64,000 nucleotides of DNA from Selenomonadales bacterium. GTDB taxonomy: Bacteria > Bacillota > Negativicutes > Sporomusales > UBA7701. The notes under the pieces are model-generated. The model did no database searches and was not told the origin of the DNA. It saw nothing but the letters and a program-made list of their open reading frames with translations. Below, one piece after another: positions 1 to 64,000 of this stretch (positions within the stretch are counted from its first letter, which is position 1; each line of letters opens with the position of its first letter). The DNA lies in the NCBI GenBank assembly GCA_029976065.1, contig JARKNV010000043.1, positions 1-64,000 of the forward strand, given 5' to 3'. Both the position numbers and the translations under genes were made by a program.

Positions 1-2475
1 TCGCTGCTCACCACGCTGGCGGTCGTCTTCGGGGTGATGCTCACGTTCGGCCTCAACGGGATCCTCCCCGCGATGACCGAGGCGTTCACGCGCAACCTGC
101 TCTCCGCGGCGGGCAAGGTCGACCTGACCGTCACCAGCGCCTACAACCAGCCGTTCGGCTCCGACGTCGTCGACCGCGTGCTCGCCGTCCCGGACGTGGC
201 GACCGCCAGTCCCGGCGTGCAACGGGTGGCGCCGCTGCCGCGCAGCGCGGACGCCCCGCCGGACGCCCTCGCCCAGCTGGTCGTGGTGGGCGTCGACCTC
301 GGCACGGCCCAGGCCGTCCACGACTTCCCGCTCACCGCCGGTCGCATGCTCGCCGCGGGCGACGGCGCGTCCGTGGTTCTGAACGCCGACCTGGCCGCGG
401 AACTCGCCCTGGGGGTGGGCGACCAGCTCGTGCTGCCGTCGGCGGGCGGCACCGCGCGCTTCCGTGTCGTCGGGCTGCTGGCCACCGCCACCGTCCCCGG
501 GCAGGAACAGGTGTACCTCACCCTGCCCGCAGCCCAGCAGCTCTTCGGGCTGGGCTCCCGGATCACGCAGGTCGAGGCGGCCGTCGCCCCCGGCGCCGAC
601 CGGGCGGCCGTCGAGCGTGCCGTGGTCGCCGCGCTCGGCCCCGACTACCGGGTGGGCGGGCTCTCCAGCGAGTCGACGCTGATCGCCTCGCTCCAGGTGG
701 CGACCTTCTCGTTCAACATGTTCGGCATCTTCGCCCTCGCCACCGCGGGCTTCATCATCGCCAACTCGTTCCGCACCGTCGTGGCAGAGCGTCGCCGCGA
801 CATCGGCATGCTGCGCGCGGTCGGTACCCGGCGGCGCACCGTGATGGGCATGTTCCTTGCCGAGTCGTTGTTCCAGGGCCTGCTCGGCACCGGGCTGGGG
901 CTGCTCGCCGGCTGGGGGCTGGCCGCAGGGATGTTCGCGGTGATGGCGCCGATCTTCGAGCAGGTGATGCACTTCCGCGTCGGCGGCCCGGTCTTCGAGC
1001 CGGCCACCTGGGTGACGTCGATCGCGCTCGGGGTCGGCGTGACGGTCGCCGCCGCCATCCTCCCGGCGCGGGCGGCCGGGCGGGTCACGCCGCTGGAGGC
1101 GATGCGTCCCCAGCTCGGCGAGGTCTACGAACGCCGCGTCGGACGACGTGCCTGGGTCGGCGTCGGCCTCGTCGTGGCGTCGCTGTTCGGACTGGCCACC
1201 GGCCAGGCGAACCTCGTCGGCCTCGGCGCGGTGGTGTTCCTCGTCGGGGTCGCGCTGGTGGCCCCCGCGGTGGTGAACCCGATCGCGGACGCGGCGTCCC
1301 GGCCCCTGGAACTCGTGTTCTCGCGGGAGGGCGCGATCGCGCGCAGCAACCTCCAGCGCAACCCCGGCCGCAGCGCGATCACCGTGACCGCGGTGATGCT
1401 CGGGCTGGCGTCCATCGTGGCGACGATCAGCATGGTCACCTCGATCTTCGCCGGGTTCACCAGCTACCTCGACAAGTCGCTGAGCGCCGACTACCTGCTG
1501 ATCCCGCAGTCGATCATCCTGGGCCAGGGCAACGTTGCCGCCGGCCCGCGCCTGGCCGAGGAGGTGCGCTCCGTCCCCGGGATCGCGGCGAGTTCGACGC
1601 TCCGCCAGGCCCAGGGACGCTCCGACGGCGGCGACGTGCAGGTGATCGGGATCGATCCGGCCAGCTACCTGACGGTGGCGGCCTTCGACTGGAACTCCGG
1701 CTCGTCCGACGCCGCGGTGGCGCAACTCCGTACCGGCCGCTGGGTGATCGCCAACGGCGTCTACGCTGCCCAGCACAACCTCGTGGTCGGACAGGCGCTG
1801 GAGCTCGACACCCCCACCGGGCGGCGGGTGTACCACCTCGCCGGCGTGGGGAACGACTACCTGAACGCCAAGCTGTCCACGCTCTACACCTCGCAGCAGA
1901 ACCTCGCCCGCGACTTCGGCGTCACCGCCGACCTGCTGCTGATGGCCGACCGCAGCCCGGGAGCGGATGCGGACCAGGTGACGCGGCGCCTCGCCCGCGT
2001 GGTGAGCGGCTACCCGGCGTTCCGGCTGTACGAGTCAGCGGCCTGGCGCGCGGAGCAGATGCGGACCTTCAGCCAGACCATCGTGATCTTCGACGCACTG
2101 GTCGCGGCCCTGGCCCTGCCTTCGCTGCTCGCCCTGGTGAACACCCTGGCGATCAGCGTGCTCGGGCGGCGCCGCGAGATCGGCATGCTGCGGGCGGTCG
2201 GCGCCACGCGGCGCCAGGTGCGGCGGATGGTCATGGCGGAGTCGCTGCTGCTCTCGGTGATCGGCACCGGGTTCGGAGCCGTGGCCGGCCTGTGGCTCGG
2301 GTACGCGCTGGTCGCGGCGATGGGCGCCGTCGGGTGGCAGATGCCGTACGCGTTCCCGTGGACCGGCCTGGTGGCCACCGTGGTGGTGGGCATCACCTTC
2401 GGCGTGCTCGCAGCCCTCGGGCCCGCCCGCTCCGCGTCGCGCCTCGACGTGGTGGCCGCACTGCACCAGGAGTGA
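1..2475 (+). CDS. FtsX-family ABC transporter permease, 5' end missing
   Basis: The reading frame is open at the left edge, so the N-terminus lies outside the window; 825 codons are present. Two FtsX cores are visible, each with the cytoplasmic motif before a helix bundle (RRRDIGMLRAVGTRRRTV near residue 260; GRRREIGMLRAVGATRRQ near residue 720), separated by extracytoplasmic domains. This is the two-core layout of macrolide or lipoprotein exporter permeases that work with a separate ATPase, which would be encoded to the left. It ends about 40 bases before the TetR promoter. Codon use is strongly actinobacterial. The substrate cannot be read from the sequence. Confidence 0.9.
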   Translation, partial: SLLTTLAVVFGVMLTFGLNGILPAMTEAFTRNLLSAAGKVDLTVTSAYNQPFGSDVVDRVLAVPDVATASPGVQRVAPLPRSADAPPDALAQLVVVGVDLGTAQAVHDFPLTAGRMLAAGDGASVVLNADLAAELALGVGDQLVLPSAGGTARFRVVGLLATATVPGQEQVYLTLPAAQQLFGLGSRITQVEAAVAPGADRAAVERAVVAALGPDYRVGGLSSESTLIASLQVATFSFNMFGIFALATAGFIIANSFRTVVAERRRDIGMLRAVGTRRRTVMGMFLAESLFQGLLGTGLGLLAGWGLAAGMFAVMAPIFEQVMHFRVGGPVFEPATWVTSIALGVGVTVAAAILPARAAGRVTPLEAMRPQLGEVYERRVGRRAWVGVGLVVASLFGLATGQANLVGLGAVVFLVGVALVAPAVVNPIADAASRPLELVFSREGAIARSNLQRNPGRSAITVTAVMLGLASIVATISMVTSIFAGFTSYLDKSLSADYLLIPQSIILGQGNVAAGPRLAEEVRSVPGIAASSTLRQAQGRSDGGDVQVIGIDPASYLTVAAFDWNSGSSDAAVAQLRTGRWVIANGVYAAQHNLVVGQALELDTPTGRRVYHLAGVGNDYLNAKLSTLYTSQQNLARDFGVTADLLLMADRSPGADADQVTRRLARVVSGYPAFRLYESAAWRAEQMRTFSQTIVIFDALVAALALPSLLALVNTLAISVLGRRREIGMLRAVGATRRQVRRMVMAESLLLSVIGTGFGAVAGLWLGYALVAAMGAVGWQMPYAFPWTGLVATVVVGITFGVLAALGPARSASRLDVVAALHQE

Positions 2476-2512
2476 CGGCCGACCTCACGCCCCTGCGTCC
2501 TCGGTGCTGCGC

Positions 2513-2543
2513 TTGACGAACTGTACCTAGAGGTAGGTACAGT
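2513..2543 (+). promoter_or_regulatory. Promoter with perfect palindromic operator for the TetR-GAPDH operon
   Basis: A TTGACG -35 box (2513-2518) is followed by a perfect inverted repeat, ACTGTACCTA at 2520-2529 and TAGGTACAGT at 2534-2543, with a 4-base spacer. The repeat covers the expected -10 position, and the tetR start codon follows 7 bases later, so the mRNA is probably leaderless. This is the classic arrangement for TetR autorepression. Operator occupancy by this TetR is inferred. Confidence 0.7.
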
Positions 2544-2549
2544 GGCGGC

Positions 2550-3149
2550 ATGGAGTCCCGGGAGCGGCTGGTGGTCGCGATGAGCGAGCTGATGTGGGAG
2601 CGCGGATACGCGGCCACCAGCCCGCGGGAGGTCCGCGAGCGCTCCGGCGTCGGGCAGGGCAGCATGTACCACCACTTCCCCGGCAAGCGCGACCTCGCCC
2701 TCGCCGCCCTCCGGCGCAACTGCGCCGACCTCCTGCCCGCAACGGAGGAGCTCCTCGCCGCGCCCGGGGACCCGCTCGAGAAGCTCACGGCCTACCTCAC
2801 CCGTCCGTTGCCCGCGCTCAAGGGGTGCAAGGTCGGCCGGATGACCCAGGACCCGCTGGTGGCCGCCGACCCGGGACTGCTCGCGCCCGTCGGGGAGGCG
2901 TTCGCGAGGGTCCACCAGGCTCTGGCGGCGGTGATCGGCGAGGCGGTCGCCCTGGGCGAGCTGCGCGACGACCTCGACCCGGAGCGGATCGCCCGGTTGC
3001 TGGCGGCGTCCATCCAGGGCGGCTACGTGCTGGCGATCGCCGCGCAGGACCCCGCTCCGTTCGACGACGCGAGGGCGGGCGCCCTGGACCTGCTGCGGGC
3101 GGCGGCGCCGCCACCACGGACCGACACACAAGGAGAGGAACGACCATGA
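2550..3149 (+). CDS. TetR/AcrR-family transcriptional regulator
   Basis: 199 residues with an N-terminal TetR helix-turn-helix (about residues 10-50; motif GVGQGSMYHHFPGKRDLAL). The C-terminal ligand domain resembles the TetR_C group that follows SMYHHF-type heads. It overlaps the downstream GAPDH gene by ATGA, so the two are translationally coupled. A perfect palindrome sits over its own promoter, so autoregulation is likely. The ligand is unknown. Confidence 0.92.
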   Translation: MESRERLVVAMSELMWERGYAATSPREVRERSGVGQGSMYHHFPGKRDLALAALRRNCADLLPATEELLAAPGDPLEKLTAYLTRPLPALKGCKVGRMTQDPLVAADPGLLAPVGEAFARVHQALAAVIGEAVALGELRDDLDPERIARLLAASIQGGYVLAIAAQDPAPFDDARAGALDLLRAAAPPPRTDTQGEERP

Positions 3150-4150
3150 CCGTACGGATCGGCATCAACGGCTTCGGCCGGATCGGACGCAGCTACCTGA
3201 GGGCGGCGCTCGCCAGCTCCGCCGACGTGGAGGTGGTGGCCGTGAACGACCTCACCGACGCCGCCACGCTCGCGACCCTTCTCGAATGGGACTCGATCTC
3301 GGGCCACCTCGACGGCGTGTCCGTCGACGGCGACGTGATCACCGTCGGCGAGCGGCGCATCACGGTGCTGTCGCAGCGGGACCCGTCCGCCATCGCCTGG
3401 GGCGACCTCGGCGCGGACGTGGTGATCGAGTCCACCGGCTTCTTCACCGACGGCGCGAAGGCCCGTGCCCACCTCGACGGCGGCGCGCGCAAGGTGATCA
3501 TCTCCGCGCCGGCGAAGGGCGACGTCCCCACGTTCGTGCTGGGCGTGAACGACGACACCCTCGACCCCACGTCCGCGGACGTGTTCTCCAACGGGTCGTG
3601 CACCACGAACTCGCTGGCACCGCTGGCGAAGGTGCTCAACGACTCGTTCGGGATCGAGAGCGGGCTGATGACCACCGTCCACGCCTACACCGGCGACCAG
3701 CGGCTGCACGACGCCCCGCACTCCGACCTCCGCCGGGCGCGCGCGGCAGCCCTGTCGACGATCCCCACCTCCTCCGGGGCCGCGAAGGCGATCGGCACGG
3801 TGATCCCCGAGCTCGACGGCCGGCTGACCGGCTTCGCGCTGCGCGTCCCCGTGCCGGTGGGCTCTGTCACCGACCTGACCGTGGTGCTGAACCGCGCGGC
3901 CACCAGGGACGAGATCAACGCGGCCTTCGCCGCGGCGGCCGCGTCCGCTCCGCTCGCCGGGTACCTCCAGTACTCGGAGGCCCCGCTCGTTTCGGCGGAC
4001 ATCGTCGGCAACCCGCACTCGTCGATCTTCGACGCCCCGCTCACCGAGGTGGTCGGACGCCAGGCCAAGGTGCTCGGCTGGTACGACAACGAGTGGGCCT
4101 TCTCCCACCGCCTCGTGGAGTTCTCCGAGAGGATCGGCGCGGCACTCTGA
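3146..4150 (+). CDS. Glyceraldehyde-3-phosphate dehydrogenase paralogue
   Basis: 334 residues, normal GAPDH length. The N-terminal Rossmann motif is INGFGRIGR. The catalytic Cys lies in SNGSCTTNS (about residues 150-158), and the usual second Cys four residues downstream is Ser here. The C-terminus has the conserved WYDNEW motif. The start is ATG at 3146, with AGGAGAGG upstream and a 4-base overlap with tetR. Central gap genes usually sit with pgk and tpi; co-transcription with a TetR regulator suggests an inducible second copy, perhaps for an inhibitor or stress. That role is inference. Confidence 0.93.
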   Translation: MTVRIGINGFGRIGRSYLRAALASSADVEVVAVNDLTDAATLATLLEWDSISGHLDGVSVDGDVITVGERRITVLSQRDPSAIAWGDLGADVVIESTGFFTDGAKARAHLDGGARKVIISAPAKGDVPTFVLGVNDDTLDPTSADVFSNGSCTTNSLAPLAKVLNDSFGIESGLMTTVHAYTGDQRLHDAPHSDLRRARAAALSTIPTSSGAAKAIGTVIPELDGRLTGFALRVPVPVGSVTDLTVVLNRAATRDEINAAFAAAAASAPLAGYLQYSEAPLVSADIVGNPHSSIFDAPLTEVVGRQAKVLGWYDNEWAFSHRLVEFSERIGAAL

Positions 4151-4155
4151 CGCTC

Positions 4156-4172
4156 TCGCCGTCCGGCGGCGA
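4156..4172. terminator. Short GC hairpin between convergent genes
   Basis: TCGCCG and CGGCGA pair across a 5-base loop in the 31-base gap between the GAPDH and glycosyltransferase genes. There is no T tract, so intrinsic termination is weakly supported. Confidence 0.3.
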
Positions 4173-4181
4173 CGGCTCGCC

Positions 4182-5399
4182 TCAGCCGTGGCCGCCGACG
4201 GCCGCCTCGATCCGGGCCCGCGCCGAGGCCACCCCGTCCTCGCCGGCCAGAGCGGCGCGGATCCTCCGTGCCGCCGGCACCAGTGCGTCGACCTGCGCCA
4301 GCGAGGCGGCCAGCCCGTCCGCGGTGAGGGAGGACAACGTCGGGGGCGCCACCCCGAGCTCGTGGAGGCGGCGCGCCCAGAAGGGCTGGTCGCCGAAGAA
4401 GGGGTGGACGACCTGGGGGACGCCCGCCCGCAACGCCGCCGCAACGGTGCCGACGCCGCCGTGGTGGACGATCGCTGCGACCCGCGGCAGCACGGAGGCG
4501 AAGGGGACGGCGTCGACGACGTGGATGTCCTCCGCGGCGGACGTCGCACCCAACCCCGCCCAGCCGGAGACGATCAGCCCCCGCCGCCCGGCCCTCCTCA
4601 ACCCGGCGACCACCTCCGCGGCCAGAGCAGCGGGGTCCCGGTGGGTCATGCTGCCGAAGCCGACGAGGACCGGTGGCGGGCCGTCGTCGAGGAATGCCTC
4701 CAGAGCCGGCGACGCGTGCCAGTCCTGCGCCGCGGGTACCGTCCAGAAGCCCAGTGGTGCCGCGGAGGCGGGCCAGTCCGACGGAGCGGGGAGCAGGTGG
4801 GAGCTCCACGCGCTCAGGATGCCGCCGGCGGCGACGAGGGACGCGAAGCGGGGTGCCCGTGACGCAAGGCCCAGCCTCTCTGCGCGCCAGCGCGCCACCA
4901 TGCCGCGCCAGGGCCGTTCGACGGCATCGGAGAGCGACCAGGCGAGCCGCGCGAGGGCCCGGGGGGTCCGCGCCGGAGCCAGCGGGCTGGCGAACGCCGA
5001 GGTCGCAGGCACCGTCGGGATCAGCTGCGCAGGGATCGCGGGCACGCCGAGCTTCTCCGCGATGGAGGCCCCGCCGAGGGTCTTCTGGGTGAACACCACG
5101 ACGTCCGCGCGCGTCCCGGCGAGCGACGCGAGGTCGTCGAGCCATCGCTGCAGGTAGGGCCGCGCCCGCGACGCGGCCGTGATCGCCGCCCACGTCCCTG
5201 CGCCGACGAGTTCGTCCTGGAGCACGAACAGGCTGTCATCGAGACCGACGAACTCGGCTCCGACCTCGGCGGAGAGGGCGGCGAAGCGGCGCGGGGCGGC
5301 GACCGTCGCCTCATGGCCGGCCTCGGTGAGACCCCGGGCCAGGGCGAGGAACGGCTGGACGTCGCCCCGGCTGCCGGTCGTCAGCAGAAGGACCTTCAC
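4182..5399 (-). CDS. Family 1 (UGT/macrolide-type) glycosyltransferase
   Basis: 405 residues. The N-terminus (VLLLTTGSRGDVQPFLALARGL) is the GT1 acceptor-domain start. The C-terminal signature, with HHGGVGT and GVPQVVHPFFGDQPFW (about residues 315-345), is the nucleotide-sugar-binding motif of UDP-glycosyltransferases. The GTG start at 5399 is chosen because it overlaps the regulator's stop as GTGA and follows GGGAGG. Relatives glycosylate macrolides, sterols or other hydrophobic small molecules; the acceptor here is unknown. A resistance or detoxification role is inferred from the MarR-type partner. Confidence 0.88.
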   Translation of the reverse strand: MKVLLLTTGSRGDVQPFLALARGLTEAGHEATVAAPRRFAALSAEVGAEFVGLDDSLFVLQDELVGAGTWAAITAASRARPYLQRWLDDLASLAGTRADVVVFTQKTLGGASIAEKLGVPAIPAQLIPTVPATSAFASPLAPARTPRALARLAWSLSDAVERPWRGMVARWRAERLGLASRAPRFASLVAAGGILSAWSSHLLPAPSDWPASAAPLGFWTVPAAQDWHASPALEAFLDDGPPPVLVGFGSMTHRDPAALAAEVVAGLRRAGRRGLIVSGWAGLGATSAAEDIHVVDAVPFASVLPRVAAIVHHGGVGTVAAALRAGVPQVVHPFFGDQPFWARRLHELGVAPPTLSSLTADGLAASLAQVDALVPAARRIRAALAGEDGVASARARIEAAVGGHG

Positions 5400-5854
5400 C
5401 GGATCGCCTCCCACTCGTCCAGCAGTTCGGGGAAGCGGCGGGCCATGAAGGCGTAGAGGTCCCGCATGCGCTCCAGCCTCTGCCGGGGAACCGGGTCGTC
5501 ACCGACCAGTTGGAGACCGTGGGCTGCCAGTTCCTCGAAGCGCCGGAGCTCGGCCATCTTCGCCCGGAAGGCCACGCCGAACACATCCTCGCCCGCGGCG
5601 AACCGGTCCCGCCGCGCCCCCGGGGGGCGGACCCGGACGACCAGCCCCAGCAATTCCAGCTTCTGGAGGGCGACGCTCACGCTGCTCTTGGCCGCTCCGA
5701 CGGCCGATGCCAGCTCACCCGGCGACGCGCCGTCCGCCCCGGCGGTGAGCAACCAGCCCACCACCCGGCCCGCCGTGGGACTCAGGCCCATGCCCTCGAA
5801 GTAGCGCCCGACCTCGTCCGCGTACGCCGCACGGGCGGCCTCCCGTTCCTCCAT
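5396..5854 (-). CDS. GbsR/MarR-type winged-helix transcriptional regulator
   Basis: 152 residues. It has a winged-helix core (about residues 25-85; SPGELASAVGAAKSSVSVALQKLELLG) followed by a helical C-terminus like that of GbsR/MarR proteins adjacent to transporters or glycosyltransferases. It overlaps the glycosyltransferase start by 4 bases. An inverted repeat between its -35 and -10 boxes suggests autorepression. Confidence 0.87.
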   Translation of the reverse strand: MEEREAARAAYADEVGRYFEGMGLSPTAGRVVGWLLTAGADGASPGELASAVGAAKSSVSVALQKLELLGLVVRVRPPGARRDRFAAGEDVFGVAFRAKMAELRRFEELAAHGLQLVGDDPVPRQRLERMRDLYAFMARRFPELLDEWEAIR

Positions 5855-5862
5855 GCCTCGAT

Positions 5863-5890
5863 GTTATCGCGTTCGGAACGATCCGAACAA
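5863..5890 (-). promoter_or_regulatory. Promoter and palindromic operator of the MarR-glycosyltransferase operon
   Basis: On the minus strand, TTGTTC (5885-5890) and GATAAC (5863-5868) are separated by 16 bases. The inverted repeat GTTCGG/CCGAAC (5871-5876, 5883-5888) fills the spacer. The start codon at 5854 lies 8 bases past the -10, so the mRNA is probably leaderless. Binding by the adjacent regulator is inferred. Confidence 0.55.
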
Positions 5891-5945
5891 GATGGACGGC
5901 TCGGGACCCACCCCAGAAGGCGACGGGTCGCGCCCGTCCCCCGGC

Positions 5946-6371
5946 TCAGGAGGCGAGGAGCCCGTCGATCCGCTGCGCGAGGACGCCCTCCGGCTGGGCG
6001 CCGACGATCCTGGCCACTGTCCGCCCTCCCCTGGTCATCACCAGGGTGGGGATGCTCCGGGCATCGAAGCGGGCAGCGGCGCGCGGGTTGTCGTCCACGT
6101 TGACCTTCACGACCTTGATCCGGCCGGCGTAGCGCACGGACAGTCGTTGCAGGATCGGGGCGACCATCCGGCACGGCCCGCACCAGGGCGCCCAGAGGTC
6201 GATCAGCACCAGGACGGAGGTGTCGAGGGCGGCGGCGAGGTTGTCGTCCGTGGCGTCCACCAGCCACGGAAGGGGTTCGTGGCAGGAGGCGCACTGGGGC
6301 CGTCCCGACGCCACGACAGGGACGCGGTTCTTCGTGCCGCACGACCCACAGGCGGCGATGCGAGCGCTCAT
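5946..6371 (-). CDS. Thioredoxin with N-terminal zinc ribbon (thioredoxin 2 type)
   Basis: 141 residues. CxxC pairs at residues 8-11 and 27-30 form the zinc ribbon typical of thioredoxin 2. The thioredoxin fold follows, with WCGPC at residues 63-66 and the cis-Pro motif SIPTLV. It is a cytoplasmic disulfide reductase. Its start codon lies only about 20 bases from the junction with AT-rich DNA, so its native promoter appears to be missing. Confidence 0.93.
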   Translation of the reverse strand: MSARIAACGSCGTKNRVPVVASGRPQCASCHEPLPWLVDATDDNLAAALDTSVLVLIDLWAPWCGPCRMVAPILQRLSVRYAGRIKVVKVNVDDNPRAAARFDARSIPTLVMTRGGRTVARIVGAQPEGVLAQRIDGLLAS

Positions 6372-6387
6372 GCCCCCAACCTAGCCC

Positions 6388-6402
6388 GCCCCGCATGCAG
6401 GA
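6388..6402. other. Abrupt junction between actinobacterial and Firmicute-type DNA
   Basis: Left of about 6395 the sequence is very GC-rich actinobacterial DNA. Right of it the sequence is AT-rich and starts inside an HD-GYP domain: the frame reads normally up to KVGVLH and then becomes unrelated residues from the 5' flank of the thioredoxin gene. No transposon end, integrase or tRNA lies at the joint. The shared bases CTGCA may be microhomology. Either an assembly chimera or a real recombination; the former seems more likely. Confidence 0.8.
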
Positions 6403-7051
6403 CTCCAACTTTAATTGAGTTCGGCATTGATTTAATCTCGGATAGATATTTATAGCTAAACGCACTATGCCTTCTCATCGTGCACATTTCTTCGCCGTTT
6501 AATTTACTTGGCTTATTTAATATCTCTAGCGGAATAATTGCTTTTCCAATGTCATGTAGCAACCCAGCAAGCATTAAATTTCCGACCTCTTCATTGTCAT
6601 AACCTAGCCAACTGCCGATTATAGCAGCGATTGCGCCAACCTTCACGCAATGGCGGTATGTAGACTCAGATCTATTTTTTACCATGTTAATGATATGGGC
6701 CGTATCAGCTATACTTTCCATCAATGGTGAATTACCTTTATTGATTCCAACTATCCGTGTGACCGGCATTTGAGTTAACGCGCACTCAGTTTTGTCAAAA
6801 GCATGTAATAGTTCGCCAATAATCTTTTGTCTTGAACAGAACTTTTCTTGGCAATCTTCGTCTATTGGAAGCAATTTATCCGTCCCAGATATTATATAGA
6901 TATCTTGGGAAGCCAGGTTAATCAAGGAGTTTATATGCTCATTAGTTAAAATTGTACCTTTTTTGATTAATATTCTTCCGCTGTCAAGAATAATATCGCG
7001 TCCAAGTACCATACCCGATGTAATGTTTCTTGTACTTACAGGAAAAATCAT
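6395..7051 (-). pseudogene. HD-GYP domain protein, C-terminally truncated at the junction
   Basis: About 218 native residues remain. The N-terminal region (SGMVLGRDIILDSGRILIKKG) resembles the start of many HD-GYP proteins. The HD domain has LLHDIGK near residues 164-170, but the sequence stops before the GYP motif and the remaining metal ligands. The last nine codons before the stop at 6368 come from foreign DNA. An intact protein would be a c-di-GMP phosphodiesterase. The start is ATG at 7051 with AAAGGAGATGAT upstream, and a c-di-GMP-I riboswitch and terminator lie in its leader. Confidence 0.85.
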
Positions 7052-7084
7052 TATTTAGATCATCTCCTTTCTCGTCTAGTAAAC

Positions 7085-7116
7085 ATAATAAAACCCGGAT
7101 ATCGACACCGGGTTAT
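7085..7116 (-). terminator. Riboswitch expression-platform terminator
   Basis: On the minus strand AACCCGG and CCGGGTT pair around a 9-base loop and are followed by a T-rich run (TTTATTATGTTT). It lies between the c-di-GMP-I aptamer and the HD-GYP start, so it is the likely switching terminator. Confidence 0.75.
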
Positions 7117-7126
7117 AAACAAATAT

Positions 7127-7215
7127 GTTGCAACCTGGCGATCGTAGAGATATCTTTAGACCCATGGCTTTGCGTCCTTATCTTTCGATAAGTTTGCCAG
7201 TATTATCTTGTTCAT
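7127..7215 (-). promoter_or_regulatory. Cyclic di-GMP-I (GEMM) riboswitch
   Basis: The minus strand contains the conserved core in order: GGCAAAC, a stem capped by a GAAA tetraloop, GGACGCAAAGCCA, GGGTCTAA, then a variable second stem and the closing GGTTGC. These match the GEMM-I consensus (GNRA tetraloop, GACGCAAAGCC, closing helix). It precedes a terminator and the HD-GYP gene, so c-di-GMP would control expression of a c-di-GMP-degrading enzyme. The outer boundary at 7215 is approximate. Confidence 0.88.
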
Positions 7216-7249
7216 CGTAAAGGTGCAACTAGACTTTTGGGTGAATGCT

Positions 7250-8107
7250 TCAAGCACTTTCGCTGTCAATTGTTTGCTCTAAGGTTTTGAGTCCGGAACT
7301 GTCTTTCTTCGCCGCCGTAGATGCAAGGCTGGCCTTGTTGATTAACGACGCCAATAATCGGCCATGCGAAAGGGACCGGTCACTTACCCGGCCTGCGGTG
7401 GCAACACCAACAGACATGGTCACCGGTATGGTATCCGGAAAATGATACCCGGCCACAATCTGTCTTAAGTCATTTGCCAACGTTGTAATGTCTTCTCGGG
7501 AGCATGTCATAAGGGTGATAAATTCGTCGCCGCCATACCGGCACAGGATTGCCCCTGGCGGCGTATGCGCTTGTAGAAGCGCACCAAATTCTTTCAATAT
7601 GAGATCACCTTTAACGTGACCATATTGCTTGTTAATCTCCCCGAAATTATCGATGTCAGCAAATACCATAGATATTTCCTGGCCGGACGCCATAAGTTTC
7701 AGCGCGTTATAATAAAGATAATCCGTCCTATATAGCCCGGTAAGTAGATCTGTATGTTTCCCTAATTCTTGCTTTATAACGGTCGGAGTTACAATTCCCT
7801 TTAACACATCATGTTCGCACACCAGAAGGGCTGATAATCTATCTTGCTCCATAAGTTCCCTAGCACGCCAGAGAGGCATGTCCGGTTCTACATATGTAAA
7901 ATTCCCACTCATCGCATCGGCCGCAATACGATTCGGGTGCGCCCGCATAGTGTCTTGCCAAGACAATACGCCCACTACTTGTCCTTCATCAATTACCGGA
8001 AAGCAGTCTTGCTCTCTTTCAAAAAATAAAGATTTTACCTGTCGGAGGCCGGCCGTTGCCTCGACGGTCTCCGGAGTAATCATGAAATCAACTATCTTTC
8101 TAATCAT
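7250..8107 (-). CDS. CBS-pair diguanylate cyclase
   Basis: 285 residues. Residues 1-110 form a tandem CBS pair that may bind a nucleotide. Residues 120-275 form a GGDEF domain with an intact active site (YGGDEF at 191-196) and metal-binding DIDNFG. The inhibitory RxxD site that normally lies five residues before GGDEF is absent (Pro and Ala at those positions), so product inhibition may be lost. No membrane segments. It overlaps the upstream 116-residue gene by 4 bases (ATGA), implying a two-gene unit. Confidence 0.9.
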   Translation of the reverse strand: MIRKIVDFMITPETVEATAGLRQVKSLFFEREQDCFPVIDEGQVVGVLSWQDTMRAHPNRIAADAMSGNFTYVEPDMPLWRARELMEQDRLSALLVCEHDVLKGIVTPTVIKQELGKHTDLLTGLYRTDYLYYNALKLMASGQEISMVFADIDNFGEINKQYGHVKGDLILKEFGALLQAHTPPGAILCRYGGDEFITLMTCSREDITTLANDLRQIVAGYHFPDTIPVTMSVGVATAGRVSDRSLSHGRLLASLINKASLASTAAKKDSSGLKTLEQTIDSESA

Positions 8108-8454
8108 AATTCCACACTCTTATGCACTTCCAGCGTAATCTGGATCTGAACTTTAATAATCATCTTTTCATTAGCGATTTTTTCAGCTTCTTCCAAAATC
8201 AGCGCAACCAGTTTGTCCCGCCGAATCATGCTAAGAAGTGATTTGCGGATGACCACTGCTTCAATTAGTGCATGCTCCACTTTTTCGATTTCATATTGAT
8301 CCGGGGATAAAATGTCCACCATTCGCCTGGCTGCCTCAGGGCCAATGGGAGCCATTTTCCCTACAATAAGGACATCCTGCATGGGAGGCATTTCAAACTC
8401 GGTCAACCGCATTTGAATATCTGCCTTACGTGAATTCTCATTGGTATTAGTCAC
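8104..8454 (-). CDS. Uncharacterised protein coupled to the CBS-GGDEF cyclase
   Basis: 116 residues with no family I recognise. It starts at GTG 8454 behind AGGAG and overlaps the cyclase start. The sequence is charged, with helical stretches around residues 45-95 and a final alternating segment (MIIKVQIQITLEVHK) likely to form a beta strand. No membrane segment or signal peptide. The coupling suggests that it partners or tunes the cyclase, which is inference. Confidence 0.7.
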   Translation of the reverse strand: MTNTNENSRKADIQMRLTEFEMPPMQDVLIVGKMAPIGPEAARRMVDILSPDQYEIEKVEHALIEAVVIRKSLLSMIRRDKLVALILEEAEKIANEKMIIKVQIQITLEVHKSVEL

Positions 8455-8565
8455 AAGTTCTCCTCCCCCAATTAGATCATATCTCTTTTATAATACTACA
8501 AATTTTTCCTATTATTAATACTCAACTGGCAAAATCAGCTATGAAAAAACATAAAAGGGGGTGTC

Positions 8566-8596
8566 GCAAAACGCTTTTTTTCAAAAAGCGTTTTGC
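8566..8596. repeat. Subterminal hairpin at left end of the IS
   Basis: GCAAAACGCTTTTT pairs perfectly with AAAAAGCGTTTTGC around a 3-base loop, adjoining the left inverted repeat. Such hairpins may block read-through transcription into the element or hide its ends. Confidence 0.75.
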
Positions 8597-8725
8597 GGCC
8601 CTCTTTTTGTATGGGTAGGCAGAAAATAGATAGGGGAACAAGTAAAAAAGAAACCCTCCGCCGGTTTCCGAGCACAACAAAACAGAGGAAGCCTCTTCCC
8701 CTAAGAAAAAGTCTGGATGTGGTTG

Positions 8726-10336
8726 TCAGGCCGTTTGGGGAATATGCAAATACGTTCCATAGCGACCACTTTGGATTTTGTTGTGAAGCTTGTTTAGGTT
8801 ATACCCCATGCACAACAGAAGAAACTCGGTTTGTACCTTGACGCTGCCCCGCAGCAGAAACCTCCGAAAGCCCATGTCCTGTTTGAGTACCCCGAAGGCT
8901 CCCTCCACTTGAATGGAGCGGTTTATACGTAACAGGATACCTTCCTCGCTTTGAATGCGCGCCTGCATTTCTTGCCGCTGTCTAAGAAAGGTTTTCGATA
9001 CATACAAGTTCTTGCTTCTCTCTTCGAGCGGTGTCTTGCTCTTGCCTTTAATGCATTGGCTCTTATAAGGACAACCGGCACATTCAGTACAGGTATAGAC
9101 CGTTGTCACAATGTTGCAACCGGCTTTTGAATGGGTCTTCTTTTCATACGTTGCCCGGATGGAGTGGCCCTTGTAGCAGAGGTAGCTGTCGCTGTTCTCA
9201 TCGTAAGGCATATTTTCCCGCCTACCGATGTCACTTTTGTACTTGCGCGTTTTGGCTTTGTCGTGATTGGCCGGTTTAATAAACGCGGTTTGCCCGTTTT
9301 CCTCGCACCAGGCATAGTTTTCTTCACTCTCGAATCCCGCGTCGGCTACGGGCCTGGTATACCCTAGTCCTTGGAGCACCTTGAGGATCGGAATGAGGGT
9401 TGGGCTGTCGCTTCGCTCCTGAGAAATCTTAGCGGCTACGACATATTCGGCGTCCACCGCCAAAGTTGCGTTGTAGCCCGGTTTAAGCTGACCGTTTTTC
9501 ATGTGGTCTTCCTTCATCCGCAGGAAGGTTGCGTCCCGGTCTGTCTTAGAAAAGCTGTTGCGTTCCCCGAAGCTGTGGTTGTAGTCGTCGTACTTCTTCT
9601 GTCGGGCCAGATATTCCTCGACCATTTCCACCGCCCGCTGCAACGGCGTTTTTCGCTGCCCTTTGCCGCGGGCAAAGACGATACTTCGCTGAGCTTGTAG
9701 CGTTTTGAGCCGTTTGCGCAGCTTTTTCAGATATTTGGCCTTGATCTTCTCTCCGGCGTAAAAACGCAACCCGAGCTGGCCCGCCAGTGGCGGCAGCTCA
9801 AGCTTCATCTTTTCCTGCATCTTTTGTTCATTCGTTTGTGTCGCTTTCTTCCAGACAAAGCTGTCGCGGTTAGCATTAGCCTCCAGCTTGGTTCCATCGA
9901 TGAATACGCTTGACAGCGATAGTTCGCCTGCATCGGCCAAGTGCCCTACAAGCTGGGTAAATAGGTCATCTACCACCTCAGTCAGCCGCTCGCTGCGAAA
10001 CCGTGCGATCGTGGCATGATCGGGGGCTTTTTCCCGGCCCAGCAGGTACATGAAATTGACATCTCGTCGACAGGCCTGTTCCAGTTGGCGGCTGGAATAG
10101 ATGCCATTCATGTAGCCATATACGAGAATTTTGAATAGACGTTTCGGTGAAATCTCGATTCTCCCTATGCGGGAGTACGCGGCGTGCAATTTGCTGTAAT
10201 TCATCCCTTCCAATACCGCGTTGAGTAATCGCACCGAATCGTCTGACGGAATCATTTCGCCAATGTCCATGGGGATAACCAGTTGATATACATTCCCGTT
10301 TGTTGTATAATCTGGTTGTAATTTCTGGGTCTTCAC
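8726..10336 (-). CDS. IS1182-family DDE transposase
   Basis: Complete and undisturbed. The N-terminus has DYTTNGNVYQLVIP and SDDSVRLLNAVLEGM, typical of IS1182. The DDE core is visible: SSVFIDGTKLEANANR (first Asp), PVADAGFES (second Asp), and a C-terminal EGAFGVLKQDMGFRRFLLRG (Glu). A Cys cluster (CTECAGCPYKSQC) lies between. I chose GTG at 10336 (536 residues). An in-frame GTG at 10372 lies inside the terminal hairpin and is less likely, and neither has a clear ribosome binding site. Confidence 0.93.
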   Translation of the reverse strand: MKTQKLQPDYTTNGNVYQLVIPMDIGEMIPSDDSVRLLNAVLEGMNYSKLHAAYSRIGRIEISPKRLFKILVYGYMNGIYSSRQLEQACRRDVNFMYLLGREKAPDHATIARFRSERLTEVVDDLFTQLVGHLADAGELSLSSVFIDGTKLEANANRDSFVWKKATQTNEQKMQEKMKLELPPLAGQLGLRFYAGEKIKAKYLKKLRKRLKTLQAQRSIVFARGKGQRKTPLQRAVEMVEEYLARQKKYDDYNHSFGERNSFSKTDRDATFLRMKEDHMKNGQLKPGYNATLAVDAEYVVAAKISQERSDSPTLIPILKVLQGLGYTRPVADAGFESEENYAWCEENGQTAFIKPANHDKAKTRKYKSDIGRRENMPYDENSDSYLCYKGHSIRATYEKKTHSKAGCNIVTTVYTCTECAGCPYKSQCIKGKSKTPLEERSKNLYVSKTFLRQRQEMQARIQSEEGILLRINRSIQVEGAFGVLKQDMGFRRFLLRGSVKVQTEFLLLCMGYNLNKLHNKIQSGRYGTYLHIPQTA

Positions 10337-10353
10337 AAACTTGATTTTACAAC

Positions 10354-10391
10354 AAAAAACGGCATCCGGCACTAGCCGGAAGCCGTTTTTT
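10354..10391. repeat. Subterminal hairpin at right end of the IS
   Basis: AAAAAACGGC and GCCGTTTTTT flank a second pairing block (TCCGGC/GCCGGA). It mirrors the left-end hairpin in position and has a T run on both strands, so it could act as a bidirectional terminator protecting the transposase from outside promoters. Confidence 0.75.
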
Positions 10392-10431
10392 GCTGTCGGA
10401 AGGGGCGGCCTTAGCGCGACAGCCCCCCTTC

Positions 10432-10776
10432 CTATAGTTTTACAGCTATGTATTGTCCTGCTTTTACGGGGGTTTTTGTAACATTGGCGCTCGGCAACAG
10501 GCCGGTATCTGTTAGAAACTTCTTGGCCCCGATATAAGCTCCTCCGTTAGTATGCCGGATAGCAAAAGCATTTAGTTCCTTGGCCTCAGTAGGTAAGACC
10601 CCAATTGCTTTGTTTTCTTTGTCATAAGCCAGCATACAATAAGGTTTGCTCTCTAATAAAGATGCGGCAAGTTTATTAAATACTATGCGACCATTGGTTT
10701 TTACTTCGGCCAAAGGTTCAACTTGTTTAGCCCTAGTTCTCTTTTTCGGCTCATAAGTCGTAAATTTGAATTCCAT
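10432..10776 (-). CDS. Small uncharacterised protein
   Basis: 114 residues. ATG at 10776 was chosen because AGGAGGGT lies just upstream; a longer frame to 10824 lacks this. The first 20 residues are basic (EPKKRTRAKQ). The middle (KPYCMLAYDKENKAIGVLP) looks like a small beta domain. No membrane segment. The stop lies 3 bases from the IS end, yet the C-terminus (GQYIAVKL) reads naturally, so truncation is not evident. Confidence 0.7.
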   Translation of the reverse strand: MEFKFTTYEPKKRTRAKQVEPLAEVKTNGRIVFNKLAASLLESKPYCMLAYDKENKAIGVLPTEAKELNAFAIRHTNGGAYIGAKKFLTDTGLLPSANVTKTPVKAGQYIAVKL

Positions 10777-10943
10777 AGTTACCCTCCTATGTGATTCTAT
10801 ACATAGTATTCTCTTTATATCCATTATTTCCTACTTGGGTATTTTCAATCACTAGGATATTCAAAGTAGTACCAAAATTTCTTTGGTTGCCGACCATTTG
10901 CAGGTACGACTTCCGGAGTCGTCTTAGCCTTATACGTAAGGGC

Positions 10944-11516
10944 TTATCCCATAAACTCTCTGAATTTCTTAAAACTAAAACCTATCCCGTGGAAATTAGG
11001 TTCCAAAATAATCGAATCTACTATGGCTCTTCCCAATCCCTGCTTCTGTTCTTGGGTTACTTGAAATCTGTTTAAATCCTTTTTGTTTTGTATATCCTTA
11101 AAAATTGAAGTTATTAAAGGCATTACATCAGATGTACTCTTGCAACATTTTCTCAAGGGAATCAAAACAAATTTAAACTGTTCATTATTATCACTTAAGC
11201 TCCTTGCTCTTCTGGAACGATTCTTAAATTGATGTGGATTTGTTTTAGTAATCAAAATAGCAGGTAGTAAGTCCGTTGCATCTTCTCCATTAATACTATG
11301 CCAAGACAGTACTTCGTCATCAAAATGTCCCATATCTTCCCCAGTACCTATGATAACCGCAGACTTAGTCTTGCATGCTAAAGCTGATAATTTGTAAAAG
11401 TTGTCCCTAATAATATTGCACAAAGGCTCATCCCAACCATAATCAAGTACATAAACATAATACTCACGGTCAGCTTGAGGAGATAACATTTCTAAGCTAT
11501 GAATGACTAACCCCAT
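10944..11516 (-). CDS. Uncharacterised protein, possibly defence-associated
   Basis: 190 residues, not recognised. The N-terminal half alternates strands and helices (EYYVYVLDYGWDEPL, KSAVIIGTGEDMGHFDDEVL), as in a Rossmann-like or TIR-like alpha/beta fold, but no catalytic signature is clear. The C-terminal half is basic. It lies 107 bases downstream of another unknown gene on the same strand, in AT-rich accessory DNA. A partnership with that gene is inferred from position only. Confidence 0.6.
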   Translation of the reverse strand: MGLVIHSLEMLSPQADREYYVYVLDYGWDEPLCNIIRDNFYKLSALACKTKSAVIIGTGEDMGHFDDEVLSWHSINGEDATDLLPAILITKTNPHQFKNRSRRARSLSDNNEQFKFVLIPLRKCCKSTSDVMPLITSIFKDIQNKKDLNRFQVTQEQKQGLGRAIVDSIILEPNFHGIGFSFKKFREFMG

Positions 11517-11623
11517 ATTTCACACTCTATTTCCGTCAATCAAGGACTATTTTCCCAAGTCAGATAGTAGATCGACTCAATTTCATTAAATCAAAATCAG
11601 TCGCCGATTAGGCGTTATTTTTA

Positions 11624-12232
11624 TTAAAAATATGAGTCAATCCCTTTCTCCTCTATCTCTTGAGTTAACAAATCAAATTCATATCTTTTGATTTCATTTG
11701 TTTTACTAAATTCATTAATCATCTCAGTCAATTTTCTTTTTCGATGATCTTTGGATAGTATCGTATTTATTGCCTTAATTTGAGAAAAGGTAGGTTTCTG
11801 GTTGTGAAGCCTAACCACCTCTTCTTTAATTGCTATCATTGGCCCTCTAGGTATAATATCCCAACAAATAATTAACCATTGAATTGCATTGTATAATTGT
11901 TTAGCTGTACTGTCCCATTTGTCCTCAATAGTATCTCCCCCGCCTGCACCACTGCCTCCCACTTCATGGGACTTTAGTGGGTCAAAAAGTGCTGGGCTTT
12001 CTTGACTTAATAATTGTAAAAAATGCTTTCCAGCCCCACTCCCGCAGATAATAGTTTCAATATTATTAACATTAGATTTTAGCTTACACTCAAAAATATA
12101 ATACGTATCACTAAGATTTGCTTCGGCATCACTTCTTTTTGTTTGTCCATTTAACAATCTCAAATGAGCTATTGGTTTAACATAATAATTATTTACAATT
12201 TGTTGCCTACGTCTTTCGCCCCTGCAATTCAT
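11624..12232 (-). CDS. Uncharacterised protein
   Basis: 202 residues, not recognised. It starts at ATG 12232 behind GGAGGAG. Near the middle, CGSGAGKHFLQLL resembles a glycine-rich nucleotide-binding loop but is not a proper Walker A. A glycine-rich linker (GGSGAGGGD) follows, then a helical C-terminus with many Lys, Glu and Gln residues. The sequence begins with a basic segment (RGERRRQQIVNNYY). It belongs to the same-strand run 10432-14137. Confidence 0.6.
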   Translation of the reverse strand: MNCRGERRRQQIVNNYYVKPIAHLRLLNGQTKRSDAEANLSDTYYIFECKLKSNVNNIETIICGSGAGKHFLQLLSQESPALFDPLKSHEVGGSGAGGGDTIEDKWDSTAKQLYNAIQWLIICWDIIPRGPMIAIKEEVVRLHNQKPTFSQIKAINTILSKDHRKRKLTEMINEFSKTNEIKRYEFDLLTQEIEEKGIDSYF

Positions 12233-12301
12233 AAGGCCCTCTCCTCCAACTTTTCGCTTTCAGCAGATAATATACAAGAATCATCAACTTCTCTTCTCAC
12301 T

Positions 12302-13165
12302 TTATAAATCCACTCCGTTATCTTCAAGTATTATTAGCAAACCGGCTATTGTAAATAAGCATTGTGAAACACCCATAGTCATTTTATAGAGGTTCCAAAC
12401 ATCTTCAGGTTTTCTAGATAGCATATACCATCCTATTTCTAAACCTATTTCTTGTTGTTTCATTTCCTGCATTAGGCTTTCTCTATCTTCAAAGACTAAA
12501 AACCGATGTTTAATTTTATTGTATGCTCGTACCAATACGCCCCGTGTTTCTGACTTTGGAGATTTTGAAGTATCCATTGCATCGCAAATTACGTAAGCAT
12601 AATCTTTAGGGTTGGGAACATCTATTGCAGTAATTCCAAGGCTTTTATATCTTCTTGCTGCTTCAATGATTTGAATAGCCGATTGCTGATACAACTGAGC
12701 AAAGCCATTATATTTATTAGGGTCGCGAGCAAATTGCTGTTTCAGATCATCAAGGTGAGGAATATTAATCATTTCTGACAACTGTATGCCTTCATCAATG
12801 GAGTCTACTATAAACCTATGGAATTGCCCGTGTTCTGTCTCGCTCAGAACATACCGTTTAAAGATACTTTGTTTATTTCTGTGCTTTATCGCGAAGCATA
12901 ATGCACCTAAATCCTCTAACCCACCTACAAATTCAGCTAATAATCTTGCAATGACTACAATTTGAACTCTGGCAGAGTCGCCTTCCTTTTTGGCTTTCTC
13001 TGTTGCCTTCTCTTCATCCAATAGCAAAACATGTTTATGTACCAGCATCGCCGTATCATCACATTCACATCCTGCGCGATACAGTCCTATGGCAGAAACT
13101 GGTTTCCCCATATATGGAAGGCTGACAAACTCTCGCAGAAAGGCTTTATCTACCGCTAGAAGCAT
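12302..13165 (-). CDS. Uncharacterised mostly helical protein with HEPN-like motif
   Basis: 287 residues starting at ATG 13165 behind AAGGAAAG. Mostly helical. The stretch VRAYNKIKHRF (residues 212-222) has Arg213 and His220, fitting the R-x(4-6)-H active-site pattern of HEPN ribonucleases, and YNKIKH recurs in that superfamily. The final helices (CLFTIAGLLIILED) are hydrophobic. HEPN assignment rests on this motif and helical content only. The neighbours are an HNH-like gene upstream and an unknown gene downstream. Confidence 0.6.
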   Translation of the reverse strand: MLLAVDKAFLREFVSLPYMGKPVSAIGLYRAGCECDDTAMLVHKHVLLLDEEKATEKAKKEGDSARVQIVVIARLLAEFVGGLEDLGALCFAIKHRNKQSIFKRYVLSETEHGQFHRFIVDSIDEGIQLSEMINIPHLDDLKQQFARDPNKYNGFAQLYQQSAIQIIEAARRYKSLGITAIDVPNPKDYAYVICDAMDTSKSPKSETRGVLVRAYNKIKHRFLVFEDRESLMQEMKQQEIGLEIGWYMLSRKPEDVWNLYKMTMGVSQCLFTIAGLLIILEDNGVDL

Positions 13166-13303
13166 ATCTATCTTTCCTTCATCTTTTCAGGTTAATTTCC
13201 AATGTGTCATTCACTATTTTGAAGTCAGGATAAACTTTAAAAAGGTCAATACGTAGAGACCCCAGCCGCTGTGGCTGCTACTATTGGGGCATTAATAAAT
13301 CTA

Positions 13304-14137
13304 TCACCTATCCCGCCAAAATCGCCTATGCCGTGGGAATTGAAACTCACTAGAAATCCCGGCTTCACCGCATATTTCCGAAAATATTTTTAGTATTTCA
13401 GCACGCGTCAAATCAAACCAAGCACCTAATTGCCTGTCGTTAATACAGTAAAATTGTCGTTCATCACTTGTCGAACCCAGATGGATATCATTAGTCCTTA
13501 CAGCTAGTTCATACCTTTCGCGTAATGCGCGTAGTAAATCGCCAATGGCGTCCATTTCCCTGCGCCATAATGGATTAGATAAATAGGCTTTCCCCTTTGA
13601 TTTTTGAAGTACTCCCCCATCCCTTGCTCTTAGCGCCCCTGTATTAATAGCAGTGATAGTATCTTCTATAGCTTTATCAAAATTCTCCATTGACCCTTCT
13701 TGATCAAATGGATCTTGAAACGCTGGACGGTCTAAACATTGCGCAAAAAATTTAATTATTTCTCGATCATCTACAAGATTAATCACGCCATTATTTTGTA
13801 TTTCTAACAGAGCAGCTTTTTCTGAGAGATGCTTCCATTCAAGCAAAATATCACTGGAATATAGTACTGGATCATTATCAATCAGTTTGGCACAATTTTG
13901 GCAAAGCCATATGCCATTGTCAATTGATTTTCTTTCTTCTGCGGTTAGCTGAGAATCATATCTTGGACCACCTAAAGATGCAGCGCTAATATGTGCCGCA
14001 ACGCCAATATTAATTGATCCTGCTGAATCTATCTGCGGACCGCTAGTTAATTTTCTACAATTAGGGTTGGAGCATCTAAAGCCGACTCGTTTAGCAAGCG
14101 TTTCCTTTGTAGTCATGTCAAAATTGTCACGACTCAT
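13304..14137 (-). CDS. HNH-like zinc-binding domain protein
   Basis: 277 residues. Residues 15-90 form an HNH-type treble-clef domain: C22 and C27 (RCSNPNCRKLTSGP), the AAHI histidine H49, Asn74 in DNGIWLC, and C79/C82 in CQNCAKLIDND. The last catalytic or metal His of active HNH nucleases is not present at the usual place, so this may bind DNA or zinc rather than cut. Similar heads occur in front of bacterial NTPase and defence proteins. Residues 150-270 are a helical domain I do not recognise. Confidence 0.7.
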   Translation of the reverse strand: MSRDNFDMTTKETLAKRVGFRCSNPNCRKLTSGPQIDSAGSINIGVAAHISAASLGGPRYDSQLTAEERKSIDNGIWLCQNCAKLIDNDPVLYSSDILLEWKHLSEKAALLEIQNNGVINLVDDREIIKFFAQCLDRPAFQDPFDQEGSMENFDKAIEDTITAINTGALRARDGGVLQKSKGKAYLSNPLWRREMDAIGDLLRALRERYELAVRTNDIHLGSTSDERQFYCINDRQLGAWFDLTRAEILKIFSEICGEAGISSEFQFPRHRRFWRDR

Positions 14138-14293
14138 AATACTTCATCCTCCATCTATTTACTAAACAAGCTTTTTCTTATGCCTGATCATACTGCCATT
14201 TCAAATATACAATGTTGTTTTATAAAGCAAAAGGAAAAATTATCATTCTGGAGAAAACAACCAACAAATGTTAATTGTTAGAGGGGAGTAAAG

Positions 14294-14944
14294 ATGAGCA
14301 TAACCGGGATAGATACTTTGGTAAAAGTTAAACATTGGGCACAGTGGCCTACAGATTTGCATAACAAACCCGAACAAATAAAGAGACAGATTTCCGCGAA
14401 CAAGGCTAAGCATCAACCATTAGAAGTTAATATGGAGACACAGACGGGTACCTTTGCTGGTTCCGGCAAAAAGCCCTATTCAACAACTTTAAGCAAGTGT
14501 AACTGTAATGATTTTGTGAAAAGAAAGTTGCCATGCAAGCACATGTACAGTCTTGCAAACTATCTTGGGTATATTGAACTTTATAAGCCAGAAACTGAAT
14601 ATGATGAGAGCATGGTATTACTGCGAGCATATGAACCAACCGACGATTGGGGCAAATGGGACCCTGGCGTACACAAGGTCTGGAGTCAAAAAGCCCGATA
14701 TCATAGAGCATTTGAAGAAGAATTCGATATTGCTGACTTTTCGAAGGAAAATCAGTTTGCCAGGATTAATGGGTATTCAGTTTCACTCGAATCATGTTCA
14801 TGCCCGGACTTTCATGAGCGCCAATTTCCGTGCAAACATATTTATCGTCTTGCCGCAGAACTAGAGTTGGTCGAAGAACCTAAAACAGCGTCCCGCCAAT
14901 ACGAAATTCCGGAAGGCGCAGCTATGATCACTATAAAGTTATAG
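14294..14944 (+). CDS. Protein with two SWIM zinc fingers
   Basis: 216 residues made of two similar halves, each with a SWIM finger of CxC-x9-CxH form: C69/C71/C81/H83 and C168/C170/C180/H182 (CNCNDFVKRKLPCKH and CSCPDFHERQFPCKH). SWIM fingers mediate nucleic-acid or protein contacts and often occur with recombination or SNF2-like factors. None is encoded beside it. The start is ATG 14294 behind GAGGGG. It is transcribed opposite to the adjacent accessory genes. Confidence 0.8.
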   Translation: MSITGIDTLVKVKHWAQWPTDLHNKPEQIKRQISANKAKHQPLEVNMETQTGTFAGSGKKPYSTTLSKCNCNDFVKRKLPCKHMYSLANYLGYIELYKPETEYDESMVLLRAYEPTDDWGKWDPGVHKVWSQKARYHRAFEEEFDIADFSKENQFARINGYSVSLESCSCPDFHERQFPCKHIYRLAAELELVEEPKTASRQYEIPEGAAMITIKL

Positions 14945-14966
14945 CTTCCCTAATATCGGACAAACA

Positions 14967-15935
14967 TTATCCCATAGCGATATTGGGTTTACAAATTTTA
15001 CATGGCTTATTCCTTTTCTCAACTGCGTACGTTTCTCCATATGGTTTTATTTCCAATTGGGGATTTCTATTTTTGAAACGCCGGACTACTGGACACCCCA
15101 CTAAATGATAGCAATGAGAGGAAGGCAGCGTCACAATACCAAGCTTACCCTGCAGATAATCAAAGAGCAGTATTAATTTCAGGGAATTGGTAACGGTACC
15201 ATAGTCAGTATCACCACCATGAAGAATTGCATGACGACTTAAGAAAGATTTAGGTGTTATGCCATGTTCAAAGTCAACCAGAATGATATGAAAAAGAAAC
15301 TCTTGTATTTTTTGATCAAATGAATATCGATAAGACTCATCCAGTAGTTTCTTATAATATTCTTTCAGCATTTTTCCAGGCATTCTGCCATTATGACAAT
15401 ATCCATCGACAATAATACCTTCAATCTGCGGTAAAATGGTTGGTACAGAAAGATAGTAATTCCCTGCGTTATGGGCAGTAACAGCTTGTCTTATAATAGG
15501 CATACGTTTTGCAAGCCATTTTTTCTTTCCCCACTCGCCTGAGAGCTTTTCAATTTCATCCGCATCAAATCTCTCAATGAATAATTGATCAACCTTTTCT
15601 CGTATTGCTTCTGGACCAAATCGGTTATACGCTCTAATGATCTTCTTCATCTCTGGAATATATAGTCCTCCATAAGGAGGCCATCCTAATTCGACCATAA
15701 TAGCAGAATATTGCTGATTAATATTCCCAAATTCATTTATATTTCTGTGGAATTGGTTCATCATTTCCGTAATTCTAAAAACACCGTTTTCGGTCCAAGC
15801 TCGAAATATTTCTGTGGCTTGTTTTACATATTGCCCGCTTAAATATTGATAAGCTGAAGATGAATAGCTCATTTGGCTGAATCTATTTATTCTCTCGATA
15901 GTTTCTAGATAACGAAATATATTGTTATTGAACAT
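14967..15935 (-). CDS. HEPN-like protein with C-terminal Cys-rich (Ada-type) segment
   Basis: 322 residues from ATG 15935, chosen for GGAGG six bases upstream. Mostly helical, with SRHAILHG near residues 233-240, where Arg234 and His239 fit the RxxxxH HEPN ribonuclease motif. The last 60 residues (HLVGCPVVRRFKNR and KPCKICKP) look like the small metal-binding module of Ada or competence-type proteins. The combination suggests an RNA- or stress-directed effector. The motifs are seen; the function is inferred. Confidence 0.65.
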   Translation of the reverse strand: MFNNNIFRYLETIERINRFSQMSYSSSAYQYLSGQYVKQATEIFRAWTENGVFRITEMMNQFHRNINEFGNINQQYSAIMVELGWPPYGGLYIPEMKKIIRAYNRFGPEAIREKVDQLFIERFDADEIEKLSGEWGKKKWLAKRMPIIRQAVTAHNAGNYYLSVPTILPQIEGIIVDGYCHNGRMPGKMLKEYYKKLLDESYRYSFDQKIQEFLFHIILVDFEHGITPKSFLSRHAILHGGDTDYGTVTNSLKLILLFDYLQGKLGIVTLPSSHCYHLVGCPVVRRFKNRNPQLEIKPYGETYAVEKRNKPCKICKPNIAMG

Positions 15936-15956
15936 CAGTTGCCTCCACACTAGCAA

Positions 15957-16306
15957 TCTCCCTACTAATCTGATTTTTCATTAATTCATATTTTCCTGCA
16001 AATTACATCTAGACGCAGTTCATATTCATTCGATTATCATGAATTCAATGTACATCCTAGAAGGACATCCAATGAAACTGGAAATCCAGACCATTGACAA
16101 AAAGGAAAAAACCTGAACTGGCCTTCCCAATAGCGGAGAAGCAAATTCAGGGCCGATATGAGAAAATAGCCTACAAACCCTTATAAATCAAGGATTCATA
16201 GGCTCTCCTTCCAAGTCGGTTTTCATAGTTTTTAATACGTAAAACGCTAAGTCTGAAAACCTAATGTTTTCTAACCATGTCCGGGGAAACATATACCATC
16301 TTTTCC
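15957..16306. other. Intergenic region without recognisable gene
   Basis: This 350-base AT-rich stretch separates the accessory genes from rlmD. I see no frame with a good start and ribosome binding site. A hairpin (AGCCTA at 16168-16173 with TAGGCT at 16199-16204) and a second inner pairing (CCTT/AAGG) are present. No integrase, att-type repeat or tRNA was identified. Confidence 0.5.
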
Positions 16307-16349
16307 CACAACCCTTGAATCCTTGCTACACAAGGCTTCAAGGGTTGTG
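16307..16349. terminator. Strong hairpin at the 3' end of rlmD
   Basis: CACAACCCTTGAA (16307-16319) pairs perfectly with TTCAAGGGTTGTG (16337-16349), and an inner CCTTG/CAAGG stem extends it. The rlmD stop codon lies in the right arm. The T-rich tail (TTTTCTTT) is on the plus strand, so it best stops plus-strand transcription entering rlmD, while the stem may also stabilise the rlmD mRNA end. It coincides with the change from AT-rich to GC-rich sequence. Confidence 0.6.
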
Positions 16350-17714
16350 TTTTCTTTGCAGCCAAACTACACACTCAATGTGAAAAGTCTGTGGAAACAT
16401 ATCGACAGGCTGAATCTCCGCCGTCCGGTAGCCGCCAGCGGCCAGGACGGCGAGGTCGCGGGCCAGCGACGCCGGGTTGCAGGACACGTACACGATGCGC
16501 TCCGGCCCCATGCGGATGAAGGTTTCCAGCACCAGCGGCGCGCAGCCGGCCCGTGGCGGGTCGACAACAATGGCATGAGGCCGCACCCCCTGCGCCCTGA
16601 GTTTCGGCATCACCTCCACCGCGTCGCCGACAATGTACTCCACGTTGCCGACACCGTTGGCGACGGCATTTGCGCGGGCATCGGCGATCGCGTCGGCCAC
16701 CACCTCAATGCCGTACACCTTGGCGGCGCGGCGGGCAAGGAACAGGGTGATCGTGCCTGTGCCGCAATATGCGTCGATGACCGTCTCCGCTCCGGTGAGG
16801 CCGGCGTATTCCTCCGCCTTGCCGTACAGCACTTCCGCCTGGGCGGTGTTCACCTGAAAAAACGACCGGGCCGAGACGCGGAAAATAAAATCGCCGAGCC
16901 GGTCGGTGATCGTATCCTCACCCCAGACCGTCGCCGTCCGGCGGCCGAGGATGACGTTAGTCCGCGCGGGGTTGACGTTGTGAACCACGCTTGCCAGCCC
17001 CGGCACCTCCCGCCGCAGGGCGGCGATGACCTCTGCCCGGCGCGGCAATTCATTCGTGGCGGTGACGATCACCGCCATCACCTCGCCGCTGGCGGTGCCT
17101 ACCCGGCCGAGGACATGGCGGACGACGCCGCGGCCGCTCTTCTCGTCGTACGGCGGGATGCCCAGCCCGGCGAGGGCGGCGCGGGCCGCGCGGGCGACAG
17201 CGTTGTTCGCGGCATGCTGGATATGGCAGTCGTCGATATCGACGATATCGTGGCTGCCGGAGGCGAAGCAACCCACCGCCAGGCGGCCGCCGGCCAGCCC
17301 GACGGGAAACTGCATCTTGTTGCGGTAGTGCCAGGGTTCGGCCGCGCCGATCGTCGGGTGGACGACGACCCCGTCCAGTTTGCCGATCCTCGTGACGGCG
17401 TCGACCACCGTCTGGCGTTTGGCGGCCAACTGTGCCCGATAAGAGAGGTGCTGTAGCTGGCAGCCGCCGCAGCGCGCGTAAGCGGCGCAACGGGGCGCCA
17501 CGCGGTCGGGCGAAGGCGCCAACACAGCGTCGAGCCGCGCTTTGGCGTAATGCTGCTTGACGACTTCGGCGGTAACCGCCACCTTTTCCCCCGGCAGGGC
17601 GCCGGGCACGAAGACGGTGAAGCCGTGGTACCGGCCCACGCCTTCACCGCTGTGTCCCAGACTCGTTATTTCGATTTCGTATATCCCGCCGCGTTCGACC
17701 GGCTGGCTCGTCAT
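16338..17714 (-). CDS. rlmD: 23S rRNA (uracil-5-)-methyltransferase, RlmD/RumA family
   Basis: 458 residues. An N-terminal TRAM RNA-binding domain (about residues 8-65) is followed by Fe-S cysteines (CAAYARCGGCQLQHL). The SAM-binding motif is DAYCGTGTITLF, and the catalytic motifs DPPRAGC and SCNPASLARDL are complete. It methylates C5 of a 23S rRNA uridine; whether it also acts on tRNA or on two sites, as some Firmicute relatives do, cannot be read. The start overlaps the stop of the Lon-type protease by ATGA, so they form an operon. Confidence 0.93.
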   Translation of the reverse strand: MTSQPVERGGIYEIEITSLGHSGEGVGRYHGFTVFVPGALPGEKVAVTAEVVKQHYAKARLDAVLAPSPDRVAPRCAAYARCGGCQLQHLSYRAQLAAKRQTVVDAVTRIGKLDGVVVHPTIGAAEPWHYRNKMQFPVGLAGGRLAVGCFASGSHDIVDIDDCHIQHAANNAVARAARAALAGLGIPPYDEKSGRGVVRHVLGRVGTASGEVMAVIVTATNELPRRAEVIAALRREVPGLASVVHNVNPARTNVILGRRTATVWGEDTITDRLGDFIFRVSARSFFQVNTAQAEVLYGKAEEYAGLTGAETVIDAYCGTGTITLFLARRAAKVYGIEVVADAIADARANAVANGVGNVEYIVGDAVEVMPKLRAQGVRPHAIVVDPPRAGCAPLVLETFIRMGPERIVYVSCNPASLARDLAVLAAGGYRTAEIQPVDMFPQTFHIECVVWLQRKHNP

Positions 17715-20152
17715 GCAGATTCGTCCTTGTGCCCGTCCCCGCCGCCGTGCTCTTCCGCCTGCCGGCCCATTTTGATGAGCGTGTCGGTGTAGGCGGTCAG
17801 CTGCTTGTTAACCAGGTAATGGATGGTGCCGGGCGGATAAGTCCCGTCCAGGCCCTTCTCCCCAGCCGGCAGGCCGGTAAGAATCTCGATGCCCTGGTCG
17901 ATGGTTTCCACCGGCCAAATGTGGAACTTGCCTGCTTTCACCGCCTCGATCACCTCGTCGTCGAGGGTCAGGTTGGTGATATTCTGGTGAGGAATCATCA
18001 CGCCCTGCCGGCCGGTCAGTCCCTTGGCCTTGCAGACCGCGAAGAAGCCTTCGATCTTCTCCGTCGCGCCGCCGATCGGCTGGATTTCTCCCTTCTGGTT
18101 GACCGAGCCGGTGACGGCGATGTACTGGCGGATAGGTACGCCCGACAGACTGGACAGGATGGCGTACAGCTCGGTGCTTGACGCGCTGTCGCCGTCCACC
18201 CCGTCATAAAGCTGCTCGAACGTCAGGCTGGCGGTCAGATTCAACGGCCGCTCCTGGGCGTATTTCTGCCCCAGGTACCCGCCGAGAATCATGACCCCCT
18301 TGCTGTGGCTGGTGCCGCTCATCTTCGTTTCCCGCTCGATGTTGACGACCCCGCTCTTGCCGAGGAAGGTATTGGCGGTTATCCGCGACGGCTTGCCGAA
18401 CATGTACTCGCCCACCGACAGCACCGCCAGGCCGTTGACCTGGCCGACCTTCTCGCCGTCGGTGTCGATCAGCAGCTTGCCGTCGGCGAACATCTCCTGC
18501 AGTTTTTCCTCGTATTTGTTGTAACGGAACCGCTTCTCCTCAATCGCCCGCCGCACGTGCGCGAGTCCGACGAATTCGGCCCTGTCGACGCTCGCCCAGG
18601 CGTCCGCCTCGCACAAGAGCTCGACGACCTCGCTGAAACGAGTGGTGAATTTCTGCTGGCTGCCCGACAGGCGGGTGGCGTACTCCACCACCTTGGCCAC
18701 CGCCGCCCGCTCGAAATGCTTCAGCTTCTCGCGCTGGACGGTGGACGCCACGAACCCGGCCAGCTTGCCGATATTGGCATCGTTGTTGGCCATCACGGTG
18801 TCGAAGTCGGCGTAAACCTTGAACAGCTTGCGGAAATCCTCGTCGTAATTGAAAATCAGGTGGTACAGAGACGGATTGCCGATCAGGATGACCTTGACGT
18901 TGACCGGGATAGGCTCAGGCTTCACGGACGCCATCGCCAGCATCCCGTATTGCTCGCCAAGATTTTCGATATGGAGCTTCCTCGTCTTGAGGACGCGTTT
19001 CAGCCCCTCCCAGGCGCCGATATTGGCAAGGACATCCTTGATGTTGAGGATGAGATAGCCGCCATTGGCCCTGTGCAACGCTCCCGGTTTGATCATCGAA
19101 AAGTCGGTGTTCACGACCCCCATGCGGGCTTCGTACTCCACCCGGCCGACGAGGTTATAATACGTGGGGTTGACCTCGACCACCACCGGGGCGCCATCGA
19201 GTTCGCGGTTATCGACCAACAGGTTGACCTGATACTTGTCCTTTACCGCCTCCTGCATGCTCTTGCGGAACATCATCAGCGGATTGTTCTCTTCCTCGCC
19301 GGCAGGCTTGAAGTCGTTGATATTCTTGACGACGTCGTTCTTCACCGCCTCCAGGTAGGCGACGACTTCGTCGTAAGCCTCGTACTTGGCCTTCAGCTCG
19401 TCGATGAAATGGCCGACGGCGAACAGCCCCACTTTGGAATCGAGGCCCTTCATTTCCTCCCGCGCTTCCCGCTCCAGGTGCTGCACCTGGCGGATGGCCT
19501 CCATGGCCTTTTCATGGACAGCCAGCATCCGTTTCTCGATTATTTCCTTCTGATCGCGGTCGAGCTGCTGGAACTCCTCCGGTGTCAGCGGCTTGCCGCC
19601 CTCTATCGGCAGACCGACGAACCCCGTCGTCGTCCACTGGGGCAGGATGCCGTGCTCCTCGGCCTGATGGCCGAATGATTCCATTATCTGTCCGCGGCTG
19701 TCCTGGAATTTTTTCATTATGGCGGCTTTGGCCTGCTCATAGTCCTCGCCGCTGAAAACCTTGGGAATATCGCTCTTGAGATCGTCGACCAGCTCCTGCA
19801 TATCCTGGCGAAAGACGCTGCCCATGCCGGCCGGCAGGCTAAGCGCTATCGGCTGGCCGGCGTTTTCGAAGTTGTTCACATAGCACCAATCAGGCGGCAC
19901 GGGCTCGCTGCAGGCCACCTTGCTCACAGCCGCCTTGGCGTAGGTAATCTTGCCTGTGCCCACAAGCCCCGACACATAAATGTTGTACCCGAAATTTTTG
20001 GCGTACAGGCCGAACTCGATGGCCTTGACGGCCCGCTCCTGCCCGATCATCACCTCGAGCGGCGACACCGTGGCCGTAGTCTCGAACGGAAGACTGGCAT
20101 CGGCACAGAAATAGCGGAGCTTCTCCGGCGGCAGTTCCAGCCGTGTGGTCAT
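17711..20152 (-). CDS. Lon-family AAA ATP-dependent protease (LonB-like, soluble)
   Basis: 813 residues. The N-terminal AAA region has Walker A (SGLVGTGKITYAKA, near residue 65) interrupted by a long coiled-coil insertion (residues 175-290). The C-terminal Lon protease domain has the Ser-Lys dyad: DGDSASSTE carries the Ser and GATEKIEGFF the Lys. It lacks the Lon N-domain. ATG 20152 is preferred over TTG 20173 because of GAGGGGG upstream. A 28-codon leader ORF ends 4 bases before it. It degrades damaged or regulatory proteins. Confidence 0.92.
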   Translation of the reverse strand: MTTRLELPPEKLRYFCADASLPFETTATVSPLEVMIGQERAVKAIEFGLYAKNFGYNIYVSGLVGTGKITYAKAAVSKVACSEPVPPDWCYVNNFENAGQPIALSLPAGMGSVFRQDMQELVDDLKSDIPKVFSGEDYEQAKAAIMKKFQDSRGQIMESFGHQAEEHGILPQWTTTGFVGLPIEGGKPLTPEEFQQLDRDQKEIIEKRMLAVHEKAMEAIRQVQHLEREAREEMKGLDSKVGLFAVGHFIDELKAKYEAYDEVVAYLEAVKNDVVKNINDFKPAGEEENNPLMMFRKSMQEAVKDKYQVNLLVDNRELDGAPVVVEVNPTYYNLVGRVEYEARMGVVNTDFSMIKPGALHRANGGYLILNIKDVLANIGAWEGLKRVLKTRKLHIENLGEQYGMLAMASVKPEPIPVNVKVILIGNPSLYHLIFNYDEDFRKLFKVYADFDTVMANNDANIGKLAGFVASTVQREKLKHFERAAVAKVVEYATRLSGSQQKFTTRFSEVVELLCEADAWASVDRAEFVGLAHVRRAIEEKRFRYNKYEEKLQEMFADGKLLIDTDGEKVGQVNGLAVLSVGEYMFGKPSRITANTFLGKSGVVNIERETKMSGTSHSKGVMILGGYLGQKYAQERPLNLTASLTFEQLYDGVDGDSASSTELYAILSSLSGVPIRQYIAVTGSVNQKGEIQPIGGATEKIEGFFAVCKAKGLTGRQGVMIPHQNITNLTLDDEVIEAVKAGKFHIWPVETIDQGIEILTGLPAGEKGLDGTYPPGTIHYLVNKQLTAYTDTLIKMGRQAEEHGGGDGHKDESA

Positions 20153-20156
20153 TACC

Positions 20157-20243
20157 TCAAACCCCCTCGCCAAGTTTCGCCACCGGGTCGGCCGCCGTAG
20201 GCAAGGCGGATAATGCGCGCTCGCTGCAGGCTTGAGAAGTCAT
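20157..20243 (-). CDS. 28-residue upstream leader ORF before the Lon-type protease
   Basis: ATG at 20243 follows GAGGGAGGAAAAAG, one of the best ribosome binding sites in the window, and runs 28 codons (MTSQACSERALS then ALPTAADPV onward) to a TGA 4 bases before the protease ATG, in a different frame. The tight TGA-GGTA-ATG spacing suggests translational coupling. It could be a regulatory leader peptide. No protein family is recognisable. Confidence 0.5.
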   Translation of the reverse strand: MTSQACSERALSALPTAADPVAKLGEGV

Positions 20244-20304
20244 CTTTTTCCTCCCTCTGGCGTTTATGGATAATTATTCTCTTTCTCAAGCCTATTTTCC
20301 TTTT

Positions 20305-20550
20305 TCAGCCCGACCAATCGACATCCTGGCTGCCGCAGACGAGGCAGGTGTCAAAATACTCGGCCGGGTGGCCGCCGGCGGCCCTGGCCATGGACTTGTC
20401 GGCCCCCAGACGGGTGATGGTCACCAACTCGCCGCCGTCATTGAAATCGCCGAGGAGACCGGAGGCGAATCCGTTGGCGGTCGGCGCGGCTGGCGGCACG
20501 CGGCTGGCGGCGAAGAGGCGTCGGTTTCCACAGGCTCGGCAATAAGGCAT
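20305..20550 (-). CDS. Small zinc-ribbon protein
   Basis: 81 residues, starting at ATG 20550 with AGGGAGGTG eight bases upstream. CxxC pairs near the start (CRACGN) and near the end (CLVCGS) would form one zinc ribbon around a glycine-rich middle. No enzymatic motif. It follows the CPBP protease gene by 16 bases, so they are probably co-transcribed. Function unknown. Confidence 0.75.
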   Translation of the reverse strand: MPYCRACGNRRLFAASRVPPAAPTANGFASGLLGDFNDGGELVTITRLGADKSMARAAGGHPAEYFDTCLVCGSQDVDWSG

Positions 20551-20566
20551 AACGGCACCTCCCTTG

Positions 20567-21247
20567 TTAAATAAGCGTCACATTGTAAAACAGCATCGCA
20601 ATCTTGGCGGTGTTGATGAATGAATGCGCTGTTATCGAGGCCAGGAGCGAGCCGGTCCAATGGTAGAGAACGGCGAGGCCGACGCCGACCACCACCATCT
20701 CGGCCAGCCAGTAAGGATTGAAGTGAAACAGGGCGAAGATGGCGGCACTGAGAACCGCCCCGCCCCACAACCCGAAGCGGTCCCTGAGAGCGGTAAAGGT
20801 AAACAGGCGGTAAAGCACTTCCTCAGCCACCGGTGCCGCCAGGCCGGCGAGAAATAGCGGCAGGACAAGGTCGCGCCAGGAATAAGCCTGCTCGACCATC
20901 GCCACCAAGGGATGCTGGGTGGGCGAGATCAGCAGCACCGTGGTATAGATGCGTTCGCTGAAAATGCTGACTGCCAGCAGGAGAGCGCCCGCCCCCAGTC
21001 CGGCGGACAGGTTGCGCAGCGGCCGCGCGAACATCAGCCCCCAGGCGGCGAGCGTCCCGCCGTGGCGGTGAACGGCGAACCATACGAGCCCGATCACCAC
21101 CAGGCGGTCGGTAACCTCCACCACCGGCGGCGGCGCGGTGAAAAACAGCGGGTAGACGAACCGCACGACGACGAACCCGACCACCAGGCGCATGAAATGG
21201 ACGAGAGCCACATCCCTGATATTCCACGGCGCTTTGCCTCGCAGCAT
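20567..21247 (-). CDS. CPBP-family intramembrane metalloprotease
   Basis: 226 residues with about six hydrophobic segments. The Rce1/CPBP motifs are present: EEVLYRLF (EExxxR), FALFHFN (FxxxH) and a C-terminal HSFINT (HxxxN/D). ATG 21247 was chosen because AAGGAGGAG precedes it; a longer frame to 21274 lacks this. Relatives process prenylated or bacteriocin-related substrates in the membrane. The substrate here is unknown. Confidence 0.88.
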   Translation of the reverse strand: MLRGKAPWNIRDVALVHFMRLVVGFVVVRFVYPLFFTAPPPVVEVTDRLVVIGLVWFAVHRHGGTLAAWGLMFARPLRNLSAGLGAGALLLAVSIFSERIYTTVLLISPTQHPLVAMVEQAYSWRDLVLPLFLAGLAAPVAEEVLYRLFTFTALRDRFGLWGGAVLSAAIFALFHFNPYWLAEMVVVGVGLAVLYHWTGSLLASITAHSFINTAKIAMLFYNVTLI

Positions 21248-21309
21248 TTTTCTCCTCCTTGTCGGCCGGGCCACAGTACCATTATGCGCGGGCTATTTTC
21301 GTTTCATGC

Positions 21310-21334
21310 ATTAGAAAACTTTGCTTCGCCAAGC
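21310..21334. repeat. Copy 1 of a 25-base dispersed repeat
   Basis: ATTAGAAAACTT followed by TGCTTCGCCAAGC matches 23 of 25 bases at 31355-31379. Both copies lie in intergenic space and begin with the same ATTAGAAAACTT. It is followed here by a weak inverted repeat. Confidence 0.6.
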
Positions 21335-21461
21335 TTCCTGAGAAGCAGGCGGAGCAATCCGACAGCTAAAACGGGGCTGCCTGCAAAGCCCGTCCGGGCC
21401 TTTCTGGCAACCCCGCTGTCAATAATTGAACAAATTCTATCACCAAACTGGACAAATTCTG

Positions 21462-22553
21462 TCACAAAAAATTCGTCATATCCTCGACTTCCGCCGCCGT
21501 CAGCCGGCGCAGAAAGGCTTCGACCAGAGCAGCCGTGCTGGCGATGTCGCCGATGTCGGCCACCTCCACCGGCGCGTGGCTGCAGCGCCGCGGCATATAG
21601 ACGCCGCCGCTGGGCACGCCGTCCCCGGAATAGGCGACGGTGGCCGCGTCCGTCCAGGTTCGGAAGACATCCTCCTGCCAGGGGATGCCGGCTCCCGCGG
21701 CGGCGGCCCGCAGGGCGCGGACGATCTTGGCGCTGTAAACGGCGCCGAGCAGCGCATGCGGCAGGAAATCGGCGGTGCGGATGACCGGTCCGCCGCCCAG
21801 TCGCGCCGCCGACTGCTGGGGCGGAGTGTAGGGATCGGCCGCCGGCACGGTGTCAAGAGAGAGCGCGATATCGGGATTCAGGCGCTGGGCGGCCACCTTG
21901 GCGCCACGCGAGCCGATCTCCTCCTGGGTCGTGGCGACCAGACAGAGGGTATAGGACAGCGGCGCGGCGGCCAGAGCCTCGGCCACGGCAAGCAGCACCG
22001 CGCAGCCGGCCCGGTCGTCGATGGCCTTGGTCGTGAAGCGGCCGCCGGCCAGCACATCGAAATGGCGGCGATACACGATCGGGTCGCCGACCTTGATGCC
22101 TAAAGCGGCAACAGCCGCACTTGAATCGGCGCCGACATCCAGCCACAGGTCGCCGATATTCACCGGCCGGGCCAGTTCTTCCGGCGTCATGAGGTGGCGG
22201 CTTTTGATGCCGATCACGCCGACATGAACCTTGCCTTCGCCGGTGACCACCTCGACCTTGGTGTCAAGCAGCACCCGCTCGTCGAGGATGCCGTTGGCGT
22301 CGAAGTAGATGTACCCCTGCTCGTTGATGTACTTGACGAACATTCCCACCTCGTCGGTGTGGGCCGACACCATCACCCTGCGCTCGCCCGTGCCGAAGAA
22401 GGCGTACACGTTGCCGACGGCATCCACCTCTACCTTTGCGGCATAGCGGCGGAAGGCCTCGGCCATGTAGGCGGCCACCGCCTGTTCGCGCCCGGCGCCG
22501 CCCGGCAGGGCGGCGAGGTCGCGGATAAGTGTCAGGAGTTTATCCTTGTCCAT
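21462..22553 (-). CDS. M42-family metallo-aminopeptidase
   Basis: 363 residues. The co-catalytic metal site of the M42/M20 fold is visible: SAHTDEVG (His and Asp), DDRAGC (bridging Asp), TQEEIGSRG (Glu-Glu), an Asp in SLDTVPA, and C-terminal CSHAPVE (His). Start ATG 22553 follows GGAGGG, and its first 14 bases overlap the end of the GGDEF gene. These enzymes form dodecameric cytosolic peptidases. Confidence 0.9.
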   Translation of the reverse strand: MDKDKLLTLIRDLAALPGGAGREQAVAAYMAEAFRRYAAKVEVDAVGNVYAFFGTGERRVMVSAHTDEVGMFVKYINEQGYIYFDANGILDERVLLDTKVEVVTGEGKVHVGVIGIKSRHLMTPEELARPVNIGDLWLDVGADSSAAVAALGIKVGDPIVYRRHFDVLAGGRFTTKAIDDRAGCAVLLAVAEALAAAPLSYTLCLVATTQEEIGSRGAKVAAQRLNPDIALSLDTVPAADPYTPPQQSAARLGGGPVIRTADFLPHALLGAVYSAKIVRALRAAAAGAGIPWQEDVFRTWTDAATVAYSGDGVPSGGVYMPRRCSHAPVEVADIGDIASTAALVEAFLRRLTAAEVEDMTNFL

Positions 22554-23793
22554 CGTTTTCCCTCCCGCGGTTAGTTTCAGCCGAACCGTGTGCAATAACA
22601 ACCCGGTTGCGGCCATGCTTCTTGGCCTGATAAAGGGCAGTGTCGGCCCTGGCGACCACTTCGTGCGGTTCGTCGCCAGGCCTCGGCCAGACGGTGGCTA
22701 CGCCGAGGCTGATGGTAACAACCGGTGCAACTGGTGACGCGGCATGGGGAATTTTCATCTCCTCCACGGCGCTCAGCAAGCGCACGGCAACAGTAATCGC
22801 GCCGGCGGCGTCCGTGGCGGCCAGAACAACGACGAACTCTTCGCCGCCGTACCGCGCGAGCAGATCGGTCGTCCGCTTGACAACGCCGCCCATCGCCGCC
22901 GCTACTTTGCGGAGGCATTCGTCGCCCGCCCGGTGACCGTAATTGTCGTTGTACAATTTGAAATGGTCCACGTCAGCCATTATCACCGTCAGCGGCTGCT
23001 CAGCGCGGATCGCCCGCTTCCACTCGCCGCTGAAGAAATCGTCGAACAACCGGCGGTTGGCGATGCCGGTCAGTCCGTCCACGCCCGACAGCCGCATAAG
23101 TTCAGCGTTGGCGACGGCCAGCCGCTCGGCCTCGCTGCGGATGGTGCGGGCCGCCGGCTGAAAAATGAACAGATATTCCAGCACAAGTACGAACAGCATC
23201 ACCGACAGCGCGACCGCGGCCATGCTTTTCATCTTTTGCTCCCGGGCCTCGCTTTCGGCCTGGATCCTGCCGACCACATCGTTCATATTCTCCACGAACA
23301 CCGCCGCCATGGCGGCGATTTTCTCCAGGCGGTAATCCTGCGCCCGGAGGTCGCCATCCGGGGCGTTGGCCAGCTCTGTCACTGCCTGAAGATAAATTAT
23401 CAGCGTCTCCTCGATTTTGAGGGGCGGTTCGAGAAACATCGCCCGCACCTCGGGCGACAGGTCGCCGGTCAGGCCGAGGCCGGGGTTGCCGTGCAGCAGC
23501 GCGTGATGGGCCTCGTGCAGCTGCAGGACAGTGCGGTGCAGCTCCCCGCGGAGGACAGTCCGCCGGGCGCTGTCGGCCGTATTCATAAGCTGCAGGCTGA
23601 GAAGCGCCGCCTTCTGGGTCAGCATCCGCTGCCGGCCGCTGATGTTGACGGTCGCGGCCGTGGCCTGTCCGGCCTCCAGGAGGTCGTGAAAAGAGAAATA
23701 TACTGCCAGGGAAAGAATGGCGATAATCGCTAACCCGGCGACATATCTGACTACCAGTGAACGCACGGCTAAACTTTTCACCGCCGTGTTCAT
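22540..23793 (-). CDS. Membrane diguanylate cyclase with PilJ-type sensor
   Basis: 417 residues. A transmembrane segment (17-35) leads to a PilJ/NIT-like external sensor with the motif SGRQRMLTQKAALL (52-65). A second membrane segment (191-211) is followed by a GGDEF domain with active GGEEF (316-320). The inhibitory RxxD site is present (RTTD, 307-310), unlike in the CBS cyclase of this window. It sits between gatB and the M42 peptidase gene in one strand run. PilJ-type sensors in relatives respond to nitrate-like or other small ligands; the ligand here is unknown. Confidence 0.92.
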   Translation of the reverse strand: MNTAVKSLAVRSLVVRYVAGLAIIAILSLAVYFSFHDLLEAGQATAATVNISGRQRMLTQKAALLSLQLMNTADSARRTVLRGELHRTVLQLHEAHHALLHGNPGLGLTGDLSPEVRAMFLEPPLKIEETLIIYLQAVTELANAPDGDLRAQDYRLEKIAAMAAVFVENMNDVVGRIQAESEAREQKMKSMAAVALSVMLFVLVLEYLFIFQPAARTIRSEAERLAVANAELMRLSGVDGLTGIANRRLFDDFFSGEWKRAIRAEQPLTVIMADVDHFKLYNDNYGHRAGDECLRKVAAAMGGVVKRTTDLLARYGGEEFVVVLAATDAAGAITVAVRLLSAVEEMKIPHAASPVAPVVTISLGVATVWPRPGDEPHEVVARADTALYQAKKHGRNRVVIAHGSAETNRGRENDGQG

Positions 23794-23798
23794 TGCCG

Positions 23799-25232
23799 CT
23801 ACAGCCTTTCGCGCAGCAGCTTGTTGACAAGTTCGGGGTTGGCGCGCCCCTTGGTCTCCTTCATGATCTGGCCGACCAGGAAGCCGAGCGCCCGCTCCTT
23901 GCCTGCCTTGAAATCGGCGACCGACTGCGGGTTGGCGGCGACGACATTCTCGACGACGGCGACGACCGCCCCCGCGTCGGAAATCTGCACCAGGCCCTGT
24001 TCCTTGACGATGACGGCCGCGTCCTTACCGCTGGCCCACATCTCCTCGAACACCGTCTTGGCGATCTTCCCGGAAACGGTGCCCTTGGACTGCAGGTCGA
24101 TAAGGGCTGCCAGCTGTCCGGGGGCCACCGGGCAGTCGTCGATTTCCCGGCCGGCGGCGTTGAGGTGCCGGGAGAGCTCGCCCATGAGCCAGTTGGCGGC
24201 CGCTTTGGCATCGGCGCCGGCGGCAATAGTGGCGTCGAAATAATCGGCCATCGCCCGGCTGGCGGTGATGACGCCGGCGTCGTAGGCCGACAGGCCGTAG
24301 TCCTTCATCAGCCTGGCCTGGCGAGCGTCCGGCAGCTCGGGGAGGCCCCGCCTGATTTCCTCGACCCATGCGGGATCGACCACCATCGGCACGAGATCGG
24401 GCTCGGGGAAATAGCGGTAATCGTGGGCCTGCTCCTTGCTCCTGAGCGACACCGTCTGGCCGCGGGCGTCGTCCCACGACCTGGTTTCCTGCACGACGCG
24501 GCCTCCTTCGTCCAGCACGTCCGTCTGGCGGAGCGTCTCGTACTCGAGGCCCTTCTGCACCGCCTTGAAGGAGTTGAGGTTCTTGATCTCCGCCTTGGTG
24601 CCGAACTTCGTCTCGCCCTTCGGCCGCAGCGAAATGTTGGCGTCGCAGCGCAGGCTGCCTTCCTCCATCTTGCAGTCCGATACGTCGATATACTGGAGAA
24701 TGGCCTTGAGTTTCTCCAGATAGGCCTTGGCTTCCTCCGCCGCGCGGATGTCGGGCTCGGATACGATCTCCAGGAGCGGCACGCCCGTCCGGTTGTAATC
24801 GACGAGGGTATAATCGGCCCGGGCGATCGTGCCGGCGTGGACCAGCTTGCCGGCGTCCTCTTCCATATGGACGCGGGTGATGCCGATGCGCCGCACCTCG
24901 CCGTCCACCTCGATGTCGAGATGGCCGTCGACGGCGATCGGCAGGTCGTACTGCGAAGTCTGGAAATTCTTCGGCAGATCGGGATAATAGTAGTTTTTGC
25001 GGTCGAATTTGCTGAATGGCAGGATGCGGCAGTTCAGGGCCAGGCCGGTGCGGACGGCGAACTCCAGCACTTTGGCGTTCAGGACCGGCAGAACGCCGGG
25101 CAGGCCGAGGCAGACCGGGCAGACGTTGGTGTTCTGCTCCGCCCCGAACGAGGTGCTGCAGCCGCAGAAAATCTTCGAGGCGGTCTTGAGCTCGGTGTGG
25201 ACTTCAAGGCCGATGACGACTTCGTATTCCAT
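23799..25232 (-). CDS. gatB: Asp-tRNA(Asn)/Glu-tRNA(Gln) amidotransferase subunit B
   Basis: 477 residues, full family length. The N-terminus [15 protein letters not shown], the cysteine pair region (FCGCSTSFG ... CPVCLGLPG) and the [16 protein letters not shown] motif are GatB hallmarks. The C-terminal YqeY-like helical tRNA-binding domain is present. With gatA and gatC it converts Glu-tRNA(Gln) and Asp-tRNA(Asn) to the amide forms. It starts 3 bases after the gatA stop. Confidence 0.97.
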
Positions 25233-25235
25233 CTC

Positions 25236-26699
25236 CTACGCCTCCCCCAGCGGCGCCAGGCGCCGGTGATAATCGTTGGCCTGCTCGAAGGCGTAGGCCG
25301 CCCGCAGGATGGTCTCCTCGCCGAGGGGCCGGCCGATGATCTGCAGCCCGACAGGCAGGCCGCCGGCGAAACCGCACGGCAGCGAGATGGCCGGCAGGCC
25401 GGCCAGGTTGATCGGCACGGTGCACACGTCCTGAAGGTACATGGCCAGCGGGTCGTCCACCTTCTCGCCGACCTTGAACGCCGTCGTCGGCGCGATCGGG
25501 GCGATGAGGACGTCCACGTCGCCGAACGCTTTGTCGAAGTCCTGCTTGATGAGGGTGCGTACCTTGAGGGCCTTGAGGTAATAAGCATCGTAGTAGCCCG
25601 AGCTGAGGGCGTAGGTGCCGAGCATGATGCGGCGGCGCACCTCTTCGCCGAAGCCTTCGGTGCGGGAACGCTTGTACATGGCGATGATATCGTTGCCCTC
25701 GCCGCGGTGGCCGAAGCCCACGCCGTCGAAACGGGCCAGGTTGGAGCTCGCCTCGGCGGTCGCGATCAGGTAATAAGTAGCGAGAGCGTATTCGGTGTGG
25801 GGCATATGGACTTCCCGGTACTCGGCCCCCAGCGCCTTGAGCTGGTCGATGGCGGCGTAGACCGCCTTCTCCACCGCCGGGTCCATGCCGGCGACGAAAT
25901 ATTCCCGCGGCAGGCCGATCTTGATGCCTTTGAGTTCGGGAACGAGGGCCTTGGTATAGTCGGGCACGGGGGCGTCGATCGAGGTCGAGTCGCGGCCGTC
26001 GTGGCCGGCAATCACGCCGAGAACGAGGGCGCAGTCGGTGACGTCGCGGGTGATGGGACCGATCTGGTCGAGCGACGAGGCGTAGGCCACCAGCCCGTAA
26101 CGGGACACGCGGCCGTAGGTGGGTTTGAGGCCGACCACGCCGCAGTAGGCGGCCGGCTGGCGGATCGAACCGCCGGTATCCGAGCCGAGGGCCCATACGG
26201 CCTCAGCAGCGGCCACCGCCGCCGCCGAGCCGCCGCTCGAGCCGCCGGGCACGGCAGCCGTGTCCCACGGGTTGCGGGTGGCGAAGAACGAGGAATTCTC
26301 GCACGACGAGCCCATCGCAAACTCGTCGAGATTGGTTTTGCCGACCACCACGGCGTTGGCGGCGGCCAGCTTCTCGGCCACGGCGGCATCGTAGGGCGGC
26401 ACGAAGTTGGCCAGGATTTGCGAAGCGCAGGTCGTCTTGACGCCCTTGACGCACATGTTGTCCTTGAGGGCGCCGGGGATGCCGGCCAGCGGGGCTATCG
26501 CCCCGCCGCGGGCGAGCTTGTCGTCCGCCGCCTTGGCCTGGGCCATCGCCAGATCGCGGGTCTGGGTTATGTAGGCTCCCACCTTGCCTTCAACCGCGTC
26601 GATGCGCCCGAAGACGGCGGCGGTTATTTCCGCGGCCGAGACTTCCTTCGCGGTCAGTCTGGCATGCAGTTCGTGAGCGGTCAGTTTATAAAGCTCCAA
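25236..26699 (-). CDS. gatA: Asp-tRNA(Asn)/Glu-tRNA(Gln) amidotransferase subunit A
   Basis: 487 residues. The amidase signature with the Ser-cisSer-Lys triad is visible: the Lys in PGALKDNMC and the Ser-rich [10 protein letters not shown] and [13 protein letters not shown]. It hydrolyses glutamine to supply ammonia to GatB. It follows gatC by 11 bases. Confidence 0.97.
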
Positions 26700-26710
26700 G
26701 CGTCTCCCCC

Positions 26711-27001
26711 CTACCCTTCCAGAATCTTCGGCACCTTGAAGTAACCGTCTTCCTGCTCGGGGGCGTTGGCCAGGGCCAGCTCCCGCGGCAGCGAAGGCCG
26801 GGCTTCGTCGGCGCGCATGACGTTTTTCAGGGGCAGCACGTGGGCGGTGGGCTCGACGCCGGTCGTATCGACCTTGTTCAGCACGTCGATGTAATCCAAT
26901 ATGGCGTTCAACTGGCCGGTGAACTTTTCCACATCGTTGTCGCCCAGCTCCAGCCGTGAAAGGAGGGCTACGTGTTCTACGTCTTTACGGGTAATCTTCA
27001 T
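26711..27001 (-). CDS. gatC: Asp-tRNA(Asn)/Glu-tRNA(Gln) amidotransferase subunit C
   Basis: 96 residues. [19 protein letters not shown] and the C-terminal [19 protein letters not shown] are diagnostic of GatC. ATG 27001 is used; an in-frame start 15 bases upstream is possible. It stabilises the GatA-GatB interface. A gap of 48 bases without a terminator separates it from ligA, so read-through is likely. Confidence 0.96.
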
Positions 27002-27049
27002 CACTGTCACCACCAAATCAGGATAGTAGCACTTGCCGGTTATGCATTA

Positions 27050-31278
<4,229 letters not shown>

Positions 31279-31354
31279 CTTGTCCTCCGGGTATATGCTT
31301 TAAACAAAAGTAAATTCGCCCACCAGGCTAGTATTTCCTGTCAGGTGAGGCAAA

Positions 31355-31404
31355 ATTAGAAAACTTGGCTTCGCCAGGCCTCTGGGGCGCCGGCGAAGCC
31401 AAGT
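31355..31404. repeat. Copy 2 of the dispersed repeat, part of a large hairpin
   Basis: The 25 bases at 31355-31379 match 21310-21334 at 23 positions. Here the sequence also forms a perfect inverted repeat, ACTTGGCTTCGCC (31363-31375) with GGCGAAGCCAAGT (31392-31404), just upstream of pcrA on its coding strand. Confidence 0.65.
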
Positions 31405-31451
31405 TGCGCTTACGTCTGTCTTGGTCGGGGAAAATAACCTTACGGATAGAC

Positions 31452-31475
31452 AAAAAGAAGCCCGCTTGCGCGGGT
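31452..31475 (-). terminator. Terminator of the yedE-tusA-DUF3343 operon
   Basis: On the minus strand CCCGC and GCGGG pair with a short CGCAA-type loop, followed by CTTCTTTTTG. It lies 4 bases beyond the DUF3343 stop codon. Confidence 0.75.
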
Positions 31476-31478
31476 CTC

Positions 31479-31730
31479 TTATCGCCATATGCCCTTGCCT
31501 TCGATTCTTACTCCTTCCCTCACCATCGGTACGCCGGCCGTCTTCAGGGCCGCCGCCGCCCCGGCGACATCGCCGCCGGCAACTTTTGCGGCCAGTCCCT
31601 CGCACGACCCCGACAGTTCGCGCGGCACGGGGATCAGCTCGGCGGCGATGCCCGCCGCTTCAAGCACCTTTTCGGCTCGGAAGGCGGAAAAAACCGACGG
31701 GAAGGTTATCACCCAATAGTCTCCCGGCAT
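31479..31730 (-). CDS. DUF3343 family protein (putative Se/S carrier-like)
   Basis: 83 residues. The start YWVITFPSVFSAFRAEKVLEAAG and a single Cys in ELSGSCEGLA match the DUF3343 pattern, found next to tusA-like and yedE-like genes in selenium-using anaerobes. The Cys could carry sulfur or selenium as a persulfide or perselenide; this is inferred from neighbours. It lies 4 bases after tusA. Confidence 0.8.
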   Translation of the reverse strand: MPGDYWVITFPSVFSAFRAEKVLEAAGIAAELIPVPRELSGSCEGLAAKVAGGDVAGAAAALKTAGVPMVREGVRIEGKGIWR

Positions 31731-31734
31731 GTCG

Positions 31735-31941
31735 CTACTTCCTGATGATAATGGTATATTCCCCGCCGGCCGCAGTGCATTCCACCCGCCAGTTCTGGGA
31801 CCGGGCGAACTTGATGATGTTCTCCCGCGGCGCCGGTTCGTCGACGAGGACGGTGACTGCCGCGGCGGTCACCAGGGCATCCCTGGTCTTGATAAGGGGG
31901 ATGGGGCAGCTCAGCCCCCGGAGATCGAGTATCTTTTCCAT
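31735..31941 (-). CDS. TusA/SirA-like sulfurtransferase (YedF-type)
   Basis: 68 residues. LDLRGLSCPIPLIKTRDAL contains the conserved CPxP active-site cysteine of TusA-family proteins. ATG 31941 is used; a longer frame would run into yedE. Beside yedE it most likely handles sulfane sulfur or selenium rather than tRNA thiolation. It follows the yedE stop directly. Confidence 0.88.
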   Translation of the reverse strand: MEKILDLRGLSCPIPLIKTRDALVTAAAVTVLVDEPAPRENIIKFARSQNWRVECTAAGGEYTIIIRK

Positions 31942-31942
31942 G

Positions 31943-33016
31943 TTACACCTCCGCAGCGACGGTGATCGTTTCCCGGAATGCCAGGCCGATAAAGGCGGCA
32001 ATGGTTATGCCGACAACGACGGCGATCTGGCCGGCGGCCGTGACGCCGGCCGCGCTGGCGGCGGCGTTGAGGCCGTGTGAAATGCCCGCCCCGGCCAGCA
32101 TGCCCAGGACGGTGAACATGGCGTCGGTATTGCCTTCGCCCGACTGGATCAGCTGGCGGAGGGGGCAGCCGCCGGCAAGAGTGGCCGCCAACCCGGTGAG
32201 GAACAGGCCGAGGAAATTCCACAGGTGGGCGGTGTGGGCAAGCGGCTGGCCGGCGAAGCCGAGTTTGAACGTCCCGAAGGCGAGGTTGCCGGCGAGGGCT
32301 GCCAGGAAGATCACCGCATAGATTTTGAGTAGATAGGTGTCACGCACCAGCAGAAAATCGCGGATGCCGCCGCTCAGGCACATGCGGGTGCGCCAGGCGA
32401 ACCCGCCGGCGACGAGGCCGGCCGCCAGGCTGGCCACCACCGGCGCATGCTGCGCCCCGGGACCCTTGACGCTGAAATTGAGCCAGGCGGCGCCGGTGGC
32501 GACGCCAACAACCAGCGCCACGGCCGCGGCCGCCCCCAGGTACCCGGCGAAGCGTCCGGCGTTGCCGCTGTGGGCGCTCGACCGGCCGAGGTTATAGCCG
32601 CTGCGGAGGAAAACGATCCCGGCCGCAATGCCTGCGGCAAAGCCGGCCAAACCGGTGATGCCGTTGAGGTCGCCGCCGGCCAGGCGCAGGATGCCGCGCA
32701 ACGGACAGCCGAGAAAAACGAGCGCTCCGATGACCATCAAAGCGCCGAGCACAAATCTCACCAGCGGCTTCGACCCGCCACGGGGCCGGAATTCGCCGCT
32801 CGCTTTGGACATAGCGAAAGCGCCGAGCACGAAGCCGGGAATCTCCGGCCGCGCGTACTGCAGCATTGCCGCCTGGTGGAGCCCCAGGGCGCCGGCGATA
32901 TCGCGCAGGTGACAGGCGGCGCAAAAACCGTAGTTGCCGGGATTGCCGGCCACGACAAGCAACACGGCCCCCAGCCCGAACACCACGCCGGTGGCGATTA
33001 TCAACAATAAACTCAT
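31943..33016 (-). CDS. YeeE/YedE-family membrane protein, putative selenium transporter
   Basis: 357 residues with about nine to ten hydrophobic segments. Paired motifs typical of YeeE/YedE channels are present, each with a cysteine: FLGCPLRGILRLAGGD, TRMCLSGGIRDFLLV and AGGCPLRQLIQSGEGN. An extra CAACHLRDIAG lies near the N-terminus. ATG 33016 follows AGGGAG. With TusA, DUF3343 and a divergent LysR gene, this fits the YedE version linked to selenium metabolism rather than thiosulfate import. The substrate is inferred. Confidence 0.85.
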   Translation of the reverse strand: MSLLLIIATGVVFGLGAVLLVVAGNPGNYGFCAACHLRDIAGALGLHQAAMLQYARPEIPGFVLGAFAMSKASGEFRPRGGSKPLVRFVLGALMVIGALVFLGCPLRGILRLAGGDLNGITGLAGFAAGIAAGIVFLRSGYNLGRSSAHSGNAGRFAGYLGAAAAVALVVGVATGAAWLNFSVKGPGAQHAPVVASLAAGLVAGGFAWRTRMCLSGGIRDFLLVRDTYLLKIYAVIFLAALAGNLAFGTFKLGFAGQPLAHTAHLWNFLGLFLTGLAATLAGGCPLRQLIQSGEGNTDAMFTVLGMLAGAGISHGLNAAASAAGVTAAGQIAVVVGITIAAFIGLAFRETITVAAEV

Positions 33017-33198
33017 CCAATCACTCCCTATATCTTGATAATAGATAATACTTATAATACTTCCAGGTTTATTCTATGATTTTCAGTTTATTCCTGCCCG
33101 CATAAAAGAAAATCCCCCTTTTCGCGGGGCGATTTCCCAGGAAAAACCCTCTGCGCGACGAAGGAGGTATTATTATTTGTTTATTCGAGGTGGCGCTC

Positions 33199-34089
33199 AT
33201 GTCCCACTGGCAATCCCTGTCCGTTTTCCTGGCCGTCGCCGAAGAAGGCAGCTTCTCCGGCGCGGCGAAAAAGCTCAATCTTACCCAGCCCACCGTTTCC
33301 TTCCACATCGACAACCTGGAAAGAAGACTGGGATGCCCGCTGGTGGACAGAACGACCAGAGGCACCAGCCTGACCGTCTACGGCGAGTTGCTCTATGCGA
33401 ATACCCGCAAGGCGGACGACATGCTGCGGGCGGCGGAAAGCCAGCTCAGGGCCATGATCGCCGGCGCCGCCGGCCGGATCACCATCGGCGCCAGCACCAT
33501 CCCGGCCGAGTACATCCTGCCCGCCCTGGCGGCTTCCTTCCTGCAAAGCCACCCCGGCGTCGAGGTCGATCTGCGCACCGGCGACAGCCAGACGATGCTC
33601 GAAGCCTTCGACGGCGGCGATCTGCCCATCGCCGTGGTCGGCGCACGCCCGGGCGGCAACTATGAAGCCTATCCCCTCTGGCAGGACGAACTGGTGCTCG
33701 TCGCCCATCCCGCCCTGGCCGCCCGCCTGAGCCCCGCCCCGTCGGCGGAGGAAATACTCGCCCTGCCGCTCGTCGCCAGAGGCAAGACCTCGGGCTCGAT
33801 GCGGGCCGTAAACGAGGCCCTGGCCGACCACGGCATCGACCCGGGCCGTCTGCGCATCGCTTTCCGGGTCGGCGGCAACGAAGCCTTGAAAGCCGCCGTC
33901 GTCAGTCGGGCCGGCGCGGGGTTTATCTCCCGCTGGGCAGTGAAAGAGGAGCTGGCGGCCGGACACCTGACTGTAATCGACCTGCCGCCGCTGAGGATCG
34001 TCCGCTCCTTTTACGCCGTCAGCCGTCCGCCGCTCGTGCCCGAGTGCGTCAGGCTGTTCTGGGAGTACCTATTGGCAAGCGGCAAATAG
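33199..34089 (+). CDS. LysR-family transcriptional regulator, selenium-cluster associated
   Basis: 296 residues. An N-terminal LysR helix-turn-helix (residues 1-60; EEGSFSGAAKKLNLTQPTVSFHIDNLERRLG) precedes a LysR substrate-binding domain. ATG 33199 is chosen over GTG 33190 because GAGGTGG lies nine bases upstream. It is divergent from yedE across 182 bases, the standard layout for a LysR regulator and its target, so it probably controls the yedE operon. The effector is unknown. Confidence 0.88.
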   Translation: MSHWQSLSVFLAVAEEGSFSGAAKKLNLTQPTVSFHIDNLERRLGCPLVDRTTRGTSLTVYGELLYANTRKADDMLRAAESQLRAMIAGAAGRITIGASTIPAEYILPALAASFLQSHPGVEVDLRTGDSQTMLEAFDGGDLPIAVVGARPGGNYEAYPLWQDELVLVAHPALAARLSPAPSAEEILALPLVARGKTSGSMRAVNEALADHGIDPGRLRIAFRVGGNEALKAAVVSRAGAGFISRWAVKEELAAGHLTVIDLPPLRIVRSFYAVSRPPLVPECVRLFWEYLLASGK

Positions 34090-34106
34090 AACTTATGTAA
34101 TTATGC

Positions 34107-34234
34107 AAAAGCTGTAGAAAGCTCCATCTGCAAGGCGCTCTGAGGAGCAAGTGCGCAAGTTCTTGGCACGGCAGCGCCTAGAACTGCGGCCTGCCCCTTG
34201 CGGGTACGCCGCAGATGGACTGTCTACAGCTTTT
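34107..34234. repeat. MITE-like inverted-repeat element, copy A
   Basis: The element is 128 bases with near-perfect terminal inverted repeats: it begins AAAAGCTGTAGAAAG and continues CTCCATCTGC, and the complement of its right end reads AAAAGCTGTAGACAG and TCCATCTGC. It has no ORF. Its left arm shares AAAGCTCCATCTGCAAGGCG with the right arm of 55811-55988 (AAAGCTCCAGATGCAAGGCG there), so the two belong to one family. Confidence 0.7.
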
Positions 34235-34248
34235 CTTGGTATCGACAC

Positions 34249-35877
34249 TCAGTTCCGGGTCGCTTCCACCAGCGGCGGCACCACTTGCTTCTTCCGCGAC
34301 ATCACCCCCGGCAGGCTCAGCACCCCGCCCTCGCCCGCGCTGCCGAACGCCGCGGGAACGAGGCCGGTCGCCTGTCCGGCGTAGACCAAATGGCTCGTCT
34401 CTTTGACGATATCGGTCACCATCAGGATTACGAGGTCGTAATCCTCCTTCTGGCCCATCGCCTCCATCGCCGTCTGCAGCTTTTCCCGTGTCGCCAGCAC
34501 CGCGCCGGGGTCGGTCACCGAAATCTGCGCGATCGCGACCCGGTATTCGCCGATCTGAAACTCCTTAAGGTCGCTGGCGATGAGCTCGGCGGGCGACAGG
34601 GTGCCCGGGGCCCAGCCGGCCTCGAACATCGCCTGCCCGAAAGCATTAGTATCCAGCCCGGTTGCCACCGCCAGCCTGTGGGCTGTTTCCCGGTCCTTGG
34701 CGGTCGCGGTCGGCGACCGGAACAGGACGGTGTCGGATAGCACCGCCGCCAGCAGCAGGCCGGCGATTTTCGCCGGAATCTCTATGCCCCGGTGCCAGTA
34801 CATGTTCGCGACGATCGTCGCCGTCGACCCCACCGGCTCGTGGCGGATGAAGATCGGCTCGCCGGTCTCCAGGCCGCCTAAACGGTGGTGGTCGATGATC
34901 TCGACGATATTTGCCTCTTCGATGCCCTCCACGGCCTGGGAGCGCTCGTTGTGGTCGACGAGAATGACCTTCTCCCGCTCCGGCACGATCAGCCGGTCGC
35001 GATCCAGCAGGCCCACCAGCCGCCCCTGGTCGAGCACGGGGTAGTTGCGGTATTTGGTGCGGACGATCACGTTTTTGATCTCGGCCACAAGGTCGCCGGG
35101 ACTGAACGCAACCACTTCCCGCACCATTATCATCCGCACCGGCACGCTCTGGTTTATCAGTCGGGCAGCGGTATATGTATCGTACGGGGTTACGATCACC
35201 GCCACGCCCTTCGCGGCGGCAGTCGTCCGCACGGCGGCGGAAACTTCTGCCCCGCCGGTCACGATCAGGCAGGAGACGTCGCGGCCGATGCAGGCCAACT
35301 GGGCCTCCTCGCGGTTGCCCACCAGCACCACCCCGCTAGGCTGGATCATCCCGGCCATCGTCTCGGCCTTGGCGGCGCCGATCCACACCTGGCCGGCCAC
35401 CTCGCGGTCCATGTCGCCGCCGGCGGCCAGCGTGCCGTCGAGGATGCGCAGCATGCCGGCGAACGTGACGCCGGTCCCTTTGAGGTCTTGCAGCTCCAGT
35501 TCGTCGATATATCTTTTCGCCAGGTCGCCCACCGACACGAAGCCGGCGAGCCGGCCGTCCCTCTCTACCACCGGCACCGACTTGACATTGTGCCGCTTCA
35601 TCACCCGGCCCAGTTCGCGCAGCGTATCATCGGCCCGCACCGTTACCGGCGCGTCCTGCATCACGTCGCCGGCCCGCGGGTGAAGGTCGGCGACCAGCAG
35701 CGGAGCCTCCGCCCCGAAATAATCGAGCACGAACTTCGTTTCGGCGTTGATCTTCCCGGCCCGGGCGGCGACAGCCTCTTCGCCCTGGGCCTTTTTTAGG
35801 TGCGCGTAGGCGATGGCGGAACAGATGGAGTCCGTGTCCGGGTTGCGATGCCCGATGACGTACAGCGGCTTGGCCAT
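34249..35877 (-). CDS. Manganese-dependent inorganic pyrophosphatase with CBS and DRTGG regulatory insert
   Basis: 542 residues. A DHH-type family II pyrophosphatase: GHRNPDTDS at the N-terminus and EIIDHHRLG in the second half are metal ligands, and the C-terminal DHHA2 domain ends with SRKKQVVPPL. The catalytic domain is split by CBS1 (about 67-125), a DRTGG domain and CBS2 (about 245-300), the arrangement of nucleotide-regulated enzymes in Clostridia and Negativicutes. It hydrolyses pyrophosphate and is probably inhibited or activated by adenine nucleotides. Confidence 0.93.
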   Translation of the reverse strand: MAKPLYVIGHRNPDTDSICSAIAYAHLKKAQGEEAVAARAGKINAETKFVLDYFGAEAPLLVADLHPRAGDVMQDAPVTVRADDTLRELGRVMKRHNVKSVPVVERDGRLAGFVSVGDLAKRYIDELELQDLKGTGVTFAGMLRILDGTLAAGGDMDREVAGQVWIGAAKAETMAGMIQPSGVVLVGNREEAQLACIGRDVSCLIVTGGAEVSAAVRTTAAAKGVAVIVTPYDTYTAARLINQSVPVRMIMVREVVAFSPGDLVAEIKNVIVRTKYRNYPVLDQGRLVGLLDRDRLIVPEREKVILVDHNERSQAVEGIEEANIVEIIDHHRLGGLETGEPIFIRHEPVGSTATIVANMYWHRGIEIPAKIAGLLLAAVLSDTVLFRSPTATAKDRETAHRLAVATGLDTNAFGQAMFEAGWAPGTLSPAELIASDLKEFQIGEYRVAIAQISVTDPGAVLATREKLQTAMEAMGQKEDYDLVILMVTDIVKETSHLVYAGQATGLVPAAFGSAGEGGVLSLPGVMSRKKQVVPPLVEATRN

Positions 35878-36037
35878 GCGAACCTCCTTGGCCCTGATTC
35901 CTTACCCATATTATAGCACGGCGGCCTGTGATAAAATAACATGGCGAAATAACGAACAAATGTTTGCCAAACTAGTGTTCGCCATTGTATAATAAGGGCA
36001 GAGCGTCGTGGACATTGGAGAGAAAGAGTGTGGTCAC

Positions 36038-37369
36038 GTGGACGTTTTCGAAAAGCTGAAGATTCTCACCGATGCGGCCAAATACGATGTCGCCTGCACC
36101 TCGAGCGGTGTCGACAAAAAAGCCTCGCCCGGGGGGATCGGGAGCGCGGCCGCCTGCGGCATCTGCCACAGCTTCTCGGCCGACGGCCGCTGTGTCTCGC
36201 TACTGAAGGTGCTGATGACGAACGTCTGCGTCTACGACTGCAAATACTGCGTCAACCGGCGTTCCCACGATACGCCGCGCACCGCATTCACCCCCCGGGA
36301 ACTGGCCGAGCTGACAATCAATTTTTACCGGCGCAATTACATTGAAGGCCTCTTCCTCAGTTCCGGGGTGCTGAAAAACCCCGACTACACCTGCGAGCAA
36401 ATGATCGAAGCCCTGCGCCTGCTGCGCGAAGAATACCGTTTTTCCGGCTACATCCACGCCAAAGCCATCCCTGGGGCGGACAACGCGCTATTGACCCGCC
36501 TCGGCATGCTGGCCGACCGGATGAGCGTCAACATCGAGCTGCCGTCCCGGCAAAGCCTGCAGCTTCTCGCCCCTGACAAGACCAGGCACGCCATCTTTAC
36601 ACCCATGGGCCATATCCAGAAAAGCATTCAGGAAAACGCGCGCGACATCGTCAAATACCGGCACGCGCCCAAATTCGCGCCGGCCGGCCAAAGCACGCAG
36701 ATGATCGTCGGCGCGACCCCCGACACCGATTACCGGATATTGAACCTGGCGGAAGGCCTTTACAAGAAATATCGGCTGAAACGGGTCTTTTTCTCCGCCT
36801 ACACCCCGGTGGCCGAGGATAGCCTGCTGCCCGCCCCCGACACGCAGCCTCAGCTGTGGCGGGAACACCGCCTCTACCAGGCCGACTGGCTCCTCAGATA
36901 TTACGATTTCGCCGCCGCCGAGCTGCTCGACCAGCAACACCAGAATTTCAATCCTTACCTGGACCCCAAATGCACCTGGGCGCTCAACAACCTGAGTTTT
37001 TATCCGGTGGACGTAAACCGCGCCGAATACCGCGACCTGCTCAGGGTGCCCGGCATCGGCGTAATCAGCGCCAAGCGGATCATCGCCGCCCGTCGGACAC
37101 GCGCCCTCCGCTTCGAAGGTCTGAAAAAACTCGGGGTCGTTCTCAAACGGGCCCAGTTTTTCATCACCTGCAGCGGGAAAACGGCCGACGGCCTGAAACT
37201 CACCGAGAATATGATGCTCCACTCCCTGCTGTCGGAAAAAACGCTGGAACAATATCATTTCAATTTCTCGCTGCAGCAGCTTTCCCTGTTCAACCCGCCG
37301 CCGGCTTACCAAAATCCCGGAGGAACATACGAGAATGAGTACGCAAGCGGACTTAACCTATTATTATGA
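36038..37369 (+). CDS. Putative DNA modification/repair radical SAM protein
   Basis: 443 residues from GTG 36038 (VDVFEKLKIL), which matches the usual family start; GTG 36008 is an alternative, and neither has a strong ribosome binding site. The radical-SAM cluster is CVYDCKYC (about residue 70), with extra cysteines in ACGICHSF. A helix-hairpin-helix motif (LLRVPGIGVISAKRIIAARR) near residue 335 suggests DNA contact. This family is found with the gene that follows and with uracil-DNA glycosylases. The reaction is unknown. Confidence 0.88.
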   Translation: MDVFEKLKILTDAAKYDVACTSSGVDKKASPGGIGSAAACGICHSFSADGRCVSLLKVLMTNVCVYDCKYCVNRRSHDTPRTAFTPRELAELTINFYRRNYIEGLFLSSGVLKNPDYTCEQMIEALRLLREEYRFSGYIHAKAIPGADNALLTRLGMLADRMSVNIELPSRQSLQLLAPDKTRHAIFTPMGHIQKSIQENARDIVKYRHAPKFAPAGQSTQMIVGATPDTDYRILNLAEGLYKKYRLKRVFFSAYTPVAEDSLLPAPDTQPQLWREHRLYQADWLLRYYDFAAAELLDQQHQNFNPYLDPKCTWALNNLSFYPVDVNRAEYRDLLRVPGIGVISAKRIIAARRTRALRFEGLKKLGVVLKRAQFFITCSGKTADGLKLTENMMLHSLLSEKTLEQYHFNFSLQQLSLFNPPPAYQNPGGTYENEYASGLNLLL

Positions 37370-38150
37370 CGGCAGCTTCGACGGGCTGATGTGCTGCGTC
37401 TTCGAAAGCTACGACAAGAAGGAAATCCCCATCGACATCCTGGTCGATTCCGCCGTGCCCCAGCTGTTCGCCGGCCGGCCCATCCCGACCGACTTACGAA
37501 AATCCGGCCGGGTACTGGCGTCCATTCCTCAAAAACTCGGTCCTGCGGCCCTGTATTTCGTGAGGCACGCCTTCCTGACCTGCCTGCCGCAAAAAGAGCT
37601 GTACATCCTGCTCTTCCTGCGTCTCGGCTACCGGCACGGCCCGTCGGTGATGAACATGCTCACCGACGATATCGTGAACACGCTTTTTAAAGCCGTCAAC
37701 CACCTGACCCGGGAAAGCCACCTGCTGAAAGGCTTTTTGCGGTTTTCCATCTGCAACGGCATCCTCGTCGCCGAAGCCGCGCCGAAAAATTTCGTCCTGC
37801 CGCTGCTCACGCAGCACTTCTGCGAGCGCTACCCCGAAGAACGCTTCCTCATCGTCGACAAAACCCACGGCATGGGCCTGATGTATCAGCCCTACCAGGC
37901 CAGAGTCATCCCCGTCGCCGACCTTGAGCCGCCGACCTTGGACGACGACGAGCAGACCTTCCGCGAGCTCTGGCGGCTGTTCTACAACACCATCGCCATC
38001 AAGGAACGCTACAACCCGACCTGCCGCATGAGCCATATGCCCAAACGCTATTGGCAATACATGACGGAGTTCGGCTCCCCGCCGGACGATGCCAGGCCGA
38101 AACTCGCCGCCTTCGGCGGCAAATTGCTCAACCCGGCCGCGGAAAATTGA
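37335..38150 (+). CDS. Putative DNA metabolism protein (partner of the radical SAM protein)
   Basis: 271 residues. YYYDGSFDGLMCCVFESY at the N-terminus and ERYNPTCRMSHMPKRYWQYMTEF near the C-terminus are hallmarks of the family always linked to the preceding radical SAM gene, sometimes fused to a uracil-DNA glycosylase. The start lies inside the radical SAM gene (35-base overlap) behind GGAGGAA, implying translational coupling and a joint function. No catalytic chemistry is established. Confidence 0.88.
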   Translation: MSTQADLTYYYDGSFDGLMCCVFESYDKKEIPIDILVDSAVPQLFAGRPIPTDLRKSGRVLASIPQKLGPAALYFVRHAFLTCLPQKELYILLFLRLGYRHGPSVMNMLTDDIVNTLFKAVNHLTRESHLLKGFLRFSICNGILVAEAAPKNFVLPLLTQHFCERYPEERFLIVDKTHGMGLMYQPYQARVIPVADLEPPTLDDDEQTFRELWRLFYNTIAIKERYNPTCRMSHMPKRYWQYMTEFGSPPDDARPKLAAFGGKLLNPAAEN

Positions 38151-38205
38151 CGCTGGCGTTTTGGCCACGCTATAATAAAGAAAAATCTCTTTGCGAGGCC
38201 GGACA

Positions 38206-38997
38206 ATGAAGCCAACAATGCCCCAGAAATATTACTCCCGCCTGTGGCGGGCCATCCTCGAATTCGACCTGCTCGCCGCCGGCGACAAAATCCTCGTCGG
38301 CCTGTCGGGCGGCAAGGACAGCGTTTTTCTCACCTATGCCCTCGCCGCCATCCGCGACTGCTCCCCCCGGCCGTTCGAACTGGCCGCCATAACCCTCGAC
38401 CTTCAATTCACCAGCGACTTCGACCCTGCCCCGCTGACGGAATTCTGCGCCAGCCTCGGCGTGCCCCACCACGCCCTGAAGGCCGACATCGCCGGCGCCA
38501 TCGCCAAAGGCGGCGGCAAGGACCCCTGCTTCGTATGCTCCTATTTCCGGCGGGCTGTCATCAACGGTTTTGCCGTCGAGAACGGCTTCAACAAAATCGC
38601 CTACGCCCATCACCACGACGACGCCGTCGAAACCTTCGTCCTGGGCCTCTTGTATACCGGCCAGCTCAAAACCTTTCTTCCCCGCACCCATCTCGACCGC
38701 ACCGGCCTCACCGTCATCAGGCCGCTCATTTATTTCCGCGAACGCGAGCTGCGCGCCACCCGCCGCCTGCACGGCTTCACTCCCCTCCCCAGTCCCTGCC
38801 CCCTCGACGGCAAAACCAAGCGCCAGGAGATAAAGGAGCTCATTCGCGGCTGGGAACGGGCCGACAGGCACGTATTCAGGCACCTGGCCGCCGCCATGCG
38901 CGAAAGCCCGGCCACCGAGCTCTGGCCGCAGACCCCGTCGCGGGCGGAGCTGCAGGCCAAACACCGCGCTTTTTGGGGCAAGGACGGCGGCGAATAG
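38206..38997 (+). CDS. TtcA-like PP-loop ATPase (tRNA thiolation family)
   Basis: 263 residues. The PP-loop is GLSGGKDSVF. A CxxC pair (PCFVCSYFRR) and the motif AHHHDDAVETFVLGLLYTG follow, as in TtcA-type tRNA 2-thiocytidine enzymes, which use an Fe-S cluster. A final cysteine lies in PSPCPLDGKTKRQEIK. ATG 38206 behind GAGG is preferred to TTG 38191. Whether cytidine-32 is the target cannot be decided; Firmicute paralogues vary. Confidence 0.85.
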   Translation: MKPTMPQKYYSRLWRAILEFDLLAAGDKILVGLSGGKDSVFLTYALAAIRDCSPRPFELAAITLDLQFTSDFDPAPLTEFCASLGVPHHALKADIAGAIAKGGGKDPCFVCSYFRRAVINGFAVENGFNKIAYAHHHDDAVETFVLGLLYTGQLKTFLPRTHLDRTGLTVIRPLIYFRERELRATRRLHGFTPLPSPCPLDGKTKRQEIKELIRGWERADRHVFRHLAAAMRESPATELWPQTPSRAELQAKHRAFWGKDGGE

Positions 38998-39026
38998 CGC
39001 CCCGCCAATATTCTGAATTATTCCGC

Positions 39027-39055
39027 TTGCGTCCATTCGCCATTCGTGCTATCAT
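39027..39055 (+). promoter_or_regulatory. Sigma-A promoter of the T-box transcript
   Basis: TTGCGT (39027-39032) and TATCAT (39050-39055) are separated by exactly 17 bases. Transcription would start near 39062, just before the T-box stem I. Confidence 0.65.
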
Positions 39056-39072
39056 AATTAGCAAATCAACAT

Positions 39073-39301
39073 CGCAAAGGCGATGAGCGGGAAAGTACGC
39101 ACGCCGTATCCTCTCAGAGAGCCGGGCAAGGTGCGAGCCGGCAGGAAAAGCGTTCCGAAAGCCCCCTGCGAGCCGTGGGCCGAACAGCAGTAAGCCCCAC
39201 CGCGTTCCCGGCGTTAACGGGCAGAGGCGAGCCGCACGGCGGCTAATCTAGGTGGTACCGCGGGATAATAAGACCCGTCCTTGTTCAAGGACGGGTTTTT
39301 T
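39073..39301 (+). promoter_or_regulatory. T-box leader controlling the Lrp-aminotransferase operon
   Basis: All T-box elements are visible: stem I with AGTA (39094-39097) opposite CCGAA (39155-39159), the distal AGAGAG and GGTGCGAGCC loops, the T-box AGGTGGTACCGCGG at 39250-39263, and a terminator at 39273-39301. The specifier region reads GAAAGCCC. Strict spacing after GAA gives AGC (Ser), while one base on gives GCC (Ala). The antiterminator bulge UGGU expects a tRNA with A before CCA, which fits tRNA-Ala and not bacterial tRNA-Ser (G). With alaR-alaT-like genes downstream, Ala is favoured. Confidence 0.92.
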
Positions 39302-39391
39302 GTGTCTCGGCCGCCGATAAGCCTCGATCGGTACAACGGTAATTATTGTTATTACAGTAATCAACATTATTATTGAGAGGTGGAATTCTGC

Positions 39392-39867
39392 ATGCGCGAA
39401 CTATTGGAACTGTTGGAAAAGGATCATACCCTTACGGTTGCACAACTGGCGGTTATGCTCGACAAGCCGCAGGCCGAGATCGCCGCCCTGATAAAACAGT
39501 ACGAGGCGGACAAAACCATCGTCAAATACCAGACGATCGTCAACTGGGAGAAAGCCGGCGCCGACCGGGTGACCGCCATCATCGAAGTCCGGATCACGCC
39601 CCAGCGGGAGGTCGGCTTCGACGCCATCGCCGAGCGCATCTACCGGTTCCCCGAGGTCCGCAGCCTCTATTTAATGTCGGGCGCCTACGACCTGCTCGTC
39701 ATCGTCGAAGGCAAGACCCTCAAAGAAGCGGCCCAGTTCGTTTCCACCAAACTGTCGACAATTGATGGCGTCATCAGCACAACCACCCACTTCATGCTCA
39801 AGCAGTACAAGGAAGCGGGCGTCATTCTCGAGGACGGGGAAGAGGACCGCAGGCTGGCGGTGTCGCC

Positions 39868-39871
<4 letters not shown>
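39392..39871 (+). CDS. Lrp/AsnC-family regulator (AlaR-like)
   Basis: 159 residues. A helix-turn-helix (about residues 1-55) is followed by an AsnC ligand-binding domain with the glycine motif MSGAYDLLVIVEG. ATG 39392 follows GAGAGGTGG. It overlaps the aminotransferase start by ATGA. The same Lrp-aminotransferase pair is the alaR-alaT (yugG-yugH) arrangement of Bacillus. Amino-acid sensing is thus doubled: T-box on the RNA, Lrp at the DNA. Confidence 0.88.
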
Positions 39872-41034
<1,163 letters not shown>

Positions 41035-41035
41035 T

Positions 41036-41072
41036 AAAAACGGGACCCCCGAAAATCGGGGGTCCCGTTTTT
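41036..41072. terminator. Bidirectional terminator between alaT-like and deacetylase genes
   Basis: AAAAACGGGACCCCCGA pairs with TCGGGGGTCCCGTTTTT around AAA. The T run on each strand allows it to serve both convergent genes; it covers the deacetylase stop codon. Confidence 0.92.
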
Positions 41073-42279
41073 ACCTTATGACCTGTGATACGAACACGAA
41101 TTTCACGCCCATGGCCTCAAGCTCGGGGATCATCTCGCGCACGGCGATGGCCGTCGCCGGCCGGGCATGGCCGATGGCGATCGCGTTGCCGTCCCTGATC
41201 GCCAGCCGGGCCGCCGTTCTCAGCTGGCCCTTGATATACTCGACCTCGTTTCGGCCGTCGAGGAAGATTTCGTTGCTGCCGGTGCGCAACCCCGCCTGGC
41301 GGGCCGCGTCGGCGGCGATCGACTGGCCGCTGGTGCGGCTGTCGACGAAGAACAGGTTGTTGGCCTTGAGGACGCCCAGCACCGCCTTCATCACCCGGCG
41401 GTCACCGGTGGCTTTGGAGCCCTGGTGGTTATTGACGCCGATAATCCCCGGCACCGCCTTGATCGCCTTGGCGGTCATGTCGCGGATTTCCTGGTCGCTC
41501 ATCGCCACCATAATCGTGCTTGCCTCCGATTGCTCGGCCGCCGACAGCGGTTCCATCGGCAGGTGGAGCATCACCTGGTGGCCGGCGCTGAGCGCCCGCG
41601 ACGCCGCCTCGTTGCTGTACGGGCGGTACGGCAGGACGGCGAAGGTCACCGGGCGGGGCATGGCAGCGAAGGAGGAAATCGTTTCGGCGCTGTAGCCGAA
41701 GTCATCGATAAGCAGCGCCAGATTGCCGTGGCCGAGCGGTTTAACCACCGGCGGCTCGCCCTTTTTCCCCGGGAGGGGGATGAAAAGCCGGTCGGTTACG
41801 ATGACGAGCGGCTCGCCGGCCAGCTTGTCGCGGATGCCGACATCCACGCGGGCGGCCGGCTGGCCCTGATAATTGTCGTTCTCGGTCGCCAGCACCTCGC
41901 CGCCGGTGTTGAGAAGCTGCGCCGCCAGCGCCTGCCTCACGGCCTCCGGCTGGGTGTCGGCGGCCAGGAGCATCTGGCGGGCGTGCCAGCGGATCGAGCC
42001 TTCCACCGACGTGCGGGGCGTTTCGCGACCCCCTTCCTGCAGCTTGCGGGACTCCAGCTTGGCGCCGGCCAGGCTTTTGTCCACGGCGGCGTGGATGCGC
42101 TGGGCGCTGGCCGTATAGTCGGCCACCGCGCCGGCGCCGGTTTTTTCCAGCGTGTACAGTTGTTGTTGTTTAGGGGCTACCGTCTCCTTGGGCTTTTGTT
42201 CCGGCGAATTGAGGTAGAAAATGAGCGCGCCGAGCGCCATTAGGACGAGAAGCAGCCGTATTTTGCTCGATTTGAACAT
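41071..42279 (-). CDS. Divergent polysaccharide deacetylase family protein
   Basis: 402 residues from ATG 42279 behind AGGAGA. An N-terminal membrane anchor (residues 6-24) is followed by a linker region and a C-terminal NodB-like divergent deacetylase domain: LALLIDDFGYS (metal Asp), LHLPMEP, NNHQGSKAT (His) and FFVDSRTSG. It resembles YibQ-type exported proteins thought to act at the cell wall. Substrate and activity are unproven in this group. Confidence 0.88.
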   Translation of the reverse strand: MFKSSKIRLLLVLMALGALIFYLNSPEQKPKETVAPKQQQLYTLEKTGAGAVADYTASAQRIHAAVDKSLAGAKLESRKLQEGGRETPRTSVEGSIRWHARQMLLAADTQPEAVRQALAAQLLNTGGEVLATENDNYQGQPAARVDVGIRDKLAGEPLVIVTDRLFIPLPGKKGEPPVVKPLGHGNLALLIDDFGYSAETISSFAAMPRPVTFAVLPYRPYSNEAASRALSAGHQVMLHLPMEPLSAAEQSEASTIMVAMSDQEIRDMTAKAIKAVPGIIGVNNHQGSKATGDRRVMKAVLGVLKANNLFFVDSRTSGQSIAADAARQAGLRTGSNEIFLDGRNEVEYIKGQLRTAARLAIRDGNAIAIGHARPATAIAVREMIPELEAMGVKFVFVSQVIR

Positions 42280-42315
42280 CACAATTGTCTCCTGTGAAAC
42301 TATTATGTCAAACAA

Positions 42316-42347
42316 GAATACCTGGCTTAATTATAAGCCAGGTATTC
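42316..42347 (-). terminator. Terminator of the metallo-hydrolase gene
   Basis: GAATACCTGGCTTA pairs perfectly with TAAGCCAGGTATTC, with TTGTTTG after it on the minus strand. It lies between the metallo-hydrolase stop and the deacetylase start. Confidence 0.75.
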
Positions 42348-42369
42348 GCCCTAAACAACCAGAATCCTT

Positions 42370-43122
42370 TTACAATTTCACCGTTTCCCCGTCCGCCGGC
42401 ACCGTCACCCGTTCCGCCAGCCCCGTGCGCTCCAGGTAATCACGCAGCAGCGGGCGGGTCAGCAGGCAGTGGTTGAAGGTTTCCATGTGGACCACGACCA
42501 CTCTCGCCGCCGGAGCCGCCTGGCAGACGGCGGCGATGTCGGCGGTGTCCATGGTGATCGGGCCGCCGCTCAGGAACTGCGCCGCCCCGGCGAAGAGGAC
42601 GATAACGTCGGGCCGGTGCTCGGCTAGGGCCGCCGCCACCTCCGGGCACCATACCGTATCGCCGGCGATATAGACCGCGGGTTCCCCGGGGCTGCGAAGC
42701 ACATAGCCCGACACCGGCCCCATCTTGTCGCCGATCTCCCCCGTGCCGTGCCGGCCCCCCGTCCTGGCGAAGGACACCCCCCGCCACTCGGCCCGCGCGC
42801 CGACGGCCGTCACCGCGCGGAAACCGAAGCCCCGCAGCTTCTCCTCGTCGGCCGGCTGGCAAAACAGCGGCAACTCCTTGGGCAGCCGCTCGGCCGCCGC
42901 CGCGTCGAAATGGTCGCGGTGGGTATGGGTGCTCAGTACACCGTCCACCGCCGTCAATTCGCTTTCATTTATCGGCAGCTCGACAAGAGGATTCCGGCGG
43001 GGCTGCGGGGAATTGTCAATAGGCGGCATCGCTCCGGCCGGGCTGAGGACGGGATCGACGAGCAGCCTTACGCCGCCGAAGCTCAGCAGAAAGGTCGCGT
43101 GCCTTATCAGGCGCAGTTCCAT
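42370..43122 (-). CDS. MBL-fold metallo-hydrolase
   Basis: 250 residues. The beta-lactamase-fold signature is STHTHRDHFDAA, with further ligands in IAGDTVW and VVHMETFNHC. ATG 43122 follows GGGAGATGAT; the frame continues upstream but without coding support. Members with this short compact form (MELRLIRHATFLLSFGGVRLLVDPVL) act on unknown phosphoesters or lactones. It stands alone. Confidence 0.87.
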   Translation of the reverse strand: MELRLIRHATFLLSFGGVRLLVDPVLSPAGAMPPIDNSPQPRRNPLVELPINESELTAVDGVLSTHTHRDHFDAAAAERLPKELPLFCQPADEEKLRGFGFRAVTAVGARAEWRGVSFARTGGRHGTGEIGDKMGPVSGYVLRSPGEPAVYIAGDTVWCPEVAAALAEHRPDVIVLFAGAAQFLSGGPITMDTADIAAVCQAAPAARVVVVHMETFNHCLLTRPLLRDYLERTGLAERVTVPADGETVKL

Positions 43123-43167
43123 TTTATCATCTCCCGCTGATTCGTTTCTCCTTCTATTGTAAACAAC

Positions 43168-43193
43168 ACCGCGCCCAAAAACGATAGCGCGGT
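43168..43193. repeat. Hairpin in the metallo-hydrolase/Lrp divergent region
   Basis: ACCGCGC (43168-43174) pairs with GCGCGGT (43187-43193) and is followed by AAAAAA. It could be an operator or an RNA hairpin; the role is not clear. Confidence 0.4.
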
Positions 43194-43242
43194 GAAAAAA
43201 TTGGCCCGCGTTTGATTTCGCCGGGAAAGGATTTGGCCGCCA

Positions 43243-43656
43243 ATGATTGACGCAACCGACCTCGCCATCATCAAACTCCTCCAGGAGAACTCCCGCCGCC
43301 AGTGGAAGGAGATCGGCGCCGCCGTCCACCTCACCGGCCAGGCGGTGGCCGCGCGGGTCCAGGCCCTGGAAGACGCGGGCGTCATCGCCGCCTACTCCGT
43401 CCTGGTGGACGCCGCCAAGCTCGGCAAGCCGCTGACCGCCTTCATCACCGTCTTCATGGCCAGCGCCGACCATGCCGCCTTCCGCACCTTCCTCGCCGGC
43501 GAGGCGCGCATCACCGCCGCCCACCGCGTGAGCGGCGACGGCTGCTACTGGCTGCGGGCCGAGCTCGCCTCCCACGACGACCTCAACACCCTGTTGGAAC
43601 AAATCCTCCGCCACGGCAACTACCGTCTCCACCTGTCCATCGACCGCATAAAATAG
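43243..43656 (+). CDS. Lrp/AsnC-family transcriptional regulator
   Basis: 137 residues. It starts with DATDLAIIKLLQENSRRQWKEIG, the AsnC-type helix-turn-helix, and ends with an AsnC/RAM domain. The Fe-S protein gene follows 14 bases downstream, so they are co-transcribed. The effector is unknown. Confidence 0.88.
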   Translation: MIDATDLAIIKLLQENSRRQWKEIGAAVHLTGQAVAARVQALEDAGVIAAYSVLVDAAKLGKPLTAFITVFMASADHAAFRTFLAGEARITAAHRVSGDGCYWLRAELASHDDLNTLLEQILRHGNYRLHLSIDRIK

Positions 43657-43670
43657 AAGGAGGTGCCCGC

Positions 43671-44771
43671 ATGGGCCACCTTGGCGCCGGCAAAGCCGAC
43701 GTATTCAGAGCCCTGGCCGAGCGGCTCGACAAAAACCCCGTCGGCGCGCCGTTCAACGCTACCCTCCTCAGCATCCTCCAGATCATGTACACCGCCAAGG
43801 AAGCCGCCGTCGGCGGTCAGTTCCCGTCCGGCTTCGTCACCCTCGACAAGCTGGCGGCCCTCACCGGCCAGGCCGAGGCCGAGCTTGCCCCCCTCCTCGA
43901 AAACATGGCCGCCAAGGGCCTCGTCGTCGATATCCCGCGCCGCGACAGGGTGCTGTACGCCCTCTCCCCCCTCGTCGTCGGCTTTTTCGAATACACCTTC
44001 ATGCGCACGGGCGGTCCCCTGCCGCTCGGCGAGCTTGCCGAGCTGTTCGAGCGCTACCACCACGAGCGGGGCGTCGCGGGAGAATTTTTCGGGGCCGACA
44101 CCAAGCTGTTCCAGGCCTGGGCGTACGAAAGCGCCATGCCGGGCGACGTCACCACCGAGGTGCTCGACTACGAGAAGGCGTCGGTAATGATCCGCGCCGC
44201 CGGCAAAGGCGCCCTGTCGATGTGCTACTGCCGCCACCAGGCTCAGCACCGCGGCACCGTTTGCAACGCCCCGGTCGAAGACGTCTGCACCTCGCTCGGC
44301 AACGCCGCCGAGTGGCTCATCCGGCGCGGCTTCGCCCGCCCGGCGAGCGCCGACGAACTGCTGCGCGTCCTCGACCGCACCGAGGCCCTCGGCCTCGTCC
44401 ACCTCGCCGACAATGTCGCCAACAATCCCGCCTTCGTCTGCCACTGCTGCGGCTGCTGCTGCGGCGTGCTCCGCACCATCAACGAGCAGGGCATCCTGTC
44501 CGTCCACCCCAGCAACTTCATCGCCACCGTGGATGCCGCCAAATGCACCGCCTGCGGCCTGTGCGCCCGGCGCTGCCACGTCCGCGCCGTCACGGCCGCG
44601 TCGCCGGAAACCGCCGCCGGCGATGCCGGCCGCTGCCTGGGCTGCGGCGTGTGCGTCAAGGCCTGCCCGCAGGGAGCGATAACGCTTGTGCGTCGCGACA
44701 TCATCCGCATCCCGCCCCGCGATAACCTCGAAAAAATGAAACTGATAGCGAAAGAAAAAGGTAAGTTGTAG
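43671..44771 (+). CDS. 4Fe-4S dicluster protein with winged-helix-like head
   Basis: 366 residues from ATG 43671 behind GGAGGTG. Residues 1-110 are helical with a winged-helix flavour (SGFVTLDKLAALTGQAEAELAPLLENMAAKGLV). The middle has several cysteines (MCYCRHQAQHRGTVC, then CHCCGCCCGVLR). The C-terminus carries two [4Fe-4S] motifs, CTACGLCARRC and CLGCGVCVKAC. It looks like a redox protein of anaerobes that combines a DNA-binding-like head with clusters. The partner and reaction are unknown. Confidence 0.82.
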   Translation: MGHLGAGKADVFRALAERLDKNPVGAPFNATLLSILQIMYTAKEAAVGGQFPSGFVTLDKLAALTGQAEAELAPLLENMAAKGLVVDIPRRDRVLYALSPLVVGFFEYTFMRTGGPLPLGELAELFERYHHERGVAGEFFGADTKLFQAWAYESAMPGDVTTEVLDYEKASVMIRAAGKGALSMCYCRHQAQHRGTVCNAPVEDVCTSLGNAAEWLIRRGFARPASADELLRVLDRTEALGLVHLADNVANNPAFVCHCCGCCCGVLRTINEQGILSVHPSNFIATVDAAKCTACGLCARRCHVRAVTAASPETAAGDAGRCLGCGVCVKACPQGAITLVRRDIIRIPPRDNLEKMKLIAKEKGKL

Positions 44772-44784
44772 GAGGCTTGACCAT

Positions 44785-45675
44785 TTGAACCGGTATTACC
44801 AAGGCGTCGCCCTCGTCTTCCTCTCCGCGCTGGGCTTCAGCCTGCTGCCCATTTTCGCCATTTTCGCCTACCGCGAAGGCGCCGGGGTTCTGACCCTCCT
44901 CTTCCTGCGCTTCACCCTCGCCGCCCTCTTCCTGTTCGCCTATCTGGGCCTGAAGAAGCAGCCGGTCGCCGTCTCCCGCCGCCAGCTCGCCCTGCTGTTC
45001 GCGCTGGGCGGCGTCCTCTACTCCGCCCAGTCCTCGCTCTTTTTCGGCTCGCTCCGCTACATCCCCGCGACGCTGACCTCGCTGATGCTCTACACCTATC
45101 CGCTATTCGTCGCCCTCCTCGCCGCCGTTGTCGACAAGGAGAGGCTGACCGTCAAAAACCTGCTGGCCATTGCCCTGTCCATGACGGGGCTGGTATTCGT
45201 TCTCGGCGCCTCCGCGGAGGCGATCAACGCCACCGGCGTGCTCATGGCCCTGGGAGCGGCCGTCGTCTATTCCGCCTACCTCGTGATCGGCACGAGAGTG
45301 GTCAGGGAACTGTCGCCGCTCGTCACCACCGCTTACGTCGCCAGCTTCGCCGCCCTCTCGATGCTGACCGCCGGCACGGCCGGCGGGTCGCTCAACTTCG
45401 CCCTCACCCCGACCGCCTGGCTGGCGGTGGCCGGTATCGTCGCTTTCGCCACCATCCTGGCCATGCTCACCCTCTTCCGTGGCCTGGAGCTCATCGGCCC
45501 GACCCGCGCCTCCATCCTCAGCATGCTGGAGCCGCTCCTCACCTTCGGCTTCTCCGCCCTGCTGTTCGGCGACCGCTTCACCGCCCTGCAGCTGGCCGGC
45601 GGCGCCGCCGTGCTCGCCGGCGCGGCGATGGTCGTGCTGTCGCGGGCCAAAGAAGAACCCCCAGAAAAACGGTAA
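44785..45675 (+). CDS. EamA/DMT-family transporter
   Basis: 296 residues with ten predicted membrane segments in two EamA repeats (first ends near residue 135; second contains ELIGPTRASILSMLEPLLTFGFSALLFGD). The TTG start at 44785 is chosen because GGAGG lies about ten bases upstream, 13 bases after the Fe-S gene. Likely an exporter of amino acids or metabolites. Confidence 0.88.
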   Translation: MNRYYQGVALVFLSALGFSLLPIFAIFAYREGAGVLTLLFLRFTLAALFLFAYLGLKKQPVAVSRRQLALLFALGGVLYSAQSSLFFGSLRYIPATLTSLMLYTYPLFVALLAAVVDKERLTVKNLLAIALSMTGLVFVLGASAEAINATGVLMALGAAVVYSAYLVIGTRVVRELSPLVTTAYVASFAALSMLTAGTAGGSLNFALTPTAWLAVAGIVAFATILAMLTLFRGLELIGPTRASILSMLEPLLTFGFSALLFGDRFTALQLAGGAAVLAGAAMVVLSRAKEEPPEKR

Positions 45676-45676
45676 A

Positions 45677-45702
45677 ACCCTTGCCGCCCTGGCAAGGGTT
45701 CG
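45677..45702. terminator. Bidirectional terminator between the EamA and Gate-domain genes
   Basis: AACCCTTGCC pairs with GGCAAGGGTT. A short T-containing tail is on the plus strand, and the minus-strand gene ends within a few bases. Confidence 0.75.
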
Positions 45703-45703
45703 T

Positions 45704-46654
45704 TTATAAAACACCGTTGATCGTCAGCACTATCATCATCAGCATCACTGCCTGGGTCACGATAAACCCGGCCGCCGCCACCTTTGTTCCCAGTTTTTTG
45801 CCGAACACGCCGACCGCCCTGGGGAACGACGAAGCGAACAGGTCGTAGAAATTATGGAGCAGGGAAACGGTCAACAGCAGCGGCACGACCACCGCCGCCG
45901 GCACCACCCCGTCGCGCAGCGCCGCCCCCACCGCCGCCACGCCGCCGATCATGCTGACCAGTCCGGTGCCGGCGATGGGCAGCAGGCCGGCGTCGAGTCC
46001 CAGCCGGCCAAGAAGCGGCAGGTAATCCGTAAGACGCTGAAGATAGCCCGTTTTAATGAAATACATCGCCGCGAACGACATCGCCGCCATCCACACGGCC
46101 ATGTTCAGGAAGGGCCGCCAGCAGCCAACCACCGCGGCCCGCACCGCCGCCGGCCAGCCCATGGCCGGTTTCTCCGCCGGCACCGCGCAGCCGCCCGTCC
46201 GGCCGCCGCTCAGCAGGCGGGCGTAGGCCACCCCGAGCAGCGAAATTAGCGCGAAGGCGGCGAAATAGACCGCAAGAAAACGTACGGCTATAGTCAACGG
46301 ATACATGGCCGCCATTATGGGTATAAAAGAGAACACGAAAAACTGCAGTACCGACGGGGCCTTGGCGACCAGGTTGGCGGCGATCACCTCCCCGTCCGTC
46401 AGCCCCGTCCGTTCCCTCGCCAGCGCCACGGCCGCCATGCCGGCCGTGCGGTCGCCGGCCGCCAGCACCACCGACAGGGCGCAGGCCGGCGGCAGGCCGG
46501 TCAGCCGGGCCACGGCCGGCAGCAGCAGCCGGCTGCCGATCACGCCGCCGCGGTTGGCGAACAGCCCGGAGAGGAACAGGCCGATATAGAGCGAGGGGAG
46601 CACGCTTTTCAGGATATCCGCCGTCGCCCAGGCGGCGGCGATAAGTTCATTCAT
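45704..46654 (-). CDS. Nucleoside-recognition (Gate) domain membrane protein
   Basis: 316 residues with about eight hydrophobic segments. Two Gate-like repeats include the signatures NRGGVIGSRLLLPAVARLTGLP and GLDAGLLPIAGTGLVSMIGGVAAVGAAL. ATG 46654 follows GGGGGA; a longer frame to 46714 lies inside the upstream gene. Relatives include spore-maturation SpmA/SpmB-type and FeoB-gate proteins. The start overlaps the upstream unknown gene by 8 bases. Confidence 0.8.
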   Translation of the reverse strand: MNELIAAAWATADILKSVLPSLYIGLFLSGLFANRGGVIGSRLLLPAVARLTGLPPACALSVVLAAGDRTAGMAAVALARERTGLTDGEVIAANLVAKAPSVLQFFVFSFIPIMAAMYPLTIAVRFLAVYFAAFALISLLGVAYARLLSGGRTGGCAVPAEKPAMGWPAAVRAAVVGCWRPFLNMAVWMAAMSFAAMYFIKTGYLQRLTDYLPLLGRLGLDAGLLPIAGTGLVSMIGGVAAVGAALRDGVVPAAVVVPLLLTVSLLHNFYDLFASSFPRAVGVFGKKLGTKVAAAGFIVTQAVMLMMIVLTINGVL

Positions 46655-47477
46655 CGTCTGTCCCCCGCCGGTAGATGCAGCCGCGATGCCGGTGGCAATA
46701 ATAGCCGCCCGCATCGCAGGCTACGAGGCTCTCGGCCGCGCCGGCCGTCGGCCGGCCGGTCTGGGCGGCGATCAGGGCGAACGCCATGTTCACCTGGGTC
46801 GCCGTTCCCTCCACCGCCATCACCGTCGCTCCTTCCGCGCCGCCCAGGCCCCCGGCGCCGATAACCGTCGCCGCGGCCCCGGTCAGTAATTCCAGGGCGT
46901 CTTTCTCGGTCACCACCCTGCCGGCCAGCGGCATAAGGCCCACCGCCATCCCCATCGCCTGGTCGGCCCGCCCGCGGCCCGCCTTGGCGACAGCCTCGGC
47001 GATCGACCCCGGGATCAGCTTCTCCAGCCCCACGGCGATAATCGTCCTGATACCTTCCGCGTAGACCGCGCTCAGCACCCGCCCGGCCGCCCCGCCGCCG
47101 GCCAGCCCGGCCATGAGCGCCGCCGCCCCGCGGCAATCCAGCGCGTTGGCGCCGGTCACGAATACGTCGTCCGGACCCATCGCCGCCAGTTCCTCGCCCG
47201 GGCAGCCGTCCACGCCGCGCCATTGTCCATCCTCGATCAGCACGTAGTGCGGAGCTTCCACCAGCACTTTGGCCGTACGCGCCCCGTCCGGGGTTATCCG
47301 CCCGCCGATGCGCAGCGGCGACGCGCCGAACAGCTCGGCGAGCGCGGCCACCGTCGTGCCTGCTTTCAGCAAAATCTTCCCTTTTTCCCTGGCCGCCCGC
47401 ACTGCGGGCAAATCATAGATGGCAAGCGCGATCAGCCGCTTGGCCGCCGGCACGCTCACAACCACCTGACCGTTCAT
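46647..47477 (-). CDS. Uncharacterised protein coupled to the Gate-domain membrane protein
   Basis: 276 residues, not recognised. The first half is beta-rich (VVVSVPAAKRLIALAIYDL, ILLKAGTTVAALAELFG). A glycine- and alanine-rich second half (GMAVGLMPLAGRVVTEKDALELLTG, VIGAGGLGGAEGATV) suggests an alpha/beta fold with nucleotide- or cofactor-binding loops. A His/Cys tail (GYYCHRHRGCIYRR) could hold metal. The 8-base overlap with the membrane protein suggests a functional pair. Confidence 0.75.
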   Translation of the reverse strand: MNGQVVVSVPAAKRLIALAIYDLPAVRAAREKGKILLKAGTTVAALAELFGASPLRIGGRITPDGARTAKVLVEAPHYVLIEDGQWRGVDGCPGEELAAMGPDDVFVTGANALDCRGAAALMAGLAGGGAAGRVLSAVYAEGIRTIIAVGLEKLIPGSIAEAVAKAGRGRADQAMGMAVGLMPLAGRVVTEKDALELLTGAAATVIGAGGLGGAEGATVMAVEGTATQVNMAFALIAAQTGRPTAGAAESLVACDAGGYYCHRHRGCIYRRGTDDE

Positions 47478-47573
47478 GACAAAGCCTCCTTACCGGGCCC
47501 CGCAACCGGAAACCCACCGCTACCGGATAAATTCCCGCCCGGCGGCCGCCAATCCTGCCAAGGAGCTGATATC

Positions 47574-48077
47574 GTGCAAGAAGTCCGCGACATCGTCCGC
47601 CCCGGCCTCACCGTGCTGTTTATCGGCATCAACCCCGGCGTCCGGTCCGCCGAAACCGGCCACCACTTCGCCGGCTACTCCAACCGCTTCTGGAAGCTGC
47701 TCCATGCCGCCGGGCTCACCCCCCGGCAGCTTAAGCCGGAAGAGGACGAACTCCTGCTCTCCTTCGGCTACGGCATCACCAACATCGTGCCCCGCCCGAC
47801 AAGGGCCGCCGCGGAAATCACCCGCGACGAATACCGCCAGGGGCGGGCGGCGCTCCTGGAGAAAATCTCCCTGCTCCGGCCGCGGGTCGCCTGCTTTGTC
47901 GGCATCGGCGTCTACCGGGAGTACTCCGGCCGCAAGGAGGTTGCCTGCGGCCTCCAGGCGAACGCCGTCGTGCCCGGCGTGACCGACTTCGTCGTGCCCA
48001 ACCCCAGCGGCCTCAACCGCATGCCTTTCGCCGAACAGCTCGGCCACTTCGCCGCGTTGGCCCGCCTCATCGGATAG
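47574..48077 (+). CDS. mug: G/U mismatch-specific uracil-DNA glycosylase
   Basis: 167 residues. Mug/TDG motif 1 is FIGINPGVRSAETGHHFAG (Asn in the active site), and motif 2 is NPSGLNR. The length is that of bacterial Mug. GTG 47574 follows AAGGAG at 47560-47565. It excises uracil and ethenocytosine from mismatches. Confidence 0.93.
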   Translation: MQEVRDIVRPGLTVLFIGINPGVRSAETGHHFAGYSNRFWKLLHAAGLTPRQLKPEEDELLLSFGYGITNIVPRPTRAAAEITRDEYRQGRAALLEKISLLRPRVACFVGIGVYREYSGRKEVACGLQANAVVPGVTDFVVPNPSGLNRMPFAEQLGHFAALARLIG

Positions 48078-48131
48078 TCTGCCCGCGTCCGGTAAACGCT
48101 AAAGGCAATACTGTTCGCCGGAGGAAACGAC

Positions 48132-48263
48132 ATGGAAAGAATAAATTTCCCCCAGATTACCGGCCAGTCCGACCTATTGGACCCCCTCCGTCCCGGACGC
48201 TTCCAGTACAACTTCTTCGACCGGTGGGACGAGCTTGAAAGGGAATACGACCAAAGGCTATGA
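48132..48263 (+). CDS. Small protein of 43 residues
   Basis: ATG 48132 is preceded by GGAGGAAACGAC, a strong ribosome binding site. The frame has third-position GC like its neighbours and ends just before a terminator. The peptide (MERINFPQITGQ ... FFDRWDELEREYDQRL) is acidic with a helical aromatic tail. No family known. The unit mug-small ORF-terminator is compact, so it is likely expressed. Confidence 0.6.
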   Translation: MERINFPQITGQSDLLDPLRPGRFQYNFFDRWDELEREYDQRL

Positions 48264-48278
48264 CCGTATAATCAATAA

Positions 48279-48304
48279 GCCGCCCGGAAAACCTTCCAGG
48301 CGGC
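48279..48304. terminator. Hairpin between the small ORF and hisIE
   Basis: GCCGCCCGGAA pairs with TTCCAGGCGGC, with one mismatch. The plus-strand tail CATTTTCTATTT fits termination of the mug unit, and it also lies just beyond the his operon end. Confidence 0.8.
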
Positions 48305-48310
48305 CATTTT

Positions 48311-48951
48311 CTATTTCCGGCGGCTCCTGAGTTCGGCGAACAGCTCCGTCGGCGTGATATTGTGATGGGCCAGCAGCACCAGGCAGTGGTACCACAGATC
48401 GGCCATCTCGTAAAGGATCTCCCCCTTGGCGTCGTTCTTCGAGGCGATGATCGTCTCGGCCGCCTCCTCGCCCACCTTCTTGAGGATCTTGTCTTGCCCC
48501 TTATCGAACAGGTAGGTGGTATAGGAGCCCTCCTTGGGGTTGGCCTTGCGGTCGTTGATGACGTTGTAAAGCTCGTACAGCACCGTCATCGCCGGTTTAT
48601 AGTCGGCTGCTGCGGAAGTATCCCGCTCTCCCCCCGCGCCGTCCAGGCGGCGGCTGAAGCACGAGAAGGTGCCTTCGTGGCAGGCGGCCCCCGTCTGCTC
48701 TACCTTCACCAGCAACGTGTCGCCGTCGCAGTCGTAATAGATTTCCCGCACCTTCTGCACATGCCCCGAGGTTTCGCCCTTCTGCCACAGGGCCCGGCGG
48801 CTGCGGCTGTAGAACCAGGTCACACCTGTGTCCAGCGTCTTCTGCAGCGACTCGGCGTTCATATACGCCATCATCAGCACGGCGCCCGAGCCGGCGTCCT
48901 GGATAACGGCCGGCACCAGGCCCTGCTGGTCGAATTTTATCATGTCCGTGT

Positions 48952-48955
<4 letters not shown>
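48311..48955 (-). CDS. hisIE: Bifunctional phosphoribosyl-AMP cyclohydrolase/phosphoribosyl-ATP pyrophosphohydrolase
   Basis: 214 residues. The N-terminal HisI part has [24 protein letters not shown] and [14 protein letters not shown] (zinc cysteines). The C-terminal HisE part has [21 protein letters not shown] and [15 protein letters not shown]. The fusion performs steps 2 and 3 of histidine synthesis. Last gene of the operon; it overlaps hisF by 4 bases. Confidence 0.96.
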
Positions 48956-49710
<755 letters not shown>

Positions 49711-49711
49711 C

Positions 49712-50446
49712 TCAGGCCCCCTCTCCCCGCGCCGCCTTCAGCGCGGCCGGCAGCTCCACAGCGCCGCTGTACAGGGCCTTGCCGATGATGACCCCCTCCA
49801 CGCCGTCGGCCTCCGCCGCCTTGACCGCGGCGATGTCGCCCAGGCTACTCACCCCGCCCGAGGCGATGACCGGCACGCCTGCGGCCTTGGCCAGCGAGCG
49901 GGTCGCAGCCACATTTACGCCCGTCAGCATACCGTCGCGGGCGATATCGGTGTAAATGATGCGGGCCACGCCCGCGGCCGCCATGCGGGCGGCCAGCTCT
50001 TCAGCCCCCACGCCGCCGCTTACGCCCCAGCCCTCCACGGCCGCGACGCCGTCCTTGGCGTCGATGCCGACGACGATGCGTTCGCCGTGGGCGGCGCACG
50101 CTTCCTTTACCAGCGCGGGCTGCTTTACGGCCACCGAGCCGAGGATGACCCGGGCCACGCCGGCCGCCAGCACGGCTTCGATACCGGCAAGGGTGCGGAT
50201 ACCGCCGCCCAGTTGGACGGGGATGCCGACCGACGCGGCGATGCCCGCCACAATGGCGAGGTTGACGGGCTGGCCGGCCAGCGCGCCGTCGAGGTCGACG
50301 ACATGGAGGTATTCGGCCCCCTCGGCCGCCCAGCGCCGAGCCATGGCTACGGGATCGTCGGCGTACACCGTCTCGGCGTCGAAACGTCCCTCGGTAAGGC
50401 GGACGCACTTGCCGCCGCGGATATCGATAGCGGGAAAAATTATCAT
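49712..50446 (-). CDS. hisA: Phosphoribosylformimino-5-aminoimidazole carboxamide ribotide isomerase
   Basis: 244 residues. [17 protein letters not shown] and [13 protein letters not shown] carry the two catalytic Asp residues of HisA. It overlaps hisH by 4 bases and hisF follows after one base. Confidence 0.97.
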
Positions 50447-51060
50447 AAGACAAGCTCCTTAAAATTGGCCAGTATCTCCAGGCCGGTGTCGCCGGACTTC
50501 TCGGGATGGAACTGCACGGCCTGCACATTGCCCCGGCCCACGGCCGCCGTCACCCGGCCGCCGTAGTCCGTCCAGGCGGTGACCAGCGCCGGGTCGTCAG
50601 GCACGGCGTGGTAGCTGTGGACAAAATACACGTACGGGTTGGCGGGCAGGTCCCTGAGGAGCGGGCTCTCCCCGGCGACAGCGAGGCTGTTCCAGCCCAT
50701 ATGGGGCACCTTCAGGCCGGGAGCGACCAAACGGCGCACCAGGCCGGGAAAAATCCCCAGCCCCGGGACTCCCGGGTCTTCCTCGCTGCCGTCGAACAGT
50801 ATCTGCAGCCCTACGCAGATGCCGAGCAGCGGCGTGCCCTTGGCGGCTACCGTGCGGACAACATCGGTGAGGCCGTACGCAGCCAGGTTTTCCATACAGT
50901 CGCCGAACGCCCCGACGCCCGGCAGCACCACCTTGGCGGCCGCCGTGATCGCCGCCGGATCGCTGGTAACGGCCGCCTCCGCTCCCAGGCGGGCAAAGGC
51001 CTTCTCCACGCTGTAAAGATTGCCGACGCCGTAATCGATGATGGCAATAACGTTATTCAC
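50443..51060 (-). CDS. hisH: Imidazole glycerol phosphate synthase, glutamine amidotransferase subunit
   Basis: 205 residues. The class I glutaminase nucleophile is in LLGICVGLQILFDGSEE, and the His-Glu pair is VQFHPEKS. GTG start at 51060, sharing one base with the hisB stop. Confidence 0.97.
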   Translation of the reverse strand: MNNVIAIIDYGVGNLYSVEKAFARLGAEAAVTSDPAAITAAAKVVLPGVGAFGDCMENLAAYGLTDVVRTVAAKGTPLLGICVGLQILFDGSEEDPGVPGLGIFPGLVRRLVAPGLKVPHMGWNSLAVAGESPLLRDLPANPYVYFVHSYHAVPDDPALVTAWTDYGGRVTAAVGRGNVQAVQFHPEKSGDTGLEILANFKELVL

Positions 51061-51650
51061 TATAATACCCCTTTACTGGACATCACGCCGACGATGCGCT
51101 CGTCGATGCGGGTCGCCTCGGACAGCGCCCGGCCGAGCGCCTTGAAAATCGCCTCGTGGATATGATGGGCGTTCCTGCCGGCCAGCAGCCGTACATGAAC
51201 GGTCAGCCCGGCGTTCACCGCCAGCGCCCGCAGAAACTCCTCCGTCAGCTCGCCGGCGTAGCTGCCGATGACGCTGGCCGGGGCGTCGACGTCGTACTGG
51301 AGGAACGGCCGGCCGCTCACGTCCAGGGCCACCAGCGCCAGCGCTTCGTCCATCGGCACGAAGGCCGTGCCGTAGCGGCGGATGCCCTGCTTGTCGCCCA
51401 GCGCCTGGCTCAGCGCCTGGCCTAAAACGATGCCGGTATCCTCGACGATGTGATGGGCATCGACGTCAAGGTCGCCGTCCGCTTTTACGGCCAGGTCGAA
51501 CAGGCCATGCTTGGCGAACAGAACGAGCATGTGGTCGAAAAAGCCCACCCCGGTGGCCGCCTCGGCCTTGCCGGCGCCGTCCACATCCAGCGTCAGCCTG
51601 ATATCCGTTTCATTAGTCTTGCGGTCGATTTTACCGACACGGTTCATCAT
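51060..51650 (-). CDS. hisB: Imidazoleglycerol-phosphate dehydratase
   Basis: 196 residues, monofunctional. The manganese-binding motifs GFFDHMLVLFAKHG, DAHHIVEDTGI and NAHHIHEAIFKALG are complete. There is no histidinol-phosphatase domain, so that step needs a separate gene not seen here. Confidence 0.97.
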   Translation of the reverse strand: MMNRVGKIDRKTNETDIRLTLDVDGAGKAEAATGVGFFDHMLVLFAKHGLFDLAVKADGDLDVDAHHIVEDTGIVLGQALSQALGDKQGIRRYGTAFVPMDEALALVALDVSGRPFLQYDVDAPASVIGSYAGELTEEFLRALAVNAGLTVHVRLLAGRNAHHIHEAIFKALGRALSEATRIDERIVGVMSSKGVL

Positions 51651-52712
51651 CTACACCTCGCCCCGGATAAATTTTTCCGTCGCCGCCAAAAAGGCGTCGT
51701 TCTCCGCCGCCGTCCCGACCGTCACCCGCAGGCAGCCGGCCAGTCCGGGGGCCTTGCCGAAATCGCGCACGCCGATGTTCCGGGAGGCCAGAAAACTTGC
51801 AAGTTCCCCTGCGCGGGCGCTCCTTACCAGCAGGAAATTGGCCGCCGACGGGAAGACCTCGATCGCCGGCAGCTCCTTCAGGGCGGCGGCCACCCGCTCT
51901 CGTTCGGCCACCGTCGCGGCGATGCCGGCGGCGAATTCGGCCCGCAGCTCCCAGGCCACCGCGGCGGCGGCCAAGGAAAATGCGTTCACGTCATAAGGCA
52001 GCAGCACCTTGCCGACAAGGTCGATGATGTCCCGGCTGGCGGCGATATAGCCGACCCGGGCGCCGGCCAGGCCGAAAGCCTTGGAAAACGTGCGGGCGAC
52101 GATAAGGTTCGGGTACTTGCCGAGCAGCCCGAGGACCGAGTTGCCGGCGAAATCTATGTACGCCTCGTCCACCACCACCGGGCAGCGGGCGCCGGCGACC
52201 ACGTACTCGATCGCCTCGGGGGGCATCGCCCCGCCGGTGGGGTTGTTGGGGACGCACAGAATAATCAGCGCCGCCTGCTCCTGCAGAGCGGTGGAAAACA
52301 CCTTCTCCGGGGCCAGCACGAAGCCGGCGTCGAGTTCCACCGTTACCGGCCGGCTGTCGGCCAGCAGGCAGTAAATCGGGTACATCGAAAACGATGGGCT
52401 GGGATAAACGATTTTCCGCCCTGGCCCGCCGAACACCCGGCAGAGCGCGGCCAGCACCTCGCTGGAGCCATTGCCGACGGCGATATTCCCCGGCGTCAGA
52501 CCCAGGCCCTCGGACAGCGCCTGTTTAAGGCTGTGCTGGCCGATCTCCGGGTAGCGGTTGGCGGCAATCGCCGCAAGCCTGGCGGTGATTGCCGCCTGCA
52601 CCTTCGGCGGCAGTTCCCCGGCCCGCTCGTTGGCGTCCAGCTTCACCGGCCAGGCGATATCAGGCACATGGTACGATTTGATTGTATCAAGACCGGGACG
52701 AATCTGCCACAT
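51651..52712 (-). CDS. hisC: Histidinol-phosphate aminotransferase
   Basis: 353 residues. PLP-enzyme fold type I with the lysine in RTFSKAFGLAGARVGY, plus VPNNPTGGAMP and the final R-V-T-V-G segment. Its start lies 26 bases inside the hisD end behind AGGAGG, so the pair is translationally coupled. Confidence 0.95.
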   Translation of the reverse strand: MWQIRPGLDTIKSYHVPDIAWPVKLDANERAGELPPKVQAAITARLAAIAANRYPEIGQHSLKQALSEGLGLTPGNIAVGNGSSEVLAALCRVFGGPGRKIVYPSPSFSMYPIYCLLADSRPVTVELDAGFVLAPEKVFSTALQEQAALIILCVPNNPTGGAMPPEAIEYVVAGARCPVVVDEAYIDFAGNSVLGLLGKYPNLIVARTFSKAFGLAGARVGYIAASRDIIDLVGKVLLPYDVNAFSLAAAAVAWELRAEFAAGIAATVAERERVAAALKELPAIEVFPSAANFLLVRSARAGELASFLASRNIGVRDFGKAPGLAGCLRVTVGTAAENDAFLAATEKFIRGEV

Positions 52713-54054
52713 CTCGGCGCCTCCTTATCCGTACCGCGTTAGCGTGAGCTTCCAGCCCCTCGGCGGTCGCCAGGGCGATAACATCCTCGCCGGCCGCGTG
52801 CAAAGCGGCCTCGGTATACGCGATCACGCTCGTTCTTTTCATGAAGGTCTCCACCGACAGCACCGAATAGAAACGGGCGGTGCCGCCGGTCGGCAGCACA
52901 TGGTTGGGGCCGGCCAAGTAATCGCCCAGCGGCTCGGGCGAATAGGGGCCGAGGAAGACCGCGCCGGCGTGCCTTACAGACGGCAGTTGGGCGAACGGAT
53001 CGGCGGTCAGGATCTCCAGGTGCTCGGGGGCGGCGATATTGGCCAGTTCCATCGCGGCGGCGATATCGTCGGCGATAATGATCAGTCCGTTGCGCGCCAG
53101 CGACTCGCCGGCGATCCCGGCCCGCGGCAGCAGGGCCAGTTGCCTCGTCGTCTCCTGCTCGACCGCCGCCGCCAGGGCAGGACTGTCGGTTATCAGGATG
53201 CTGGCTGCCAACACGTCGTGCTCGGCCTGGCTCAGGAGGTCGGCGGCCACATAGGCCGGATCGGCGCCGCCGTCGGCGACGATGAGAATTTCGCTCGGGC
53301 CGGCGAGCATATCGATATCGCAGTAACCGTATACGGCTTTTTTCGCCAGAGTCACGAAAATGTTGCCCGGTCCGGTGATCTTATCGACCTTGGGTACGGT
53401 GACGGTGCCGAACGCCAGGGCGGCCACCGCCTGGGCGCCGCCGGCCTTGATCACCATCGTCGCCCCCGCCGCCTCGGCAGCAGCCAGCACATAAGGATTA
53501 ACGCTGCCGTCGCGCGCCGGCGGCACGGCCATGATAATTTCCTTGACTCCCGCCACCACCGCCGGGACGATATTCATTATCACCGACGACGGATAGGCCG
53601 CCGTCCCGCCGGGGACGTACACGCCCACCCGTTCGAGCGGCAGGCAGCGCTGGCCGAGCTTCGCCCCGAGGGGCCGCTCGGTCATCCATGACTGCGGCAC
53701 CCGTTCGGCGTGGTAACTGCGGACATTGGCGATCGCTTTCGTCAGCGACGCCATCACCGCCGGCTCCACCGTCTGCCGCGCGGCGGAGAATTCGGCCGCG
53801 CTCACCGTCATTGTTGCCGGCGTCAACCGCGGGCCGTCGGTCATTTCCGTATAACGCAGCAGGGCGGCGTCACCTTGCTCGCGGACGTCGGCGACGATCC
53901 TCGCCACCACCTCGGCGGCCGTCATATCGCGGCCGAACATCGCCTTCACCCGCTCGCGCGCCCCCGCGCCGAGCGTCACCGCGTCGAAGGGCGGCTTGAC
54001 GAGCAGGGGTCTGACCTCGGCCAAAGGCTTGTTGCGGACGTCAACCGTCCTCAT
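52687..54054 (-). CDS. hisD: Histidinol dehydrogenase
   Basis: 455 residues, slightly longer than usual. VGVYVPGGTAAYPS, GPSEILIVADGGADP and AEHDVLAASILITDS are HisD signatures, and zinc ligands are in APEHLEI and GPNHVLPTGGTAR. The extra C-terminal tail (RIRRRRDVADSSRS) overlaps hisC. Confidence 0.96.
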   Translation of the reverse strand: MRTVDVRNKPLAEVRPLLVKPPFDAVTLGAGARERVKAMFGRDMTAAEVVARIVADVREQGDAALLRYTEMTDGPRLTPATMTVSAAEFSAARQTVEPAVMASLTKAIANVRSYHAERVPQSWMTERPLGAKLGQRCLPLERVGVYVPGGTAAYPSSVIMNIVPAVVAGVKEIIMAVPPARDGSVNPYVLAAAEAAGATMVIKAGGAQAVAALAFGTVTVPKVDKITGPGNIFVTLAKKAVYGYCDIDMLAGPSEILIVADGGADPAYVAADLLSQAEHDVLAASILITDSPALAAAVEQETTRQLALLPRAGIAGESLARNGLIIIADDIAAAMELANIAAPEHLEILTADPFAQLPSVRHAGAVFLGPYSPEPLGDYLAGPNHVLPTGGTARFYSVLSVETFMKRTSVIAYTEAALHAAGEDVIALATAEGLEAHANAVRIRRRRDVADSSRS

Positions 54055-54716
54055 CGTCCCGCCCCGCTTTCCGTCAGCCGCTTGAGATCCTCGGACAGCC
54101 TGTTGATGCGGGCGAATTTCATCTTGAAACTCACCCGGTTGGCGATGAAACGGGCGGTCGCCTGATTTATCGTCGCCACCTCGATAAGCTTGTTCTCCTT
54201 CAGCGTGCGCCCCGTTTCCACCAGGTCGACGATCATTTCCGCCAGGCCGACGATCGGCGCCAGCTCGATCGAGCCGTTCAGCTTGATAATCTCCATCTGA
54301 ATGCCGGTGTCGCGGAAGAACCGCTCCGCTGTGTTGGGATATTTGGTCGCCACCCGCATATGGGCGTAATCGGTGAGTTTATCCTGCCTGAGTGCCTCGG
54401 GCACGGCCACCACCATCCGGCAGAGGCCGAACTTGAGATCAAGCAGTTCGTAAACATTTTTGCTCTCTTCCGCCAGCACATCCTTGCCGATGATGCCGAC
54501 GTCGGCCGCGCCGTACTCCACATACGTGGGCAGGTCGGCCGTCTTGGTGATGATAAACCTTATCTTAAGCGCCTCGTCGGCGATGACCAGCCGCCGGGAA
54601 TCCTCGCTCAGCCCCTCGGCCGTATAGCCGGCTGCAGCCAGCAGTTTGGCGGCCGGGGCAAACAGTTTTCCCTTCGGCAGGGCGATTGTCAGGTAATTCA
54701 TGTCACTCGAAGTCAT
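54051..54716 (-). CDS. hisG: ATP phosphoribosyltransferase, short (HisZ-dependent) form
   Basis: 221 residues. LTIALPKGKLF at the N-terminus and DLVETGRTLKENKL near residue 170 are diagnostic. It lacks the C-terminal ACT-like regulatory domain, so it is the short form that needs HisZ, which is encoded at 56555-57757. ATG 54716 follows GAGG; ATG 54701 is an alternative. It catalyses the first step of histidine synthesis. Confidence 0.95.
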   Translation of the reverse strand: MTSSDMNYLTIALPKGKLFAPAAKLLAAAGYTAEGLSEDSRRLVIADEALKIRFIITKTADLPTYVEYGAADVGIIGKDVLAEESKNVYELLDLKFGLCRMVVAVPEALRQDKLTDYAHMRVATKYPNTAERFFRDTGIQMEIIKLNGSIELAPIVGLAEMIVDLVETGRTLKENKLIEVATINQATARFIANRVSFKMKFARINRLSEDLKRLTESGAGR

Positions 54717-54759
54717 CTCGCAGCCTCACTTTAGTTATTTAAAGCATTAACATGGTAAT

Positions 54760-54789
54760 ATAATATCATTGCGGCAATCGATTCGTCAA
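54760..54789 (-). promoter_or_regulatory. Sigma-A promoter of the his operon
   Basis: On the minus strand TTGACG (54784-54789) and TATTAT (54760-54765) are 18 bases apart, about 45 bases before hisG. I saw no T-box or attenuator in the short leader. Confidence 0.65.
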
Positions 54790-54861
54790 CCCCTCATGTA
54801 GGAATTTTTACGTATGTGTAGAAGTATTTGACAGATAATAATCCTCGTAAGGGGGCTCAGC

Positions 54862-55812
54862 ATGAGCGCGCTCAACATCCTCGTCCTCAACAACCTGGCC
54901 AGCCGCCACAAGGACGCGATCACCGCCGTGATGCCGGACATCACCGTGACCGTCACCGACCTTGAGCATGCCGGCGAACACATTGCCGCTACCGATATCC
55001 TCGTCGCCTGGGGCTGGACGGACATCCGCCCCCTTTATCTCGCCGCGCCCCGCCTGAAATGGGTTCACGCCCTCAGCGCCGGCGTCGAGAACATGACCTG
55101 CCCGGAAATCCAGGCCAGCGACACCATCCTCACCAACTCGAAGGGCATCCACGGCATTCCGGTGTCCGAGCACGTCTTCGCCATGATGCTGTCCTTCACC
55201 CGCGGTCTTAACCTCCTCGGCCGCCAGCAGCAGGACGCCAAATGGGCCAGAGTGCCCACCGAGGAAATCCACGAGAAAACCATCGGCATCGTCGGCCTTG
55301 GCAGCATCGGCCGCGAAATCGCCAAAAAGGCCAAAGGCATGGGGATGGAGGTCGTCGCCACCAAGCAGGAAATGACGACCGAGATTTTTGTCGACAAGCT
55401 GTATAAGCCCGAACAACTGCACGAAATGCTGGCCGCTTCCGACTTCATCGTCGTCGCCTTGCCTCTGACGGATAAAACCGCCGGCCTGTTCACCCTCGAA
55501 GAATTCCGCGCCATGAAACCGACCGCCTATTTCTTCAACATCGCCCGCGGCGCCATCGTCCGCGAGTCCGACCTCGCCATCGCCCTCCAGCTCGGCGTGA
55601 TAAAAGGCGCCGGCCTCGATGTGTTCGAAAACGAACCCCTGCCGGCCGACAGCCCCCTGTGGGCGATGGACAACGTCATCGTCACCCCGCACATGGCGGC
55701 CATCTCCCCGGCCTATCTCGACCGGGCCGTCAAGCTGTTCGTCGACAACCTCACCCGCTATATTCAGAGCCGGGAAATGTTCAACATCGTCGACAAGGTC
55801 AGAGGTTACTAA
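54862..55812 (+). CDS. D-2-hydroxyacid dehydrogenase
   Basis: 316 residues. The NAD-binding motif is GIVGLGSIGREIAKKAKGMGM. Catalytic residues: Arg in NIARGAIV, Glu in DVFENEPLP, and His in TPHMAAISP. ATG 54862 follows AAGGGGG. The family includes glyoxylate, hydroxypyruvate and lactate-type reductases; the substrate is not predictable. It is transcribed divergently from the his operon. Confidence 0.9.
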   Translation: MSALNILVLNNLASRHKDAITAVMPDITVTVTDLEHAGEHIAATDILVAWGWTDIRPLYLAAPRLKWVHALSAGVENMTCPEIQASDTILTNSKGIHGIPVSEHVFAMMLSFTRGLNLLGRQQQDAKWARVPTEEIHEKTIGIVGLGSIGREIAKKAKGMGMEVVATKQEMTTEIFVDKLYKPEQLHEMLAASDFIVVALPLTDKTAGLFTLEEFRAMKPTAYFFNIARGAIVRESDLAIALQLGVIKGAGLDVFENEPLPADSPLWAMDNVIVTPHMAAISPAYLDRAVKLFVDNLTRYIQSREMFNIVDKVRGY

Positions 55813-55988
55813 ACTGCCGATAAAGCCCCATCTGCTGCGTTGCTCCTCAAATCGCTTGCTTGCGTACGTTTGAGGTACGCGGCGCGGCGCGCTTGCACCC
55901 TCCCGGGTATAAGCGATCACATCAACGCTAAAGCGTTGTGTATCTGCTTATCCGGTGCGCCTTGCATCTGGAGCTTTCTTGGCAGTTT
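55811..55988. repeat. MITE-like inverted-repeat element, copy B
   Basis: 178 bases whose ends are AAACTGCC and its complement GGCAGTTT, continuing as imperfect arms (left: AAAGCCCCATCTGCTGCG; right complement: AAAGCTCCAGATGCAAGGCG). The centre has further self-pairing (GCTTGCTTGCG, GTACGTTTGAGGTACGC). No ORF. It abuts the dehydrogenase stop codon. It shares its outer arm with 34107-34234. Confidence 0.7.
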
Positions 55989-56012
55989 ATCTGATAAGTT
56001 ATAATGTTTCAA

Positions 56013-56040
56013 GGGCCAAAAGGATTAGTCCTTTTGGCCC
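56013..56040. terminator. Bidirectional terminator
   Basis: GGGCCAAAAGGA pairs perfectly with TCCTTTTGGCCC around TTAG, with TTTT after it on the plus strand. It ends the dehydrogenase transcript and lies 3 bases beyond the HD gene on the other strand. Confidence 0.9.
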
Positions 56041-56043
56041 TTT

Positions 56044-56571
56044 TCAATGCAGTTCGTCGGCCTCGCGCAATATCGTCAGCTCCGGCGGGTCGCCGGCGGC
56101 CGGCGGCCGATGGTGGCGGCCGATGATATCTGTCAGCCGTTCGTCGCCGCCTGCTGCCGCCACGAGGGCGGCGCCCCGCTCGGGGTGGTGGAAATAAACG
56201 TGTAGGGCATGGCGGAGGTTGGCTATCCGCCCGCCCCGGCCCGGCCGGCCCCAGCCCTCGGCTTTTTCCGGGGCAAAGCGGTTAGCCAGCACGGCCGCCG
56301 TCTTATCGAAGGTGCTCACATCGCCCTTCACCTTGCCGACGTCGTGGAGAAGCGCACACCGCACAAGCAGCTCAAGGTCGACGTCCGCCCGCCCGGCGGC
56401 GAGGCGGCGGGCGGTACGGGCCACCTGCAGAGCGTGGTATTGGTCGGGAAGGTTCATGGCATAGAACAGCGCTCGCTCGGCGGCGTTCAGCCAGGCGTCC
56501 GCGAATTCGCGGTCGGCCGCCGTCACTTCGGCTGTCAGCGCGGCGAAAAACTGCTTAACCCTGTGCCACAT
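56044..56571 (-). CDS. HD-domain phosphohydrolase-like protein
   Basis: 175 residues. HD motif in CALLHDVGKVKGD (about residue 96), with upstream His in DQYHALQVA and downstream His residues in RHALHVYFHHPE and IIGRHHRPP, forming a metal site. The start lies 17 bases inside the end of hisZ. The substrate (nucleotide or phosphorylated metabolite) is unknown. A link with histidine synthesis, including the missing histidinol-phosphatase step, is conceivable but untested. Confidence 0.85.
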   Translation of the reverse strand: MWHRVKQFFAALTAEVTAADREFADAWLNAAERALFYAMNLPDQYHALQVARTARRLAAGRADVDLELLVRCALLHDVGKVKGDVSTFDKTAAVLANRFAPEKAEGWGRPGRGGRIANLRHALHVYFHHPERGAALVAAAGGDERLTDIIGRHHRPPAAGDPPELTILREADELH

Positions 56572-57757
56572 GGCCGTCGAAATACACCAGCCGGGTATAC
56601 CCCTTGGCTGTCTGCGTCCGGGCCGCCGCTTCCCGCGACGCCGCCTCCAGGGCCAACTCCACCGTCAGTCCCTCGCGGCGCAGGCGGTCGGCCGCGGCAA
56701 TCGCTGCGGCCAGGGCTCCTTCGCCCCAGGCCACGTATGCGTCGCGGACCGCTTCCGGCGGCGTTATTCCCTGCCGCTCCAGCGCCAGCAGGATCCGTTC
56801 GATCCCCATGGCAAAACCGGTGGCCGGGCAGTCCACTCCGAACGCGGCCACCATGTTGTCGTAGCGTCCGCCGCCGCACAGCGGGAAGCCCAGCCCCGGA
56901 GTATAACCTTCAAACACCATGCCGGTGTAATAATCGAAATCGCGGATCAGTCCGAGATCGAAGGTCACATAGCGCTCCACCCCGTAGCCTGCCAGCAGGC
57001 GTCGGATGTCGGCCAGATTTTCGAGGGCCGCGTGGCTGATATCGTTGCCCACCAGCCTGTAAGCCTCGCTGACGACGTTGTCGCCGCCATGCAGCAGCGG
57101 TATCTCGCGAATAAGCCGTTGGGCGGCGGCACTCAGCGAACTGCCGGCCAGGATCTCGCCCAGGCCGACGAGATCGCGGCTGACCATGCATTGTTTCACC
57201 CGTTGCTGTTCGGCAGGCGTCAGACCGCTTTCACCCATCACGCCGTTGATGAACTGTACCTGACCGAGACCGACCTGGAAATTCGTCAGCCCGGCCTCCA
57301 GCAACGCCGTCACCGCCAGCGCCACCACCTCGGCGTCGGCCGCCGGCCCGCCGGCCCCCAGCAGCTCCACCCCGGCCTGGTAAAACTCGCACTGCCGCCC
57401 GGCTTGGGCCTGCTCCTGGCGAAAAACATTTGTCAGGTAAAAAAGGCGCAGCGGCGGAACGCTCTCACGGAAGCGGGTCGCCGCCACCCTGGCGATTGGG
57501 GTCGTCATATCCGGGCGCAAGGCTAAAATAGCATTATTCCGGTCGAAAAACTTGAACAGGCTTTGCACGAGGTCGTTGCTGACGCCGACAGTCAACGTCT
57601 CCAGGTACTCGAAGGTCGGCGTGACAACTTCGTCGTACCCCCAGCGGGTGAACAGTCCGGCGAGGGCGTTCTCGGCCGCCCGTTTGCGTCTGGCCTCGCG
57701 GGGAAGAAAATCCTTGGTTCCGTAAGGTATCTGGGGCAAAAACTGGGCTTTGTTCAT
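56555..57757 (-). CDS. hisZ: ATP phosphoribosyltransferase regulatory subunit
   Basis: 400 residues. HisRS-like fold with class II motifs (LRPDMTTPIARVAATR, FYLTNVFRQEQAQAGRQCEFYQAGVELLG, and LCGGGRYDNMVAAFG) but no anticodon-binding domain, as in HisZ. It complements the short HisG. It overlaps the yerC stop by 4 bases. Confidence 0.95.
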   Translation of the reverse strand: MNKAQFLPQIPYGTKDFLPREARRKRAAENALAGLFTRWGYDEVVTPTFEYLETLTVGVSNDLVQSLFKFFDRNNAILALRPDMTTPIARVAATRFRESVPPLRLFYLTNVFRQEQAQAGRQCEFYQAGVELLGAGGPAADAEVVALAVTALLEAGLTNFQVGLGQVQFINGVMGESGLTPAEQQRVKQCMVSRDLVGLGEILAGSSLSAAAQRLIREIPLLHGGDNVVSEAYRLVGNDISHAALENLADIRRLLAGYGVERYVTFDLGLIRDFDYYTGMVFEGYTPGLGFPLCGGGRYDNMVAAFGVDCPATGFAMGIERILLALERQGITPPEAVRDAYVAWGEGALAAAIAAADRLRREGLTVELALEAASREAAARTQTAKGYTRLVYFDGHVAQG

Positions 57758-58059
57758 TTCGTCTCTTCACCATCCAAGCGGGCGAGTATCGTTTTATAGC
57801 CATCGGCGCCGTAATAGAGGCAGCGTTTGACCCGACTGATTGTAGCCGTGCTTGCCCCCGTGCGCTCTACGATATCGTCGTATGTATGGCCATGCTTAAG
57901 CATCCGCGCCACTTCCAGCCGCTGGGCCATCGCCTTCAGTTCGCCGATCGTGCAGATATCCTCGAAAAACTGATAGCATTCTTCCTCGGTTTTCAGCAAT
58001 AGCACTCCGGCGAAAAGCTGATCGTTGAGGGGCTCCTTCAGCCGCGGATTCACAGGCAT
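57754..58059 (-). CDS. TrpR-like protein, YerC/YecD family
   Basis: 101 residues from ATG 58059 (GGAG eight bases upstream); an ATG six bases earlier is too close to that site. FEDICTIGELKAMAQRLEVARML and RTGASTATISRVKRCLYYG form the TrpR-type helix-turn-helix. It is the first gene of the yerC-hisZ-HD operon and may regulate it. Confidence 0.88.
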   Translation of the reverse strand: MPVNPRLKEPLNDQLFAGVLLLKTEEECYQFFEDICTIGELKAMAQRLEVARMLKHGHTYDDIVERTGASTATISRVKRCLYYGADGYKTILARLDGEETK

Positions 58060-58149
58060 ATTCATCGCTCCTTTACCCTGCGCTTTCGTTCCTATATTCG
58101 GCCTTGCCCCGCTTCGTTCCTGCTTCACTTCTTTTATTCTTTAATCTGT

Positions 58150-58197
58150 GAAAATGATTATGCATTTTCTTGCCAAAAAAGCCGGTACCGTTATAAA
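58150..58197 (+). promoter_or_regulatory. Promoter with palindromic element upstream of the NlpA-like gene
   Basis: TTGCCA (58170-58175) and TATAAA (58192-58197) are 16 bases apart. Directly upstream lies GAAAATG (58150-58156) with CATTTTC (58163-58169), an AT-rich inverted repeat resembling metal-regulator boxes. The regulator is unknown. Confidence 0.45.
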
Positions 58198-58246
58198 CTG
58201 TCAGTAGCATCCGGTACGCCTGCCGGCCCGCAAACGGAGGACCTCC

Positions 58247-59044
58247 ATGAAGAAAGTTCTTCTCGCTATAATCATTCTCGCCGCCGTCGCCGCTCTACTT
58301 GCCGGCGCCTTCGGCCCCAGCGGCGCCAAACCGCTCCGCGTCGCCACCACCACCGGCCCCCACGCCGAGCTTCTCTATGCGGCCAGCGAAATGGCGCTCA
58401 AAGACGGACTGGAAATCAAAATACTCGAATACGACGACAACCTCAAGCCCAACGACCTCCTCCTCAGCGGCGACGTCGCCGTCAACAGCTTCCAGACCCT
58501 GCCCTATTTCGAAAGCCTCGTCGCCGACCGCCGGCTGCCGTTGGTGGCGGTAGCCAAAACGGTCGTCTTCCCGGTGGCGTTGTACTCGCACAAAATCAGC
58601 CGCTTGGACGACCTGCCGCGCGGCGCGATGGTGGCCATCCCCAACGATCCGGTCGGCGGCGGGCGAGCTCTCCTCCTGCTGGCGAAAACCGGCCTGATAT
58701 CCCTACGGGACGGGGCCGGACTGCAGGCGGCTCTCACTGACATCGTCGCCAACCCGCGGCGGATCAACCTCGTCGAAGTCGACGCCGCCGACATCGCCCG
58801 ACGGCTGGACGAATTCGACCTCGCGGCCCTCGGCAGCATCTATGCCGTTGCCGGCGGCCTTATCCCCGACCGCGACGCCATCGCCGGCGAAGGGGTCGAC
58901 GCCCCCTACCCCCATATCATCGCCGTCCACGCCAAGGACAAAGATAATCCGTCCGTTAAGACCCTCATTGCCGCCTACCATTCCGATCATGTCAAGGATT
59001 ATATCCGTCGCCGCTTCCATGGGGCGGTCGTCGCCACCTGGTAA
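58247..59044 (+). CDS. NlpA/MetQ-like substrate-binding protein without lipobox cysteine
   Basis: 265 residues. An N-terminal hydrophobic segment (residues 4-22) is followed by the MetQ-type core (VATTTGPHAELL, LLSGDVAVNSFQTLPYFESL, VAIPNDPVGGGRALLLLAK). Family members normally have a lipid-modified Cys after LLAG; here the sequence is LLAGAFG, so it is either secreted or anchored by the helix. No metN/metI partner is adjacent. Methionine binding is possible but unproven. Confidence 0.85.
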   Translation: MKKVLLAIIILAAVAALLAGAFGPSGAKPLRVATTTGPHAELLYAASEMALKDGLEIKILEYDDNLKPNDLLLSGDVAVNSFQTLPYFESLVADRRLPLVAVAKTVVFPVALYSHKISRLDDLPRGAMVAIPNDPVGGGRALLLLAKTGLISLRDGAGLQAALTDIVANPRRINLVEVDAADIARRLDEFDLAALGSIYAVAGGLIPDRDAIAGEGVDAPYPHIIAVHAKDKDNPSVKTLIAAYHSDHVKDYIRRRFHGAVVATW

Positions 59045-59080
59045 ATGCTGGGTGTCCCGATATGTATACACGGAAGCCGC

Positions 59081-59116
59081 TTGAAAATAGCCTCATAATG
59101 TCTTATAATAAAGACA
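59081..59116 (+). promoter_or_regulatory. Near-consensus promoter with palindrome over the -10
   Basis: TTGAAA (59081-59086), 17 bases, TATAAT (59104-59109). The inverted repeat TGTCTT/AAGACA (59099-59104, 59111-59116) surrounds the -10. It points rightward into a region with no previously obvious gene. Confidence 0.7.
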
Positions 59117-59168
59117 AAGGTAAGTGTAGAAAAGACAATGAAAACAGCCGGGAAATGGGGTGATTCCA

Positions 59169-59270
59169 GTGAATGGTTCTGACGGAACTCCAACCCAAGT
59201 CCCTGGTCTTCCTGCAGATGACGAATCGACGGATCTGGACTGGGGTCGACAACTCCATACCGGTTCGTAA
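59169..59270 (+). CDS. Possible small acidic protein (33 residues)
   Basis: GTG 59169 lies four bases after GGGGTGAT and 60 bases behind a near-consensus promoter. The product (VNGSDGTPTQVPGLPADD and then ESTDLDWGRQ) is acidic and proline-rich, without known relatives. Coding is uncertain; the transcript could instead be an RNA. Confidence 0.35.
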   Translation: MNGSDGTPTQVPGLPADDESTDLDWGRQLHTGS

Positions 59271-59282
59271 AAACTCGTTTGC

Positions 59283-59321
59283 GTTTGCCGGCAAACGGTT
59301 ATGGTACAATTTAAATTGTAC
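59283..59321. repeat. Two adjacent perfect palindromes
   Basis: GTTTGCCGGCAAAC (59283-59296) and GTACAATTTAAATTGTAC (59304-59321) are both perfect and 7 bases apart. They lie between the small transcript and the terminator of the RND operon. They could be operators or RNA hairpins. Confidence 0.6.
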
Positions 59322-59327
59322 AAAGAA

Positions 59328-59353
59328 GGGGGAGCGCCTAGTTGCGCTCCCCC
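59328..59353 (-). terminator. Terminator of the RND efflux operon
   Basis: GGGGGAGCGC pairs perfectly with GCGCTCCCCC around CTAGTT, and CTTCTTTG follows on the minus strand. It lies 26 bases after the RND stop. Confidence 0.8.
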
Positions 59354-59379
59354 GTGTGTTTATGTTGCCGTTTTCCAGC

Positions 59380-62300
59380 CTAGCTCCCGGAAACAGGTGC
59401 GCCATTGGCGCCACTGCCCGCCGCCGGAGCGTCCGGACCCGGCGGTGCCACCTTGAACCAGGCGGCGTACATCGTCGGCAACACTAGCAGCGTCAGCACG
59501 GTCGCCCCGAACAGACCGCCGGCGATCGCCACCGCCATCGGACCCCAAAAGCTGCTGGGCAGCAGTGGCACCATCCCCAGGATGGCCGCCGCGGCTGTCA
59601 GCATTATCGGCCGAAATCTCAGCACCGCCGAATCGACGATCGCGTCCCACGGCGTCTCTCCGGCTTTGATGTGCTGTTCGATCTGATCGATGAGGATGAC
59701 CGAATTGCGGATGATCATCCCCCCGAGCGCCAGGATGCCGAGCTCGGCCACGAAGCCGATCGGCCGCATCGTCACAAGCATCGCCACGCTCACGCCGATG
59801 ATGCCCAGCGGCGCGGTGAGCAGCGTCAGAAACATCAGCGACATCCGCTGCAGTTGCAGCATCAGCAGGGTGATGATGACGACCACCATCGCCGGCACCG
59901 GCTGCAGCAGATAATCGATCGAAATCTTGCTCCTTTCCAGCGAGCCGGCGATATCGACGCTGTAGCCCGGCGGCAGGCCCGCCCGGAGCGCGGCGAGGCT
60001 GTCGTACACCTGCCGGCTGGCGTCGTTGCCCGTTAGTCCCGGCGCCACGTCGGCCTGGACGGTGATCGTCGGCTTGAGGTCGCGGCGCCAGATCAGTCCT
60101 TCCTCGGCCTCGTAGCTCAGCTTGGCGACCTGCTCCAGGGCGACGAACTTCCCGCCGCCGATATGGACGGGCAGACTCCGGACCGCCGATAGGTCCTGCC
60201 TGTCCTGGGCTGCCAGGCGCAGGACGATCGCGACCGTCCTGTCTTGCTCGCGGAACTCGCTGATCGCCGCCCCCGATAGCTGCATCTGCAGGCTGGACGC
60301 CAAACTCTGGCTGTCGACCCCCAATAGCCGCGCCTTATCCTGATCCACGGCCAGCCGCATAATCTTGTTTTTCTCGTTCCAGTCGAGATTGACGTTCAGC
60401 AGGCTGGGGTTGGCGGCCATCGCGTCAGCCACCTTGCCGGCGATCTCCCGGACCTTCTCATGCTCGTAGCCGCTGACCCGCAGCATCACCGGATAAGGCG
60501 ACGGCGGACCGGTCTGGATGAGCTTCACATGGCCGCGTACGGTAGGGAAACTGTCGGCAAGCAGCTTGTCGATCTTCTTCTGCAGATTTTCCCTCGCCTT
60601 CAGGTCCTTCGCCACAACCACGAACTGGGCATAGTTCGGGCTGGGCAGAACGGGGTCGGTCGTCAGCACGAAGCGCGGCGCGCCTTGGCCGACATAATAG
60701 CTGTAGTTGTCGATGTCGCCGTCGCCGCCAAGCACCTCGGCCAGCCGCTTCGCCTCGGCCTCGGTGGCCCGTAGCGACGACCCTTCCGGCAGCGTCAGTT
60801 CGACGATAATCTCCGGCCGCACCGACGGCGGAAAAAATTCCTGTTTTGCGAATTTCAGCAGGAACAGCGACCCCAGGAACGCCGCCGCCGTAATGCCTAG
60901 CACCACCCGGCGGTTGTGCAGGCACCAGGTCAGCGCCCGCCGGAACAGGCGGTAAAATTTCGAATCGTAAATGTCCCGGCCCTCCCCGGCCACGGCCTTC
61001 GGCCTGATGAGGCTGTAGCCCAGCAGCGGGGCTACGAGCACCGACACCAGCCACGACAGCAGCAGGGCGATGGAAATAACCGTGAACAGGCTGCTGGTGA
61101 ATTCCGCCGCCGATCCTTTGGCGAAGCCGATGGGGATGAACCCGGCACAGGTTATCAGCGTGCCGGTCAGCATGGGAAAAGCGGTCGCCTTGTAAGCGAA
61201 GCAGGCGGCTTCGAAGCGGTCCCACCCCTGCTCCAGCTTCACCGCCATCATCTCGATGGCGATGATTGCGTCGTCGACCAGCAGCCCCAGGGCAATGATC
61301 AGCGACCCCAGGGAAACCTTGTGGAGGTCGATGCCCGTCATTTTCATGGCCGCGAAAACGCCGGCGATGACCAGCGGGATGCACAGCGCCACAACCACCC
61401 CGGAGCGCACCCCGAGGCTGAGGAAGCTGACAACAAGCACGATGATGATCGCTTCCCGCAACGACTTCACGAACTCGCCGATCGACTCCTCGACAACCTT
61501 GGGCTGATTGGCCACCTGACTTATTTCCAGTCCCAGCGGCAGGTCCGTCTTGATCCGCGCCAGTGTTTTCTCCAGATCCTCGCCGAGGGCGAGGATGTTG
61601 CCGCCCTTATCCATCGACAGGGCGATGCCGATCGCCGGCTGGCCGTTCACGTACATTTTGGGGTCGGCCGGCTCGCCGTAGCCGCGTTCCACCCTGGCGA
61701 TATCGCCGAGCCGGAAAGTACGGCCGGCGCGGATCGGCAGGTTGCGGATGCTCTCCAGGTCGTCGAACAGACCGGAAACCCTGAGATAAACATTATCTGA
61801 GGACGTCTCGACCATCCCTGAGGCCGCCATCGCGTTCTGCGCCTTGATTGTGCTGATAATCAGGCCCGGATCGATGCCCAGCCGGGCCAGCTTGCTGTTC
61901 TCGATCTCGATATAAATTTTCTCGGCCTGCACGCCGATCAGTTCGACCTTCTTGACATTCTTCACGCCCAGCAGCATGCGGCGGATCTTCTCGGCCCGGT
62001 CGCGCATCTCCTCGTACGTGAACCCGTCGGCGGTCAGGGCGTAAATGCAGCCGTATACGTCGTCGAAACGATCGTTGAAGGCGGGCCCGACCACTCCCTG
62101 CGGGAGCGTGCCCTTGATATCGTTGATCTGATTGCGGATTTCCAGCCATGTCGGCCGGATATCCTTTTCGTGCAGATTTTCCTTCAGCGTCACGTAGATG
62201 ACCGCCTGCCCCGGCCGGGAATAGCTCTTGAGATAATCGAGGCCCGGCGTGTCTTGCAGCTTCTTCTCGAGCTTGTCGGTCACCTGCTCCTCCACCTCGC

Positions 62301-62478
62301 GGGCGGTCGCGCCCGGCCAGGCGGCCGAAACCACCATCTGGCGGATGACGAAGTCGGGGTCTTCCATCCGTCCCAATTGCCGGTAGGAGAAAACGCCCAT
62401 CACGAAAATCAGGATGATGAAATAATACACCAACCCCCTATGGTTGAGGGCCCATTCGGTCAGGTTGGCGTTTTTCAT
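59380..62478 (-). CDS. RND efflux transporter permease (AcrB/HAE1-type)
   Basis: 1032 residues, full length. Twelve membrane segments in two halves with large periplasmic loops after TM1 and TM7. The first cytoplasmic start LTEWALNHRGLVYYF and the TM4 segment (GLLVDDAIIAIEMM) with the Asp pair for proton coupling are seen. It is probably a tripartite efflux pump, consistent with a diderm Firmicute. It overlaps the fusion-protein gene by ATGA. Confidence 0.95.
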   Translation of the reverse strand: MKNANLTEWALNHRGLVYYFIILIFVMGVFSYRQLGRMEDPDFVIRQMVVSAAWPGATAREVEEQVTDKLEKKLQDTPGLDYLKSYSRPGQAVIYVTLKENLHEKDIRPTWLEIRNQINDIKGTLPQGVVGPAFNDRFDDVYGCIYALTADGFTYEEMRDRAEKIRRMLLGVKNVKKVELIGVQAEKIYIEIENSKLARLGIDPGLIISTIKAQNAMAASGMVETSSDNVYLRVSGLFDDLESIRNLPIRAGRTFRLGDIARVERGYGEPADPKMYVNGQPAIGIALSMDKGGNILALGEDLEKTLARIKTDLPLGLEISQVANQPKVVEESIGEFVKSLREAIIIVLVVSFLSLGVRSGVVVALCIPLVIAGVFAAMKMTGIDLHKVSLGSLIIALGLLVDDAIIAIEMMAVKLEQGWDRFEAACFAYKATAFPMLTGTLITCAGFIPIGFAKGSAAEFTSSLFTVISIALLLSWLVSVLVAPLLGYSLIRPKAVAGEGRDIYDSKFYRLFRRALTWCLHNRRVVLGITAAAFLGSLFLLKFAKQEFFPPSVRPEIIVELTLPEGSSLRATEAEAKRLAEVLGGDGDIDNYSYYVGQGAPRFVLTTDPVLPSPNYAQFVVVAKDLKARENLQKKIDKLLADSFPTVRGHVKLIQTGPPSPYPVMLRVSGYEHEKVREIAGKVADAMAANPSLLNVNLDWNEKNKIMRLAVDQDKARLLGVDSQSLASSLQMQLSGAAISEFREQDRTVAIVLRLAAQDRQDLSAVRSLPVHIGGGKFVALEQVAKLSYEAEEGLIWRRDLKPTITVQADVAPGLTGNDASRQVYDSLAALRAGLPPGYSVDIAGSLERSKISIDYLLQPVPAMVVVIITLLMLQLQRMSLMFLTLLTAPLGIIGVSVAMLVTMRPIGFVAELGILALGGMIIRNSVILIDQIEQHIKAGETPWDAIVDSAVLRFRPIMLTAAAAILGMVPLLPSSFWGPMAVAIAGGLFGATVLTLLVLPTMYAAWFKVAPPGPDAPAAGSGANGAPVSGS

Positions 62479-63551
62479 AACCCGTCACCCGTCCGCACCT
62501 TCTGCCCCTCCCGGAGCTTGTGCACCCCGGCCGTGACGATAACCTCGCCGTCCCGCAGGCCAGAAAGCAGTTCGACCTTGCCGTCCCCGAAAGCGCCGGG
62601 CTTCACCGCCCGCAAACTGACGGCGCCGTTCTCCACCACCCACACGCCGGGGGCGTCGCCGGTCTGGTATATCGCCGCCAGAGGAATATAGGCGGCTTTT
62701 TCTTTAGCTGCAGCCGCAACCGCCACATTGGCGGTCATGCCGAGTCTCACCTCCGGCGGGCAATCAGGCAGGCTCACCCGCACCTTGTACGTACGGGAAA
62801 CCTTATCCGCCATCGGGGCTACCTCGCGCACCTTGCCGGCAACCGTCACCCCCGGCAAGGCCCAAAAGGTCACGCTGATCTGCCCCGCCTTGCGCAGTTC
62901 CTCGCCGCGGTTCTCGGGAACATCGATCTCCACCTCCCGCTCGCCGTCGCGGACAAGCGTCACCACCGGCTGCCCGGCGCTCACCACCTGGCCCACTTCG
63001 ACGTTCACGGCCGATATCACTCCCGTCCCGTCGGCCTGCAGCGCGCTGTATCCCAGCTGGTTCGAACTCTGGGCATACTGGGCCGACGCCTGGCGCGCGG
63101 CAGCCAGGGCGGCGTCATAGGCGCTCTGGTACTGTTCGTACTGCGCACGGCTCACCGCCTGCTGCTCATACAGCTGCCGGTAGCGGCGCAGGTTGCTCTC
63201 CGCCAGCTTCAGTTGCGACTCGGCCGAATAAACCTGGGCCGAGCTCACCGCCACCGCCTGACTGATATCCTTCGGATCGATCTCCAGCAGGATATCCCCG
63301 GCTTTCACCGTGCTGCCCAAGTCGACCGCCCTTCGCACGATCTTTCCGCCGACCTGGAACGCGAGCTGGCTTTCGTACCGGCCCCGGACTTCCCCGGCGT
63401 AGCTGGCCGGCCGCCCGGCCCCGTCCGTCCTCACCACCTGGGTGCGAACCAGCGGCGCCTCCTCCTTGACTTGGGCCGTATTTCCACACCCCGCCAGCAG
63501 CAGCCCGGCGGCCAAAATCAGCACCGTCCAGCCCAACATCCGTTTCTGCAT
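62475..63551 (-). CDS. RND efflux periplasmic adaptor (membrane-fusion) lipoprotein
   Basis: 358 residues from ATG 63551 behind GGAGG. A lipoprotein signal ends in LLLAGC. A biotinyl-lipoyl-type barrel (YAGEVRGRYESQLAFQVGGKI), a coiled-coil hairpin (about residues 95-150) and beta-barrel domains follow as in MexA/AcrA. No outer-membrane channel gene is adjacent. Confidence 0.93.
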   Translation of the reverse strand: MQKRMLGWTVLILAAGLLLAGCGNTAQVKEEAPLVRTQVVRTDGAGRPASYAGEVRGRYESQLAFQVGGKIVRRAVDLGSTVKAGDILLEIDPKDISQAVAVSSAQVYSAESQLKLAESNLRRYRQLYEQQAVSRAQYEQYQSAYDAALAAARQASAQYAQSSNQLGYSALQADGTGVISAVNVEVGQVVSAGQPVVTLVRDGEREVEIDVPENRGEELRKAGQISVTFWALPGVTVAGKVREVAPMADKVSRTYKVRVSLPDCPPEVRLGMTANVAVAAAAKEKAAYIPLAAIYQTGDAPGVWVVENGAVSLRAVKPGAFGDGKVELLSGLRDGEVIVTAGVHKLREGQKVRTGDGL

Positions 63552-63594
63552 CACGCCAACCTCCATAATCCGAATCCTTGCCCGTTAACCGGTT

Positions 63595-64000
63595 CTAACC
63601 GGCCTTCCTGCTGGTCACGGCGTTGACGATGAAATCGACCAACACCCCGGTGTAATAATCCTGATCCTCTTTCCCGTCCGGAAAACGGGCCGTGCGCATG
63701 TAGCTGAACGCCTGGAACAGCTTCAGCCCCGCGTACGCCACAATTTCCTCGTCCACATCGCGGATCGCCCCCCGCTCCTTGCCCTCATTGATCATCCCGG
63801 CGATGATTGCGATCAACTCGTTGTCGATCAACCGTTGATGCTCGGAAGTGAAGCAGGCCGTAAATAGGGCGTAATCGTCCCGCAGCAGCCGCGTCAGGAA
63901 ATTGTCCTCGTTGAAATAGCCGATCGCCGTCCGCAGCAGCATAACGAGGCGGTCGAGCGGGTCGCCCGCCTCGCCCATGCGGGCGAAAATTGCCTCCCTG
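63595..64000 (-). CDS. TetR-family regulator, N-terminus beyond the window
   Basis: The frame is open at the right edge (codons reading REAIFARMGEAGD at the border), so only the C-terminal ligand domain, about 135 residues, is present. The helix-turn-helix lies outside. It sits directly upstream of the RND operon and is its likely repressor. The internal ATG at 63978 is not the true start. Confidence 0.87.
   Translation of the reverse strand, partial: REAIFARMGEAGDPLDRLVMLLRTAIGYFNEDNFLTRLLRDDYALFTACFTSEHQRLIDNELIAIIAGMINEGKERGAIRDVDEEIVAYAGLKLFQAFSYMRTARFPDGKEDQDYYTGVLVDFIVNAVTSRKAG

Follow-up and report, generated by a model that had tools for sequence, protein, structure and literature searches.

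We propose with high confidence that contig JARKNV010000043.1 of a Selenomonadales bacterium MAG (GCA_029976065.1) is chimeric, a piece of an actinobacterial chromosome having been falsely joined to the HD-GYP gene of an unrelated host. Our analysis covered the first 64 kb of this 140,428-base contig (64,000 nucleotides, hereafter the window). DNA from two sources meets there at adjacent breakpoints that share no homology; the foreign part lies at the contig end, the host gene is broken, and both counterparts are intact in other genomes. Most likely, the joint reflects a routine mistake of library preparation or assembly rather than new biology. The MAG comprises 82 contigs and 3.42 Mb, with 87.9% completeness and 6.03% contamination. 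The features on both sides of the joint are listed in Table 1.

Table 1. Features of the window on either side of the joint (. denotes no strand)
Feature	Position	Strand	Evidence
Foreign terminal segment, Propionibacteriaceae-type (PROP3-like) chromosome	1..6394	.	98.66% identity to L030:9968-16360
FtsX/MacB-type ABC permease, truncated by contig start	1..2475	+	ORF; Pfam FtsX and MacB_PCD on 34-2475; 99% to PROP3
TetR-family regulator	2550..3149	+	Pfam TetR_N
Glyceraldehyde-3-phosphate dehydrogenase (GAPDH)	3146..4150	+	Pfam Gp_dh_N and Gp_dh_C
EryCIII/UDPGT-like glycosyltransferase	4182..5414	-	Pfam EryCIII-like_C, Glyco_transf_28
MarR-family regulator	5396..5854	-	Pfam MarR_2
Thioredoxin, intact	5946..6371	-	Pfam Thioredoxin; translation identical to L030 15912-16337
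Joint, blunt	6394..6396	.	6394 last PROP3 base, 6395 unassigned, 6396 first host base; three-way comparison, alignment ends
Host contig body	6396..64000	.	MAG with Spo0A and LpxC; parts match G002 contig 25 at 81-92%
Host HD-GYP gene, 5' part	6396..7051	-	218 whole codons retained; truncated immediately ahead of the HHERxxGxGYP coding stretch
c-di-GMP-I riboswitch upstream of HD-GYP gene (host)	7126..7208	-	Rfam RF01051, 75.1 bits

Two genomes meet at a joint resolved to one base

The initial annotation, made from the letters alone, had placed a junction between two unrelated genomes within 6380-6415. A three-way comparison confirmed this junction and resolved it to one base (6394|6395|6396). 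Identity to the actinobacterial isolate PROP3 stopped at 6394 and identity to G002, a genome of the MAG's own genus, started at 6396, with the single base between them assigned to neither. With a 1200-base query around the joint, the PROP3 genome covered bases 1-594 and G002 covered bases 596-1200. PROP3 reads CTCGC.. at the joint versus ATGCAGG.. in the window, and TGCAG was found in the host relative only. Because the overlap bases are present on the host side only, the 5-base overlap (CTGCA) that had been considered is rejected, and the join is blunt, without microhomology.

A Pfam scan revealed no mobile-element gene adjoining the joint, the neighbours being thioredoxin and HD-GYP. The scan covered genes from 1 to 10.8 kb and found a single transposase, of IS type, at 8726-10372, more than 2 kb from the joint. 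This agrees with the earlier observation that the joint carries no mobile-element end. Transfer by a mobile element or by homologous recombination found no support, as no element end, adjoining integrase or transposase, or shared sequence was seen at the joint.

The left segment closely matches a Propionibacteriaceae-type chromosome

The left segment (1-6394) matched L030, a locus of the entry 'MAG: Actinomycetota bacterium isolate PROP3', at 98.66% identity over 6394 bases, collinearly and with one gap. Each of the first six kilobases has a GC content of 72-76%. When the ABC permease (34-2475) was used as a query against genome contigs, 12 loci were recovered. The top locus was L030, 99% identical; Propionibacteriaceae or Propionicimonas appears in the titles of five of the remaining eleven. 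The start codon of the thioredoxin gene lies 23 bases from the breakpoint. The left segment differs from PROP3 by 85 substitutions, 81 of which were counted within the six genes (GAPDH taken from 3185, the glycosyltransferase/MarR overlap omitted), with 13, 9 and 59 at codon positions 1, 2 and 3, respectively. The placement of 59 of the 81 genic substitutions at third codon positions indicates that the differences are ordinary strain divergence of functional genes on a working chromosome.

Base composition and the reading without a joint

To the right of the joint, GC content is 35-52% from ~6.4 to 16.3 kb, jumps abruptly at ~16.3 kb and is mostly 57-69% from there to 64 kb; both the lower-GC and the higher-GC parts contain stretches that match G002. 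The MAG carries Spo0A and LpxC, which we take to identify it as a diderm spore-forming Firmicute. Of the earlier label 'AT-rich Firmicute-type' for the right side, the second half was therefore upheld, and the first half applies only as far as ~16.3 kb.

Strong swings in GC within the host contig, such as the rise between 15 and 18 kb (36.5% to 66.5%), would be in keeping with a window that has no joint at all and in which composition changes inside one genome, for example at a GC-rich host island. The tetranucleotide comparison proposed in the initial annotation also did not separate the left side. Its z-scores correlated at 0.655 with the host and at 0.642 with the PROP3 flanks, the left-side value standing at the 5th percentile among 239 chunks of the host, whose mean was 0.807, and the host's own AT-rich 6396-12789 deviates more than the foreign piece (0.408 to the host). 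However, the left side reproduces part of an actinobacterial chromosome almost identically and collinearly. Window 1-6000 has 73.3% GC, and none of 2317 overlapping 6-kb blocks, drawn from other parts of the MAG that make up about half of it, reaches that value (maximum 69.3%). In our view, a composition change within a single genome is refuted by the PROP3 and G002 alignments that meet at the joint, and we regard it as extremely improbable.

The PROP3 locus continues past the breakpoint and folds strongly there

In PROP3, L030 extends beyond the breakpoint, where genes for DUF3048 and xanthine/uracil permease follow. In four of eight longer related loci, the same ABC permease is followed at 0.2-1.9 kb by a blastn match to the xanthine/uracil permease (present in L031, L032, L036 and L037; absent in L034, L035 and L038; L033 ends there). 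This linkage suggests that the PROP3 gene order across the breakpoint is credible.

An inverted repeat with 33-nt arms (16352-16384 and 16435-16467, 85% complementary) holds the PROP3 breakpoint in its 5' arm. The breakpoint lies three bases ahead of a 20-base tandem repeat, which is closely followed by a 13/26-base repeat. Folded as a single DNA strand, L030 16352-16467 gave -46.5 kcal/mol, compared to a locus mean of -26.5 (SD 5.7) over 1117 windows. This fold exceeds all 1117 scanned windows, for a stretch that was picked because of its repeat; by a fairer measure, an equally strong fold is found nearby at 1.1% of 439 grid positions. The folding scan detected no comparable fold on the host side near the joint. 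The wider PROP3 region L030:16352-16515 consists of the GC-rich strong hairpin followed by the 13/26-base tandem repeats and is situated between divergent thioredoxin and DUF3048 genes.

The right segment begins inside a broken host gene

The right side had been described as starting inside an HD-GYP domain, and the gene at this position is indeed a truncated HD-GYP gene. Its product covers the Pfam profiles only in part, HD to position 71 of 116 and HD_5 to position 96 of 170. In a comparison of the truncated protein with 60 genomes the closest homologue was that of G002 (91%), followed by one at 61%. The G002 homologue is complete, with 295 aa, and contains VLQHHERLNGSGYP. Compared up to window position 28000, the window aligned with G002 contig 25 at 6396-8554 (92%), 10422-10778 (87%), 16259-21334 (81%) and 23799-28000 (87%). 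The remainder of the host HD-GYP gene and the G002 downstream sequence were not found elsewhere in the MAG, where only weak matches to HD-GYP paralogues were seen. This neither helps nor hurts the chimera reading, as a gap expected at 87.9% completeness would look alike.

Several other features of the right segment were noted. Window 8555-10421 is an IS-type insertion with a DDE transposase (8726-10372; Pfam DDE_Tnp_1_6, DUF772). Its flanks lie ~15 bases apart in G002, and a clear target-site duplication was not apparent. The AT-rich stretch 6396-8554, which carries GGDEF-CBS and HD-GYP genes and the c-di-GMP-I riboswitch, is present in the MAG and G002 and missing at the G001 counterpart; between G001 contig 1 724095-725165 and G002 contig 25, ~2.6 kb (measured in G002) has been inserted or lost. 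Three other MAG contigs carry short stretches similar to the riboswitch. Window 10779-16258 is mostly 35-40% GC within a chromosome of ~60% GC, is unmatched in the G002 locus alignment and looks like an accessory island. A T-box leader is present at 39074-39285 (104.6 bits).

The joint was found in no other genome examined

We searched for the joint and for further PROP3 DNA. The joint was spanned in none of 10 genomes searched with the 1200-base query and in none of 30 genomes of PROP3's genus, for which up to 14 first-look candidates were scored per genome; five genomes were in both sets. The 10 genomes included the four others from the host genus, none of which has the joint (the query held 594 left-side bases). 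The joint region had no megablast match in plasmid and phage collections, and an exact 33-base joint pattern had no match in viral contigs; these absences say little about the chimera question. When the whole MAG was searched with 16.4 kb of L030, one piece was 99% identical, namely the window segment, and the others were at most 86% (40 of 483 first-look candidates scored). A comparison of 1.76 Mb of the 3.42-Mb MAG with 367 kb of the ~3.7 Mb of PROP3 revealed no further PROP3 piece of at least 90% identity over 200 bases.

With 6.03% contamination in the MAG, the contig might conceivably be correct but misbinned, and come from a third organism that holds DNA of both kinds. However, the two sides have different closest relatives among those examined, the border is exact, and no genome examined around the joint holds both sides. 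We therefore give this possibility almost no weight.

Discussion

The chimera reading is strongly supported because each side is intact elsewhere, with PROP3 L030 continuous past the border and the G002 HD-GYP gene whole, and because the two alignments stop and start at neighbouring bases. The host's own sequence does not prove a false join, as the HD-GYP remainder was not found elsewhere in the MAG. We suggest that a piece of the chromosome of a co-occurring Propionibacteriaceae-type (Propionicimonas-like) organism was fused end to end with a break in the host HD-GYP gene. The fusion may have been an artificial DNA molecule formed during library preparation, or a wrong join made in assembly, and the whole chimeric contig would then have been binned with the host. 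We infer that both organisms were in the sample and that library preparation or assembly introduced the error. The strong PROP3 hairpin next to tandem repeats may have favoured a chimeric molecule or an assembly dead end, and could have done so by stalling a polymerase or breaking coverage.

The initial annotation had left the choice between a chimeric contig and an unusual recombination. The first option is strongly supported, and the second found no backing in shared bases, an element gene or a second genome with the joint among those examined. A genuine and very recent transfer was also weighed, in which non-homologous end joining would have inserted 6.4 kb or more of Propionibacteriaceae-type chromosome into the host HD-GYP gene. 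The window contains no N and the joint is internal to one contig, illegitimate end joining could produce a blunt joint, and the left side does not clearly depart from the host range in tetranucleotide usage. Nevertheless, the left side is nearly identical to chromosomal genes of another organism, the joint has neither shared bases nor an adjoining mobile-element gene, the host gene is cut, and the four other host-genus genomes, the plasmid and phage collections and the viral contigs (33-base exact pattern) do not hold the joint. Moreover, the foreign piece occupies the contig from base 1 over 6.4 kb, such that a single border is visible and a second is unseen. We consider such a transfer very unlikely. 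Equally doubtful is its corollary, that a diderm spore-forming Firmicute captured this DNA by blunt end joining and was caught before sequence amelioration. If true, it would offer a rare view of DNA passing between phyla without homology.

On the preferred reading of a chimeric contig, the finding is of low biological interest, the observation being correct and its cause most likely an artefact. Its value is in quality control, and the first 6.4 kb of the contig should be dropped from the MAG. The foreign piece adds genes, including one for GAPDH, to a Firmicute genome and could pass for cross-phylum gene transfer.

Two kinds of known artefact resemble this joint. Work on human tumour DNA describes chimeric reads that are artefacts of library preparation and contain inverted-repeat or palindromic genome sequences (PMC10908179). 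As in those reads, the breakpoint here lies within an inverted repeat of the template; in contrast to them, two genomes are joined here, and the link is one of analogy. Another parallel is inter-species misassembly in MAGs, as defined in the GUNC paper. That paper names misassembly as the source of chimeric contigs and as relatively rare compared with mis-binning (PMC8201837), the rarity being a point against the present reading. As in the cases covered there, fragments from two sources share one contig with one source per side, and the bin is fragmented and contaminated. Nothing essential differs, the particulars here being a joint that is blunt and a PROP3 side that breaks at a hairpin.
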